In this document: positions 1 through 41,585 of the stretch, piece after piece
How the letters are laid out: each line of letters starts with the position of its first letter
Position numbering within the stretch: the first letter of the stretch is position 1
Source: Elainella saxicola E1
Lineage (GTDB): Bacteria > Cyanobacteriota > Cyanobacteriia > Elainellales > Elainellaceae
Assembly: GCA_002796835.1 (NCBI GenBank)
Contig: LUGL01000005.1
Coordinates: 17,228 to 58,812 of the forward strand
Reading direction: 5' to 3'
DNA: 41,585 nucleotides
Notes under the pieces: generated by a model
Databases searched by the model: none
What the model was told of the DNA's origin: nothing
What the model saw: only the letters and a program-made list of their open reading frames with translations
Program-made: the position numbers and the translations under genes

Positions 1-902
1 TTGCGATCGCTAATATCTCGCTTGATCGAAACATGGTTGGTGATCTGCCCATGCTTGTTGTGAATCGGGAAGATAGTGGCTTCTTGGGGATAGAGAGAGC
101 CATCTTTGCGCTTTCCCAGAAACGACCCCTGCCACACTCTGCCTGCTGCGATCGTACGAGAAATTTCTTCGTAAAAAGAATCTTCATGCTGGCCCGATCG
201 AAATAGCTCTGCGGGCGTTCTACCAAGTACTTCTTCACAGCGATAGCCCGTGATCCGCTCAAACGCTGGATTCACATAGAGAATTTGGGCATCGGCATCG
301 GTAATTTCGATCGCATCTGCGGCCTGCTCTAAGACGGCTTTTGCCAATTCTGCCTGACGTAGCGCCGAATGCAGTTCAGCTCGCTGCTCGGCAATTCTTT
401 CTGCCAGTCGCCGGGTATCAGAGAGCGAGTTGGTCCGCGCCTGTAATAGCATTAAAATCTCAGAGCCTGATCCCCGGCTGGAGCGATTAGAGATTTTTGA
501 GGCGATGCTATGCAGCGTATTGGTATGGTTGAACCAGGGCGACAGGAGAAGATAGATAACTGATTCCGATTCGGAGTAAAGCGCCTGTCCCTTAAACTGA
601 TGCTGACCATGGCTGCACTCAAGCCAAAGAAACACATCAGGATAATTTTGCAGCGTTTGAAAATCTAACGAAATTTCTGGCGATCGCAGGTAAAAATGAT
701 GATGGATCAACGCCCCCAGCAGCCCATGGGGATAGAGCCGCTGCATTGCCTCGCCGACGTGAGTAATTTTCATATCAGCGCTCAGGGCGAGATAAAACGG
801 AAAGGTTTGACTCAAGAACGCGGCTGAAAGACCAGATCTCACGGGATAGGTGGAGTGGCGGCTCGAATTACTCGAATTAGAGGTCATCAGTGACTTTGCC
901 AT
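1..902 (-). CDS. HNOBA-PAS signalling protein, N-terminal part (runs off the left edge)
   Basis: The leftward frame is open from ATG at 902 (an in-frame ATG at 887 is the alternative) to base 1, giving about 300 residues; the C-terminal output domain lies outside. Residues about 30-140 look like the heme NO-binding-associated (HNOBA) domain of soluble guanylate cyclases: it begins FPFYLALSADMKI, contains a GEAMQRL segment, a SPEISLDF segment and ends with an IYLLLSPWF-like strand. A helical, probably coiled-coil linker follows (about 165-205), then a PAS domain (DAIEITDADAQILYVNPAFERITGY in two halves, followed by GSLYPQEATIFPI). In the family such proteins are histidine kinases or cyclases that pair with an H-NOX nitric-oxide sensor. 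No H-NOX gene lies upstream here. The domain calls are by pattern; kinase versus cyclase output cannot be decided from this window. Confidence 0.8.
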   Translation of the reverse strand, partial: MAKSLMTSNSSNSSRHSTYPVRSGLSAAFLSQTFPFYLALSADMKITHVGEAMQRLYPHGLLGALIHHHFYLRSPEISLDFQTLQNYPDVFLWLECSHGQHQFKGQALYSESESVIYLLLSPWFNHTNTLHSIASKISNRSSRGSGSEILMLLQARTNSLSDTRRLAERIAEQRAELHSALRQAELAKAVLEQAADAIEITDADAQILYVNPAFERITGYRCEEVLGRTPAELFRSGQHEDSFYEEISRTIAAGRVWQGSFLGKRKDGSLYPQEATIFPIHNKHGQITNHVSIKRDISDR

Positions 903-1324
903 GATCGGTAGCTGCACCCCCTGAGTTCCAACTGAGTGCTGGTTGTTTTCACAACACGATTGGTTGGGTATGCCGAAATCGCTGTGGTTTGAGGAGACCG
1001 CTATTGCTAAATAACCGCATACTCCCTAACTTGCGAATCATTTCCAGCTTGCTGTCGGCTTGTCCGATCGGTTTTGAAAAAACAGGGGTTGAATTTAAAA
1101 CACAACCTCATAATTCACAGCATCTAGGGTTTTAGATACAGTTGATTAAGAAATTGTGCAGAATTTTCGTTTCTCAACCTCCTTACTAGGCCTCATCCAA
1201 CCTTGAGTTAACCCGGCTGGTTCTGAACAGCATTAATTTTTGGCGGCATGATTAAGAACGCCCCTGAGCATCACTGCAAAGAGGCCGAAGCCGGGATAAA
1301 GATGACTTAGCGTTGTAGATTCCC
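903..1324. other. Intergenic region, no gene seen
   Basis: About 420 bases lie between the ferredoxin stop and the start of the HNOBA-PAS gene, both leftward. I see no open frame with a family resemblance. A short hairpin GTTGT-TTTC-ACAAC is at 942-955, in the leader of the leftward sensor gene. No convincing promoter or terminator was recognised. Confidence 0.4.
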
Positions 1325-1639
1325 CTAGGACGAGTGAAACTTCGGATATAGCAATGTTTTCACCCATTTGCCGTCTTTCAGGTGGCGCTGCACGATCGCA
1401 GGCACCTCCTCAGAATGAACTCGATAATACCAAACTTGCTCAGGCATCACCAGCACCATGGGACCGTTCCCACACTGACCTAAGCAGGCGCTGCCAATAA
1501 TTTGGATCTCTTGTTGGATCTCCTGCGGGTTGGACAGATCGAGAGCTTGCCATTCCGCTTGAAAAGCAGCCAGCACCTTTGCCGATCCTGCTTTCCGACA
1601 GCTCCTGTTCTGACAGATGAGAACGGTTCGGGTTGACAT
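1325..1639 (-). CDS. (2Fe-2S) ferredoxin, thioredoxin-like fold
   Basis: This 104-residue protein has the cysteine pattern of thioredoxin-like 2Fe-2S ferredoxins: C9 and C14 (CQNRSC) near the N-terminus and C52 and C56 (CLGQC) after an IIGSA strand, followed by GNGPMV. These four cysteines bind the cluster in the family. The protein is soluble and probably an electron carrier. It starts 42 bases after the stop of the leftward cysteine synthase gene, so the two are likely cotranscribed, which would place it near cysteine or sulfur/Fe-S metabolism; that link is inference. The electron partner is not known. Family assignment is confident, physiological role is not. Confidence 0.85.
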   Translation of the reverse strand: MSTRTVLICQNRSCRKAGSAKVLAAFQAEWQALDLSNPQEIQQEIQIIGSACLGQCGNGPMVLVMPEQVWYYRVHSEEVPAIVQRHLKDGKWVKTLLYPKFHSS

Positions 1640-1681
1640 GGGCCTGAGAAAGCGCGTCAGTAAAGCATGATGATGACGATC

Positions 1682-2662
1682 CTAAATGCCGTCGATCAGC
1701 AAGTCTCTTTGCTTGAGCCACTGGCGATCGAACAGGCGAGACTGATAGCGTGCGCCACCATCACAAAGAACCGTGACGATCGTATGGCCGGGACCAAGCT
1801 GTTTTGCTAGCGCCACGGCTGCACCCACATTGATCCCAACTGAGCCCCCCATAAACAGGCCATCTTGCCGCAGTAATTGATAGATCACGCGCAGAGCTTC
1901 CCGATCGTCAATTTGAATGGCATCATCGATCGGCACCTCTTCCATATTGGCCGTGACGCGGCTGTTGCCGATCCCTTCTGTGATCGAGCTGCCTTCAATC
2001 TGGATTTCGCCCGTTTTCGCATAGCTATAGAGACCGCTGCCCATTGGATCGGCCAAAACGCATTGCACCGCCGGATTTTTTTCTTTCAAGAAGAGAGAAA
2101 CGCCAGCATAGGTGCCACCCGTTCCCGTTGCTGCGACCCAGGCGTCGATTTTGCCTTCGGTTTGTGCCCAGATTTCAGGACCGGTCGTTTCATAATGGGC
2201 TTGGCGGTTAGCCAGATTATCAAACTGATTGGCCCAGATGGCATTTTCCATCTCTTCGGCAATCCGACCAGACAGCCGCACATAGTTGTTGGGATCGCGA
2301 TAGGGGACAGCCGGAACTGGACGCACCTCTGCTCCTAAGGTCCGCAGCAAGTCCATCTTTTCCTGAGATTGGGTGTCGGGAATGATGATCAGACATTTAT
2401 AGCCCTTGGCATTGCAAATATGGGCCAGCCCAATGCCTGTATTGCCTGCAGTTCCTTCGACGACAGTCCCTCCTGGCTTCAGCAAGCCCTGCTTCTCTGC
2501 CTCCTGAATGATATAGAGTGCGGCTCGATCCTTCACGGACCCACCCGGATTGAGAAATTCTGCTTTACCCAAAATTTCGCAGCCCGTTTCTTCGCAGAAG
2601 CTATTCAAGCGAATCAGGGGGGTATTGCCGATCGCACCAACAAATCCGTCTTTGATATCCAT
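1682..2662 (-). CDS. cysK: Cysteine synthase A (O-acetylserine sulfhydrylase family, PLP)
   Basis: The protein makes L-cysteine from O-acetylserine and sulfide using pyridoxal phosphate. The start is set at ATG 2662, giving 326 residues beginning MDIKDGFVGAIGNTPL, the usual family N-terminus; the frame stays open further upstream but that stretch does not look like the family. The PLP lysine is K44 in NPGGSVKDR. The loop that normally reads TSGNTG is EGTAGNTGIGL (residues about 69-79), and the phosphate-binding glycine loop is ATGTGGTYAG. The EGTAGNTG variant is shared with a branch of CysK/CBS-like proteins, so substrate preference (O-acetylserine versus O-phosphoserine or another acceptor) is not certain. 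A 2Fe-2S ferredoxin gene follows closely on the same strand. A divergent AtzH-like gene starts about 145 bases away. Confidence 0.92.
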   Translation of the reverse strand: MDIKDGFVGAIGNTPLIRLNSFCEETGCEILGKAEFLNPGGSVKDRAALYIIQEAEKQGLLKPGGTVVEGTAGNTGIGLAHICNAKGYKCLIIIPDTQSQEKMDLLRTLGAEVRPVPAVPYRDPNNYVRLSGRIAEEMENAIWANQFDNLANRQAHYETTGPEIWAQTEGKIDAWVAATGTGGTYAGVSLFLKEKNPAVQCVLADPMGSGLYSYAKTGEIQIEGSSITEGIGNSRVTANMEEVPIDDAIQIDDREALRVIYQLLRQDGLFMGGSVGINVGAAVALAKQLGPGHTIVTVLCDGGARYQSRLFDRQWLKQRDLLIDGI

Positions 2663-2765
2663 GCTGAAATTACCTAGCTGTATCCCTCTCAAATTCTGAC
2701 TGATTGTAGCGGCGATCGGACAACAGGATAGGAAGAAATCGCACAAACGATTGAACTCGATCGCG

Positions 2766-2771
2766 TATACT
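2766..2771 (+). promoter_or_regulatory. Possible -10 element upstream of the AtzH-like gene
   Basis: TATACT matches a bacterial -10 hexamer at five of six positions and lies 35 bases before the ATG at 2807. No good -35 element stands at the right spacing (TTGAAC at 2751 is too close). It lies in the 144-base divergent spacer with cysK. Weak call. Confidence 0.3.
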
Positions 2772-2806
2772 GTCGCTCATTCAATCCTTAAGAACCTTCC
2801 TTGCCG

Positions 2807-3175
2807 ATGCAAATTAACCTTCCCGCAGTCGTGGCTGAAGTGCAAGCAGCTTTCGACCAGTATGAAACAGCTTTAGTCACCAATGATGTAGCTGTGCTCG
2901 ATCGGTTGTTTTGGAATAGTCCGCACACCATTCGCTATGGCGCAACTGAAAATCTCTATGGCTATGAGGCAATCGCAGCCTTTCGCAGTGCTCGATCGGC
3001 GATCGGTTTAGAACGCACTTTGCAAAACACGGTAATTACAACTTACGGTCAGGATTTCGCCACGGCCAACACAGAATTTGTCCGATCGGGCAGGCAGGGA
3101 CGGCAGAGTCAAACCTGGATGCGTACCCCAGAGGGCTGGCGAGTTATTTCAGCCCATATCTCGCTGCTGCCCTGA
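2807..3175 (+). CDS. AtzH-like / SnoaL-fold small protein (DUF3225, HpxZ-like)
   Basis: The frame opens at TTG 2801 but the ATG at 2807 is the likelier start, giving 122 residues beginning [16 protein letters not shown]. The sequence follows the AtzH-like (DUF3225) pattern: an N-terminal helix with YETALV, then VAVLDRLFW, the [14 protein letters not shown] segment, [12 protein letters not shown] and a C-terminal [14 protein letters not shown] strand. Members have an NTF2/SnoaL-like cone fold; HpxZ members are linked to oxalurate or purine catabolism and AtzH to cyanuric-acid-pathway hydrolysis. No purine or triazine genes are nearby, so the substrate is unknown. It stands first in a rightward run of metabolic genes but is separated by 103 bases from the next one. 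Confidence 0.75.
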
Positions 3176-3278
3176 GGATTCAAGCTAATCCATCAACAAA
3201 AATCTATTTATTAAGAATTATGAATAGACTAAACTAGGGGTTAGTTTTACGCACTCCTCACCGTAAGTTCGACTCGCA

Positions 3279-3995
3279 ATGAAATTCTTTCACCCCTATC
3301 AACCCCTGCTGCTGCGGATTTTGCATGGCCTGACGGGTTTCTTCGTCCTGGCTGCCATTGTCACCGCTTATTGGACCTATACCACTTACGACGGGCGCTG
3401 GGGCCAACCGATTCCGTTGCCTCACTTGCCAGAAATTGAAGGCATTCACGGCACCTTTGGCCTCTATGCCCTGCTGATTTTTCCGCTGTTTGTGCTGTAT
3501 GCCTTTCGTCCCGGCCAGAAGCGATTGCTGCCAACGGCCATGCTACCCAAACTGGTTTCAAAGTCAGCTCCGGTAGGAACGCCAGCCTGGTGGTATACGC
3601 TGCATCGGTTGGTCAATACTTTGGCGATTGTCGCCCTTACCTTTGCCCTGTTCTCCGGCAAGATGATGGATGAAACCTGGTTACCCAAAGGTGAGCTAAA
3701 CCACGGCTGGTACTTGGCTCATTTAATCAGCTGGGTAGTGATGGTGAGCTGCATCGCCTTGCATTTGCTGATGACGGCCAAAGTCGGGGGTGTACCGCTG
3801 CTGCTGTCGATGGTGCACTGGTCATTTCGATCGTCCGAACATCCCAAATATTGGTTGCCGCAAATTCAGCAATGGTGGCAGCAATCGCAGTTGCCGCGTC
3901 TTCCGGGATGGCTACAGCTCGCATCTAGTTTTCAGGGTTTAGAGGCGATCGTGCTAATTAGCATAGCTGCCGCCTGGTTGATTCCGTTGATTTAG
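3279..3995 (+). CDS. Cytochrome b561-type integral membrane protein
   Basis: This 238-residue protein has four to five hydrophobic segments (about 10-32, 58-76, 108-126, 146-166 and 218-236). Histidines fall inside or at the edge of these helices: H16, H57, H109, H148 and H162, as expected for axial ligands of two b-type hemes in the cytochrome b561/Ni-hydrogenase cytochrome b fold. The loop between helices 1 and 2 carries WGQPIPLPHLPEIEGIHG. It would move electrons across or along a membrane (thylakoid or plasma). Cyanobacteria commonly carry such proteins annotated only as cytochrome b/b6 domain proteins. The partner is unknown, and no quinol oxidase or hydrogenase gene is adjacent. The C-terminal W/Q-rich stretch (residues about 190-205) is poorly conserved in appearance. 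Confidence 0.8.
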   Translation: MKFFHPYQPLLLRILHGLTGFFVLAAIVTAYWTYTTYDGRWGQPIPLPHLPEIEGIHGTFGLYALLIFPLFVLYAFRPGQKRLLPTAMLPKLVSKSAPVGTPAWWYTLHRLVNTLAIVALTFALFSGKMMDETWLPKGELNHGWYLAHLISWVVMVSCIALHLLMTAKVGGVPLLLSMVHWSFRSSEHPKYWLPQIQQWWQQSQLPRLPGWLQLASSFQGLEAIVLISIAAAWLIPLI

Positions 3996-4040
3996 GCGAG
4001 GTGACTAAAATGGATAGGTTGATTACTCTCAACGATTACT

Positions 4041-4460
4041 ATGTCAATTCGGCCTTTCCATGTCGCTTTTCCGGTCCGCGATCTGACTGCGACGCGCCAC
4101 TTTTATGAAACCGTTCTCGGCTGCACAGTGGGCCGAACTGCCGATCGCTGGATCGATTTCAATTTATTTGGCCACCAGATCACGGCTCATCTCTATGATG
4201 ATGCGGCTTCAGAAACGCCAACCAATCAAGTCGATGGCAAATCAGTGCCCGTGCAGCATTGGGGCGTGATTTTAGAGATGTCGGCATGGGAAAAGCTGGC
4301 AGCTGACTTGCAGTCGCAAGGAATTGAGTTTGTGATCGAACCCTATATTCGCTTTAAGGGCGAAGTTGGCGAACAGGCCACGATGTTTTTGCTCGATCCT
4401 AGCGGCAATGCCCTTGAATTCAAAGCGTTTCAGCACGACGAAGCGATTTTTGCGACCTAA
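4041..4460 (+). CDS. VOC family protein (glyoxalase/dioxygenase fold)
   Basis: This 139-residue protein has the two beta-alpha-beta-beta-beta modules of the vicinal-oxygen-chelate family. Module one begins [23 protein letters not shown] and runs to FGHQITAHL; module two begins HWGVILEM and ends [15 protein letters not shown]. The candidate metal ligands are H8 (FHVAF), H85 in the second module (HWGVI) and E131 (ALEFK), the usual H/H/E pattern. It is close to the FosA/glyoxalase/dioxygenase-like group without a fixed substrate. The start ATG at 4041 fits the family N-terminus. It sits 45 bases after the cytochrome gene and about 120 bases before the glutathione transferase gene, which would be compatible with detoxification, but no substrate can be named. 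Confidence 0.85.
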
Positions 4461-4578
4461 TCCAGGCGCTGATTCAACGGTGTTCTGCAAGCTTTGCAAT
4501 TAGAATAAACAAACTATGCTGCTGCAAAGCGGTTGTGTTTGTTCAACGAATGTATTCTCAATAACTCCGGTGAGAAAA

Positions 4579-5286
4579 ATGATTGAACTTTACTATTGGC
4601 CCACGCCCAACGGGCACAAGATCACGATTTTTCTGGAAGAAGCGGAGCTGGAATATCAGATTTTTCCTGTCAATATTGGAGCGGGCGATCAATTTAAGCC
4701 CGACTTTCTCAAAATTGCGCCGAACAATCGTATGCCTGCCATTATCGATCGGTCCCCAGCCGATGGCGGCGAACCCATTTCGGTGTTTGAGTCAGGGGCA
4801 ATTTTGCTGTATTTAGCCGAAAAGATTCAGCAGTTTCTGCCCTCTGATCTGCGGGGCCGCAAAACGGTGACAGAGTGGCTATTTTGGCAGATGGGTGGCC
4901 TGGGTCCGATGGCAGGACAGAATCATCACTTTGTGCAATATGCACCTGAAAAAATTCCCTACGCAATAAATCGATATGTCAACGAAACCAATCGGCTCTA
5001 TGGAGTGCTGAATCGTCAGTTAGAAGGACGCGACTATATTGCTGGGGATTATTCGATCGCCGATATGGCCTGCTATCCCTGGATTATGCCTCACGAGAGT
5101 CAGCAGCAAAACCTGGCCGATTTTCCCAACTTGCAGCGCTGGTTTGCAACTATGCACGATCGTCCAGCCGTCATTCGTGCCTATGAAAAAGGCCAGTCCT
5201 ATAGCAATCGTCCCACGGTGAACGAGGAAAGTCGTAAAATTCTGTTTGGTCAAACCTCTGCATCCATTCAGCAAGATAAGCCATGA
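4579..5286 (+). CDS. Glutathione S-transferase, YfcG/YghU-like (Nu class)
   Basis: The frame is open from 4516, but the family N-terminus MIELYYWPTPNGHKI begins at ATG 4579, preceded by GGTGAG; this gives 235 residues. The thioredoxin-like domain shows the TPNGHK catalytic loop, APNNRMPAI with the cis-proline, and the FESGAILLYL glutathione-binding motif. The helical C-terminal domain shows YSIADMACYPWI, where the aspartate is the conserved N-capping residue. Proteins of this type act as glutathione-dependent disulfide reductases or peroxidases in the cytoplasm. Its stop overlaps the start of the next gene (ATGA at 5283-5286), so it is translationally coupled to the FAD-dependent oxidoreductase. 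Confidence 0.9.
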   Translation: MIELYYWPTPNGHKITIFLEEAELEYQIFPVNIGAGDQFKPDFLKIAPNNRMPAIIDRSPADGGEPISVFESGAILLYLAEKIQQFLPSDLRGRKTVTEWLFWQMGGLGPMAGQNHHFVQYAPEKIPYAINRYVNETNRLYGVLNRQLEGRDYIAGDYSIADMACYPWIMPHESQQQNLADFPNLQRWFATMHDRPAVIRAYEKGQSYSNRPTVNEESRKILFGQTSASIQQDKP

Positions 5287-6869
5287 CTCAGCCTGTGACT
5301 CGCTCCTATGATTTTATTTGCTTCGGCGATGAAGTTCCCGGCATTTTGGCCATTGTGACTGCCGCCAGGGAATATCGTCGCCGCACTAATACCTTTCCCC
5401 GCAGTTTGCTGATGTTGAAGGCAAACTCTCAGGATGGGATTGGCGGTCATTTGGTGCGAGGTCGCTTGGCTTATCTCGATCGCAGTAGCGTTCCCCTTAA
5501 TATTCGGCAGCAATACCAGCTCGATGAGTTTGGCGATCCGCCCGCAATTTACAAGGAATTTCTGACGCGGGTGGGTGTGGTGAAAGTGTCGCTCAATCCC
5601 GATCGAACCAATACGATACTGCGGCAAATGCTAAGCGAAGCGGGTGTCGATATTCTCAGCAAAGTTGATATTGATTCCTTAATCATGGATGGCTACCGCA
5701 TTGCGGGGATTAAGCTGAAACGAGGCGAGGTCTATTTAGGTAAACAGTTTATTGATTGCACGGTGAATGCTGAATTTGCTCAGCATGCTGGGGTGAAAAA
5801 GCTCCCTGGCTATACCAACTTGGGGCTGCCAAACTCTGAGCTGTCGGTGACATTGGTGTTTGAAACCGAAGGACTCAGCACCTCAATGTTGCGATCGCTC
5901 GAAGATACCTACCTGCGACGCCTGACGAATCCGAATGACGCAGAAGCACAGCGATGGTTAAATGTTGCAGCAGGGAATGATCCAGTTTACAAGCAAGAGA
6001 TCGTTCGCGATCTCTATTTCGACGACGGTAGACTCAAACGCATGGATATTGGCGTCGATTATGTTGATATTTATGCGAAAGCGCTGTCGATCGCCTATCA
6101 TTCCTTTCGCGGCACCAAGATGGATCTGGAAACCAGCGGCACTCTATTGGATAACGCGAATGTGGCAATTTTGCCGGGAACAAACCGTCTTTCCTGGAAT
6201 GCTTTACTCTTCTTTGTGACAGCGACAGAAGCTGAGGCCCTGGCTCGTAACGGCGCGAAACCGACTGCAACGATGTTGGAAGAAATGAAGTTTGTCGATC
6301 GCTGGATCCGGAGTTTAGGGGCCACCAATGTTAGAACTGCTGCTGAACTTTATATTCGCCATGCGGGCAATATTACTGGCGTTGCCACTCCCTTACCCGG
6401 TGCGCAAATGATGGCAGGTGGCGTTTATACCGCAGAAGGGCTAGGTAGCTTTGGCTATGCCTTTGATGCCAGAGGCGGCATTGCCGGCATTGACGATCGG
6501 GCGGTTGAGGTCGGTGCGCCTGCGCCCAAGTTCAAAAAACCGCTGTTTAACATTGGCATTCGTCATGCCTTACTCAAAGATATCCCAAACTTAGCCGTCT
6601 TAGGTCCGGCATCCGGGTTTGACGGCACGAGCAGCACCGCTGGCCGGATTGTAGAATATAACGTTGGGGTCGGTCAGGCGATCGGCATTGCCGCCTGTTT
6701 AGCCTTGCTGACGAATCGCGAACTGAACCAGTTTACGAACAGCGAAATTCGCAGTGTTTTAGCAGCAACAGGTCGATTACCTAAAGTATATGGTGTGTAT
6801 GATGCCCAGGAAACGGCAAATGTGGCATTGTTTGAGAAACTGATGGGTGTACCGATCTACACGGTTTGA
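5283..6869 (+). CDS. FAD-dependent oxidoreductase, cyanobacterial type
   Basis: This 528-residue protein starts with a beta strand and glycine-rich loop (YDFICFGDEVPGILA) that matches a relaxed Rossmann FAD-binding motif, and a second nucleotide-contacting element GRLAYLDRSS. The C-terminal FAD-binding half is seen around NLAVLGPASGFDGTSSTAG, where a glycine-rich loop closes on the flavin. It resembles the FAD-dependent oxidoreductases widespread in cyanobacteria with no assigned substrate. The first glycine loop departs from the classical GxGxxG. No signal peptide is seen. It is coupled to the upstream glutathione transferase by a four-base overlap, which suggests joint redox or detoxification work; this is inference. 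The substrate cannot be named. Confidence 0.75.
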   Translation: MTQPVTRSYDFICFGDEVPGILAIVTAAREYRRRTNTFPRSLLMLKANSQDGIGGHLVRGRLAYLDRSSVPLNIRQQYQLDEFGDPPAIYKEFLTRVGVVKVSLNPDRTNTILRQMLSEAGVDILSKVDIDSLIMDGYRIAGIKLKRGEVYLGKQFIDCTVNAEFAQHAGVKKLPGYTNLGLPNSELSVTLVFETEGLSTSMLRSLEDTYLRRLTNPNDAEAQRWLNVAAGNDPVYKQEIVRDLYFDDGRLKRMDIGVDYVDIYAKALSIAYHSFRGTKMDLETSGTLLDNANVAILPGTNRLSWNALLFFVTATEAEALARNGAKPTATMLEEMKFVDRWIRSLGATNVRTAAELYIRHAGNITGVATPLPGAQMMAGGVYTAEGLGSFGYAFDARGGIAGIDDRAVEVGAPAPKFKKPLFNIGIRHALLKDIPNLAVLGPASGFDGTSSTAGRIVEYNVGVGQAIGIAACLALLTNRELNQFTNSEIRSVLAATGRLPKVYGVYDAQETANVALFEKLMGVPIYTV

Positions 6870-7033
6870 TCTGTACTGATTGAAGAAACATCACGAAAAT
6901 CGAAACAAGAGATTAAATTCTGAGAGCGATCGGTCGTCATCCCTTCCAATTAAGGGTGAAGGTAAAAAGTAAGCCGCCACACTTTAGCTGTTGCCTTGCT
7001 TCAAAGAACCCTTATTAAGGAGATTTTATTAAG

Positions 7034-9592
7034 ATGGCCTCTATCGCTCCATCGGCTCAGAAAACCAGTGCCGGTGTTTCATTAATTGCTCCTCTATCCG
7101 GACGATTGGTTCCGATCGAGAAAGTCCCTGACCCGGTTTTTGCCGAGAGGATGGTTGGGGACGGCATTTCGATCGATCCAGTCAGTCAAACCTTGCTTGC
7201 TCCCTGTGACGGGGAAGTGATTCAGCTTCATCCTTCCTGCCATGCTGTGACTGTTAAAACGGCTGATGGGTTGGAAGTACTGATGCATATTGGTCTGGAT
7301 ACGGTAACGCTGCGAGGAGAAGGATTTCAGCCGAAAGTCAAGGTGGGCGATCGCGTCAAAGCGGGCGATGTGTTGATTGAGTTCGATGCAGACTATGTCG
7401 CCCTGAATGCCAAGAGCTTGCTGACCCAAATTGTCGTGACGAATAGCGATCAGGTGGCGAAGTTTCTGCCTTATTCGGGGAACGTCACGGTTGGACAGGA
7501 TGTGATTTTAGAATTAACGCTGGCGAGTGCGCAGGATACTGCTACTGTCCAAACTGGGGTGACCGTCACCTCAGATCCAATCATTGTGCCGAATCCAACC
7601 GGGCTGCATGCTCGTCCAGCGGCAGTGCTGGTGAATTTGGCGAAGAAGTATCAGTCTACCCTACGCTTGAAACGGGGTGAGCAGGAAGTGAGTGCCCGCA
7701 GCGTGGTGGGCTTGATGGGATTGGAAGTTGCGCATGGTGATACCGTGCAGCTTATTGCGGATGGTCCGGATGCGGTGGCTGCGATCGCAGAACTCAGCGA
7801 AGCCTTGCGCACTGGGCTGGGTGAAGAAGGGGCAAAACCGATCGTCTCAACCGCTAGCGTGGCGAGTCTAACAGCAGCTCCCCCTCCCCCTCGGCCTCGA
7901 TCGACCGATCCAAACGTGATTTTAGGCGTGGCGGCTTCTCCGGGATTGGCGGTTGGCTACACTTACGCCCTGCGGCATCAAGAAATTCAGGTGGCAGAGG
8001 CCGGATCGACTCCTAACGCAGAACGTCGCAAATTGGAGCAAGCGATCGATCAGGCTAAGTCGGAAATTGAGGCACTGCGGGCCAAAGTGCATGGTCAGGC
8101 GGATGCGGGCAAGGCCGCCATTTTTGCAGCCCATTTAGAGCTATTGGAAGATCCTGAAATTGCCGATACGGCGACCAATTTGATCGACAAGGGCAAGAGT
8201 GCCGCCTTTGCCTGGAAGCAGTCCTACATGGCCCAAGCCGAAACCCTGGCGAAGCTGAAAAATGAACTACTAGCGGCTCGTGCCAACGATTTGCGAGATG
8301 TGGGAGGTCGGGTATTGCGCATTCTGACTGGAACTTCTGTTGAAGCCATCTCCTATCCGGACAACTGCATTCTGCTGGCCGAAGATCTGACCCCTTCTGA
8401 TACGGCCACGATGGAAAAAGGGAAAGTGCTGGGCTTTTGTACCGTTGGCGGTGGGGCAACCTCTCATGTTTCGATCCTGGCTCGATCGATGGATATTCCA
8501 GCCATTGCAGGATCTGAGCCACGCATCATGGATCTGGCTGACGGTACACCCGTGATTCTAGATGGCAGCAAGGGTAAACTGCGGCTGAATCCCTCGGTGG
8601 AAGAAATGGAGCGAGTGCGGACGGTGCAGGTGCGGCAAAAGGCAAAACGCGAAGCCGATTTAGCGACAGCCGACCAGCCTGCGATTACCCGTGATGGCCA
8701 CCGGATTGAGGTCGTGGCAAACATCGGCAACCAGAAAGATGCAGAGAAGTCGGTGGCGCTGGGCGGTGAAGGGGTCGGTTTGCTGCGATCGGAATTTGTG
8801 TTTATGGAACGCAGCAGTGCACCCAGTGAAGCGGAACAAACCGAAATTTACAGCAACATTGCTCGAATTTTGGGCGATCGGCCTTTGATTATTCGCACCT
8901 TAGATGTGGGGGGCGACAAGCCATTGTCCTATTTGCCAATTCCCCATGAAGAGAATCCTTTCCTGGGTGAACGGGGCATCCGGATTGGGTTCGATCGGCC
9001 TGATATTTTGCGGACTCAGCTTCGTGCCATTCTGAAAGCCTCAACCGTGGGTAACGTTAAGGTAATGTTTCCGATGATTGCCACGTTAGAAGATTGGCGA
9101 ATGGCGAAGGCAATGCTGGAAGAAGAGCGGCAGAATCTGGGTGTTGGACCGATCGACGCGGGCATTATGGTGGAAGTACCTTCGGCTGCGGTATTGGCCG
9201 ATCAGTTTGCCAAAGAAGCTGATTTCTTTTCAGTCGGCACGAATGACTTGACCCAATACACGCTGGCGATGGATCGGGGTCATCCCAAACTCGCACCCTA
9301 TGTAGATGGCTTGAATCCGGCGGTGCTGTCGCTGATCGGCATGGCAGCTAAGGCAGCCAATGCACATGGTAAGTTCTGCGGCATTTGTGGCGGTATTGGC
9401 AGCGATCCGCAGGCTGTGCCAATTCTGATCGGCTTGGGTGTAAAGGAACTAAGTGTCAGCGTTCCCACGATTCCCAGCATCAAAGCCCAAATTCGCGAAT
9501 TGAGTCTGGCGGACTGTCAACGGCTGGCAGAAAAAGCGTTGTCGTTGCAGTCAGGCGCAGAGGTGCGAGAACTGTGTCCCTTAGAAGACTAA
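7034..9592 (+). CDS. PTS fusion EIIA(Glc)-HPr-Enzyme I (phosphoenolpyruvate-protein phosphotransferase)
   Basis: This 852-residue protein carries all the general and one sugar-specific cytoplasmic PTS component in one chain. Residues about 15-165 are a glucose-type EIIA with H70 and the phosphorylated H85 (VLMHIGLDTV). Residues about 180-262 are HPr with the phospho-histidine H192 (GLHARPA) and a conserved regulatory-type serine S223 (ARSVVGLM). A proline-rich linker (PPPPRPR, about 283-289) leads into Enzyme I (about 293-850) with H478 (GGATSHVSILAR) and the PEP-domain cysteine C785 (ICGG). PEP gives phosphate to EI, then HPr, EIIA and the EIIB of the next gene. An AAGGAG ribosome binding site lies at 7017-7022. 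The fusion order is the same as NagF/FruB-like multiphosphoryl transfer proteins. A PTS is rare in cyanobacteria. Confidence 0.95.
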   Translation: MASIAPSAQKTSAGVSLIAPLSGRLVPIEKVPDPVFAERMVGDGISIDPVSQTLLAPCDGEVIQLHPSCHAVTVKTADGLEVLMHIGLDTVTLRGEGFQPKVKVGDRVKAGDVLIEFDADYVALNAKSLLTQIVVTNSDQVAKFLPYSGNVTVGQDVILELTLASAQDTATVQTGVTVTSDPIIVPNPTGLHARPAAVLVNLAKKYQSTLRLKRGEQEVSARSVVGLMGLEVAHGDTVQLIADGPDAVAAIAELSEALRTGLGEEGAKPIVSTASVASLTAAPPPPRPRSTDPNVILGVAASPGLAVGYTYALRHQEIQVAEAGSTPNAERRKLEQAIDQAKSEIEALRAKVHGQADAGKAAIFAAHLELLEDPEIADTATNLIDKGKSAAFAWKQSYMAQAETLAKLKNELLAARANDLRDVGGRVLRILTGTSVEAISYPDNCILLAEDLTPSDTATMEKGKVLGFCTVGGGATSHVSILARSMDIPAIAGSEPRIMDLADGTPVILDGSKGKLRLNPSVEEMERVRTVQVRQKAKREADLATADQPAITRDGHRIEVVANIGNQKDAEKSVALGGEGVGLLRSEFVFMERSSAPSEAEQTEIYSNIARILGDRPLIIRTLDVGGDKPLSYLPIPHEENPFLGERGIRIGFDRPDILRTQLRAILKASTVGNVKVMFPMIATLEDWRMAKAMLEEERQNLGVGPIDAGIMVEVPSAAVLADQFAKEADFFSVGTNDLTQYTLAMDRGHPKLAPYVDGLNPAVLSLIGMAAKAANAHGKFCGICGGIGSDPQAVPILIGLGVKELSVSVPTIPSIKAQIRELSLADCQRLAEKALSLQSGAEVRELCPLED

Positions 9593-9656
9593 GCGGTGTT
9601 TTCAGCACTCTCAGTAGATCGAAGATGAATTTATTTTGATGACAATGCTTGTGATT

Positions 9657-9740
9657 GATCCCCCTAAATCCCCCTTCAAAAGGGGGACTTAAGACACTTT
9701 CGGCTCGGTTCCCCCTTGGCTAAGGGGGGCTAGGGGGATC
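9657..9740. repeat. Interspersed palindromic repeat (GATCCCCCTAAA family) between the two PTS genes
   Basis: The element starts GATCCCCCTAAATCCCCCTT and ends with its near inverted copy AAGGGGGGCTAGGGGGATC, so the ends can pair. Inside, CCCCCTT-caaa-AGGGGG forms a small hairpin and TTCCCCCTTGGCTAAGGGGGG a second one. Such imperfect C/G-tract palindromes are widespread in cyanobacterial intergenic DNA, and this one looks like a small MITE-like repeat. It is inserted in the spacer between the EIIA-HPr-EI and EIICB genes, so it may reduce or stop read-through between them. Confidence 0.75.
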
Positions 9741-9806
9741 TCAACAGGATTTGTGATCGACCGATACTCTGCCATTTCTCATTCATTCAACTCTACAAAC
9801 AACCCT

Positions 9807-11663
9807 ATGTGGAAAAAATCATTTGCTATCCTGCAACAGCTTGGGAAGTCGTTAATGCTTCCTGTTTCGGTGCTTCCCGTTGCGGGAATTTTGCTTGGCT
9901 TGGGTAGCGCCCGCTTAATTGAGATTGACAATATCGAGAAAGGGATTATTCAAAATCCCAAGTTCTGGTTCTTGCCAGAATGGTTGGCCTACATCATGAA
10001 AGGATCGGGGGACGCCATTTTTGGCAACCTACCGCTGATTTTTGCGATCGCAGTGGCGATCGGTTTTACCAATAACGATGGGGCGGCGGCAGTTGCTGCG
10101 ATCGTCGGTTTTGTAGCGTTTCTGGCAACGATGGGGGCGGCGTCCGTTCATTTGTTTGGTGTTGATCCGGATACTTTGTCGAAAGTGATGGGCATCGACT
10201 CCTTGGATACTGGGGTATTTGGGGGCTTGATCATCGGCGGTTTAGCGGCCTATCTATTCAACAAATTTTTCCGGATTCAGTTACCCCAATATTTGGGATT
10301 CTTTGCCGGTAAACGATCGGTCCCCATTCTCACTGCTGTTGCCGCAATTTTCGTAGGCGTTTTGATGAGCGTGATTTGGCCGCCGATCGGAACAGCGATT
10401 CGGACAGCAGCCACCGCAGCCGCAGAAGGAAGTAATACTGCCACGACTGCTGCAATTTATGGGGTAGTTGAGCGCTTGCTGTTGCCCTTTGGGTTGCATC
10501 ATATCTGGAACGTTCCTTTCTTCTTCCAGATCGGTTCTTTTATTGATCCAATCACTAAACAGCCGGTGACGGGCGACATCAACCGCTTCTTTGCAGGCGA
10601 CCCGACGGCAGGCATTCTGGGTGGTGCTTACTGGTTCAAGATGTATGGATTGCCCGCTGCGGCGATCGCCATGTGGCATTGCGCCTATCCCAAGAATCGC
10701 AAGATCACGAGTGGGATTATGCTCTCTGCGGCGTTCACCTCTTTCCTAACTGGGATTACGGAACCGATCGAATTCTCGTTTATGTTCGTCGCTCCGGGTC
10801 TCTATGCCGTTCACGCAGTTATGGCAGGATTCTGTCAGTGGTTATTCCAGGTGATGGGCGGCAAAATGGGTTTCACCTTCTCGCAGGGTGGCATCGACTT
10901 TTTGCTGTTTAGCGGTTTGCCCAATGCCCAAAAGGTTTGGTTGCTGCCGTTGCTCGGTATTTTAGTCTTCGCACCGCTCTACTATTGGGTGTTCCGACTG
11001 GCGATCAAACGGTTCAATTTGAAAACCCCTGGTCGGGAGGATGAGACAACGGCTGCGATCGGTCCAGTTGGCCCAGGTTCAGAGATGGCGCGTGAATTGG
11101 TGCGAGCCTTTGGTGGCCGGAATAACATTGCTACCCTCGATGCCTGTATCACTCGCTTGCGCATTACCGTAAACGACACGAAGCAAGTCAACAAAGCTCG
11201 TTTGAAAGCGTTGGGTGCGTCGGGCGTGCTGGAGGTCGGCAATAGCGCTCAGGCGATCTTTGGTCCGCGATCGGAAAACCTGAAAACCGACATGATCGAA
11301 TATCTGCGCAATGCTGGATCGGAAGCGGATGAAGCCTATCAACCCGATCCAGCAGAGGTGGCGGCTGAAGCAGCGGCAGTGGCACCAGTTGCTGGACCGG
11401 AGGTGGATCCGGAAGCGCCTGCGAAGGTGAAAGCGATGATCGCGGCCTTGGGCGGCATGGGTAACATTCGCCGGGTGGATGATGTGGCGTTGACTCGCTT
11501 GCGGATTGAAGTGGCTGAGAGTGAGCGGGTGGATGAGGAAGCGCTGCGGGCTGCGGGTGCAGAGGGCATTTTGCGGCTACCGGGCGGTAAGTTGCATTTG
11601 ATCGTGGGCTTAGGAGCCGATCAGTATGCGGCAGAGATGAAAGGTCAGTTGGCAAAGGTGTAA
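9807..11663 (+). CDS. ptsG: PTS glucose-type EIICB permease with a second, degenerate EIIB domain
   Basis: The frame is open from GTG 9753, but the family N-terminus ([19 protein letters not shown]) starts at ATG 9807, giving 618 residues. Residues about 5-405 are an EIIC membrane domain with the FFAGDPTAG motif (261-269) and the conserved [12 protein letters not shown] segment (316-327). The linker TPGRED and the following EIIB (about 425-502, phospho-cysteine C447 in DACITRLR) are very close to the E. coli glucose PtsG pattern, so glucose is the likeliest sugar, with GlcNAc as the alternative. After an Ala/Pro-rich linker a second EIIB-like domain (about 538-615) reads [10 protein letters not shown], with A561 where the phosphorylated cysteine should be. 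No ribosome binding site is obvious. The protein should import and phosphorylate sugar using the phosphate relay from the upstream gene. Confidence 0.93.
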
Positions 11664-11695
11664 TTTCGATTCAGTAAATTAAATCAACATATCTC

Positions 11696-11729
11696 GTAGG
11701 GGCGTTTCGCGAAACGCCCTTACTTTTTT
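11696..11729 (+). terminator. Rho-independent-type terminator / cyanobacterial palindrome
   Basis: A perfect 20-base palindrome GGGCGTTTCGCGAAACGCCC (11700-11719) extends outward through GTAG/TTAC with one wobble pair, and is followed by six T at 11724-11729. It lies 33 bases after the EIICB stop, so it probably ends the PTS transcript. The same GGGCGTTTCGCGAAACGCCC type is a common interspersed repeat in cyanobacteria, so it may be a repeat used as a terminator. Confidence 0.8.
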
Positions 11730-11819
11730 ATGGAGCATGCGATTGGTCTTCACCACAAGTCAACCGACGCCCAAATCTAACGCTAGAATGAGATCACTTT
11801 ATCCTTCTTCTGTTGCAAA

Positions 11820-12080
11820 ATGCTAAAAACAGTGCAAGGTATTTATCAGAATGGCCAAGTGGAACTGACTGAACTGCCACCCAGCGTAACTGACCAAGTG
11901 CAAGTTTTAGTGACTTTCCTCGACGCTGACAATATTGATCTCCCTAAACTGCGTCAACTGATCGAGCATTTAGAGACGATCGCGGGAATTCAGCAGGGGT
12001 TTGAAGAACTAAACGCAGGTCAGGCTCGTTCAATCGGGAGTTTCATCACTGAAATGCAATCGATCGCACGACAGCGTTAG
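11820..12080 (+). CDS. Small antitoxin-like protein (AF2212/DUF104-like N-terminus)
   Basis: This 86-residue protein starts MLKTVQGIYQNGQVELTELP, the pattern of AF2212-like (DUF104) antitoxins and their cyanobacterial relatives, which form a short beta hairpin region that binds DNA or a toxin. Its C-terminal half, GIQQGFEELNAGQARSIGSF, matches the helical tail seen in many cyanobacterial antitoxins and resembles the tail of the antitoxin-like protein at 13723. No toxin gene overlaps or follows it: the next 170 bases hold no recognisable PIN or RelE-type frame, only an 18-codon frame from 12155. It is therefore an orphan antitoxin by context. Family assignment is by weak pattern, so its function is uncertain. 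Confidence 0.6.
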   Translation: MLKTVQGIYQNGQVELTELPPSVTDQVQVLVTFLDADNIDLPKLRQLIEHLETIAGIQQGFEELNAGQARSIGSFITEMQSIARQR

Positions 12081-12251
12081 CAACGGTTCGTTAGTAATAT
12101 GTGAGAACTAAGCGATCGAATCTTGGGAAAGAAGCGAGCGACTTTCGAGGGGTTATGGCTGAATTAATTGAAGTAGATCGATTGTCTAATGCAGTCAAGC
12201 AAACAAAGTAGGCGTAAACTACAAAAAACCTCAAACGACTAAGCACAATCT

Positions 12252-13415
12252 ATGAACGAAGACCAATTTGAACAGCTTTTATATGAAGAAGAAGGAACCA
12301 CTCTTGACTTCAAGAAACAGCAATATTTATTCTCAAAAGTAAGTGACGAAGAAAAGTCAGAGCTACTTAAGGATATCCTAGGTTTTGCCAATGCTTGGCG
12401 AAGAGCCACTGCATATATCCTTATCGGAGTAGAAGATGTCCGAGGTGGTCGTGGAAAGATTGTCGGTATTTCTCCGAATGACCACTTACAAGATCATGCA
12501 CTTCAGCAATTTGTCAACAACCTAACAAACTACCCAGTGAGGTTTCACTATGAAGCATTCAGTTTTGAAGGCAAGCAGATCGGTATTATAAGCATTGAAG
12601 AGCAAATGCGACCTATCTATTTAAAGCGCGATTACGGCAAACTTAAGAAGAATGAGGTTTATGTTCGCAGGGGAAGCTCTACCGATCCAACGAAGCCAGC
12701 ATTACCTGAAGAGATTGCAAGCATGAGATTAGGAGCATCTCAAGAAGATGCTTTACTCTCTATGCAGTTCTGTCATGTAGAAACTGAGATACCTCTAGGA
12801 TCTTCACTGGTATGTGAGTCTGAGTACTGCGAGATACCGCCAAGGCACTCAATTCCTGATTTGCCCCGTCCAAAACGTGAGATCTGGCAATCTGATGTTC
12901 TCGATCAAACAAACCACAATTTCTATCGTGAGTTAGCCGATTATGAATATAAGCGTCGGCTTTGCCAACCTGCGCGATTAATTGTTGAAAACAGTGGTAA
13001 GATTGCCGCCAAGAATGTGCGTGTTGAAATAACGACTCCGAACCAGTCTGAGATCATTGCCTTTGAAAAAGCTGCTCTACCACAACGACCTAGCAGAGAT
13101 AGGTTTGCAAATCCTGTCTCTTTAAGAGGGATCCGATCCATTCATAGAAATCCTGGTGCTGTCGAGATTGAGTCTCCTCCTGGAAAGCTAATTGTTAAAG
13201 CCGATTTTGGAGATTTACAACCTGGGAGATGCGTCTGCTCAGCAATCTTCTATATCGGTAGTAGGATCAGCCAAGAGATTATGCTATCCGCCTTTATTTA
13301 TGCTGACAATCTAACAGTTCCTAAAGAATTTATTCTTAAAATCTCTGTTTCTTCAAAAATGACATCAATGACCTTCGAGCAATTGAAGTGGATAGGACAG
13401 TTTCGGCATTGCTGA
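12252..13415 (+). CDS. AlbA_2/Schlafen-type putative ATP- or nucleic-acid-binding protein
   Basis: This 387-residue protein has an N-terminal AlbA_2 (Schlafen AAA_4-type) domain at about 5-155: EEGTTLDFKKQQ, DILGFANAWRRATAYILIGVED, and a VYVRRGSSTDPT segment near the end of the domain. In this family the domain occurs in transcriptional regulators and in anti-phage or RNA-binding proteins. The rest (about 160-387) does not match anything I recognise; it contains ARLIVENSGKIAAKNVRVEI, a beta-rich stretch that looks like an immunoglobulin-like fold. No helix-turn-helix is obvious at the C-terminus. It stands alone, rightward, 170 bases after the antitoxin-like gene. The function is unknown; a defence role is speculation. 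Confidence 0.75.
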   Translation: MNEDQFEQLLYEEEGTTLDFKKQQYLFSKVSDEEKSELLKDILGFANAWRRATAYILIGVEDVRGGRGKIVGISPNDHLQDHALQQFVNNLTNYPVRFHYEAFSFEGKQIGIISIEEQMRPIYLKRDYGKLKKNEVYVRRGSSTDPTKPALPEEIASMRLGASQEDALLSMQFCHVETEIPLGSSLVCESEYCEIPPRHSIPDLPRPKREIWQSDVLDQTNHNFYRELADYEYKRRLCQPARLIVENSGKIAAKNVRVEITTPNQSEIIAFEKAALPQRPSRDRFANPVSLRGIRSIHRNPGAVEIESPPGKLIVKADFGDLQPGRCVCSAIFYIGSRISQEIMLSAFIYADNLTVPKEFILKISVSSKMTSMTFEQLKWIGQFRHC

Positions 13416-13722
13416 TTTAAGCTGTAAATCAGTCTTTGAAAGCCCTGAAAACTCGTTTAAAATTTTTCGAAATCATGCTGTCACTCACTAATGTTCATTA
13501 TCTGACAGTACCAATGTGAGCCGATCAATGGAATTGTGCGGTTGTCTTTCTAACTCAACATCAAACGTATAAGGTCGGTTGTGAAGCCCAACACCGAGTT
13601 TGGTTGATCAACGATCTGAACTTGAGCCAATGCCAACGCAAGATGATTCGAGTTGGACATTGAGTCATCCTACATTTGGTAGAATATTGACTTAAAGGCC
13701 CAATGCTAAAAGACAAGGCTGT
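13416..13722. other. Intergenic region, no confident gene
   Basis: The 307 bases between the AlbA_2 gene and the next antitoxin gene contain one stop-free frame of about 49 codons (about 13519-13665), without a start codon or recognisable family. A possible -10 hexamer TAGAAT lies at 13680-13685, about 38 bases before the antitoxin ATG, with no clear -35. It may hold debris of a lost gene. Confidence 0.35.
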
Positions 13723-13977
13723 ATGACCATTGTTGTAACCCTTAGCCCAGAATTAGAGAAGCTTCTTCAGGAAAAGACTGCTCCGCAAGGGCAGGATATA
13801 AGCCTTGTTGCCTCTGAGTTACTGGCAAATGCCTTGATGCAGGAAATGCAAGAGTCAGAAGAGGCAATTCAGGGGATTCAACAAGGTTTAGATGACTTCG
13901 AGGCAGGAAAATACCGATCGTTCCAAGAGTTTGCTGAAGAACAACGCCACAAATACAATCTGCCCGCTGATCCATGA
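13723..13977 (+). CDS. Antitoxin, ParD-like type II family
   Basis: This 84-residue protein has the layout of cyanobacterial ParD-like antitoxins: an N-terminal strand (MTIVVTLSPELEKLLQEKT), a helix, and a charged tail EEAIQGIQQGLDDFEAGKYRSFQEFAEEQR that wraps the toxin in the family. Two bases after its stop, a GTG at 13979 begins VSYRIEISSVA, the usual start of a RelE/ParE toxin, but the frame ends after 19 residues. The antitoxin therefore appears intact while its toxin is broken. A second, more decayed copy of the tail is at 17564-17632. Confidence 0.7.
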   Translation: MTIVVTLSPELEKLLQEKTAPQGQDISLVASELLANALMQEMQESEEAIQGIQQGLDDFEAGKYRSFQEFAEEQRHKYNLPADP

Positions 13978-13978
13978 G

Positions 13979-14038
13979 GTGTCATACCGTATCGAAATTT
14001 CAAGTGTTGCAGCAGGGGATCGATCAGAGAATGGATGA
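13979..14038 (+). pseudogene. Remnant of a RelE/ParE-type toxin gene
   Basis: Starting at GTG 13979 the frame reads VSYRIEISSVA, then loses similarity and stops at TGA 14036-14038. This short N-terminal string is typical of RelE/ParE toxins, which normally follow a ParD-like antitoxin at once, as here. Nothing downstream restores a toxin-like frame before the leftward xisI gene, so most of the toxin is missing. The identification rests on about eleven residues and on context. Confidence 0.45.
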
Positions 14039-14107
14039 ATAGGCGATCGAGATTTGCGAATCCTCCTAAGATGAAATGGCGAGGGCAATAGAGTATTCTG
14101 AAGCTCA

Positions 14108-14443
14108 TCAGCTAACGGCATAGTCAGTAAATTGGCGCTTGAAGGGGGGGTGAAAGCCCAGCACAATATCAGTTTTAGGGACTCCCATTTCGACCAATTC
14201 TTCAGCAAAGTCAACATCAGTCATGTTGCGCTGAATCCAAATTTTTTCGTTTCTAATTTCGATGTGAACGCTGCAACTATAAATGTGGCGGGATTCTTCC
14301 CAACCCAAGTTGACTAGTAGATAGCGATCGTTGTTGGTATCGCAAACAAACTCTCGCTCAATGTCAGGGTTGAGAGATTTATAACTTGCATGTTCATTCA
14401 ACAAGGTTTGGATCGCCTGACGATAGTGGGCTAGTTTATCCAT
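14108..14443 (-). CDS. xisI: XisI family protein
   Basis: This 111-residue protein starts at ATG 14443 (MDKLAHYRQAIQTLL); the frame is open upstream but that part lies inside xisH. It shows the XisI pattern: LNEHASYKSLNPDIEREFVCDTNNDRYLLVNLGWE in two parts, a VHIEIRNEKIWIQRN strand, DVDFAEELVEMGVP, and the C-terminal VLGFHPP. XisI was named as a factor controlling excision of the fdxN element in heterocyst-forming Anabaena, acting with XisH and the recombinase XisF. It overlaps the end of xisH by 13 bases, so the two are a translationally coupled pair. No recombinase or element border is nearby, so a role beyond excision is likely. Confidence 0.9.
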   Translation of the reverse strand: MDKLAHYRQAIQTLLNEHASYKSLNPDIEREFVCDTNNDRYLLVNLGWEESRHIYSCSVHIEIRNEKIWIQRNMTDVDFAEELVEMGVPKTDIVLGFHPPFKRQFTDYAVS

Positions 14444-14847
14444 TGGGTAATTTCCTCCAATGTGATTTTGTAGATGATTAACTTGAGATTGTATTCCTGA
14501 CACATCTGCCGGATTGTTTCTTTCTGGAAAAAGGTTTCGTAGGTATCTGAAGGGATCGCAAGGTAGAGAATACGGTCAGGCTCTACTTTTCTCAAAGTAA
14601 ATCGATAATTCATGAATTGCCCTACTGCTGTGTGAAATTCTGAGAAATTGGAGCCACGAATAAAACTTTTGATTTCAACAGCAATGGTTTGATTATTGCG
14701 TTCAGCCGCAATTAGACGCTCTGCACCCAAATCAATCTGAGCTTCAATATCTGTTAACTCAATGTAAAGCGGGTCATGGGTAATGATCCAGCCATCTTTT
14801 TCGAGGGCACGACGCACAATATCGTGAAAGATATCTTTTCTAGACAT
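14431..14847 (-). CDS. xisH: XisH family protein
   Basis: This 138-residue protein starts at ATG 14847, nine bases after a GGAGG on the leftward strand; a TTG nine bases upstream is too close to that site. It has the XisH pattern: MSRKDIFHDIVRRALEKDGWIITHDPLYI, then DLGAERLIAAERNNQTIAVEIKSF with the D-x(n)-E-x-K arrangement of a restriction-endonuclease-like fold, then FHTAVGQFMNYRF and a C-terminal LKLIIYKITLEEI. In Anabaena, XisH is needed with XisI and XisF to excise the fdxN element. Multiple xisHI pairs per genome are typical of cyanobacteria. It is followed by xisI with a 13-base overlap. Confidence 0.9.
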   Translation of the reverse strand: MSRKDIFHDIVRRALEKDGWIITHDPLYIELTDIEAQIDLGAERLIAAERNNQTIAVEIKSFIRGSNFSEFHTAVGQFMNYRFTLRKVEPDRILYLAIPSDTYETFFQKETIRQMCQEYNLKLIIYKITLEEITQWIN

Positions 14848-14880
14848 CAGGTTCAACCTCCCTCATATTCAGTTTACCGC

Positions 14881-14958
14881 TCACTGCGCCTGAAACGATC
14901 GCCCAATCATGTTCTCGTCTATCAGCAGTAGGGAATCCTAGAAAAAATTCTAGTGTTT
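14881..14958 (+). repeat. Left block of the duplicated segment, copy 1 (leader of the split gene)
   Basis: Bases 14895-14958 match 17871-17934 at about 62 of 64 positions by eye; weaker similarity reaches back to 14881/17858. The block forms the upstream region of the gene at 14971. It contains CTAGAAaaaaTTCTAG, a short palindrome that is changed by one base in the other copy. In copy 2 the block is joined almost directly to the 21-bp array, without the gene. Confidence 0.8.
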
Positions 14959-14970
14959 TGGAGAACAACC

Positions 14971-15462
14971 GTGCCCTACCAAGATATTAACGTCAGCCTA
15001 TCTGACGCCGATCTCACCGAAATCAAGCAGGCCATCAACACCATCCAGCAAAAGATGCCCTTTCTGATTACGCTGAGCCAGGAAGAACGCCGTCGGCTCT
15101 AAAAAATGGGCGATAAGCGGCTTGCTTTTGTGCAAAATAGCTTCAATGCGGCCCAAAGTAACCGCAACATTCTGCCAGCCAGCTTTGACCTGGAAGCCTA
15201 TACCAACGACTATCAGCTCGCTGCCGACCTGACCGAACTGCTGATGCTGCTCACCCAAATTACCGAACAGGTAAACGATACGCTGATGGCCGTCGGCAGT
15301 GAAGCCATGAGCAGCAGCCTCACGGTGTATGAGTATGTCAAAACAGCCGCCAAAAAGACGCCCGGTTTGAAATCGATCGCGGAACAACTCGGCACCTTAT
15401 TCAAGGCGATCAGAACCAAGTCAGCTAAACCTGCGATCGACCCTGTTGCTGCTTCCAACTAG
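14971..15462 (+). pseudogene. Conserved cyanobacterial small protein gene interrupted by one in-frame TAA
   Basis: From GTG 14971 (GGAG at 14960-14963) the frame reads MPYQDINVSLSDADLTEIKQ (GTG as Met) to EERRRL and stops at TAA 15100-15102. The same frame resumes as KMGDKRLAFVQNSF with an ATG four bases after the stop (15106) and runs 118 residues to 15462. Joined, they form one helical protein of about 163 residues that matches a cyanobacterial family of unknown function I recognise by the MPYQDI start and the MAVGSEAM and KTAAKKTPGLK segments. The single stop would be a one-base change from a Leu or similar codon. Translation could restart at the ATG at 15106 to give a C-terminal fragment. 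Alternatively the gene is dead. Family function is unknown. Confidence 0.75.
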
Positions 15463-15499
15463 CCGCTGCTCAGGTTGAGGATGGCTCGCAAAGCTCCGA

Positions 15500-15772
15500 T
15501 CATCGAGCGTCAAGCTTGGAGATACGTCATCGAACCTTAACCCATTGTGGCTGATACTCCTACATTCAACGGTAAACCGTCACTTATCATCCCCGAACCT
15601 CAACGATACCTCCGTGAATCTCTCGCATTCGTCCGCCATGAGTAAAGGTCTATCGACGAACCTCCACACATCTCGGTTGATGCTCTCCGCTTCATTGTCA
15701 AACCGTGACTCATCCCGGTTGAATCTCGGCACTCCATCGATCAACCTCAGCAGATCGATCGCTATATTCTTG
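15500..15772. repeat. Degenerate 21-bp tandem repeat array, copy 1 (13 units)
   Basis: The sequence divides without gaps into thirteen units of exactly 21 bases, each ending like GAACCTCAAC or a variant, with consensus roughly nnATCnnCGGTGAACCTCAnC. Units are contiguous with no spacers, so it is not a CRISPR array. It aligns unit by unit with the array at 17950-18222 at about 211 of 273 positions by hand count. Read on the minus strand, the period corresponds to a heptapeptide similar to LRFxxDx, stop-free through eight units (15580-15771). Confidence 0.85.
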
Positions 15773-15826
15773 ACGTAAAAGTAGTGTTCTGGCAGGACGG
15801 GCAAGACGCCCATCCCACAAGAGTTT
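15773..15826. repeat. Right block of the duplicated segment, copy 1 (common cyanobacterial GGGCAAGACGCCC repeat)
   Basis: After the array the sequence reads ACGTAAAAGTAGTGTTCTGG and then AGGACGGGCAAGACGCCCAT. The part GACGGGCAAGACGCCCATCC is a widespread cyanobacterial interspersed motif with a short hairpin (GGGC-aaga-GCCC-like). The block matches 18223-18276 with very few differences and then the copies diverge. Confidence 0.7.
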
Positions 15827-15831
15827 GTTGG

Positions 15832-16047
15832 TTATCTTTCCAGAACAGTCATGTATTTTCCGGCAGCAAAGGGAGCTGGAACGATCGGCGTAAATTTCAC
15901 TCGGTCATTCGCAATCCGCTTGACGTAGAACTCGTTGATCGTATGCAGGACTTGTTCTCTAGTGCCAATAATCCAGATCTGCGATTTGTCGTTAGGCGGC
16001 TGTTCGTCACGACAAACAGGCAGCAGTTCGTTGAACTCTGTAGACAT
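15832..16047 (-). CDS. Small conserved cyanobacterial protein of unknown function (71 aa)
   Basis: The leftward frame begins at ATG 16047, with GAGGG about eight bases upstream, and ends just beside the repeat block. It reads MSTEFNELLPVCRDEQPP, then QIWIIGTREQVLHTINEFYV, KRIANDRVKFTPIVPAP and a C-terminal AAGKYMTVLER. I recognise the IGTREEVLHTINEFYV type core as a small protein found in several cyanobacteria, with no function assigned. No membrane segment or metal site is visible. It lies between the two halves of the duplicated repeat region and has no counterpart in copy 2. Confidence 0.65.
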   Translation of the reverse strand: MSTEFNELLPVCRDEQPPNDKSQIWIIGTREQVLHTINEFYVKRIANDRVKFTPIVPAPFAAGKYMTVLER

Positions 16048-16690
16048 GGTATTTCCCTCGCGAATGTTGGGTTTTGTGCGAAGAAAAGCTCAAGGTATAG
16101 TTGCCCAGACATCGCTAAACTGCTGAAGATCGATTAAGATCGCAGCAATCTGGCTCTCTGGGGAAAACAGAGGTCCGGACGAGCTGGTTATGAGTGCTGC
16201 TAACACTTATGACCAGCGCCATACCTTAAGCAGATCTACTGGTTGTAAAATCGGTCAAAAAACCAGTGTTGTTCAGCATAAAGCAAAGTTCGATTGAACA
16301 CAAGCGTAGTCAAGGCTTTGTCAATATTTTGTGAGAATTGGGCGATCGAGTGTTTTGTGGAGTGGGGCGATGAGAGTGCTCAGAATTTTGTCTAACTGAG
16401 TGCGATCGTCTCGGTCATGTCCTGGTAAGAGAGGGATTTGCGATCGAGACGTTTGGGCTAAGCCCACATCTGCATTCTCTTCACAGTTTTATAAGGACAA
16501 GAGGTGCCAATTGTCCGCATTCTACATATTCGACATACTGCTCAGCAAACGATAGGGGAAACTCCCAATGAACCTGATGTCATTTGACAATAATCACAAG
16601 CGATATGCATACAAATCGTAGGGCATTTGGGGATGAGTCTCTCACTGTCGCATTACAATAAAAGCAGCACCCTCAGCGACTCTGGCATCC
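16048..16690. other. Long intergenic region with one strong hairpin
   Basis: No gene is seen in these 640 bases. A 14-base stem with two G-T pairs and a 7-base loop is at 16183-16217 (GCTGGTTATGAGTG / CACTTATGACCAGC). No T-run follows it, so it is not a typical terminator. A possible -10 TACAAT lies at 16654-16659, about 32 bases before the ATG of the next gene. Confidence 0.45.
16183..16217. other. Intergenic hairpin
   Basis: The arms GCTGGTTATGAGTG (16183-16196) and CACTTATGACCAGC (16204-16217) pair along all 14 positions if two G-T pairs are allowed, with loop CTGCTAA. It stands about 470 bases before the HNH pair and 135 bases upstream of the leftward small gene, so it is not clearly linked to either. 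It could be a small RNA element, a recombination site or chance. Confidence 0.4.
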
Positions 16691-17065
16691 ATGAGCCTCG
16701 AAGAACTCATTCAAGCAGCCAATCAACTCAACGAAACCGACCTCGATCAACTGCTGCATCAGGTTGCGATTCTTCGGGCACGTCGCAAAGCAAACGTTCT
16801 TTCGGCAGAGGAAGCTCAACTCCTGCTCAAAATTAATCAAGGGGTTCCCACTGATCTGCGAGCACGCTATCAGGAACTTCGTCAAAAACACGAAGCTGAA
16901 ACCCTGACCACTGCTGAACATGAAACCCTAATTCAACTCAGTAATCAAATTGAAGAAATTGGCGCTCAGCGTCTCGCAGCCCTCGCTCAGCTAGCCCAAC
17001 TCCGTCAAGTTTCCCTACTCGACCTGATGGAAACCCTTGGTATTCAATCTGTCACCTATGCCTAG
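16691..17065 (+). CDS. Helical partner protein of the HNH endonuclease
   Basis: This 124-residue protein (MSLEELIQAANQLNETDLDQLLHQVAIL to LLDLMETLGIQSVTYA) is rich in Leu, Gln and Ala and appears almost all alpha-helical, with coiled-coil-like stretches at about 35-70 and 85-115. I do not recognise a named domain. Its stop codon overlaps the start of the HNH nuclease gene by eight bases (17058-17065), so the two proteins are made together. Such small helical genes coupled to HNH nucleases are seen repeatedly in cyanobacteria; an antitoxin, immunity or specificity role would fit the arrangement but is inference. Confidence 0.65.
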   Translation: MSLEELIQAANQLNETDLDQLLHQVAILRARRKANVLSAEEAQLLLKINQGVPTDLRARYQELRQKHEAETLTTAEHETLIQLSNQIEEIGAQRLAALAQLAQLRQVSLLDLMETLGIQSVTYA

Positions 17066-17483
17066 CGAATATGTGCCTGTTGCTTTAAAGCAACTTGTTT
17101 TCGATCGGGCAAAAGGTATGTGCGAATACTGCCGTAGTCAAGCAAAGTTTGCGATCGATCCGCTGGTCATTGACCACATTCAGCCTGTCAGCAAGGGTGG
17201 TGCAACTCGTTCAGAAAATTTAGCCCTTGCTTGCCAAACTTGCAACAACTACAAATACACCAAAACAGAAGCTCCTGACCCAATCACAGACCAAGTTGTT
17301 CCATTATTCCATCCGCGTCAGATGGTTTGGCAAGAACACTTTAGTTGGAACGAGGATGCAACTAAAATGATCGGTATTACGCCTACTGGACGTGCAACCA
17401 TTGCCCTGCTTCAAACGAATCGCCCTGGTGTTTGTAACATGCGGCAAATTCTTGTTGTTATGGGCTATCATCCCCCTGATTAG
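17058..17483 (+). CDS. HNH endonuclease (McrA-like fold)
   Basis: The start is ATG 17058 (MPSEYVPVALKQLVFDRA), inside the end of the upstream gene, giving 141 residues. The HNH motif is complete: CEYCR (first zinc cysteine pair), the catalytic DHI in LVIDHIQPVSKGG, N in SENLALACQTCNNYK (second cysteine pair and final N/H position). It is expected to be a small metal-dependent nuclease that nicks or cuts DNA. The C-terminal region (NEDATKMIGITPTGRATIALLQTN) matches the tail found in stand-alone cyanobacterial HNH proteins. No methylase or other restriction gene is nearby. Confidence 0.92.
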   Translation: MPSEYVPVALKQLVFDRAKGMCEYCRSQAKFAIDPLVIDHIQPVSKGGATRSENLALACQTCNNYKYTKTEAPDPITDQVVPLFHPRQMVWQEHFSWNEDATKMIGITPTGRATIALLQTNRPGVCNMRQILVVMGYHPPD

Positions 17484-17563
17484 TGATGCATATATTCCAA
17501 AACCAACTCAACCTTATTATCTTTGTGCTATTGGCAAATCTCTCCATTTTGGAAAAAAACTCA

Positions 17564-17632
17564 GAAGAAGCGATCGCCAGAATTCAACAAGGGTTAGATG
17601 ATTTTGAAGCAGGAAGATACCGATCATTTCGA
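17564..17632 (+). pseudogene. Decayed antitoxin tail (paralogue of the 13723 gene)
   Basis: The frame reads EEAIARIQQGLDDFEAGRYRSFR, the same tail as the antitoxin at 13723 (EEAIQGIQQGLDDFEAGKYRSF). The DNA matches at about 51 of 66 positions by hand count (13858-13923 against 17564-17629). The regions before and after do not match an antitoxin or a toxin, although the frame stays open from about 17483 to 17782. It is best read as a fragment of a lost toxin-antitoxin pair. Confidence 0.6.
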
Positions 17633-17857
17633 ATCCAACATCCTGCAAATCTTCTCCTCGAAAGTTTTTATTACAGGTTTTTCAGAGCAATCGCACCCGC
17701 AGATGCAACTCACGCCACGGCATACCCTGTATGCGGACGTACATTAGGCGGAATCGCCGATCCGATCATAAATCGATTTTGACAGATCGGCTCTCGTCGC
17801 CTTCGTCCAAGCTGAAATTGCGCCAACAGCGAGGATGAACTTCAGCCACAGTCTATC

Positions 17858-17934
17858 TCGCTGCGACTTGGACGATCGCCCAGTCATGTTCTCGTCTATC
17901 AGCAGTAGGGAATCCTAGAAAAAATTCTCGTGTT
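17858..17934 (+). repeat. Left block of the duplicated segment, copy 2
   Basis: Bases 17871-17934 repeat 14895-14958 with two differences. Here the block runs straight into a short AAGCGAAGTTCCGA stretch and then the 21-bp array, so the roughly 530 bases carrying the split gene in copy 1 are missing. No target-site duplication or scar was recognised at the junction. Confidence 0.8.
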
Positions 17935-17949
17935 TAAGCGAAGTTCCGA

Positions 17950-18222
17950 TCATCGAGCCTCAAGCTCAGCGATAGGCGATTGAACCTCAACATATCGTGA
18001 ATCATGTTCCCATCTTCAACGGTGAACCGTCACTTATCACCCTTGAACTTCAGCAATACGTTCACGAACCGCTAGGATTCACCCGCAATTGATCAAGGTC
18101 GATCGACGCACTTCTACACATCGCGGCTAATGTTCCCAGTTTCATTGTCAAACCATGACTCATCCTGGTTGAAGCTCAACACTTCATGGATGAATCTCAG
18201 CAGATCGATCGCTATATTCTTG
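17950..18222. repeat. Degenerate 21-bp tandem repeat array, copy 2 (13 units)
   Basis: Thirteen contiguous 21-base units align in register with the first array, from TCATCGAGCCTCAAGCTCAG to AGATCGATCGCTATATTCTT plus G. Unit 13 is identical in both arrays, units 4 and 10 differ at two to three positions, and units 3, 6 and 7 are the most diverged. In the minus frame the heptapeptide reading contains several stops here. The right block follows at once. Confidence 0.85.
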
Positions 18223-18757
18223 ACGTAAAAGTGGTGTTCTGGCAGGACGGGCAAGACGCCCATCTCACCAGAATTATAGATCGTTGCTCTCGTAGTCTCG
18301 ATCAGCAGCAGAGAATTTGGACCGATCGATTCTCTTTACTTGTAATAAATAATCACGTTTCTCAGCATCTGTTGAAGTTATCGCTCATGCCATAAAGACT
18401 GATGTCTAGAAGATTGAAAGAAATTGCTAATTTTATTTAAAGGAAAGCAGGTAATCAAAATACATATTCTAGTTGGGAAAAAAGAGTGAAAATACTTATG
18501 AAAGGATCGTTGGACAGGATCTAGCCAGTCAGCAACTGCCTAGGTTTGCTGTCTCCCATTCTCGTGTTTTTCCTAAATTCCTACTGGGTTGCTACCGAGT
18601 CGGAGTGGAACCTGTTGTAAGTCAACCAAGCAAGAGCATTATTTGTAGTAATCCCTTGTGAATGATGAGAGGGTAGCCTGTTTGCCTATTCAGCTAGAGG
18701 TTTGAGCCGCAAAAGTTTCAAGCTGACTTCTCTTAGGATGACAGGAGGTTTTTGATC
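18223..18757. other. Right repeat block, copy 2, then a gene-free stretch
   Basis: Bases 18223-18276 repeat the block after array 1 (GTGTTCTGGCAGGACGGGCA and following GACGCCCATC). The rest, to the start of the beta-solenoid gene, shows no gene or family match; several short frames are interrupted and have no ribosome binding sites. Confidence 0.5.
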
Positions 18758-20017
18758 ATGACGGTGACTTTGACACCGATCGGATGGACTGGAGATACAA
18801 TCGGCACTTGGACCGACGGTACTGATATTGTTGCCAATACTTTTCCCAATCCTGTCTTTAGCAGCAAAGGTATAGAGGTTTTGGCGGATGTAATCATCAA
18901 CACGAAGAATGGCAATCATTCAATGACTGGCTACGGTGGAAACGGTGAAATTGTTCAAGGTTTTGGCGGCAGCATTGAAGGAGGAACCGGAATTGATAAT
19001 GCTGGCACGATAAAATTTGGAAATGGTTCTGATACTCTGTCTGGAAATGGCGGGAACGGTGGCATTGCTTACGTTGCTGGTTTTGGGGGGATTGGCATCA
19101 ACAATATAGGGACGATTACCCTTGGCAAGGGCTCTAACAGCCTGATTGGTAAGGGTGGTAACGGGGGAAATGGTCGATCACGTCCTGGAGGTGTAGGAGT
19201 TAACAATACTGGAACGATCATATTTGAGAATGATGCGAACACCTTTATCGGTACTGGTGGCAAGGGGGGAGACGGTAGTTCTGTCGGAGGATATGGAGTC
19301 GTTAATATTGGTGCTATTACTTTTGGCAAAGAAGATAACACCTTCACTGGAACTGGCGGGACTGGTGGCACGAGCTTAAATGGTGCTTCTGGGGGCAGAG
19401 GGATTGATAATGCTGGCACAATTACCTTTGGTAATGGAGACAATACCTTCACTGGTATTAGCGGCAATCCCGGCAATGGTAAATCTCCTGGCAGTAGCAA
19501 TACAGGTGTCTACAATACTGGCACGATTATTTTTGGTAATGGAAATAACGTTTTTACAGGCAATGGCGATCCGACTGGAACTGATCTGTTTTTCGGGAGT
19601 TTTGGGGCAGGCGTTTATAACGCGAAGGAAGTTATTTTTGGAAGCAATGAAGATATTTTGACAGGAATTGGGAACAACGGCATCTATAATAATGGTTTGA
19701 TTTCACTGGGCAAAGGTGATGACATTGTCAAAACGGTAAATTTCAAGGGAGAGATCGGATTATTCAATGGCAGCGGCAAGATTGATCTGGGTGCAGACGA
19801 CGATCGCCTTTACGGATTCGGTAGTGGTCAGTTTGATGGGGGCAAAGGTGAAGATCGTCTGTTTTTAGGCACCGGCACCTACAATCTTTCAGGCAGCGCT
19901 AATCCTGGCAGTTTCTATACCATCAGTAATGGAGAAATCAATATGTTGGTCAAGAGCTTTACGTCGATCGGAAGCCAAAGTTTCTCGAAGCTGATTGGTA
20001 CAACTTTCACGATTTAA
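18758..20017 (+). CDS. Gly/Asn-rich repeat protein, beta-solenoid-like with RTX-like C-terminus
   Basis: The start is ATG 18758, nine bases after AGGAGG at 18743-18748, giving 419 residues. From about residue 70 to 330 there are eight imperfect repeats of about 25-35 residues. Each has the core G-[IV]-[DYN]-N-x-G-[TAL]-I-x-[FL]-G and then N-x-F-x-G followed by a glycine-rich loop such as TGGTGG. This looks like a stacked beta-solenoid. Near the C-terminus LGADDDRLYGFGSGQFDGGKGEDRLFLG resembles calcium-binding RTX nonapeptides, and the end (TSIGSQSFSKLIGTTFTI) resembles type I secretion tails of cyanobacterial proteins. There is no N-terminal signal peptide. It is probably exported and possibly calcium-dependent. 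No type I secretion genes lie in this window. Confidence 0.75.
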   Translation: MTVTLTPIGWTGDTIGTWTDGTDIVANTFPNPVFSSKGIEVLADVIINTKNGNHSMTGYGGNGEIVQGFGGSIEGGTGIDNAGTIKFGNGSDTLSGNGGNGGIAYVAGFGGIGINNIGTITLGKGSNSLIGKGGNGGNGRSRPGGVGVNNTGTIIFENDANTFIGTGGKGGDGSSVGGYGVVNIGAITFGKEDNTFTGTGGTGGTSLNGASGGRGIDNAGTITFGNGDNTFTGISGNPGNGKSPGSSNTGVYNTGTIIFGNGNNVFTGNGDPTGTDLFFGSFGAGVYNAKEVIFGSNEDILTGIGNNGIYNNGLISLGKGDDIVKTVNFKGEIGLFNGSGKIDLGADDDRLYGFGSGQFDGGKGEDRLFLGTGTYNLSGSANPGSFYTISNGEINMLVKSFTSIGSQSFSKLIGTTFTI

Positions 20018-20344
20018 GGCAACGATCGCTCCTTTGAAACAATTTGAGACCGATCGCCATCAACGAGCCCCTATCCTGTCCTGGATCAGGAATGCTTTTT
20101 AGATACATACTGGAGACACTCTGGAAGGGCGATCGTCTCAACGAAGCTTGGTGCAGCCTGAGTTGGATTGACTGGGGAGAATCGAGTTAGGTCGATCGGA
20201 TCTGAGGCCAACTCAATCAGCCTCAAAGTCTGCTCAGCCCAGCAGGCTCCAAAAAGAAATCGGCGGAAATCTGAGCCAGACGACCTCCCGGCATGTCAGA
20301 ATTTTAGATATCTTTAAGCAGCACAGCCGTTCTCGATTGATTTC
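20018..20344. other. Intergenic region before valS
   Basis: No gene is seen in 327 bases. TGAGTTGG (20159-20166) can pair with CCAACTCA (20208-20215), a long-loop 8-base stem, and TCCTGGATCAGGA (20078-20090) is a short hairpin. Neither has the features of a T-box or known riboswitch, so I treat them as unproven. Confidence 0.4.
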
Positions 20345-23300
20345 ATGACTGCAACGATTCCGTCTCTCGCCAGCCAGTACGATCCGTCTGTCACCGAATC
20401 CAAGTGGCAACAAGCCTGGGAAACCAATCAGGTGTTTAAAGCCGATCCGGATCATCCGGGTGAGCCTTATTGCGTCGTGATTCCGCCACCCAACGTCACG
20501 GGCAGCCTGCACATGGGCCATGCTTTTGAAAACGCTCTGATCGATACCCTGGTGCGGTATCAGCGGATGTTGGGCCGCAATACGCTGTGGCTGCCGGGAA
20601 CCGATCACGCCAGTATTGCCGTGCAGACGATTCTGGAAAGGCAGTTGAAGGCAGAAGGGCAGAGTCGCGAGCAGGTCGGACGGGAAGCATTTTTAGAACG
20701 GGCTTGGCGCTGGAAAGAAGAGTCGGGTGGGACGATCGTTGGTCAATTGCGCAGTTTAGGCGTCTCGGTAGACTGGACCCGCGAACGCTTCACGATGGAT
20801 GCGGGCCTGTCGAAGGCGGTGCTGACAGCCTTTACGCAGCTTTATAACGAAGGGCTGATCTATCGCGGCAAGTATATGGTGAACTGGTGTCCAGCCAGTC
20901 AGTCAGCCGTGTCGGACCTGGAAGTCGAGAATAAAGAAGTAGACGGCAATCTCTGGCATTTCCGCTATCCCTTAACGGATGGTTCCGGCTATGTGGAAGT
21001 AGCGACGACTCGACCGGAGACGATGCTGGGCGATACGGCGGTGGCGGTGAATCCGGAGGACGATCGCTACAAACACATTGTTGGCAAAACGCTGATGCTG
21101 CCGATCATGAATCGGGAAATTCCGGTTATTGCCGATGCGTATGTCGATGCTTCTTTCGGCACGGGGTGCGTCAAAATCACGCCCGCTCACGATCCGAATG
21201 ACTTTGAGATGGGCAAACGTCACAATCTGCCCATGATCAACATCCTGAATAAGGACGGCACGCTGAACGAGAACGCAGGCGAATTTCAGGGGCGGGATCG
21301 GTTCGTCGCCCGCAAAAATGTGGTGAAGCGACTGGAAGAGCTAGGCAATCTGGTTAAGGTGGAGCCTTACAAGCACACGGTTCCCTATAGTGATCGCGGT
21401 AAGGTGCCGGTTGAGCCGCTGCTGTCCACCCAATGGTTTGTCAAAATTCGTCCCCTGGCCGATCGGACTTTAGAGTTTCTCGATCAGCAACAGGATCCGG
21501 TGTTTGTGCCGGAACGCTGGACTAAGGTCTATCGCGATTGGTTGGTTAGCCTCAAGGATTGGTGTATCTCACGGCAGCTCTGGTGGGGACATCAAATCCC
21601 GGCCTGGTATGCAGTAGATCAAACGAATGGCGAAATCACCGACGATACGCCCTTTGTGGTGGCCGCCAGTGAAGCAGAAGCGCGAGAAAAGGCGATCGCG
21701 CAATTTGGCGAAGGGGTGCAGTTAGTTCAAGATCCGGATGTGCTAGATACCTGGTTCTCTTCAGGACTCTGGCCTTTCTCGACGATGGGCTGGCCCGATC
21801 AAACCAAGGATCTGGCGACCTACTATCCGACCACAACCCTGGTGACGGGCTTCGACATCATTTTCTTCTGGGTGGCCCGGATGACAATGATGGCCGGACA
21901 TTTCACTGGCAAAATGCCGTTCAGCACGGTCTACATTCACGGTTTGGTGCGCGACGAGAATGGCAAGAAGATGTCCAAATCGGCGAATAACGGCATCGAT
22001 CCACTGCTGCTGATCAACAAATACGGCACGGATGCACTGCGGTTCACGCTGGTGAAAGAAGTGGCTGGGGCCGGACAGGACATCAAGCTGGAGTACGATC
22101 GCAAAAAAGACGAATCTGCTTCGGTTGAAGCATCGCGCAATTTCACTAACAAGATCTGGAATGCCTCCCGGTTTGTGATGATGAACCTGGATGGTCAGAC
22201 TCCGGCTCAGTTGGGATTGCCTGATACTGCCAAACTGGAACTGGCCGATCGCTGGATTCTGGGCCGCTACCATCAAACCATCAAACAAACGCGTGCCTAT
22301 CTCGATCAGTACGGCATGGGTGAAGCCGCGAAAGGGCTGTATGAGTTCATTTGGGGCGATTTCTGCGACTGGTATATTGAACTGGTGAAGTCACGATTGC
22401 AGCAGCCTGGGTCCGAGTCGCGCAAGGTAGCTCAGCAGGTGTTGGCTTATGTGCTGGAAGGCACGTTGCGCTTGCTGCATCCGTTTATGCCGCATATCAC
22501 CGAAGAAGTTTGGCATACGCTAACCCAGTCCAACACAACGGACTATCTAGCACTGCAACGCTATCCAGAACCGATCGACTCACTGATCAACGCTGAACTG
22601 GAGCAGCAATTTGAGCTACTGATCGGCACGATTCGCACGATTCGCAACCTGCGGGCTGAGTCGGATGTGAAACCAGGCGCTAAAATTCAGGCGATTCTGG
22701 AAAGTGAGGACGATCGGGAACGCCAAATTCTGACGGCAGGCCAGTCCTATATTCAAGATTTGGCCAAGGTAGAGCAGTTAACGATTCAGGCTCCGCTGGT
22801 TGAGTCTATTGTCTCGGTCGAACCGCCTCTCTCAAGCCATGCATCGACTCCGCAAGAGCAAGCAGCAGATTTAGGTGAAACCCTGTCTGATCTGGGCTGG
22901 ACAGTGTATAAAAAGCCTGCCTTGACGCTGATCTATTTGCTGATTCTGCTGATCGTGGCGAAGGTGCTGCTGGCAATCATTGGGGAAATGAACCATATTT
23001 TCCTGATTTCGCCGCTGCTGAAGCTGATCGGTTTTGGCTACACTGTTTGGTTTATCTACCGCTACTTACGCACGGCAGAAAGTCGGCAACAGTTTGCTCA
23101 CCAAATCCGTGAGTTTAGAAGCAAAGTCAGCGGTAGCCTCACCGATTTTGAGCAATCAGATTTCGCAGGGGCGATCGAACCTTCAAGCTCGATTCCGACG
23201 ACGGTAGTCTCTACGCCATCTCAAGAGCAGCAGGCGGTTGGCGTGATTGGTACGGTTCAGGTTTCGATTCCGTTGGCGGGCGTTGTAGATTTGGATCTGC

Positions 23301-23485
23301 TGCGGAGTAAGTTGCAAAAAGACTTAACGCGAGCAGAAGCTGAGGTGCAATCTCTGTCTCAACGGCTTTCTAATCCTAAGTTCGTTGACAAGGCTCCCGT
23401 AGATGTGGTTCAAAATGCTAGAACAGCACTAGCAGAGGCTGAAAAACAGGCAGAAATCCTGAAGAGTCGCTTGGATCGCTTGTAA
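20345..23485 (+). CDS. valS: Valine--tRNA ligase with CAAD membrane domain
   Basis: This class I synthetase (1046 residues; bacterial ValRS is usually about 880-950) charges tRNA-Val with valine. The HIGH motif is present as HMGH in [18 protein letters not shown] and the KMSKS loop as [10 protein letters not shown]. The editing domain (CP1) is intact, and the anticodon-binding domain lies around residues 640-810. Between that domain and the usual C-terminal coiled coil ([22 protein letters not shown], about 980-1046) a segment of about 140 residues is inserted. It carries two hydrophobic helices (about 858-880 and 885-908) inside a CAAD domain. CAAD is known from several cyanobacterial aminoacyl-tRNA synthetases and anchors them to thylakoid membranes. 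Confidence 0.97.
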
Positions 23486-23579
23486 ATCAAGATACAGGAT
23501 GACGGCCTCGTGAGTTAGATAACACCAGGCAATAGAATCAAGAGATATACTTGACCTCAACGACCGTACAAGTTTCATA

Positions 23580-24089
23580 ATGATGTGGCATCTGGCTCAG
23601 GTGAAAAAGTGCGACCCTGAAGGCAAGACTCATTTACAGATCCTTGCCCATCAAAGGGCTGAATATGCATGGACGGTCACTGTTGAAGAAGGGGCTGACC
23701 TTTGCCTGGACAGTAATGGCTATCCAGAAGGCGCTTTGCTGTTGGTAGAGCTGAGTGCTGCCAAGCAAGTCCAAAAGATTCAGGATGCCACTCCCTGGAT
23801 TCTAGAGCTGATTGAGCAATATCTGGCTGCAGGCATCACGCCCACCGTATTGCAAGAAGAGGTGCAGCGAGCAGAGCAATGGCGGCAATCTCTGACGCTG
23901 AAAAGCCAAGAGTTGCAGCGCCGCACCCTGGAAATTGAAGCTCGGCGAGAGCAGATTCAAGAGCTGGAAGAAAATTTGAAGCAGGAGAAAGAGAAGCTCG
24001 ACCTGCTCGCTGCCCAGCTTAAAGCCAATATGAATGGGGGAGAGAGTTCAACTGAGGTCGAGGAACCGCCTGCAAACGAACCCTCTTAG
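23580..24089 (+). CDS. Conserved cyanobacterial coiled-coil protein
   Basis: This 169-residue protein begins MMWHLAQVKKCDPEGK (ATG at 23580 or 23583) and has an N-terminal globular part of about 85 residues rich in strands, including EYAWTVTVEEGADLCLDSNGYPEGALLLVEL. From about residue 90 to 155 it is a continuous charged helix, EEVQRAEQWRQSLTLKSQEL, running through REQIQELEENLKQEKEKLDL, typical of a coiled coil. It has no signal peptide or membrane segment. I do not recognise a named family. It stands 94 bases after valS, so cotranscription is possible, but no functional link is visible. Confidence 0.7.
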   Translation: MMWHLAQVKKCDPEGKTHLQILAHQRAEYAWTVTVEEGADLCLDSNGYPEGALLLVELSAAKQVQKIQDATPWILELIEQYLAAGITPTVLQEEVQRAEQWRQSLTLKSQELQRRTLEIEARREQIQELEENLKQEKEKLDLLAAQLKANMNGGESSTEVEEPPANEPS

Positions 24090-24219
24090 GATTGTGGATT
24101 CAATGGATTCAACAATGCGGGATTGGTTTCTTGAACTGGTTGGGCAGACAGGATGTCTACCCCACAAGAAATTCCGCTTTATTGATCATTTCCATGCTTT
24201 GGCAAACACTACTTGATCG

Positions 24220-26346
24220 TTATCGGCTGGCTGGCAAACTAGGACGAGCCGAGGTTTGAGGTCGGTAATCTTGGGGTCGATAATCATCGAGAATTCGATC
24301 GATCGATTCATCCCGCAACAACAACTCTCGAATCAAGCGGGCCGCCATGCGCTGAGCCAATCCACCAACAATCTGTTGACCAAGCTGGTGGGTTTCCGGG
24401 TTCGCCAAAACCTTCGGAATGAGGGGCACCAAACGTGTCGGATCAAATCCTGGGGTTTCTCTTAGCAAATCGATAATGCGAGTGAGTCGCTCTAAAGTAC
24501 TGATTTCGCTCGGATCTGCGTCAATGGCGATCGGCGTTGGTTTGAGGCCAGCTAATTCCTGAAGGTGATACTTCACCTGATTGAAAGCATTTCGACCTGC
24601 CGCATCTAGACCCTTGACGATCTCGTTTGCCAAATTATCGCGAATAAAAGCTCCCCGCTGAGATAGCAGGAATTCCAGGGTCTGATCCAGCACTACATTG
24701 ATGTCGTAATCGGAACTGTCGCGAGCATTGCGCAGCAAATTCTCCAACCGATTCCAGCGAAATTGCCCATCTTTGAACAGCAAGTCCTGTAAAGAAGCAC
24801 GGAGTTGGGGAGCCGGATCGGTCAGCAGTCGCTTGGCTACATAGGGGTAAGCTTTACTCAGCACCTTAAAGTCCGGATCGACGTTGATCGCAATCCCTTC
24901 TAGCGTTACGAGCGATCGAATAATCAGCGCATAGTAGGCAGGCACCCGAAATGGGAACTCATACATGATGGCCGAGAGCTGGTCGGTAATGCTCTTGATG
25001 TTGATATCGGCAACCGTGCCACCCAGAGCATCACTAAACACGCTGGCAAAAGCAGGGACGATCGGCCTCAGGTCGGTTTCAGGCGACAAAAATTCTAAAT
25101 TCACATAGTCCTGGGCCAGCGACTCAAAATCGCGGTTCACCAGGTGCACAACTGCTTCGATCAAGCCATAGCGCTGAGGCGGCTTCACTTCGCTCATCAT
25201 GCCGAAGTCGAGATAGGCCAGTTTGCCGTCAGGCGTCGCCAACAAATTACCGGGATGTGGATCCGCGTGGAAAAAGCCATGCTCCAACAATTGCCGCAGC
25301 GAACATTGCACGCCCACGTCAATTAAATAGCCCGCATCAATCCCCTGCGATCGAATTTCCTGAAGCTGAGTCAGCTTCGTGCCCGTGATCCACTCCATGG
25401 TCAGCACGCGCCGCTGGGTATATTGCCAGTAGATGCGCGGCACATAGATATCGGGCAGGTGGCCATAGAGTTTGGCAAATCGCTCGGCGTTACGGCCTTC
25501 CTGGGTGTAGTCCATTTCTTCAAAAATGCGCGCCCCAAACTCATCCATGATGCCGACCAGATCGCTACGGATGCGTTTGAAGTTTTTGCTGGCCCAACCT
25601 GCGATCTGCCGCAGAATATAAATATCCAGCGTGATGCGCTGCGCTAAACCAGGACGCTGCACTTTCACCGCTACCGTTTCGCCACTCTTCAGCTTGCCTT
25701 TATAAACCTGGCCGAGGGATGCCGCTGCCAATGGGTTCTCTGAGAGTTCTGCGTAGATTTGGTCAGGACGATCGCCCAACTCTTCTTCAATAAACCGAAA
25801 GGCAATCTCATTCGGGAAGGGGGGCAACTGGTCCTGGAGCTGGGTTAACTCTGCCAGATAGCTGGGTGGCACCAAGTCAGGACGGGTAGAAAGCGCTTGC
25901 CCCACCTTAATGTAGGCAGGACCTAACTGGGTCAAAATTTCTCGCAGGCGGCTAGCTCGCTTGGCTTCGTTCTTTTGAATCTGATTGGTTTGCCGATCCC
26001 ACCAAAGGGAAAGCATGAACCAGAAAAAGGTCCAGAAGATGGTAAGGACGCGACCAATCACCTGAAAAAAGCGGCCCCGATAATAGGCGCTAATCACGTC
26101 TGGATCGTAACGTTGCGCTACCGCCTCTGGATCGAAGGAATCGACTTGCACTGATTTCAAATGTTCTTGGGGCGGTGGATTGAGTTCACTTTCAATCACA
26201 ATTCCTGGAACCGCTTCAGTGCTTGCATCAGACGGGGTAAACGTTTGCATGATTCTCCCTAAAATCGATCGTCCTTCAAGACGGGGCGCAATACCATCGA
26301 GCAAAAATTCAGCAAAATCAGCCAATCGGACGCTCGCATTGGACAT
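24220..26346 (-). CDS. ABC1/UbiB-type atypical kinase
   Basis: The protein starts at ATG 26346 (a GTG at 26367 is the alternative) and has 708 residues. It carries the ABC1 kinase pattern: the KxGQ motif in PAYIKVGQALSTRPDLVPP, the alanine-rich nucleotide loop AAASLGQVYKG, VAVKVQRPG with the conserved lysine, and HADPHPGNLLATPDG with AYLDFGMM as catalytic and metal sites. The last part contains an ABC1-type helical tail. Two hydrophobic residues stretches near residues 100-120 (FWTFFWFMLSLWW) suggest membrane attachment. Family members act on prenyl-lipid metabolism, such as quinones or tocopherols, in thylakoids and plastids. The gene is divergent from the ABC-exporter operon. Confidence 0.9.
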   Translation of the reverse strand: MSNASVRLADFAEFLLDGIAPRLEGRSILGRIMQTFTPSDASTEAVPGIVIESELNPPPQEHLKSVQVDSFDPEAVAQRYDPDVISAYYRGRFFQVIGRVLTIFWTFFWFMLSLWWDRQTNQIQKNEAKRASRLREILTQLGPAYIKVGQALSTRPDLVPPSYLAELTQLQDQLPPFPNEIAFRFIEEELGDRPDQIYAELSENPLAAASLGQVYKGKLKSGETVAVKVQRPGLAQRITLDIYILRQIAGWASKNFKRIRSDLVGIMDEFGARIFEEMDYTQEGRNAERFAKLYGHLPDIYVPRIYWQYTQRRVLTMEWITGTKLTQLQEIRSQGIDAGYLIDVGVQCSLRQLLEHGFFHADPHPGNLLATPDGKLAYLDFGMMSEVKPPQRYGLIEAVVHLVNRDFESLAQDYVNLEFLSPETDLRPIVPAFASVFSDALGGTVADINIKSITDQLSAIMYEFPFRVPAYYALIIRSLVTLEGIAINVDPDFKVLSKAYPYVAKRLLTDPAPQLRASLQDLLFKDGQFRWNRLENLLRNARDSSDYDINVVLDQTLEFLLSQRGAFIRDNLANEIVKGLDAAGRNAFNQVKYHLQELAGLKPTPIAIDADPSEISTLERLTRIIDLLRETPGFDPTRLVPLIPKVLANPETHQLGQQIVGGLAQRMAARLIRELLLRDESIDRILDDYRPQDYRPQTSARPSLPASR

Positions 26347-26872
26347 TCCCCTTTTAACTCTAGCCACTCAGCAGGCTCAAAACGGCCTCTGATCGATCGC
26401 GAAAACCAGTCTAAAAGAGTGTGGATTCCGCAGCGTGACCTGAATCTTTAGAAGCTGTTCTGCGTCTTCACGACTTGGTTAGCCAAGGTGACTGCCCAAT
26501 GTAACCAGTAATTGCCCAATGTAACTACATGTAAAGCATTGTAACAGTCATCCTTAAGCTTCGCCTGCTTCGATCGGTTGAGCTGAACCCCACAAACCAT
26601 GGCCTGCCATTTTTTTGCCCCAATCACGGTTGTTTTAGTTACAATTTCCGCTTGAAACTCGCGATGGTCGAATTATCAAAGTTCAGGTATAACGACAACG
26701 AGCTGGCTTTTCTCATCTTTCAGAAAGGCCGAGGAAATGACAAAGATGTCGAGGAAGTGACAGTTCTGTGTCAGTTCCAGCCCTGATCGCAAAGTTGTGT
26801 TATCAGTTTTCAGAGTGTTTCATCACCGCTTTTTTCCTGGCTTTTCTCATCCCTTAGCTCCATCCCTCTACC
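26347..26872. other. Divergent intergenic region with phased repeats
   Basis: The 526 bases between the leftward ABC1 kinase and the rightward ABC exporter contain no gene. They hold three direct AATGTAAC-type sites at 20-base spacing (see below), an inverted relative GTTACAAT at 26638-26645, a 15-base exact direct repeat (CTGGCTTTTCTCATC at 26703-26717 and 26837-26851), and a doubled GAGGAARTGACA motif at about 26733 and 26751. Confidence 0.55.
26493..26545. promoter_or_regulatory. Three helically phased direct repeats, candidate operator
   Basis: TGCCCAATGTAAC occurs at 26493-26505 and again at 26513-26525, and AGCATTGTAAC ends at 26545, so the shared (A/T)TGTAAC core repeats exactly every 20 bases, about two helical turns. 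This spacing is what a dimeric or oligomeric regulator bound to one face of the helix would need. Which neighbour it controls (leftward kinase or rightward exporter) cannot be decided. Confidence 0.45.
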
Positions 26873-27988
26873 ATGATTGAAGTTGAACATCTGAGTAAAA
26901 TTTACGGTGCAACTCCAGCGATCCAAGATGTGACCTTCTCTGTTGAGCAGGGCGAGATTTTGGGTTTTTTGGGGCCGAATGGTGCGGGTAAAACCACCAC
27001 AATGCGCATCCTGACGGGTTATTTGCCTGCCAGCAGCGGAACCGCTCGAATTGCCGGGTTTGATGTGCATGAAGACTCGATGGCCGTGCGGCAGCGGATT
27101 GGCTATTTGCCGGAAACCCCGCCGCTCTATCCCGATATGACCGTGGAGAGCTTCCTGCATTTTGTGGCCCGGATTAAAGGCGTTGTGGCGGGCGATCGAG
27201 CCAAGCAGGTTGAAAGTGCAATGCAGCGTTGCAATCTGTTGGAAAAACGTAAAGTGCTGATCCGCAAATTGTCCAAAGGCTTCAAACAGCGGGTTGGTAT
27301 TGCTCAGGCGATCGTCCATGATCCACCCGCGATTATTCTGGATGAACCAACGGTTGGACTCGATCCGCGTCAAATTATTGATGTCCGCAATTTAATTAAA
27401 AGTCTGGCCGGCGATCACACGATCATTCTCTCTACCCATATCCTGCCGGAAGTCAGCATGACTTGCAGTCGCGTTGCCATCATTAATCGCGGCAAAGTGG
27501 TTGCCACCAATACCCCAGAACAGTTGATGGCCGAACTGGCCGGCGAAAGTGGCTATGACCTGGAAGTGGAAGGTAACTTGGCCCTCGTTCAGGATCGGCT
27601 GCAAATCCTGGCAGGGGTGAAATCAGTGGAGCGCGTCAGTGACGAAACCTTATCAGACGATCGGCAGCGGTTACGGATTGCCCTGGAAGCGGGTCCAGAT
27701 CCGGGTCGTGAAATTGCCGCTCTGATTGTCGGCTCTGGTCTGGGTCTCTATGAAATGCGTCGCACCAAGGTCAGTTTAGAAAAAGTCTTCCTGGATTTGA
27801 CCACCGAAGAAAAGACGATCGATCCTGATCTGGTCGCTGAAGCGTACGATCGGGCCACGACCTCCGCTGGCTCTCTTCCAGACTCGACTCCAGCAGTTGC
27901 TGACCCCTGGGATGCTGACTCAGCCCATCTTGATTCAACGGTAGAGACAGACTCAACTGACGATCGTTCAGAAGGAGAAGCCCCTTAA
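26873..27988 (+). CDS. ABC transporter ATPase (GldA-like export system)
   Basis: This 371-residue protein has the ATPase core in its first 240 residues: Walker A GPNGAGKTT, the Q-loop near LPETPPLYPDM, the signature LSKGFKQRVGI, Walker B IILDEPTVGLDP, and the H-loop LSTHILPEVS. The pattern is closest to GldA-like ATPases of multi-gene exporters. The C-terminal part (about 240-371) includes an extended domain and an acidic Asp/Ser/Thr tail. Its stop (TAA 27986-27988) directly abuts the start of the permease gene, so the two are translated together. Confidence 0.92.
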   Translation: MIEVEHLSKIYGATPAIQDVTFSVEQGEILGFLGPNGAGKTTTMRILTGYLPASSGTARIAGFDVHEDSMAVRQRIGYLPETPPLYPDMTVESFLHFVARIKGVVAGDRAKQVESAMQRCNLLEKRKVLIRKLSKGFKQRVGIAQAIVHDPPAIILDEPTVGLDPRQIIDVRNLIKSLAGDHTIILSTHILPEVSMTCSRVAIINRGKVVATNTPEQLMAELAGESGYDLEVEGNLALVQDRLQILAGVKSVERVSDETLSDDRQRLRIALEAGPDPGREIAALIVGSGLGLYEMRRTKVSLEKVFLDLTTEEKTIDPDLVAEAYDRATTSAGSLPDSTPAVADPWDADSAHLDSTVETDSTDDRSEGEAP

Positions 27989-28789
27989 ATGCGTACCCTG
28001 TTTGCCAATTTCGTTGCCATTTACCGTCGCGAACTGCAAAGCTACTTTGCCTCCCCCTTTGCCTATGTGATTGCAGGCGTATTTTGGTTGCTCAGCGGCT
28101 TCTTCTTTGTGGCGCTGCTGATGGGTCCCCAAGGCTTGATTCAGCAGGCCGCCTACCGAGATCAAATGGGCATCACCAACCCGCCTGTCGATGTGGCTTA
28201 CCAGTTTCTCAGCTTCTTTTTGGGCACTCTCAGTTCCCTGGCCTTGTTTATTTTGCCGATCCTCTCAATGGGCCTTTATGCCGAAGAGCGCAAGCGCGGC
28301 ACCCTGGAGCTGCTGGCCACCTCGCCCTTAACCAACTGGATCGTGGCACTCGGCAAACTAATGGGCGCACTCACGTTCTTTATTACAATGCTGCTGCCAT
28401 TGCTGATTTATCAAGCGATCGCCCTGAGTGCAGCAGATCCCCCCGCTCAGTTCACTGTCATGCTTTTGGGACATTTGGGTTTGGTGCTGCTGGCCGCAGC
28501 GGTGCTCTCCCTCGGCATGTTCATTTCTTCTTTGACCGATAGTACGATCCTGGCTGCCATCCTCACCTTTGCGCTGGTGCTATTCCTGTGGGTGATCGAT
28601 CTGGTGGCTGATAGTCTGGCCGGACCTGTGGGAGAAGCGCTGAAACACCTGTCCCTTATCCGCAACTACACCACCTTGACGCAAGGCATTTTTGACAGCA
28701 GCAGCGTGATTGTCTTTTTAACCTACGTGGTGCTGGGACTGTTTTTGACGGCTCAGTCGATCGAAGCCTTCCGATTCCAGCGATCCTAA
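27989..28789 (+). CDS. ABC-2 type permease (GldF-like)
   Basis: This 266-residue protein has six hydrophobic helices: about 22-45, 65-95, 105-130, 145-170, 180-205 and 240-260. The loop YAEERKRGTLELLATSPLTNWIVALGK is the conserved ABC-2 membrane motif that meets the ATPase. It is the membrane half of the exporter coded by the preceding gene, with AAGGAG 11 bases before its ATG. The next gene is a GldG-like protein 140 bases on. Confidence 0.92.
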   Translation: MRTLFANFVAIYRRELQSYFASPFAYVIAGVFWLLSGFFFVALLMGPQGLIQQAAYRDQMGITNPPVDVAYQFLSFFLGTLSSLALFILPILSMGLYAEERKRGTLELLATSPLTNWIVALGKLMGALTFFITMLLPLLIYQAIALSAADPPAQFTVMLLGHLGLVLLAAAVLSLGMFISSLTDSTILAAILTFALVLFLWVIDLVADSLAGPVGEALKHLSLIRNYTTLTQGIFDSSSVIVFLTYVVLGLFLTAQSIEAFRFQRS

Positions 28790-28929
28790 AAAATCCCTTG
28801 CCGCAAATTTTTGGGTGATAGACCGATATCTCCTCAAGGCGAAGCATTTGGCATCTCTGCTTTGAATGAATGACAGATATTTTGCTTCAACTGCTTTGCC
28901 CCTAATCCCTTTGTCATGAAACGGTTGTC

Positions 28930-30606
28930 ATGAAACTCACTTCCCCATCCTGGACTTCCTTGAAGAAATACGCCAAGTTTTTGTTGTGGCTGGCTCCTGC
29001 TTTCATTGTGGCTGGACTGGTCCTTGGATTGGTTACAGGGGTTTGGAATGCTTTGCCGATCGCCCTGATTCTATGCGGCCTCGCTTTTCTAGTTGGCTGG
29101 TTGGCCTTGACTGGAAATCGTCAAGCGAATTTTTGGAATCGACGATCGACCCAGGTCGGCACTAATGCCCTGATTGCTACTTTGGCAGTTTTGGTGATTT
29201 TGGGGTTCGTCAACTTTCTGGCCTCTCGCTACAATTCACGGGTTGATCTAACCGAGAATCAGATTTTCACGCTGGCTCCCCAAACTCAAGAAGTGTTGCA
29301 GGATTTGCAGCAGCCCGTAAAAGCCTGGATTTTTTCACCCAGCCCCAATGCAGTCGATCGGCAATTGCTCGACAACTATCGGCGGGAAAGCAACCAGTTC
29401 AGCTATGAATTTATCGATCCCCAGGCCAAACCAGGACTGGCCAGAGATTTTGGGGTGCAGTCGATCGGGGAAATGTATCTGCAAGCAGGCGAAACGCATC
29501 GATTCGTCCAGAGTTTGACGCCAGAAGAACGTCTCTCAGAACGGAAGCTGACCAACAATTTGGCACAAATTACGGATAGTCAACCCCAAAAGGTTTATTT
29601 CTTGCAGGGTCATGGTGAGCGGAATTTGGAAGGGGGACAAGGCGGCTTTTCTCAGGCCAAAACTCGGTTAGGTGAAGAGCAGTTTACGGCCAATCCACTG
29701 AATTTAGCCGAAAATCCCAAAGTGCCAGAAGATGCCAATGTGGTGGTGATCGCCGGAGCCCAGCGCCCGTTACTGGAAGTTGAAGTGACAGCGCTCCGAG
29801 ATTACCTGAAACGCAAAAGCGGCCTGATGGTGCTGATCGATCCCCAAACCGATCCGAAACTGGATAGCTTGCTGAAAGACTGGGGCGTGACACCGAGCGA
29901 TCGTCTTGTGACCGATCCAGCAGGCGAAAGTTCGGGACTCGGTGCAGGCGTGGTGATTGTGAATCAGTATGGCGATCATCCGATTACGCGCGGCTTCAAC
30001 AACGGCATTTCCTTCTATCCCTTAGTCCGTCCGCTACAGGTGGCCCAGGTTACAGGGGTGCAATCCTCGCCGTTGCTGATCACCGATCCACGCACTTCTG
30101 CCCAAACGATTGGCTCTGATGGCGCAGTGCAAAGTGATGCTGCGGCCCCCAAAGGTCCGTTTGACATTGGCGTTGCCTTGAGCCGCACCCTGGAAACTGC
30201 AACTGCAAGTCCCAGCCCGTCGGCCAGTCCTTCTGATAGCCCCTCGGCCAGCCCAGATGCTTCAGCCTCACCCAGCCCGTCGCCCAGTGCTTCAGCCAGT
30301 CCTTCTCCCAGCCCCTCTGCTGCAGAAGCAGACAAAGACGAAGCCCGGTTGGTGGTGATTGGTAGCTCCAGCTTCGCGACGGATGGCTTGTTTGGCCAGC
30401 AGCTGAATGGAGATGTGTTTCTCAACTCAATTAGCTGGTTAAGCCAGCAAGACGATCAGGTGTTGTCGATTCGTCCGAAGGAAGTCTCTAATCGTCGCAT
30501 TGTCATGTCTGCCCCTCAACAAATTAGTGCGGCCCTGCTGGCTCTGGTCTTTTTGCCGCTGATTGGCTTTTGCAGTGCAGCCCTGGTTTGGTGGAGAAGA
30601 CGTTAA
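28930..30606 (+). CDS. GldG-family ABC-transporter auxiliary protein
   Basis: This 558-residue protein has two hydrophobic helices near the N-terminus (about 15-35 and 40-60), a third at 80-95, and a final one at about 530-550 (LLALVFLPLIGFCSAALVWW). The large extracytoplasmic region begins SRYNSRVDLTENQIFTLAPQTQEVLQDL, the conserved start of the GldG-like (ABC_transp_aux) domain. A Ser-Pro-Ala low-complexity stretch (about 420-465, SPSPSASPSDSP and similar) interrupts the C-terminal half. It is expected to work with the ATPase and permease upstream. In Bacteroidetes GldG is a gliding factor; in cyanobacteria the role is unknown. Confidence 0.9.
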   Translation: MKLTSPSWTSLKKYAKFLLWLAPAFIVAGLVLGLVTGVWNALPIALILCGLAFLVGWLALTGNRQANFWNRRSTQVGTNALIATLAVLVILGFVNFLASRYNSRVDLTENQIFTLAPQTQEVLQDLQQPVKAWIFSPSPNAVDRQLLDNYRRESNQFSYEFIDPQAKPGLARDFGVQSIGEMYLQAGETHRFVQSLTPEERLSERKLTNNLAQITDSQPQKVYFLQGHGERNLEGGQGGFSQAKTRLGEEQFTANPLNLAENPKVPEDANVVVIAGAQRPLLEVEVTALRDYLKRKSGLMVLIDPQTDPKLDSLLKDWGVTPSDRLVTDPAGESSGLGAGVVIVNQYGDHPITRGFNNGISFYPLVRPLQVAQVTGVQSSPLLITDPRTSAQTIGSDGAVQSDAAAPKGPFDIGVALSRTLETATASPSPSASPSDSPSASPDASASPSPSPSASASPSPSPSAAEADKDEARLVVIGSSSFATDGLFGQQLNGDVFLNSISWLSQQDDQVLSIRPKEVSNRRIVMSAPQQISAALLALVFLPLIGFCSAALVWWRRR

Positions 30607-30628
30607 GGAGTGCTAAGGAGTGATGGTG

Positions 30629-31330
30629 ATGAAAATTAAACCTTCTACGTTGGGCCTGGTGGCAGCCGCCTTACTCTTAGGTGGGATTGTACTGATCGTC
30701 GCGCAGCAGCCAGCCCCCAAATCTGCAGATTCGACCCAAACCTCCAGTCAAACCTCCTCAGAAGACGCTCAGCGTATCTTTGAGTTTGAAGAAAAAGACG
30801 TGCAGTCCCTGTCGCTGACAACCCGGTTGCGATCGCTCAAATTTGAACGCGACAAAGATGGCAAGTGGCAAATGCAGGAACCCGAAAAAACTGCCGCCAG
30901 CGATCCTTCGATCGCCTTTCTGCTGGATCTGGTGGCAACAGGCAAAACCCAGCAAACTCTGACGGCTCCAGCGAGCGATCGAGAACAATTTGGCCTACAT
31001 CAACCCTTGGCAACGATCGAAGTCACCCTTAAGGACCAGAAAACCCACAAATTGGTGATCGGGGAATATAACTTCAACCGCAGCGCTCTCTATGCTCAGG
31101 CCGATCCGCCTGCGGATGAAAAAGCGGACCTAAAGGTACTGCTAGTTTCGCCCAATTTTGACAACGCGGTGAATCGCCCCGTTGCTGAATGGAAACAGCC
31201 TGCCAATGCCGAAAAATCTCCCAGCCCTTCCAGCTCGGCTTCCCCTGCTCCAGCCTCCGAGTCCCCCACTGCCTCCCCCACCCCAGAAATCCAAACCCCC
31301 GAGAATTCATCTCCTTCCCCCACTCCCTAA
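30629..31330 (+). CDS. DUF4340 domain protein, membrane-anchored
   Basis: The start is ATG 30629, eight bases after AAGGAG (30615-30620), giving 233 residues; GTG/ATG codons at 30620 and 30623 are too close to that site. A single hydrophobic segment (about 8-26, LGLVAAALLLGGIVLIV) acts as signal anchor. The DUF4340 domain spans about 45-190: FEFEEKDVQSLSLTTRLRSLKFERD, a PEKTAASDPSIAFLLDLV helix, FGLHQPLATIEVTLKD and LVIGEYNFNRSALYAQ. The last 35-40 residues are Ser/Pro/Thr-rich. DUF4340 genes regularly follow GldG-like genes, so it is the fourth member of this exporter operon. The sequence TAAGGAGTG is doubled just before it. Confidence 0.88.
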   Translation: MKIKPSTLGLVAAALLLGGIVLIVAQQPAPKSADSTQTSSQTSSEDAQRIFEFEEKDVQSLSLTTRLRSLKFERDKDGKWQMQEPEKTAASDPSIAFLLDLVATGKTQQTLTAPASDREQFGLHQPLATIEVTLKDQKTHKLVIGEYNFNRSALYAQADPPADEKADLKVLLVSPNFDNAVNRPVAEWKQPANAEKSPSPSSSASPAPASESPTASPTPEIQTPENSSPSPTP

Positions 31331-31400
31331 CCCGCCCTATTCCCCCACTTCCCCACTGCCTCCCCCACTCCTCATCTCCCTCGCTCCTTTTCCCTCAGAG
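31290..31400. repeat. Polypyrimidine low-complexity tract
   Basis: The Pro/Ser-rich end of the DUF4340 gene continues past its stop into a C/T-rich tract of CCCCCACT-type motifs (CCCACTTCCCCACTGCCTCC and similar) ending near CTCGCTCC. It is unlike the rest of the window and may be prone to slippage. Confidence 0.6.
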
Positions 31401-31476
31401 TGATTCAAAACTAAAGGGCAACGACTAAACTGTTAGATGAGTATGTTTGCTCTACTATCCTGGTCTGTTGCCATCC

Positions 31477-33321
31477 ATGCTGATTGCTCTTCAGATTGAA
31501 AACTTCGCTCTGGTTGACCAGCTTGATCTGGAACTGGGGACCGGACTCAATGTACTGACAGGAGAAACAGGGGCCGGAAAATCGATTATTTTGGATGCGC
31601 TGGATGCTGCTTTGGGCGGCAAGGTTTCCAGTCGAGCCATCCGGACTGGCGCTGAACGAGCGCTGATTGAAGCCACCTTTGACCTCAACCCATCCTTGAT
31701 TGCCTGGTTGTCCGAACAGCAGATCGAGCTGGTGGATGATATGTCGCTGGTGTGCAGCCGTGAAGTGATTGCTGGTCGTGGCAATGTGCGCAGCCGATCG
31801 CGAGTCAACGGCGTCTTGGTCAACAAGCAACAAATGGAGTCCTTGCGCGATCGCCTCCTGGAAATTACGGCCCAGGGACAAACCATGCAGCTAGGCCAGC
31901 CCAACCTTCAGCGGGAATGGCTGGATGGCTTTGGTGGCGTGAAGCTGATGCGGCAGCGTGAAGTCGTGGCTGCGGCTTATCAGGCAATGCAGCAAGCTCT
32001 GCAAGCCCTGGAGAAACGGCGGCAGTTTGAACAGCAGCGCCTGCAACAGCTTGATTTGTTTGAATATCAGGCTAAAGAGCTGATTGCGGCCAATCTCACT
32101 GAAGCAGACGAATTAGAACAGCTGGAACAGGAGCGGCAGCGCCTCAGCCACAGCGTCGAACTGCAACAGCAAAGCTATCGGGTGTATCAGGCGCTCTACC
32201 AAAACGATCATGGCGCGTTTGCCTGTGCGGACTTGCTGGGTGCAGCAGAGAGTTTGCTGATTGAAATGATGCGCTATGACCCGCAGCTTCAGGCGGTTTT
32301 AGACATGGTGACGGATGCGCTGGCCCAAGTGGAAGAAGCCGGACGCCAGATCAACATGTATGGGGAAAGCCTGGAAACCGATCCCGAAAGGCTGCAAAGT
32401 GTGGAAGAACGGATCGTGCAGCTCAAACAAATCTGCCGCAAATATGGGCCAACTTTGGCTGAAGCGATCGCCTATAGTCAGCAGGTGCAGCGAGAACTCG
32501 AACAGCTCAGCGGCGGTGGTTTGTCCCTGGAAACCTTAGAGCAGAACTACGAAGAGGCTCAGGCGAAGCTCGATCAGGCTTGTGCCAAGTTAACGGAATT
32601 GCGGCAGGCGACTGCCCGTCAACTCGAAGCACTGCTAGTCAAAGAGTTGAAGCCGCTAGCAATGGATAAGGTGCAGTTCAAAGTAGATATCAGTCCTTGC
32701 CCCCCTACAGCAACTGGAGCCGATCGAATTTCCTTTTTGTTTAGCCCCAATCCGGGTGAACCATTGCAGCCGCTGGCCGAAACCGCATCTGGCGGGGAAA
32801 TGAGCCGCTTTTTGCTAGCCCTGAAAGCCTGCTTCTCGCAGGTAGATGCTGTCGGTACGATGGTGTTTGACGAAGTGGACGTGGGGGTTTCCGGTCGGGT
32901 GGCACAGGCGATCGCCGAGAAGCTGCACCAGCTCAGCCAGCAGCATCAGGTGTTGTGCGTGACTCACCAGCCGATCATTGCGGCAATGGCCGACTCCCAT
33001 TTCCGAGTCGATAAGCAGGTGATCGATCCAGCCGGAACCAAGAAACGTGGCAAGGCCAAAGCTGCTGCTGAAGCGAACGGCAAAGAAGCGCCCGATGTGC
33101 GAACCGTGGTGCGGGTGGCTTTGCTCGGTCCCCAAGAGCGTCGCGAAGAGTTGGCCCAAATTGCGGGCGGCAAATCCGATCAGGAGGCGATCGCCTTTGC
33201 AGATTCCTTGCTGACCCAGGCTGCCAATGCTCGATCGACAGCACGTGAACCGACCCATGCTCCGGCCAAAATCGCAGCTAAGTCGAAAGCCACGACTAAA
33301 ACCAGAGCGGTTTCCTCTTGA
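31477..33321 (+). CDS. recN: DNA repair protein RecN
   Basis: The frame opens earlier, but the family N-terminus MLIALQIENFALVDQLDLEL begins at ATG 31477, giving 614 residues. RecN is an SMC-like ATPase in double-strand break repair. Walker A is GETGAGKS (about 29-36), with a long coiled-coil middle (about 160-370, rich in Glu/Gln/Leu) and the signature/Walker B region ASGGEMSRFLLALK and MVFDEVDVGVSG. The C-terminal part holds a Lys/Ala-rich insertion (KKRGKAKAAAEANGK) not typical of the family, followed by a basic Ala/Thr/Lys tail. Confidence 0.95.
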   Translation: MLIALQIENFALVDQLDLELGTGLNVLTGETGAGKSIILDALDAALGGKVSSRAIRTGAERALIEATFDLNPSLIAWLSEQQIELVDDMSLVCSREVIAGRGNVRSRSRVNGVLVNKQQMESLRDRLLEITAQGQTMQLGQPNLQREWLDGFGGVKLMRQREVVAAAYQAMQQALQALEKRRQFEQQRLQQLDLFEYQAKELIAANLTEADELEQLEQERQRLSHSVELQQQSYRVYQALYQNDHGAFACADLLGAAESLLIEMMRYDPQLQAVLDMVTDALAQVEEAGRQINMYGESLETDPERLQSVEERIVQLKQICRKYGPTLAEAIAYSQQVQRELEQLSGGGLSLETLEQNYEEAQAKLDQACAKLTELRQATARQLEALLVKELKPLAMDKVQFKVDISPCPPTATGADRISFLFSPNPGEPLQPLAETASGGEMSRFLLALKACFSQVDAVGTMVFDEVDVGVSGRVAQAIAEKLHQLSQQHQVLCVTHQPIIAAMADSHFRVDKQVIDPAGTKKRGKAKAAAEANGKEAPDVRTVVRVALLGPQERREELAQIAGGKSDQEAIAFADSLLTQAANARSTAREPTHAPAKIAAKSKATTKTRAVSS

Positions 33322-33652
33322 GGGTCGATCGAGAATTTCCGACCACTGGCATCGCTCAAGTTGCACAGACTTGTATGATAAACATCTAGGTCTTCACTGC
33401 TAGGAAGACAGATTCGCTTGCTGTTTTTCCTGGCTCATCAATCAACTGCTAATCATCCTGCTGATTCGATACTTGGCCCTTGGTAGATTCCAAGAACGGG
33501 CGTGAAATTCCCTCACTTCCAGCTCCCAAAAGTCACCAATTTGTCCTCGATCGAGTCACACTGATTCAAAACAAACAAAACCAGTTGCAGGAATATGTAA
33601 ATCTATGGTTGATTGGCTCTAATCCACGTTGTTTCGGGCACACGGTGAAATT
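33322..33652. other. Intergenic region before citrate synthase
   Basis: No gene is seen in 331 bases. GGTGAAATT before ATG 33653 gives a weak ribosome binding site. I found no convincing promoter hexamers or hairpin. Confidence 0.4.
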
Positions 33653-34831
33653 ATGACGTTCTGCGAATACAGACCGGGTTTGGAAGGGATTCCCGCCACA
33701 CAATCCAGTATCAGTTTTGTGGATGGTCAGCGAGGCATCCTCGAATATCGAGGGATTGGCATCGAAGAACTGGCCCTAAACAGCACGTTTTTAGAGACCT
33801 CCTATCTGCTGATCTGGGGCAACTTACCCTCCAAGGAAGAATTAGCAGAGTTTGAGCATGAAATTCGCTATCATCGCCGCTTGAAGTATCGCATTCGCGA
33901 CATGATGAAGTGCTTTCCTGAAAGTGGTCATCCGATGGATGCATTGCAAGCTTGCGCAGCGGCCTTAGGTCTGTTCTATTCCAGACGGGCACTCGACGAT
34001 CCAGATTATATTCGTAATGCGGTTGTGCGCCTGCTGGCCAAAATCCCTACGATGGTGGCAGCGTTTCAGTTGATGCGCAAAGGAAACGATCCGGTGCAGC
34101 CACGCGACGACTTGGACTATGCGGCCAACTTCCTCTACATGCTGAATGAGCAGGAACCCGACCCATTGGCAGCCCATATTTTTGACATCTGCTTAACGCT
34201 GCATGCCGAACACACAATCAACGCCTCGACCTTCTCGGCCATGGTGACGGCTTCGACACTGACCGATCCCTATGGGGTGATTGCCTCTGCGGTTGGCACG
34301 TTGGCGGGTCCGCTGCATGGTGGCGCGAATGAAGAAGTAATCTTTATGCTGGAGGAAATCGGCTCGATCGATAAAGTGGAAGCCTATCTGGATAAGTGCA
34401 TGCAAAACAAATCCAAGATTATGGGCTTTGGGCATCGGGTCTATAAGGTGAAAGATCCGCGTGCTACGATCCTGCAAGAATTGGCTGAGCAGCTGTTCGA
34501 GAAATTCGGCGGCGACGAATATTATGAAATCGCAGTTGCCCTCGAAAAAGCGGTTGAAGAACGACTCGGACAGAAAGGCATTTATCCCAACGTCGATTTT
34601 TATTCGGGACTGGTATATCGTAAACTCGGCATTCCCACCGATTTGTTCACGCCCGTTTTTGCGATCGCCCGCACCGCTGGCTGGTTAGCCCACTGGAAAG
34701 AACAGCTCGCTGAAAACCGCATTTTCCGGCCCACGCAAATTTATACAGGTAGCCGCAATGCGCCCTATGTGCCGATCGAAAAACGTCAGTCGGCTCAGGA
34801 TCAGGAGTTGTTGGGCCTGGTGTCTGGTTGA
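33653..34831 (+). CDS. gltA: Citrate synthase
   Basis: The start is ATG 33653 (MTFCEYRPGLEGIPATQSS), giving 392 residues. The enzyme joins oxaloacetate and acetyl-CoA to make citrate, entry to the cyanobacterial TCA route and to 2-oxoglutarate for nitrogen assimilation. Catalytic residues are in the expected motifs: His in GPLHGGANEEV, His in GFGHRVYK and Asp in PNVDFYSGLVYRKLG. It is the shorter (about 380-400 residue) type II-like/prokaryotic form. It is convergent with ilvC and shares a terminator with it. Confidence 0.96.
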   Translation: MTFCEYRPGLEGIPATQSSISFVDGQRGILEYRGIGIEELALNSTFLETSYLLIWGNLPSKEELAEFEHEIRYHRRLKYRIRDMMKCFPESGHPMDALQACAAALGLFYSRRALDDPDYIRNAVVRLLAKIPTMVAAFQLMRKGNDPVQPRDDLDYAANFLYMLNEQEPDPLAAHIFDICLTLHAEHTINASTFSAMVTASTLTDPYGVIASAVGTLAGPLHGGANEEVIFMLEEIGSIDKVEAYLDKCMQNKSKIMGFGHRVYKVKDPRATILQELAEQLFEKFGGDEYYEIAVALEKAVEERLGQKGIYPNVDFYSGLVYRKLGIPTDLFTPVFAIARTAGWLAHWKEQLAENRIFRPTQIYTGSRNAPYVPIEKRQSAQDQELLGLVSG

Positions 34832-34967
34832 TTGGCCGTAAGGCATTGCTGAATATCAGATCGCACCAAATGCGAATCGTTTGTGCCGTTTGACAGCAGT
34901 ACAAAGATTAGTGCGTTGCGTTGTTGGATATTTAGCCTTACAAAACTGCGAATGTTAAGGTGAAAAA

Positions 34968-35001
34968 TAGGAGGGACAAATGCTGATCGCTGCCCCTCCT
35001 A
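34968..35001. terminator. Bidirectional terminator between gltA and ilvC
   Basis: TAGGAGGGaCA and TGcCCCTCCTA pair with one mismatch around a 12-base loop. On the leftward strand the stem is followed by TTTTT (AAAAA at 34963-34967 on the plus strand), a typical Rho-independent terminator for ilvC; it can also act on gltA from the other side. Confidence 0.8.
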
Positions 35002-35038
35002 AAGTCAATAAAGCGTCTAATTTTTCAGAAGTCCGAGT

Positions 35039-36034
35039 TTAGACTTTCTTCAACCAGCTAAACATCGCTCGCAGATCTTTCCCCACTTCTTCGATCGGAT
35101 GTTCTGCTTCACGACGACGCATGGCGGTAAAACCTGGTTTGCCCGATTGATTTTCCAGTACGAATTCACGCGCAAACTGGCCGGTCTGGATCTCGTAGAG
35201 AATCTTCTTCATTTCGGCGCGGGTCGTGTCGGTAACAATTCGAGGGCCGCGAGTCAGGTCGCCATATTCTGCCGTATTCGAGATGCTGTCCCGCATTTTG
35301 GCCAAGCCGCCTTCCACGATCAGATCCACGATCAGCTTCACTTCATGCAGACATTCGAAATAAGCCAACTCTGGCTGATAGCCTGCATCGACTAAAGTTT
35401 CAAACCCTGCTTTAATCAGCGCACTCAAGCCACCGCACAGCACCACCTGTTCCCCAAACAAATCGGTTTCGGTTTCCTCCCGAAACGTGGTTTCCAAAAT
35501 GCCAGCGCGGGTGCCGCCAACGCCTTTGGCATAAGCCATGGCCCGATCGCGCGCTTGTCCAGTGGCATCTTGATAGACCGCGAACAAACAGGGAACGCCT
35601 TCACCTTGCGTATAGGTACGGCGCACCAGGTGACCAGGACCCTTCGGAGCTACCATCACCACATCTACATTGTCGGGTGGCACGATTTGAGCAAAGTGAA
35701 TATTGAAGCCATGGGCAAAGGCCAACACATCACCTGCTTTCAGGTTGGGTTCGATCTGGTCTTTGTAGACCGTTTTCATCGTTTCATCGGGCAGCAAAAT
35801 CATGATGAAATCGGCTGCCGCTGCTGCATCTGCGACGGACTTGACTGTTAACCCTTCGGCTTCTGCCTTTGCTGCTGACTTACTGCCGGGGTACAATCCT
35901 ACAATCACGTTCATGCCGCTATCTTTCAGGTTTAAAGCATGGGCATGCCCTTGTGACCCATAGCCAATGATGGCGATCGTCTTTCCAGCTAATAGGTCTA
36001 AATTTGCGTCAGCATCATAATACATCCGAGCCAT
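35039..36034 (-). CDS. ilvC: Ketol-acid reductoisomerase (class I)
   Basis: This 331-residue protein (ATG 36034, GGAG seven bases upstream) is the usual length of class I KARI. It reduces and rearranges acetolactate or acetohydroxybutyrate in valine/isoleucine synthesis, using NADPH and Mg. The Rossmann motif is [17 protein letters not shown] (about 25-41), the phosphate-binding region VGLYPGSKS follows, and the metal site residues lie in [14 protein letters not shown] and in the C-terminal [13 protein letters not shown]. It is convergent with gltA and divergent from nothing; two leftward membrane-protein genes lie upstream. Confidence 0.97.
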
Positions 36035-36172
36035 AGAGTCTCTCCGTCCGCGAGCGATTGATCTGCAAGTGTTAGATCATATCAGAATCCGATGGCGCAG
36101 TTGCGTTCGAACAAAAATCTCAGAGGCAAACCTCAATTCACCTCTGAAACAGGTTGATCAGCATAAGTTTCT

Positions 36173-36727
36173 CTATTTAGAAGCCGTGGGTAAAAAGGGC
36201 TTCATGATCAGAAAGCCAGCCCCAAAAGCCGTGACGATAATCACGAAAATGGTCAGCGTCAGCCAGAGGCCACCCATTCCGCCAGATTTCTTCAGGTCCG
36301 TTACCTGATGCGGCGTTGCCGCAACTTCAGTAAACAGCTCTTCTACTTCCGGTTCGCTAGGAGTTCTCAGTTTGGCGGCGATCGCACTGGCCGCAGCAGT
36401 TTCTTCCCAGGAGGGCGTTGCTGTCGGGCCTTTCTGAGGAACACGCTGACGTGGGGGAACAGGTTGGGGATCGATCGAAGGATTAACCACCCAGGGTTGC
36501 AAGGTCAGCACAGATTGCACCACCCGATACATCTCTTGCCGTAACACCTGATTTTCTCGATCGAGCTGGTGATTTTTGTTGTTGAGAGAATCGACCATGG
36601 CACGGGTTGCTTGCAATTCAGCCGCAAGTTCCCGATAGACAGAAATTGGCACAGAAGGGGTGCTGCTGGCAGTGAACGATTGGGCAGGCGCAGAACTACG
36701 AGGATTAGATTGAAAGTTAGATTTCAT
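36173..36727 (-). CDS. Conserved cyanobacterial coiled-coil membrane protein
   Basis: The start is taken at ATG 36727 (MKSNFQSNPRSSAPAQS), giving 184 residues; the frame is open 51 bases further. There is a Ser/Pro-rich N-terminus, a coiled coil at about 33-72 (YRELAAELQATRAMVDSLNN and ENQVLRQEMYRVV), a Pro-rich linker and a single C-terminal membrane segment (about 152-176, LWLTLTIFVIIVTAFGAGFLI). It is therefore probably anchored with its coiled coil in the cytoplasm. I do not recognise a named family. It precedes ilvC by 138 bases on the same strand. Confidence 0.7.
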   Translation of the reverse strand: MKSNFQSNPRSSAPAQSFTASSTPSVPISVYRELAAELQATRAMVDSLNNKNHQLDRENQVLRQEMYRVVQSVLTLQPWVVNPSIDPQPVPPRQRVPQKGPTATPSWEETAAASAIAAKLRTPSEPEVEELFTEVAATPHQVTDLKKSGGMGGLWLTLTIFVIIVTAFGAGFLIMKPFLPTASK

Positions 36728-36855
36728 TTGCCCTACAAGAACGTCTGATGAATGAGAGCGCAGTCGCGATATGCCCATGCATCTTAGTTGAACTTGAATT
36801 TTTTGGAGCGAGTTCTCTGCCCGACTTTAATGAAAAATGCGATAGGAATTTCTGA

Positions 36856-37305
36856 TCAATTCTCTGAAGCCACATCAAATGCCTTCAGCCAACCCTGGCG
36901 CAGCAGCCAGTCCAGCAACAAGGCCAGGAGGCCAAACAGCAGCAGACTCTCCAACAGCTTGATCCCCGACATCCAGATGGGATCGCGGATCAGGGTTGAA
37001 TCAATTTGGGCCAAACCCCGCACCAGACCAAAGGCCAAAGCCGCGCCACTACGGAGATGGGGATTTTGATCCCGCCGCATAATATAACGATAGGTAACGC
37101 CAAACAAAAAGCCACTCGCGCTGGCAATGCCAATCTGCAATGCCGTCTCAACGCTGATCAGCGCCTGCATCCAGAGACTTCGGGTTAATCCGGGCAGCAA
37201 AACCCCGATCGAGCTGAGCCACAACCCCGAAAAGACGATCGTCGCTCCAGCCGCACCTGCCAGTCCAGCCTTGAGAGATTCGATTCGTTCTGCTGCTTGA
37301 TTCAT
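36856..37305 (-). CDS. Conserved hypothetical integral membrane protein
   Basis: This 149-residue protein has four hydrophobic segments (about 14-38, 46-70, 84-100 and 115-138). It begins MNQAAERIESLKAGLAGAAGA and ends in a short soluble tail. The SGFLFGVTYRYIMRRDQNPHLRSGAALAFGLVRGLAQ segment joins helices 2 and 3 and looks like the best conserved part of a cyanobacterial family of unknown function. Its start lies only 35 bases from the divergent SDR gene. Confidence 0.75.
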   Translation of the reverse strand: MNQAAERIESLKAGLAGAAGATIVFSGLWLSSIGVLLPGLTRSLWMQALISVETALQIGIASASGFLFGVTYRYIMRRDQNPHLRSGAALAFGLVRGLAQIDSTLIRDPIWMSGIKLLESLLLFGLLALLLDWLLRQGWLKAFDVASEN

Positions 37306-37340
37306 GGAATGATTGACTTGTTAAAAATTTCAGCACATTC

Positions 37341-38168
37341 ATGAACGTTACCATCATTGGCTGCGGCTATGTCGGAACTGCGGTGGCTCGCCACTGGCAA
37401 CAGCAAGGCTTAACTGTGACTGCAACGACCACAACCCCAGCCCGCATCTCGGAACTCGCCCCTTTGGTCGATCGCGCCGTTGTTGTCAAAGGCAATGATG
37501 CTGCCAATTTAGAGGCATTGCTGACCCACCAACAAGTCGTGTTGCTGAGCGTCGGAGCTGCTGATCGATCGGCCTCAGGCTATGAAGAAGCCTATTTAAC
37601 GACTGCCGAAACGCTAGCCGCCCTGTTACCGCAACATCCGACGGTGCAGCAGGTGATTTATACCAGCAGCTATGCCCTGTATGGGGATCATCGCGGTGGC
37701 TGGGTGACAGAAGAAACGGCGATCGCCCCAGCCAATCCCAACGGTGAAATTCTAGCGGCGGCTGAACAGGTTTTACTAGACAGTCAGTCCGATCGTCTCA
37801 AGGTTTGTGTGCTGCGGCTGGGCGGTATCTATGGTCCCGGTCGGGAACTGATTAAAATTTTTGGTCGTGCCGCAGGAACCACTCGTCCTGGTGACGGCAC
37901 AGATGCCAGCAATTGGGTGCATTTAGACGATATTGTCGGGGCGATCGACTTTGCCAGAGTTCACCAGCTTTCTGGCATTTATAATTTAGTGCAGACTGAA
38001 CCGACCACAACGGGTGACTTGTTCGATCGGCTCTTCCAGCAACATCAGTTAGACCCGATCCAGTGGGATGCTTCTCAAACCAGCAATCGGCCTTATAACG
38101 CTCGCGTTTCCAATCAGAAATTAAGAGATGCAGGCTATCAATTCCAGCATCCGGTCCTGGAATATTAG
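37341..38168 (+). CDS. SDR-family NAD-dependent epimerase/dehydratase-like protein
   Basis: This 275-residue protein begins MNVTIIGCGYVGTAVARHW, a GxGxxG Rossmann motif for NAD(P). An extended-SDR active-site region follows as YTSSYALYGDHRGGWVTEE, where the usual YxxxK is not evident at the standard position; Ser/Thr-Ser-Tyr remains. RLGGIYGPGRELI and a NWVHLDDIVGAI segment are typical of the extended epimerase/YeeZ-like group. The missing lysine suggests an atypical or non-epimerase activity. It is divergent from the membrane-protein gene, 35 bases away. Confidence 0.8.
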   Translation: MNVTIIGCGYVGTAVARHWQQQGLTVTATTTTPARISELAPLVDRAVVVKGNDAANLEALLTHQQVVLLSVGAADRSASGYEEAYLTTAETLAALLPQHPTVQQVIYTSSYALYGDHRGGWVTEETAIAPANPNGEILAAAEQVLLDSQSDRLKVCVLRLGGIYGPGRELIKIFGRAAGTTRPGDGTDASNWVHLDDIVGAIDFARVHQLSGIYNLVQTEPTTTGDLFDRLFQQHQLDPIQWDASQTSNRPYNARVSNQKLRDAGYQFQHPVLEY

Positions 38169-38269
38169 CCGCAGAGCGGTGAATACAGCACTTCGAGTAC
38201 AGCCATTTCAGGGCAGCAATCGGTATGATCCTGATTGATCATTGACCTGTCATAACTGAAGACCGTGCT

Positions 38270-39166
38270 ATGACCGACCTGTTCCCAACGCTGACGGATT
38301 GGTTGGCCGATCGGACTGCCGTACTGGCCACGCAGCACCACAAAGAGAAGGTGATTGCGCCCCTCTTTGCCACTGAACTGGGGTTACCAATCATCGTTCC
38401 TGCTGAGCTGGACATCGCGTTTGACACCGATCGGTTTGGCAGCTTCAGCCGAGAAGTGCCGCGTATGGGCAGTCAATTGGAGGCTGCTTGTCGTAAAGTT
38501 GAAGCTGTCCTGGATGCCACTGGATATACGCTGGGGCTCGCCAGTGAAGGATCGTTTGGCCCCCATCCGGCCATGCCATTCCTGCCCTGCAACCGCGAAT
38601 TGGTCGTGCTGATCGATCGGCAACATTCGCTGCAAATTGTCGGCGAAGCCCTTTCAACCCAAACCAACTATCGCCAAACTCAAGTCACGACCTGGGAAGC
38701 GGTACAGCAATTTGCGCAACAGATTGGCTTTCCTCGCCATGGCCTAGTGGTGATTGCAGGAGATGGATCGGTGACTGAGCAGGTTGCTGCCGATCGGATT
38801 CAGAAAGGCATCACCAGTGACACTGAATTAGCTGCGGCTTTTGAATGGGCCAAAATCCAGGCAGAAACCGTGTGGATTGAGACCGATATGCGGGCGCTTC
38901 ATAATCCGACGCGGATGCAGGTAATCCAGCAGGCCACGCAAGACCTGATTTCCAAACTCAAATCGACCTGTCCCGCTTGCCGAACACCAGGATTTGCGAT
39001 CGTAGATCGGGAAAGTGGGTTGCCCTGTAGTCTTTGTGGTCAACCCACCTCCTTGATTCGATCGGTCATTCAAGGTTGCCAGCACTGCGGCCTGCAGCAG
39101 GAAGTTCTTTTCCCCGCAGGCATGGAAACGGCTGATCCCACCTACTGTCCCTATTGCAATCCTTAA
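38270..39166 (+). CDS. DUF6671 family protein with zinc-ribbon C-terminus
   Basis: This 298-residue protein starts MTDLFPTLTDWLADRTAV. The core (about 18-205) includes HHKEKVIAPLFATELGLPIIVP, GSFGPHPAMPFLPCNRELVVLID and an ETDMRALHNPTRM segment, the features of DUF6671. The C-terminal part carries four cysteine pairs (CPAC, CSLC, CQHC, CPYC), probably two zinc ribbons. No function is known; RNA or nucleotide binding is a guess. Its stop codon region is duplicated (see 39153-39190). Confidence 0.8.
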   Translation: MTDLFPTLTDWLADRTAVLATQHHKEKVIAPLFATELGLPIIVPAELDIAFDTDRFGSFSREVPRMGSQLEAACRKVEAVLDATGYTLGLASEGSFGPHPAMPFLPCNRELVVLIDRQHSLQIVGEALSTQTNYRQTQVTTWEAVQQFAQQIGFPRHGLVVIAGDGSVTEQVAADRIQKGITSDTELAAAFEWAKIQAETVWIETDMRALHNPTRMQVIQQATQDLISKLKSTCPACRTPGFAIVDRESGLPCSLCGQPTSLIRSVIQGCQHCGLQQEVLFPAGMETADPTYCPYCNP

Positions 39167-39190
39167 AATCCCGATTGCAATCCTTAAAAT
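39153..39190. repeat. Tandem duplication spanning the DUF6671 stop codon
   Basis: ATTGCAATCCTTAAAAT is present at 39153-39169 and again at 39174-39190, with CCCG between, a 21-base period. The first copy contains the TAA stop of the upstream gene. Confidence 0.8.
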
Positions 39191-39200
39191 TTTTAGGATT
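39179..39200 (+). terminator. Inverted repeat after the DUF6671 gene, possible terminator
   Basis: AATCCTTAAAA (39179-39189) and TTTTTAGGATT (39190-39200) are complementary with one mismatch and no loop bases between. It lies 12 bases after the stop. There is no T-run after it, so it may be a weak terminator or an operator. Confidence 0.45.
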
Positions 39201-39579
39201 TGAGCAAGACTCTTTGCAATTTACTGGTTATTCGACCCTGGCATTAGACTCTATAACCAACTTTCGGAAACCATTGTTTCAAATGAGACTGGCATACCTT
39301 CGCGTAAACCTGTGCATGAAATTACAGGAAGGCGACGCGAATTCGTTAAGATCAAAAGGCTGTTGCAAGGGAAGGCTTGGCAGTGATCTTTCACTCATCC
39401 ATCTTTGAAGACTGGCTAACAAATAATCACGATGATGTCATTTTCATTGTTCTAATATCAGTTTCTAATATCAACAGAAAGCTATCAACAAAAGGCTATT
39501 GAATTCATAGTTTTTAACAGTACAGCTTGATCGAACAAACGGATTCAATTTAATTCATTAACGAAAAATTCTCGCAGCA
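39201..39579. other. Intergenic region before tldD
   Basis: No gene is seen in this AT-rich stretch of about 380 bases. A frame of 84 codons starting near 39154 has no ribosome binding site or family match and is probably chance. TAACGAAAAATT precedes the tldD ATG. Confidence 0.4.
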
Positions 39580-41025
39580 ATGATTAGTGAACTCTCAAAC
39601 ATATTGTCACAGCTCAATGTTCCCGCTGACTGGATCGGTCTCCGAGTGGTTAAAGAACAGGCAGGTGCACGATCGGTCCGCGATGGAGTGCCGCAGCGCA
39701 ACAGTAAATCAATCAGCCAGGGCGTGATGGTTGAGGTGATGGTGAATGGCCAGATTGGCTATGGCGCAATTAATTCGCTCCAGCTTGAATCGATCCAACT
39801 TGCTGCCGAGTCTGCTTATCAACAGGCGATCGCAGCCAGCCAATGGGGAATTTATCCCTTTACCTCTGCCGTTCGCCCTAAAGTAGTCGGACAATATTAC
39901 TCTCCGATTGTCAAACCATTGCATGCGCTATCGCCACAAGAAATTAACGATTTGCTGATTCGCATTTGCCAAACGCTGAAAGTGTCTGATCAGATTGTGC
40001 AAACAGCTGCCACTGCAATTACCAACGAAACAGAGTCCTGGTTTGTCAGCAGCAATGGTTCTGAGGTTTATCAAAAATTCCTGCTGCTAGAGACCCACTA
40101 TGGTGCGACGGCTCAGGATGGACCGATCGTGCAGCAACGCAGCAGTAATGGCTATCTGGCCCATTCTTATCAGGGCGGCTGGGAACTGTTCCTGTCCTCT
40201 GACTTGTGGGATCAGGTACAGCGGACGGGCGAACAATCCATTGAGTTGCTCACCGCCACCGAATGCCCGGATACCAGAACAACGCTGGTGCTGGCTCCCG
40301 ATCAGATGATGCTGCAAATTCATGAAAGCGTGGGTCATCCGTTAGAACTCGATCGAATTTTGGGCGATGAACGAAATTATGCGGGCGGCAGTTTTGTCAA
40401 GCCTGACGATTTTGGCCAGCTCTCCTATGGTTCGGAGTTGATGAACATTACGTTTAATCCCACGGTGCCAGGAGAATTTGCCAGCTACAGCTTTGATGAC
40501 ATTGGTGCACCGGCCACCAAAGAATATTTGATTCAAGCAGGCGTTTTGCAACGCGGCTTAGGCAGTCTGGAAAGTCAAACTCGGTTAGGCAAACCGGGAG
40601 TGGCTTGTGCTCGCGCTTCTTCGTGGAATCGTCCGCCGATCGATCGGATGGCCAATCTCAACCTGGAACCGGGCAGTGATTCGTTTGCTGATTTAATTCG
40701 AGACATCGAACATGGCGTTTATATGGAAGCCAATCGCTCCTGGTCGATCGACGATCAGCGCTATAAGTTTCAGTTTGGCTGCGAATATGCCAAGTTGATC
40801 GAAAATGGCCAGTTGACCAAGACGTTGCGCAATCCCAATTACCGCGCCACCACGCCGGAGTTCTGGCATAGCCTGGTGCGGGTGGGCAACGAGTCCACCT
40901 GGGAAATGTATGGCACGCCCTATTGCGGCAAAGGTGAGCCAAATCAAGCAATCCGGGTCGGCCATGGTTCACCCACCTGTGTGTTTGACCAGGTAGAAGT
41001 ATTTGGAGGAGGCGCTGACAAGTGA
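39580..41025 (+). CDS. tldD: TldD-type metalloprotease subunit
   Basis: This 481-residue protein has the TldD zinc site HESVGHPLELDRILGDE (HExxxH, about 248-254) in the middle, followed by the GGSFVKPDDF and PATKEYLIQAGVL segments. TldD and its partner TldE (PmbA) form a heterodimeric protease that degrades unfolded peptides and processes small modified peptides such as microcin B17 and some RiPPs. The next gene, overlapping by four bases, is the TldE partner, so the complex is coded in full here, apart from the truncated end. Confidence 0.93.
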   Translation: MISELSNILSQLNVPADWIGLRVVKEQAGARSVRDGVPQRNSKSISQGVMVEVMVNGQIGYGAINSLQLESIQLAAESAYQQAIAASQWGIYPFTSAVRPKVVGQYYSPIVKPLHALSPQEINDLLIRICQTLKVSDQIVQTAATAITNETESWFVSSNGSEVYQKFLLLETHYGATAQDGPIVQQRSSNGYLAHSYQGGWELFLSSDLWDQVQRTGEQSIELLTATECPDTRTTLVLAPDQMMLQIHESVGHPLELDRILGDERNYAGGSFVKPDDFGQLSYGSELMNITFNPTVPGEFASYSFDDIGAPATKEYLIQAGVLQRGLGSLESQTRLGKPGVACARASSWNRPPIDRMANLNLEPGSDSFADLIRDIEHGVYMEANRSWSIDDQRYKFQFGCEYAKLIENGQLTKTLRNPNYRATTPEFWHSLVRVGNESTWEMYGTPYCGKGEPNQAIRVGHGSPTCVFDQVEVFGGGADK

Positions 41026-41585
41026 TTGAGATGGAACAATTACAGCAGACGTTCGATCGGCTGGTTGAAATGTTGCGATCGCAGCTCACGAACGAAGAGA
41101 CCTTAAAGCTCAACTTATTGGGGGAACAAAGCCAATTTGTCCGGTTTAATCACGCCAAAGTGAGGCAGGCAGGCTGCATTTACAACGCGGATCTCACCCT
41201 GACGTTGATGCAAAATCAACGCAACGGCGACTGCAAAATTCCTTTGACGGGGGATTGGCAGACAGATTGGCCACAGGCTGAGGCAGCGCTGACGGAACTG
41301 CGACAAGAAGTGCCCCATTTGCCGATCGATCCTTACTTAGTGCTGCCAGTCGGTGATGCCACCAGCCAAGAGATTCATCGCGGCCATTTGCTATCGCCCA
41401 ACGATACTGTGGCGGCCATTTTGCCAGAAGTTGCAGACTTGGACTTTGCGGGCATCTATGCAGGCGGAACCTTGATTCGAGCCTATGCCGATTCTGCCGG
41501 ACAGAAGCACTGGTTTGCCACGGATTCTTTTTCGCTAGATTATTCTCTGTTTACCGCCGATGGACAGGCCGTCAAGGGGACATTC
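41022..41585 (+). CDS. TldE/PmbA-family subunit, N-terminal part (runs off the right edge)
   Basis: The frame is open from GTG 41022, nine bases after GGAGGAGG at 41005-41012 (an ATG at 41031 is an alternative), to the end of the window, 188 codons. It overlaps the tldD stop by four bases (GTGA). The N-terminal EETLKLNLLGEQSQFVRFNHAKVRQAG is the conserved TldD/PmbA start, and PHLPIDPYLVLPVG and FAGIYAGGTLIRAYADS follow. It is the non-catalytic-site partner of TldD in the heterodimer. Confidence 0.88.
   Translation, partial: MIEMEQLQQTFDRLVEMLRSQLTNEETLKLNLLGEQSQFVRFNHAKVRQAGCIYNADLTLTLMQNQRNGDCKIPLTGDWQTDWPQAEAALTELRQEVPHLPIDPYLVLPVGDATSQEIHRGHLLSPNDTVAAILPEVADLDFAGIYAGGTLIRAYADSAGQKHWFATDSFSLDYSLFTADGQAVKGTF

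Follow-up and report, generated by a model that had tools for sequence, protein, structure and literature searches.

The glucose phosphotransferase system (PTS) of E. coli comprises PtsG, Crr, PtsH and PtsI, in which HPr, EI and EIIA are separate and PtsG has one EIIB domain without a further EIIB′. More compact arrangements occur in proteobacteria: ptsP/ptsG pairs in Paraburkholderia, Caballeronia, Chromobacterium and Azospirillum, and the NagF-NagE system of Ralstonia eutropha, described as GlcNAc-specific and independent of the general PTS proteins, in which EI, HPr and EIIA likewise form one protein beside a separate EIICB (PMC3222305). For cyanobacteria, a fructose-type PTS is described in Nostoc azollae (PMC2900214, PMC10095879), a survey from 2008 stated that the phylum lacks a PTS (PMC2405797), and a review of heterotrophy treats sugar uptake as a matter of permeases and ABC systems (PMC10515406). 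Searches of an open-access library brought up no account of a cyanobacterial glucose PTS.

Here we describe a locus in a 41,585-nucleotide stretch of the Elainella saxicola E1 genome (the window) that is predicted to provide the functions of the E. coli system, with the same contact residues. It shares with the proteobacterial ptsP/ptsG pairs the gene pair, the fusion order, the glucose-contact residues and, in most of them, a second EIIB; their EIICBs are ~46-56% identical to that of the window (best segment). Both genes are divergent in two Azospirillum records, whereas those of the window are co-directional, and the cyanobacterial copies form a branch of their own, here in an oxygenic phototroph. 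The likeness to NagF-NagE, as far as that system is described, is one of architecture, and the Nostoc azollae system differs by its description in having a fructose EIIC where the window has a glucose-class one. At a probability of roughly 0.7, we read the locus as a self-contained glucose PTS, with a docking role for EIIB′ and a single entry from a proteobacterial-type system. What we observe is gene content, residues, distribution, trees, mosaic structure and, for EIIB′, its homology and predicted fold; from these we infer substrate, phosphotransfer, docking, direction of transfer and physiology.

Gene content and phospho-relay

Pfam scans recovered PTS_EIIA_1, PTS-HPr and three PEP-utiliser domains in the first gene, and PTS_EIIC with two PTS_EIIB stretches in the second (Table 1). 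Together with NCBIfam models and alignments, they confirmed the proposal of an earlier sequence-only reading that EIIA-HPr-EI and a glucose-class EIICB make up a complete two-gene PTS. The full set of relay residues listed there was also recovered, as alignment with E. coli proteins (Crr, PtsH and PtsI for the first gene) placed H70 and H85 in EIIA, H192 in HPr, H478 in EI and C447 in EIIB. H70, H85, H192, H478 and C785 are kept in all 20 aligned full-length cyanobacterial copies, the window's included, and the EIIB phospho-cysteine in 23 of 23 cyanobacterial EIICB copies. The EIICB open reading frame (9753-11663), co-directional with the first, would encode 636 aa from a GTG at 9753 or 618 aa from an ATG at 9807; we prefer the ATG, from which C447 is numbered, as most relatives in alignment A1 begin there.

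Table 1 Features of the PTS locus, in positions of the window.
Feature	Position	Strand	Evidence
EIIA(Glc)-HPr-EI fusion (multiphosphoryl transfer protein), 852 aa	7034..9592	+	Pfam and NCBIfam domains
EIIA domain, aa 16-140; phospho-His H85, codon 7286-7288	7079..7453	+	PF00358, 156 bits; aligned with E. coli Crr
HPr domain, aa 182-259; phospho-His H192, codon 7607-7609	7577..7810	+	PF00381, 89 bits; aligned with E. coli HPr
Enzyme I, aa 296-847; phospho-His H478, codon 8465-8467	7919..9574	+	TIGR01417, 558.7 bits (cut-off 341.7); aligned with E. coli EI
MITE-like imperfect inverted repeat between both genes	9657..9740	.	31-nt arms, 74% complementary
EIICB with second EIIB domain (EIICBB′), 618 aa, ATG start	9807..11663	+	TIGR02002 glucose IIBC, 659.9 bits (cut-off 591.8)
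EIIC membrane domain	9843..10829	+	PF02378, 244 bits
EIIB domain; phospho-Cys C447, codon 11145-11147	11082..11312	+	PF00367/TIGR00826
Second, Cys-less EIIB domain (EIIB′)	11412..11660	+	EIIB HMM; PDB sequence matches; AF2/Foldseek
Intrinsic-terminator-like hairpin after EIICB stop	11696..11723	+	12-pair stem, then TTTTTT

In the relay that we propose, PEP would first phosphorylate EI at H478, the phosphate would move to HPr H192 and EIIA H85 within the same polypeptide and next to EIIB C447 on the membrane protein, and EIIC would bring in glucose, with release of glucose-6-phosphate. The proteins might instead be mainly sensors or regulators whose PTS output acts on other proteins, with little share in uptake; the extra cysteine-less domain of EIICB would suit such a role, and the genome encodes two MFS sugar porters above the family cut-off, so that uptake need not rely on the PTS. 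However, relay and sugar-contact residues are fully kept in the copies compared, EIIC evolves with a dN/dS of 0.01-0.07 (nine pairs, one with saturated dS), and regulatory PTS chains mostly lack an EIIC, which together make a chiefly regulatory role improbable.

A second EIIB domain without cysteine

The tail of the EIICB is matched by an EIIB HMM made from the first EIIB domains of such EIICBs and E. coli (E 8e-16), and among PDB sequences it matches E. coli IIB(Glc) (E 1e-14). Because the AF2 model of the whole EIICB, whose nearest solved structure by sequence is E. coli IICB(Glc) (8qsr, 9hnp), was of only moderate quality (pLDDT 71.4, pTM 0.57), the fold search used a model of EIIB′ alone (pLDDT 96.2); its predicted fold matched 3bp3 in Foldseek (TM 0.82/0.85). 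The active cysteine is missing from EIIB′ in all 23 cyanobacterial EIICB copies, so the domain is not expected to carry phosphate, and its sequence varies more than that of EIIB (mean identity 0.56 vs 0.80). By association count, a second EIIB occurs mainly in EIICBs whose EIIA and EI genes adjoin.

Without a phosphate of its own, EIIB′ would most probably offer the large EIIA-HPr-EI partner a surface for docking or regulation. In E. coli FruA, an extra EIIB, IIB′, is reported to be a protein-interaction domain with no part in phosphoryl transfer (Charbit et al. 1996 as cited in PMC6872149). On that description the two cases share an extra EIIB fold without phospho-cysteine in a permease with a multi-domain partner protein. 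FruA, however, is of the fructose class, whereas the window protein is of the glucose class with its extra domain at the C-terminus, and the homology shown is to glucose-class EIIB. We offer as a tentative idea, at somewhat less than even odds, that glucose-class permeases, by a path separate from that of fructose permeases, retained a non-catalytic second EIIB whose dedicated task is to dock EIIA-HPr-EI donors made in one piece. This would have yielded a glucose PTS of only two genes, portable and independent of general PTS proteins, which hence could establish itself in cyanobacteria, where recombination would have reshuffled its modules.

Substrate of the permease

Glucose is the best-supported substrate, judging from family cut-offs, contact residues and tree separation from NagE. 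The EIICB scores above both glucose cut-offs (TIGR02002, Table 1; NF008301, 648.4 vs 647) and below that for GlcNAc (TIGR01998, 482.4 vs 553.2), which is exceeded by two NagE-like proteins from cyanobacteria (648.3 and 592.9). Eleven glucose-contact residues are described for E. coli PtsG, nine from structure and two, G295 and S338, from simulation; E202 and K257 are among those reported to touch hydroxyl groups of the sugar, OH-2 and OH-3 included (PMC11393339). All 11 positions so described are identical in the window EIICB and in every one of the 23 cyanobacterial A-type proteins, and at those of E202 and K257 E. coli NagE and three cyanobacterial NagE-like proteins have Asn and Met. In the EIICB tree the A-type proteins group with E. 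coli PtsG, and NagE falls separately with the cyanobacterial NagE-like proteins.

The main natural substrate could nevertheless be GlcNAc, or the range could be broad (glucose, glucosamine, GlcNAc), feeding NagA and NagB. Within the family, and with kinship ignored throughout, nagB above its cut-off tracks EIICB (17 of 19 genomes with it, 4 of 17 without), as does nagA above 390 bits, a limit of our own choosing (18/19 vs 5/17); at the curated cut-off, however, the nagA link is weak (18/19 vs 12/17, p 0.08). In G006 and G014 the locus encloses the nagB-nagA pair, in G007 the pair follows it directly, the ptsG homologue of Azospirillum sp. B510, with the same contact residues, is separated from nagA by one gene and lies near a gene for a MurNAc-6-P etherase, and the Ralstonia eutropha GlcNAc system has the same two-gene architecture, as described (PMC3222305). 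The window EIICB is, moreover, the only glucose-family EIIC of the PF02378 type in its genome. Against this stand the TIGR01998 score and the two contact residues that differ from E. coli NagE and the three NagE-like proteins. Where a cyanobacterium has a NagE-like EIICB, it is that protein which adjoins nagBA (G009, G021) or sits nearer to it (G014), and the host's own nagBA lies on a different contig, where nine neighbouring ORFs scanned include no sugar transporter. The residue signature, the separate NagE-like clade and the threshold-dependent nagA link thus weaken a GlcNAc-specific reading from nag co-occurrence; we keep it as a serious, though less likely, alternative. Apart from nagBA, neighbour clustering revealed no conserved neighbour that would name a pathway, and ten neighbours scanned in other cyanobacterial loci include none related to sugar uptake.

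Distribution and host genome

The sequence-only reading took such a system to be rare in cyanobacteria. This holds for the phylum sample, in which EIICB occurs in 5 of 386 genomes, its own included (EI at E<=1e-60 in 30 of 386), but the system is not isolated, as EIICB is present in 19 of the 36 genomes of its own family and in at least two further families (f13, f30). EI and EIICB share a contig in 21 of 23 A-type loci, directly adjacent in 19, separated by nagBA in G006 and by nagBA plus a NagE-like EIICB in G014; contig ends break the other two (G003, L070). The PTS does not appear to stand in for a classical sugar permease, since TIGR00879 porters above cut-off show no association with EIICB (3/19 genomes with it, 2/17 without).

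The host genome carries photosystem I genes and, besides this locus, a fructose PTS and nagBA, which, like the cysteine-less EIIB′ and the mosaic EIICB gene, go beyond the sequence-only reading. A search of the PF02378 family found two EIICs, that of the window and the fructose one, and the fructose EI falls in a different branch of the EI tree. Heterotrophic or mixotrophic growth, also proposed earlier, is an ability that these genes could confer. If about half of one family's sampled genomes encode a PEP-driven glucose route, sugar import in these photosynthetic cells would be coupled to their PEP/pyruvate balance, and mixotrophy work would gain natural strains.

Contamination or an assembly artefact might be suspected in a draft genome of 284 contigs and 8.7 Mb, when four congeners have 3.6-5.8 Mb (the smallest being 77% complete). 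Flanks and close relatives nonetheless make it hardly credible: EI is 88% identical in a congener that also has a homologue (81%) of the upstream FAD oxidoreductase, a ValS with a cyanobacterial CAAD domain lies on the same contig, and the PTS genes contain HIP1 sites, in addition to the recurrence of EIICB across the family. As noted earlier from the sequence, base composition resembles that of the neighbours (GC 0.543 and 0.529, within their range). Of the 20 HIP1 sites in the window, the two genes contain four.

Ancestry and mosaic structure

Cyanobacterial copies form one branch in both the EI and the EIICB tree, next to which the rows are mostly proteobacterial two-gene systems. This agrees with the old transfer suggested in the sequence-only reading, which is not the whole history of the EIICB gene because that gene has recombined. 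Sliding identity and split trees show it to be a recombinant mosaic, against a reading as whole-gene replacement. The locus was probably acquired long ago from other bacteria, by a single entry into cyanobacteria whose source was probably a proteobacterial-type two-gene system, a direction that we read from the trees; as the base of the EIICB tree is weakly supported (88/38), it does not single out a donor. Inheritance, loss, exchange and recombination, chiefly within its own family, would have followed.

A promoter scan gave one match, on the minus strand, against 4.3 expected, and terminator-like sites are as frequent in the region as chance predicts (6 vs 5.9 in shuffles). The 18-base core of the MITE-like repeat has 25 exact copies in the genome, where the reversed pattern has 0.

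A complete glucose-class PTS in a cyanobacterial genome

The window system is a real and complete glucose-class PTS, of an architecture that is already known but in a host group where little is known of it. When we aligned the EIIA-HPr-EI fusion to E. coli K-12 Crr, PtsH, and PtsI, we recovered the relay residues H70 and H85 of EIIA, H192 of HPr, and H478 of EI, together with R585, R621, E714, D738, and C785 of EI; all are kept in the 20 full-length cyanobacterial copies aligned (20/20, window included). The EIIB phospho-cysteine of the adjoining EIICB gene is C447, and the sequence-only reading had therefore placed its phospho-relay (H478, H192, H85, and C447) correctly. The predicted PTS function is based on this homology. 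Most relatives in the EIICB alignment begin at the position of ATG 9807, so a protein of 618 amino acids is the likelier product.

Coordinates of the features described
Feature	Location	Position	Strand	Description
EIIA(Glc)-HPr-EI gene	window	7034-9592	+	NCBIfam/Pfam domains
Inverted repeat	window	9657-9740		GC-rich; between both PTS genes; genome-wide family, 25 exact 18-base cores
EIIC-EIIB (EIICB) gene	window	9753-11663	+	NCBIfam/Pfam domains; adjoins EIIA-HPr-EI gene
Downstream region	window	11820-20017		more AT-rich; Schlafen AlbA_2 protein and HNH nuclease
ABC exporter cluster	window	26873-31330		ATPase, ABC-2 permease, ABC_transp_aux protein, DUF4340 protein
Fructose PTS operon	L166, same genome, contig C194	9084-14396		fructose EIIA-HPr-EI, 1-phosphofructokinase, fructose EIIBC with two EIIB stretches
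Split EIIA-HPr-EI gene	L163, genome G018, contig C495	4903-7493		three ORFs
B-type EIICB	L164	3422-5194		NagE-like; beside nagBA; second EIIB lacks Cys

Contamination as the source of the locus is not an explanation that we take seriously. The assembly (8.7 Mb, 284 contigs) has a completeness of 99.99 and a contamination value of 1.06 and holds three PsaA/PsaB-family genes, and the PTS contig also encodes a valyl-tRNA synthetase with the cyanobacterial CAAD domain. In the congener G002, an EI gene 88% identical to that of the window is preceded by a homolog (81%) of the window's upstream FAD oxidoreductase. Elsewhere in the genome, the second PF02378-type EIIC belongs to the fructose operon, and two MFS sugar porters exceed the TIGR00879 cut-off. 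The remaining ORFs scanned in the region downstream of the PTS had no Pfam match, and the ABC cluster further along resembles the gliding-motility type Gld exporters.

Distribution and phylogeny

Across 386 genomes spread evenly over the phylum, with that of the window included, EI was detected in 30 (E ≤ 1e-60) and EIICB in 5 (E ≤ 1e-30); as these searches scored at most two to three candidates per genome, weak copies could be missed. Within the window's own family, EIICB occurs in 19/36 genomes, in 15 of the 27 better genomes, and in 12 of 21 genera. The system is thus rare in the phylum sample and frequent in one family. Beyond this family, the phylum sample placed EIICB in two others (f13 and f30), and the named holders among the best 80 loci, a set from which the window's own genome is possibly absent, include Aphanothece hegewaldii, Nodosilinea sp. 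FACHB-131, a Leptolyngbya MAG, and the filamentous cyanobacterium CCP3. Other cyanobacterial EI proteins (26 rows, thinned to 14) group with E. coli EI, apart from the window EI; among them only that of the window's genome carries a fructose-type annotation, and the same label for the rest is our assumption.

Earlier work describes a PTS in Nostoc azollae and its lack in most cyanobacterial genomes (PMC2900214), and names a fructose IIC in N. azollae (PMC10095879). A review of cyanobacterial heterotrophy (PMC10515406) describes the transporters GlcP, Frt, and Gls; in its text, the word "phosphotransferase" is absent and "PTS" occurs once. No report of a cyanobacterial glucose PTS was found in the titles and abstract openings among the open-access matches listed.

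The sequence-only reading had proposed a tree of EI and EIIC against all bacteria; in our trees the cyanobacterial copies of this system form one branch for each gene. The PtsG-like cyanobacterial EIICBs (A-type, the class of the window) form a single branch of 23 rows (support 100/100), and their EI partners one of 20 rows (support 100) in a quick tree that omits five rows with pieces under 650 amino acids, including two from cyanobacteria, G014 and G018. Around these branches are mostly two-gene systems of Pseudomonadota, with Bdellovibrionota, Gemmatimonadota, Verrucomicrobiota, and a few others; the deep nodes are weak, and we therefore name no donor lineage. The split of the EIIA-HPr-EI gene at L163 reflects either decay or sequencing error.

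Predicted substrate

Glucose is our best call for the substrate, judged from the protein sequence. The window EIICB exceeds the NCBIfam glucose cut-offs (659.9 vs 591.8; 648.4 vs 647) and falls below that for GlcNAc (482.4 vs 553.2). The E. coli PtsG cryo-EM study (PMC11393339) identifies E202, R203, H211, H212, N215, K257, T297, E298, and F337 as glucose contacts in the structure, with G295 and S338 added by simulation. Each of the 11 is conserved without change in 23/23 cyanobacterial A-type proteins and in 76/76 other loci among the best matches, a set picked by similarity. Asn replaces E202 and Met replaces K257 in the NagE of E. coli and in three NagE-like proteins of cyanobacteria (B-type; G014, G009, and G021). 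In a tree of EIIC-EIIB (75 rows after prior removal of 30 of the 33 near-identical rows from enterobacteria, and NagE and MalX on long branches), A-type proteins group with PtsG and B-type with NagE, and both B-types scanned exceed the GlcNAc cut-off (2/2).

The distribution of the GlcNAc catabolism genes nagA and nagB, and their presence in PTS loci, count against glucose, which is why it remains a best call and not proof. In tests that ignore relatedness, nagB exceeds its cut-off in 17/19 family genomes with EIICB vs 4/17 without (p 1e-4), and nagA exceeds 390 bits, a limit that we chose to exclude a weaker class of matches at 234-261 bits, in 18/19 vs 5/17 (p 6e-5); at the curated nagA cut-off the counts are 18/19 vs 12/17 (p 0.08). 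Gene orders include EI-nagB-nagA-EIICB (G006), EI-EIICB-nagB-nagA (G007), and EI-nagB-nagA-B-type-A-type (G014), and nagA is one gene away from a plasmid copy in Azospirillum sp. B510 that shares the residue signature. In the window's genome, nagA and nagB adjoin each other on another contig (C131), with neighbors that include a copper amine oxidase, a histidine kinase, Na/Ca exchangers, and a citrate transporter; no sugar transporter was found among the nine neighboring ORFs scanned. B-type proteins constitute a second cyanobacterial EIICB class beside nagBA (L164, L061, and L062), and the L062 copy has one EIIB.

A second EIIB domain

The tail of the window EIICB (residues 536-618) forms a second EIIB domain, EIIB′. 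An EIIB HMM made from the first EIIB domains of the EIICBs compared here and of E. coli matches this tail (E 8e-16), and an EIIB′ profile finds E. coli IIB(Glc) in PDB (E 1e-14); the AF2 model (pLDDT 96.2) matches the EIIB crystal structure 3bp3 in Foldseek (TM 0.82/0.85). Where active EIIB has DACITRLR, the EIIB′ loop typically reads PVALTRLR, and the cysteine occurs in 0/23 cyanobacterial A-type copies. A Cys is possibly aligned with this site in a few non-cyanobacterial copies (L082, L083, L087, L090, and L104); in the B-type L061, both EIIB domains carry DAC. Mean pairwise identity is 0.56 for EIIB′ vs 0.80 for EIIB and 0.34 for the linker, and EIIB′ dN/dS is 0.05, 0.07, 0.13, 0.17, and 0.48 for the five pairs, out of nine, whose dS could be measured; EIIB′ is therefore constrained, though more loosely than EIIB.

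We counted EIIB′ and its potential donor gene over 102 EIICB rows, with three E. coli references excluded and the window row added by hand. A second EIIB accompanies EIIA and EI matches within the locus in 45/102 rows, while EIIA and EI matches occur without it in 4/102 (L091, L100, L102, and L117, the last with EIIA-HPr and EI parts as separate ORFs). In eight more rows a second EIIB is present but the full donor gene is not seen; seven are near contig ends (L150, L164 twice, L070, L085, L087, and L090), and the eighth (L061) is a short locus with EI elsewhere in its genome. Neither feature occurs in a further 45/102 rows; most of these come from Enterobacterales, and ancestry therefore confounds the association. 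As precedent we found the IIB′ domain that the fructose permease carries (PMC6872149, citing Charbit et al.), and section 12 of PMC2405797 states that in E. coli full activity needs both IIB domains. By analogy, we infer that EIIB′ may have a docking role, and consider it an under-described structural twist of the glucose-class PTS.

Recombination within the locus

The two PTS genes of the window have conflicting relationships. Its EI falls with G017 and two congeners, G002 and G003 (100/100), and a tree constrained to place it beside G006/G010 is rejected (AU p 3e-4); its EIICB core groups with G006/G014/G010, and forcing it with G002/G003/G017 is rejected (p 8e-6), as is the same grouping with the congener G001 added (p 0.005). 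We divided the protein, using groups picked after the first tree was seen: residues 1-300 fall with G006/G014/G010 (98/96) and the congener grouping is rejected (p 5e-4), whereas for residues 420-618 the G006/G014/G010 grouping is rejected (p 6e-4) and the congener grouping is not (p 0.47), the EIIB-EIIB′ end being nearest to G017 and the congeners. As the split trees resolve the conflict, the window EIICB gene (9807-11663) is a recombinant mosaic. The whole EI of G001 (L151) groups with G006/G010 (95/92), and over roughly its first 240 residues it is as near to the window EI as the EIs of other congeners are, but more distant thereafter; this shift suggests that it may be another mosaic, in which case this two-gene locus would have recombined a second time.
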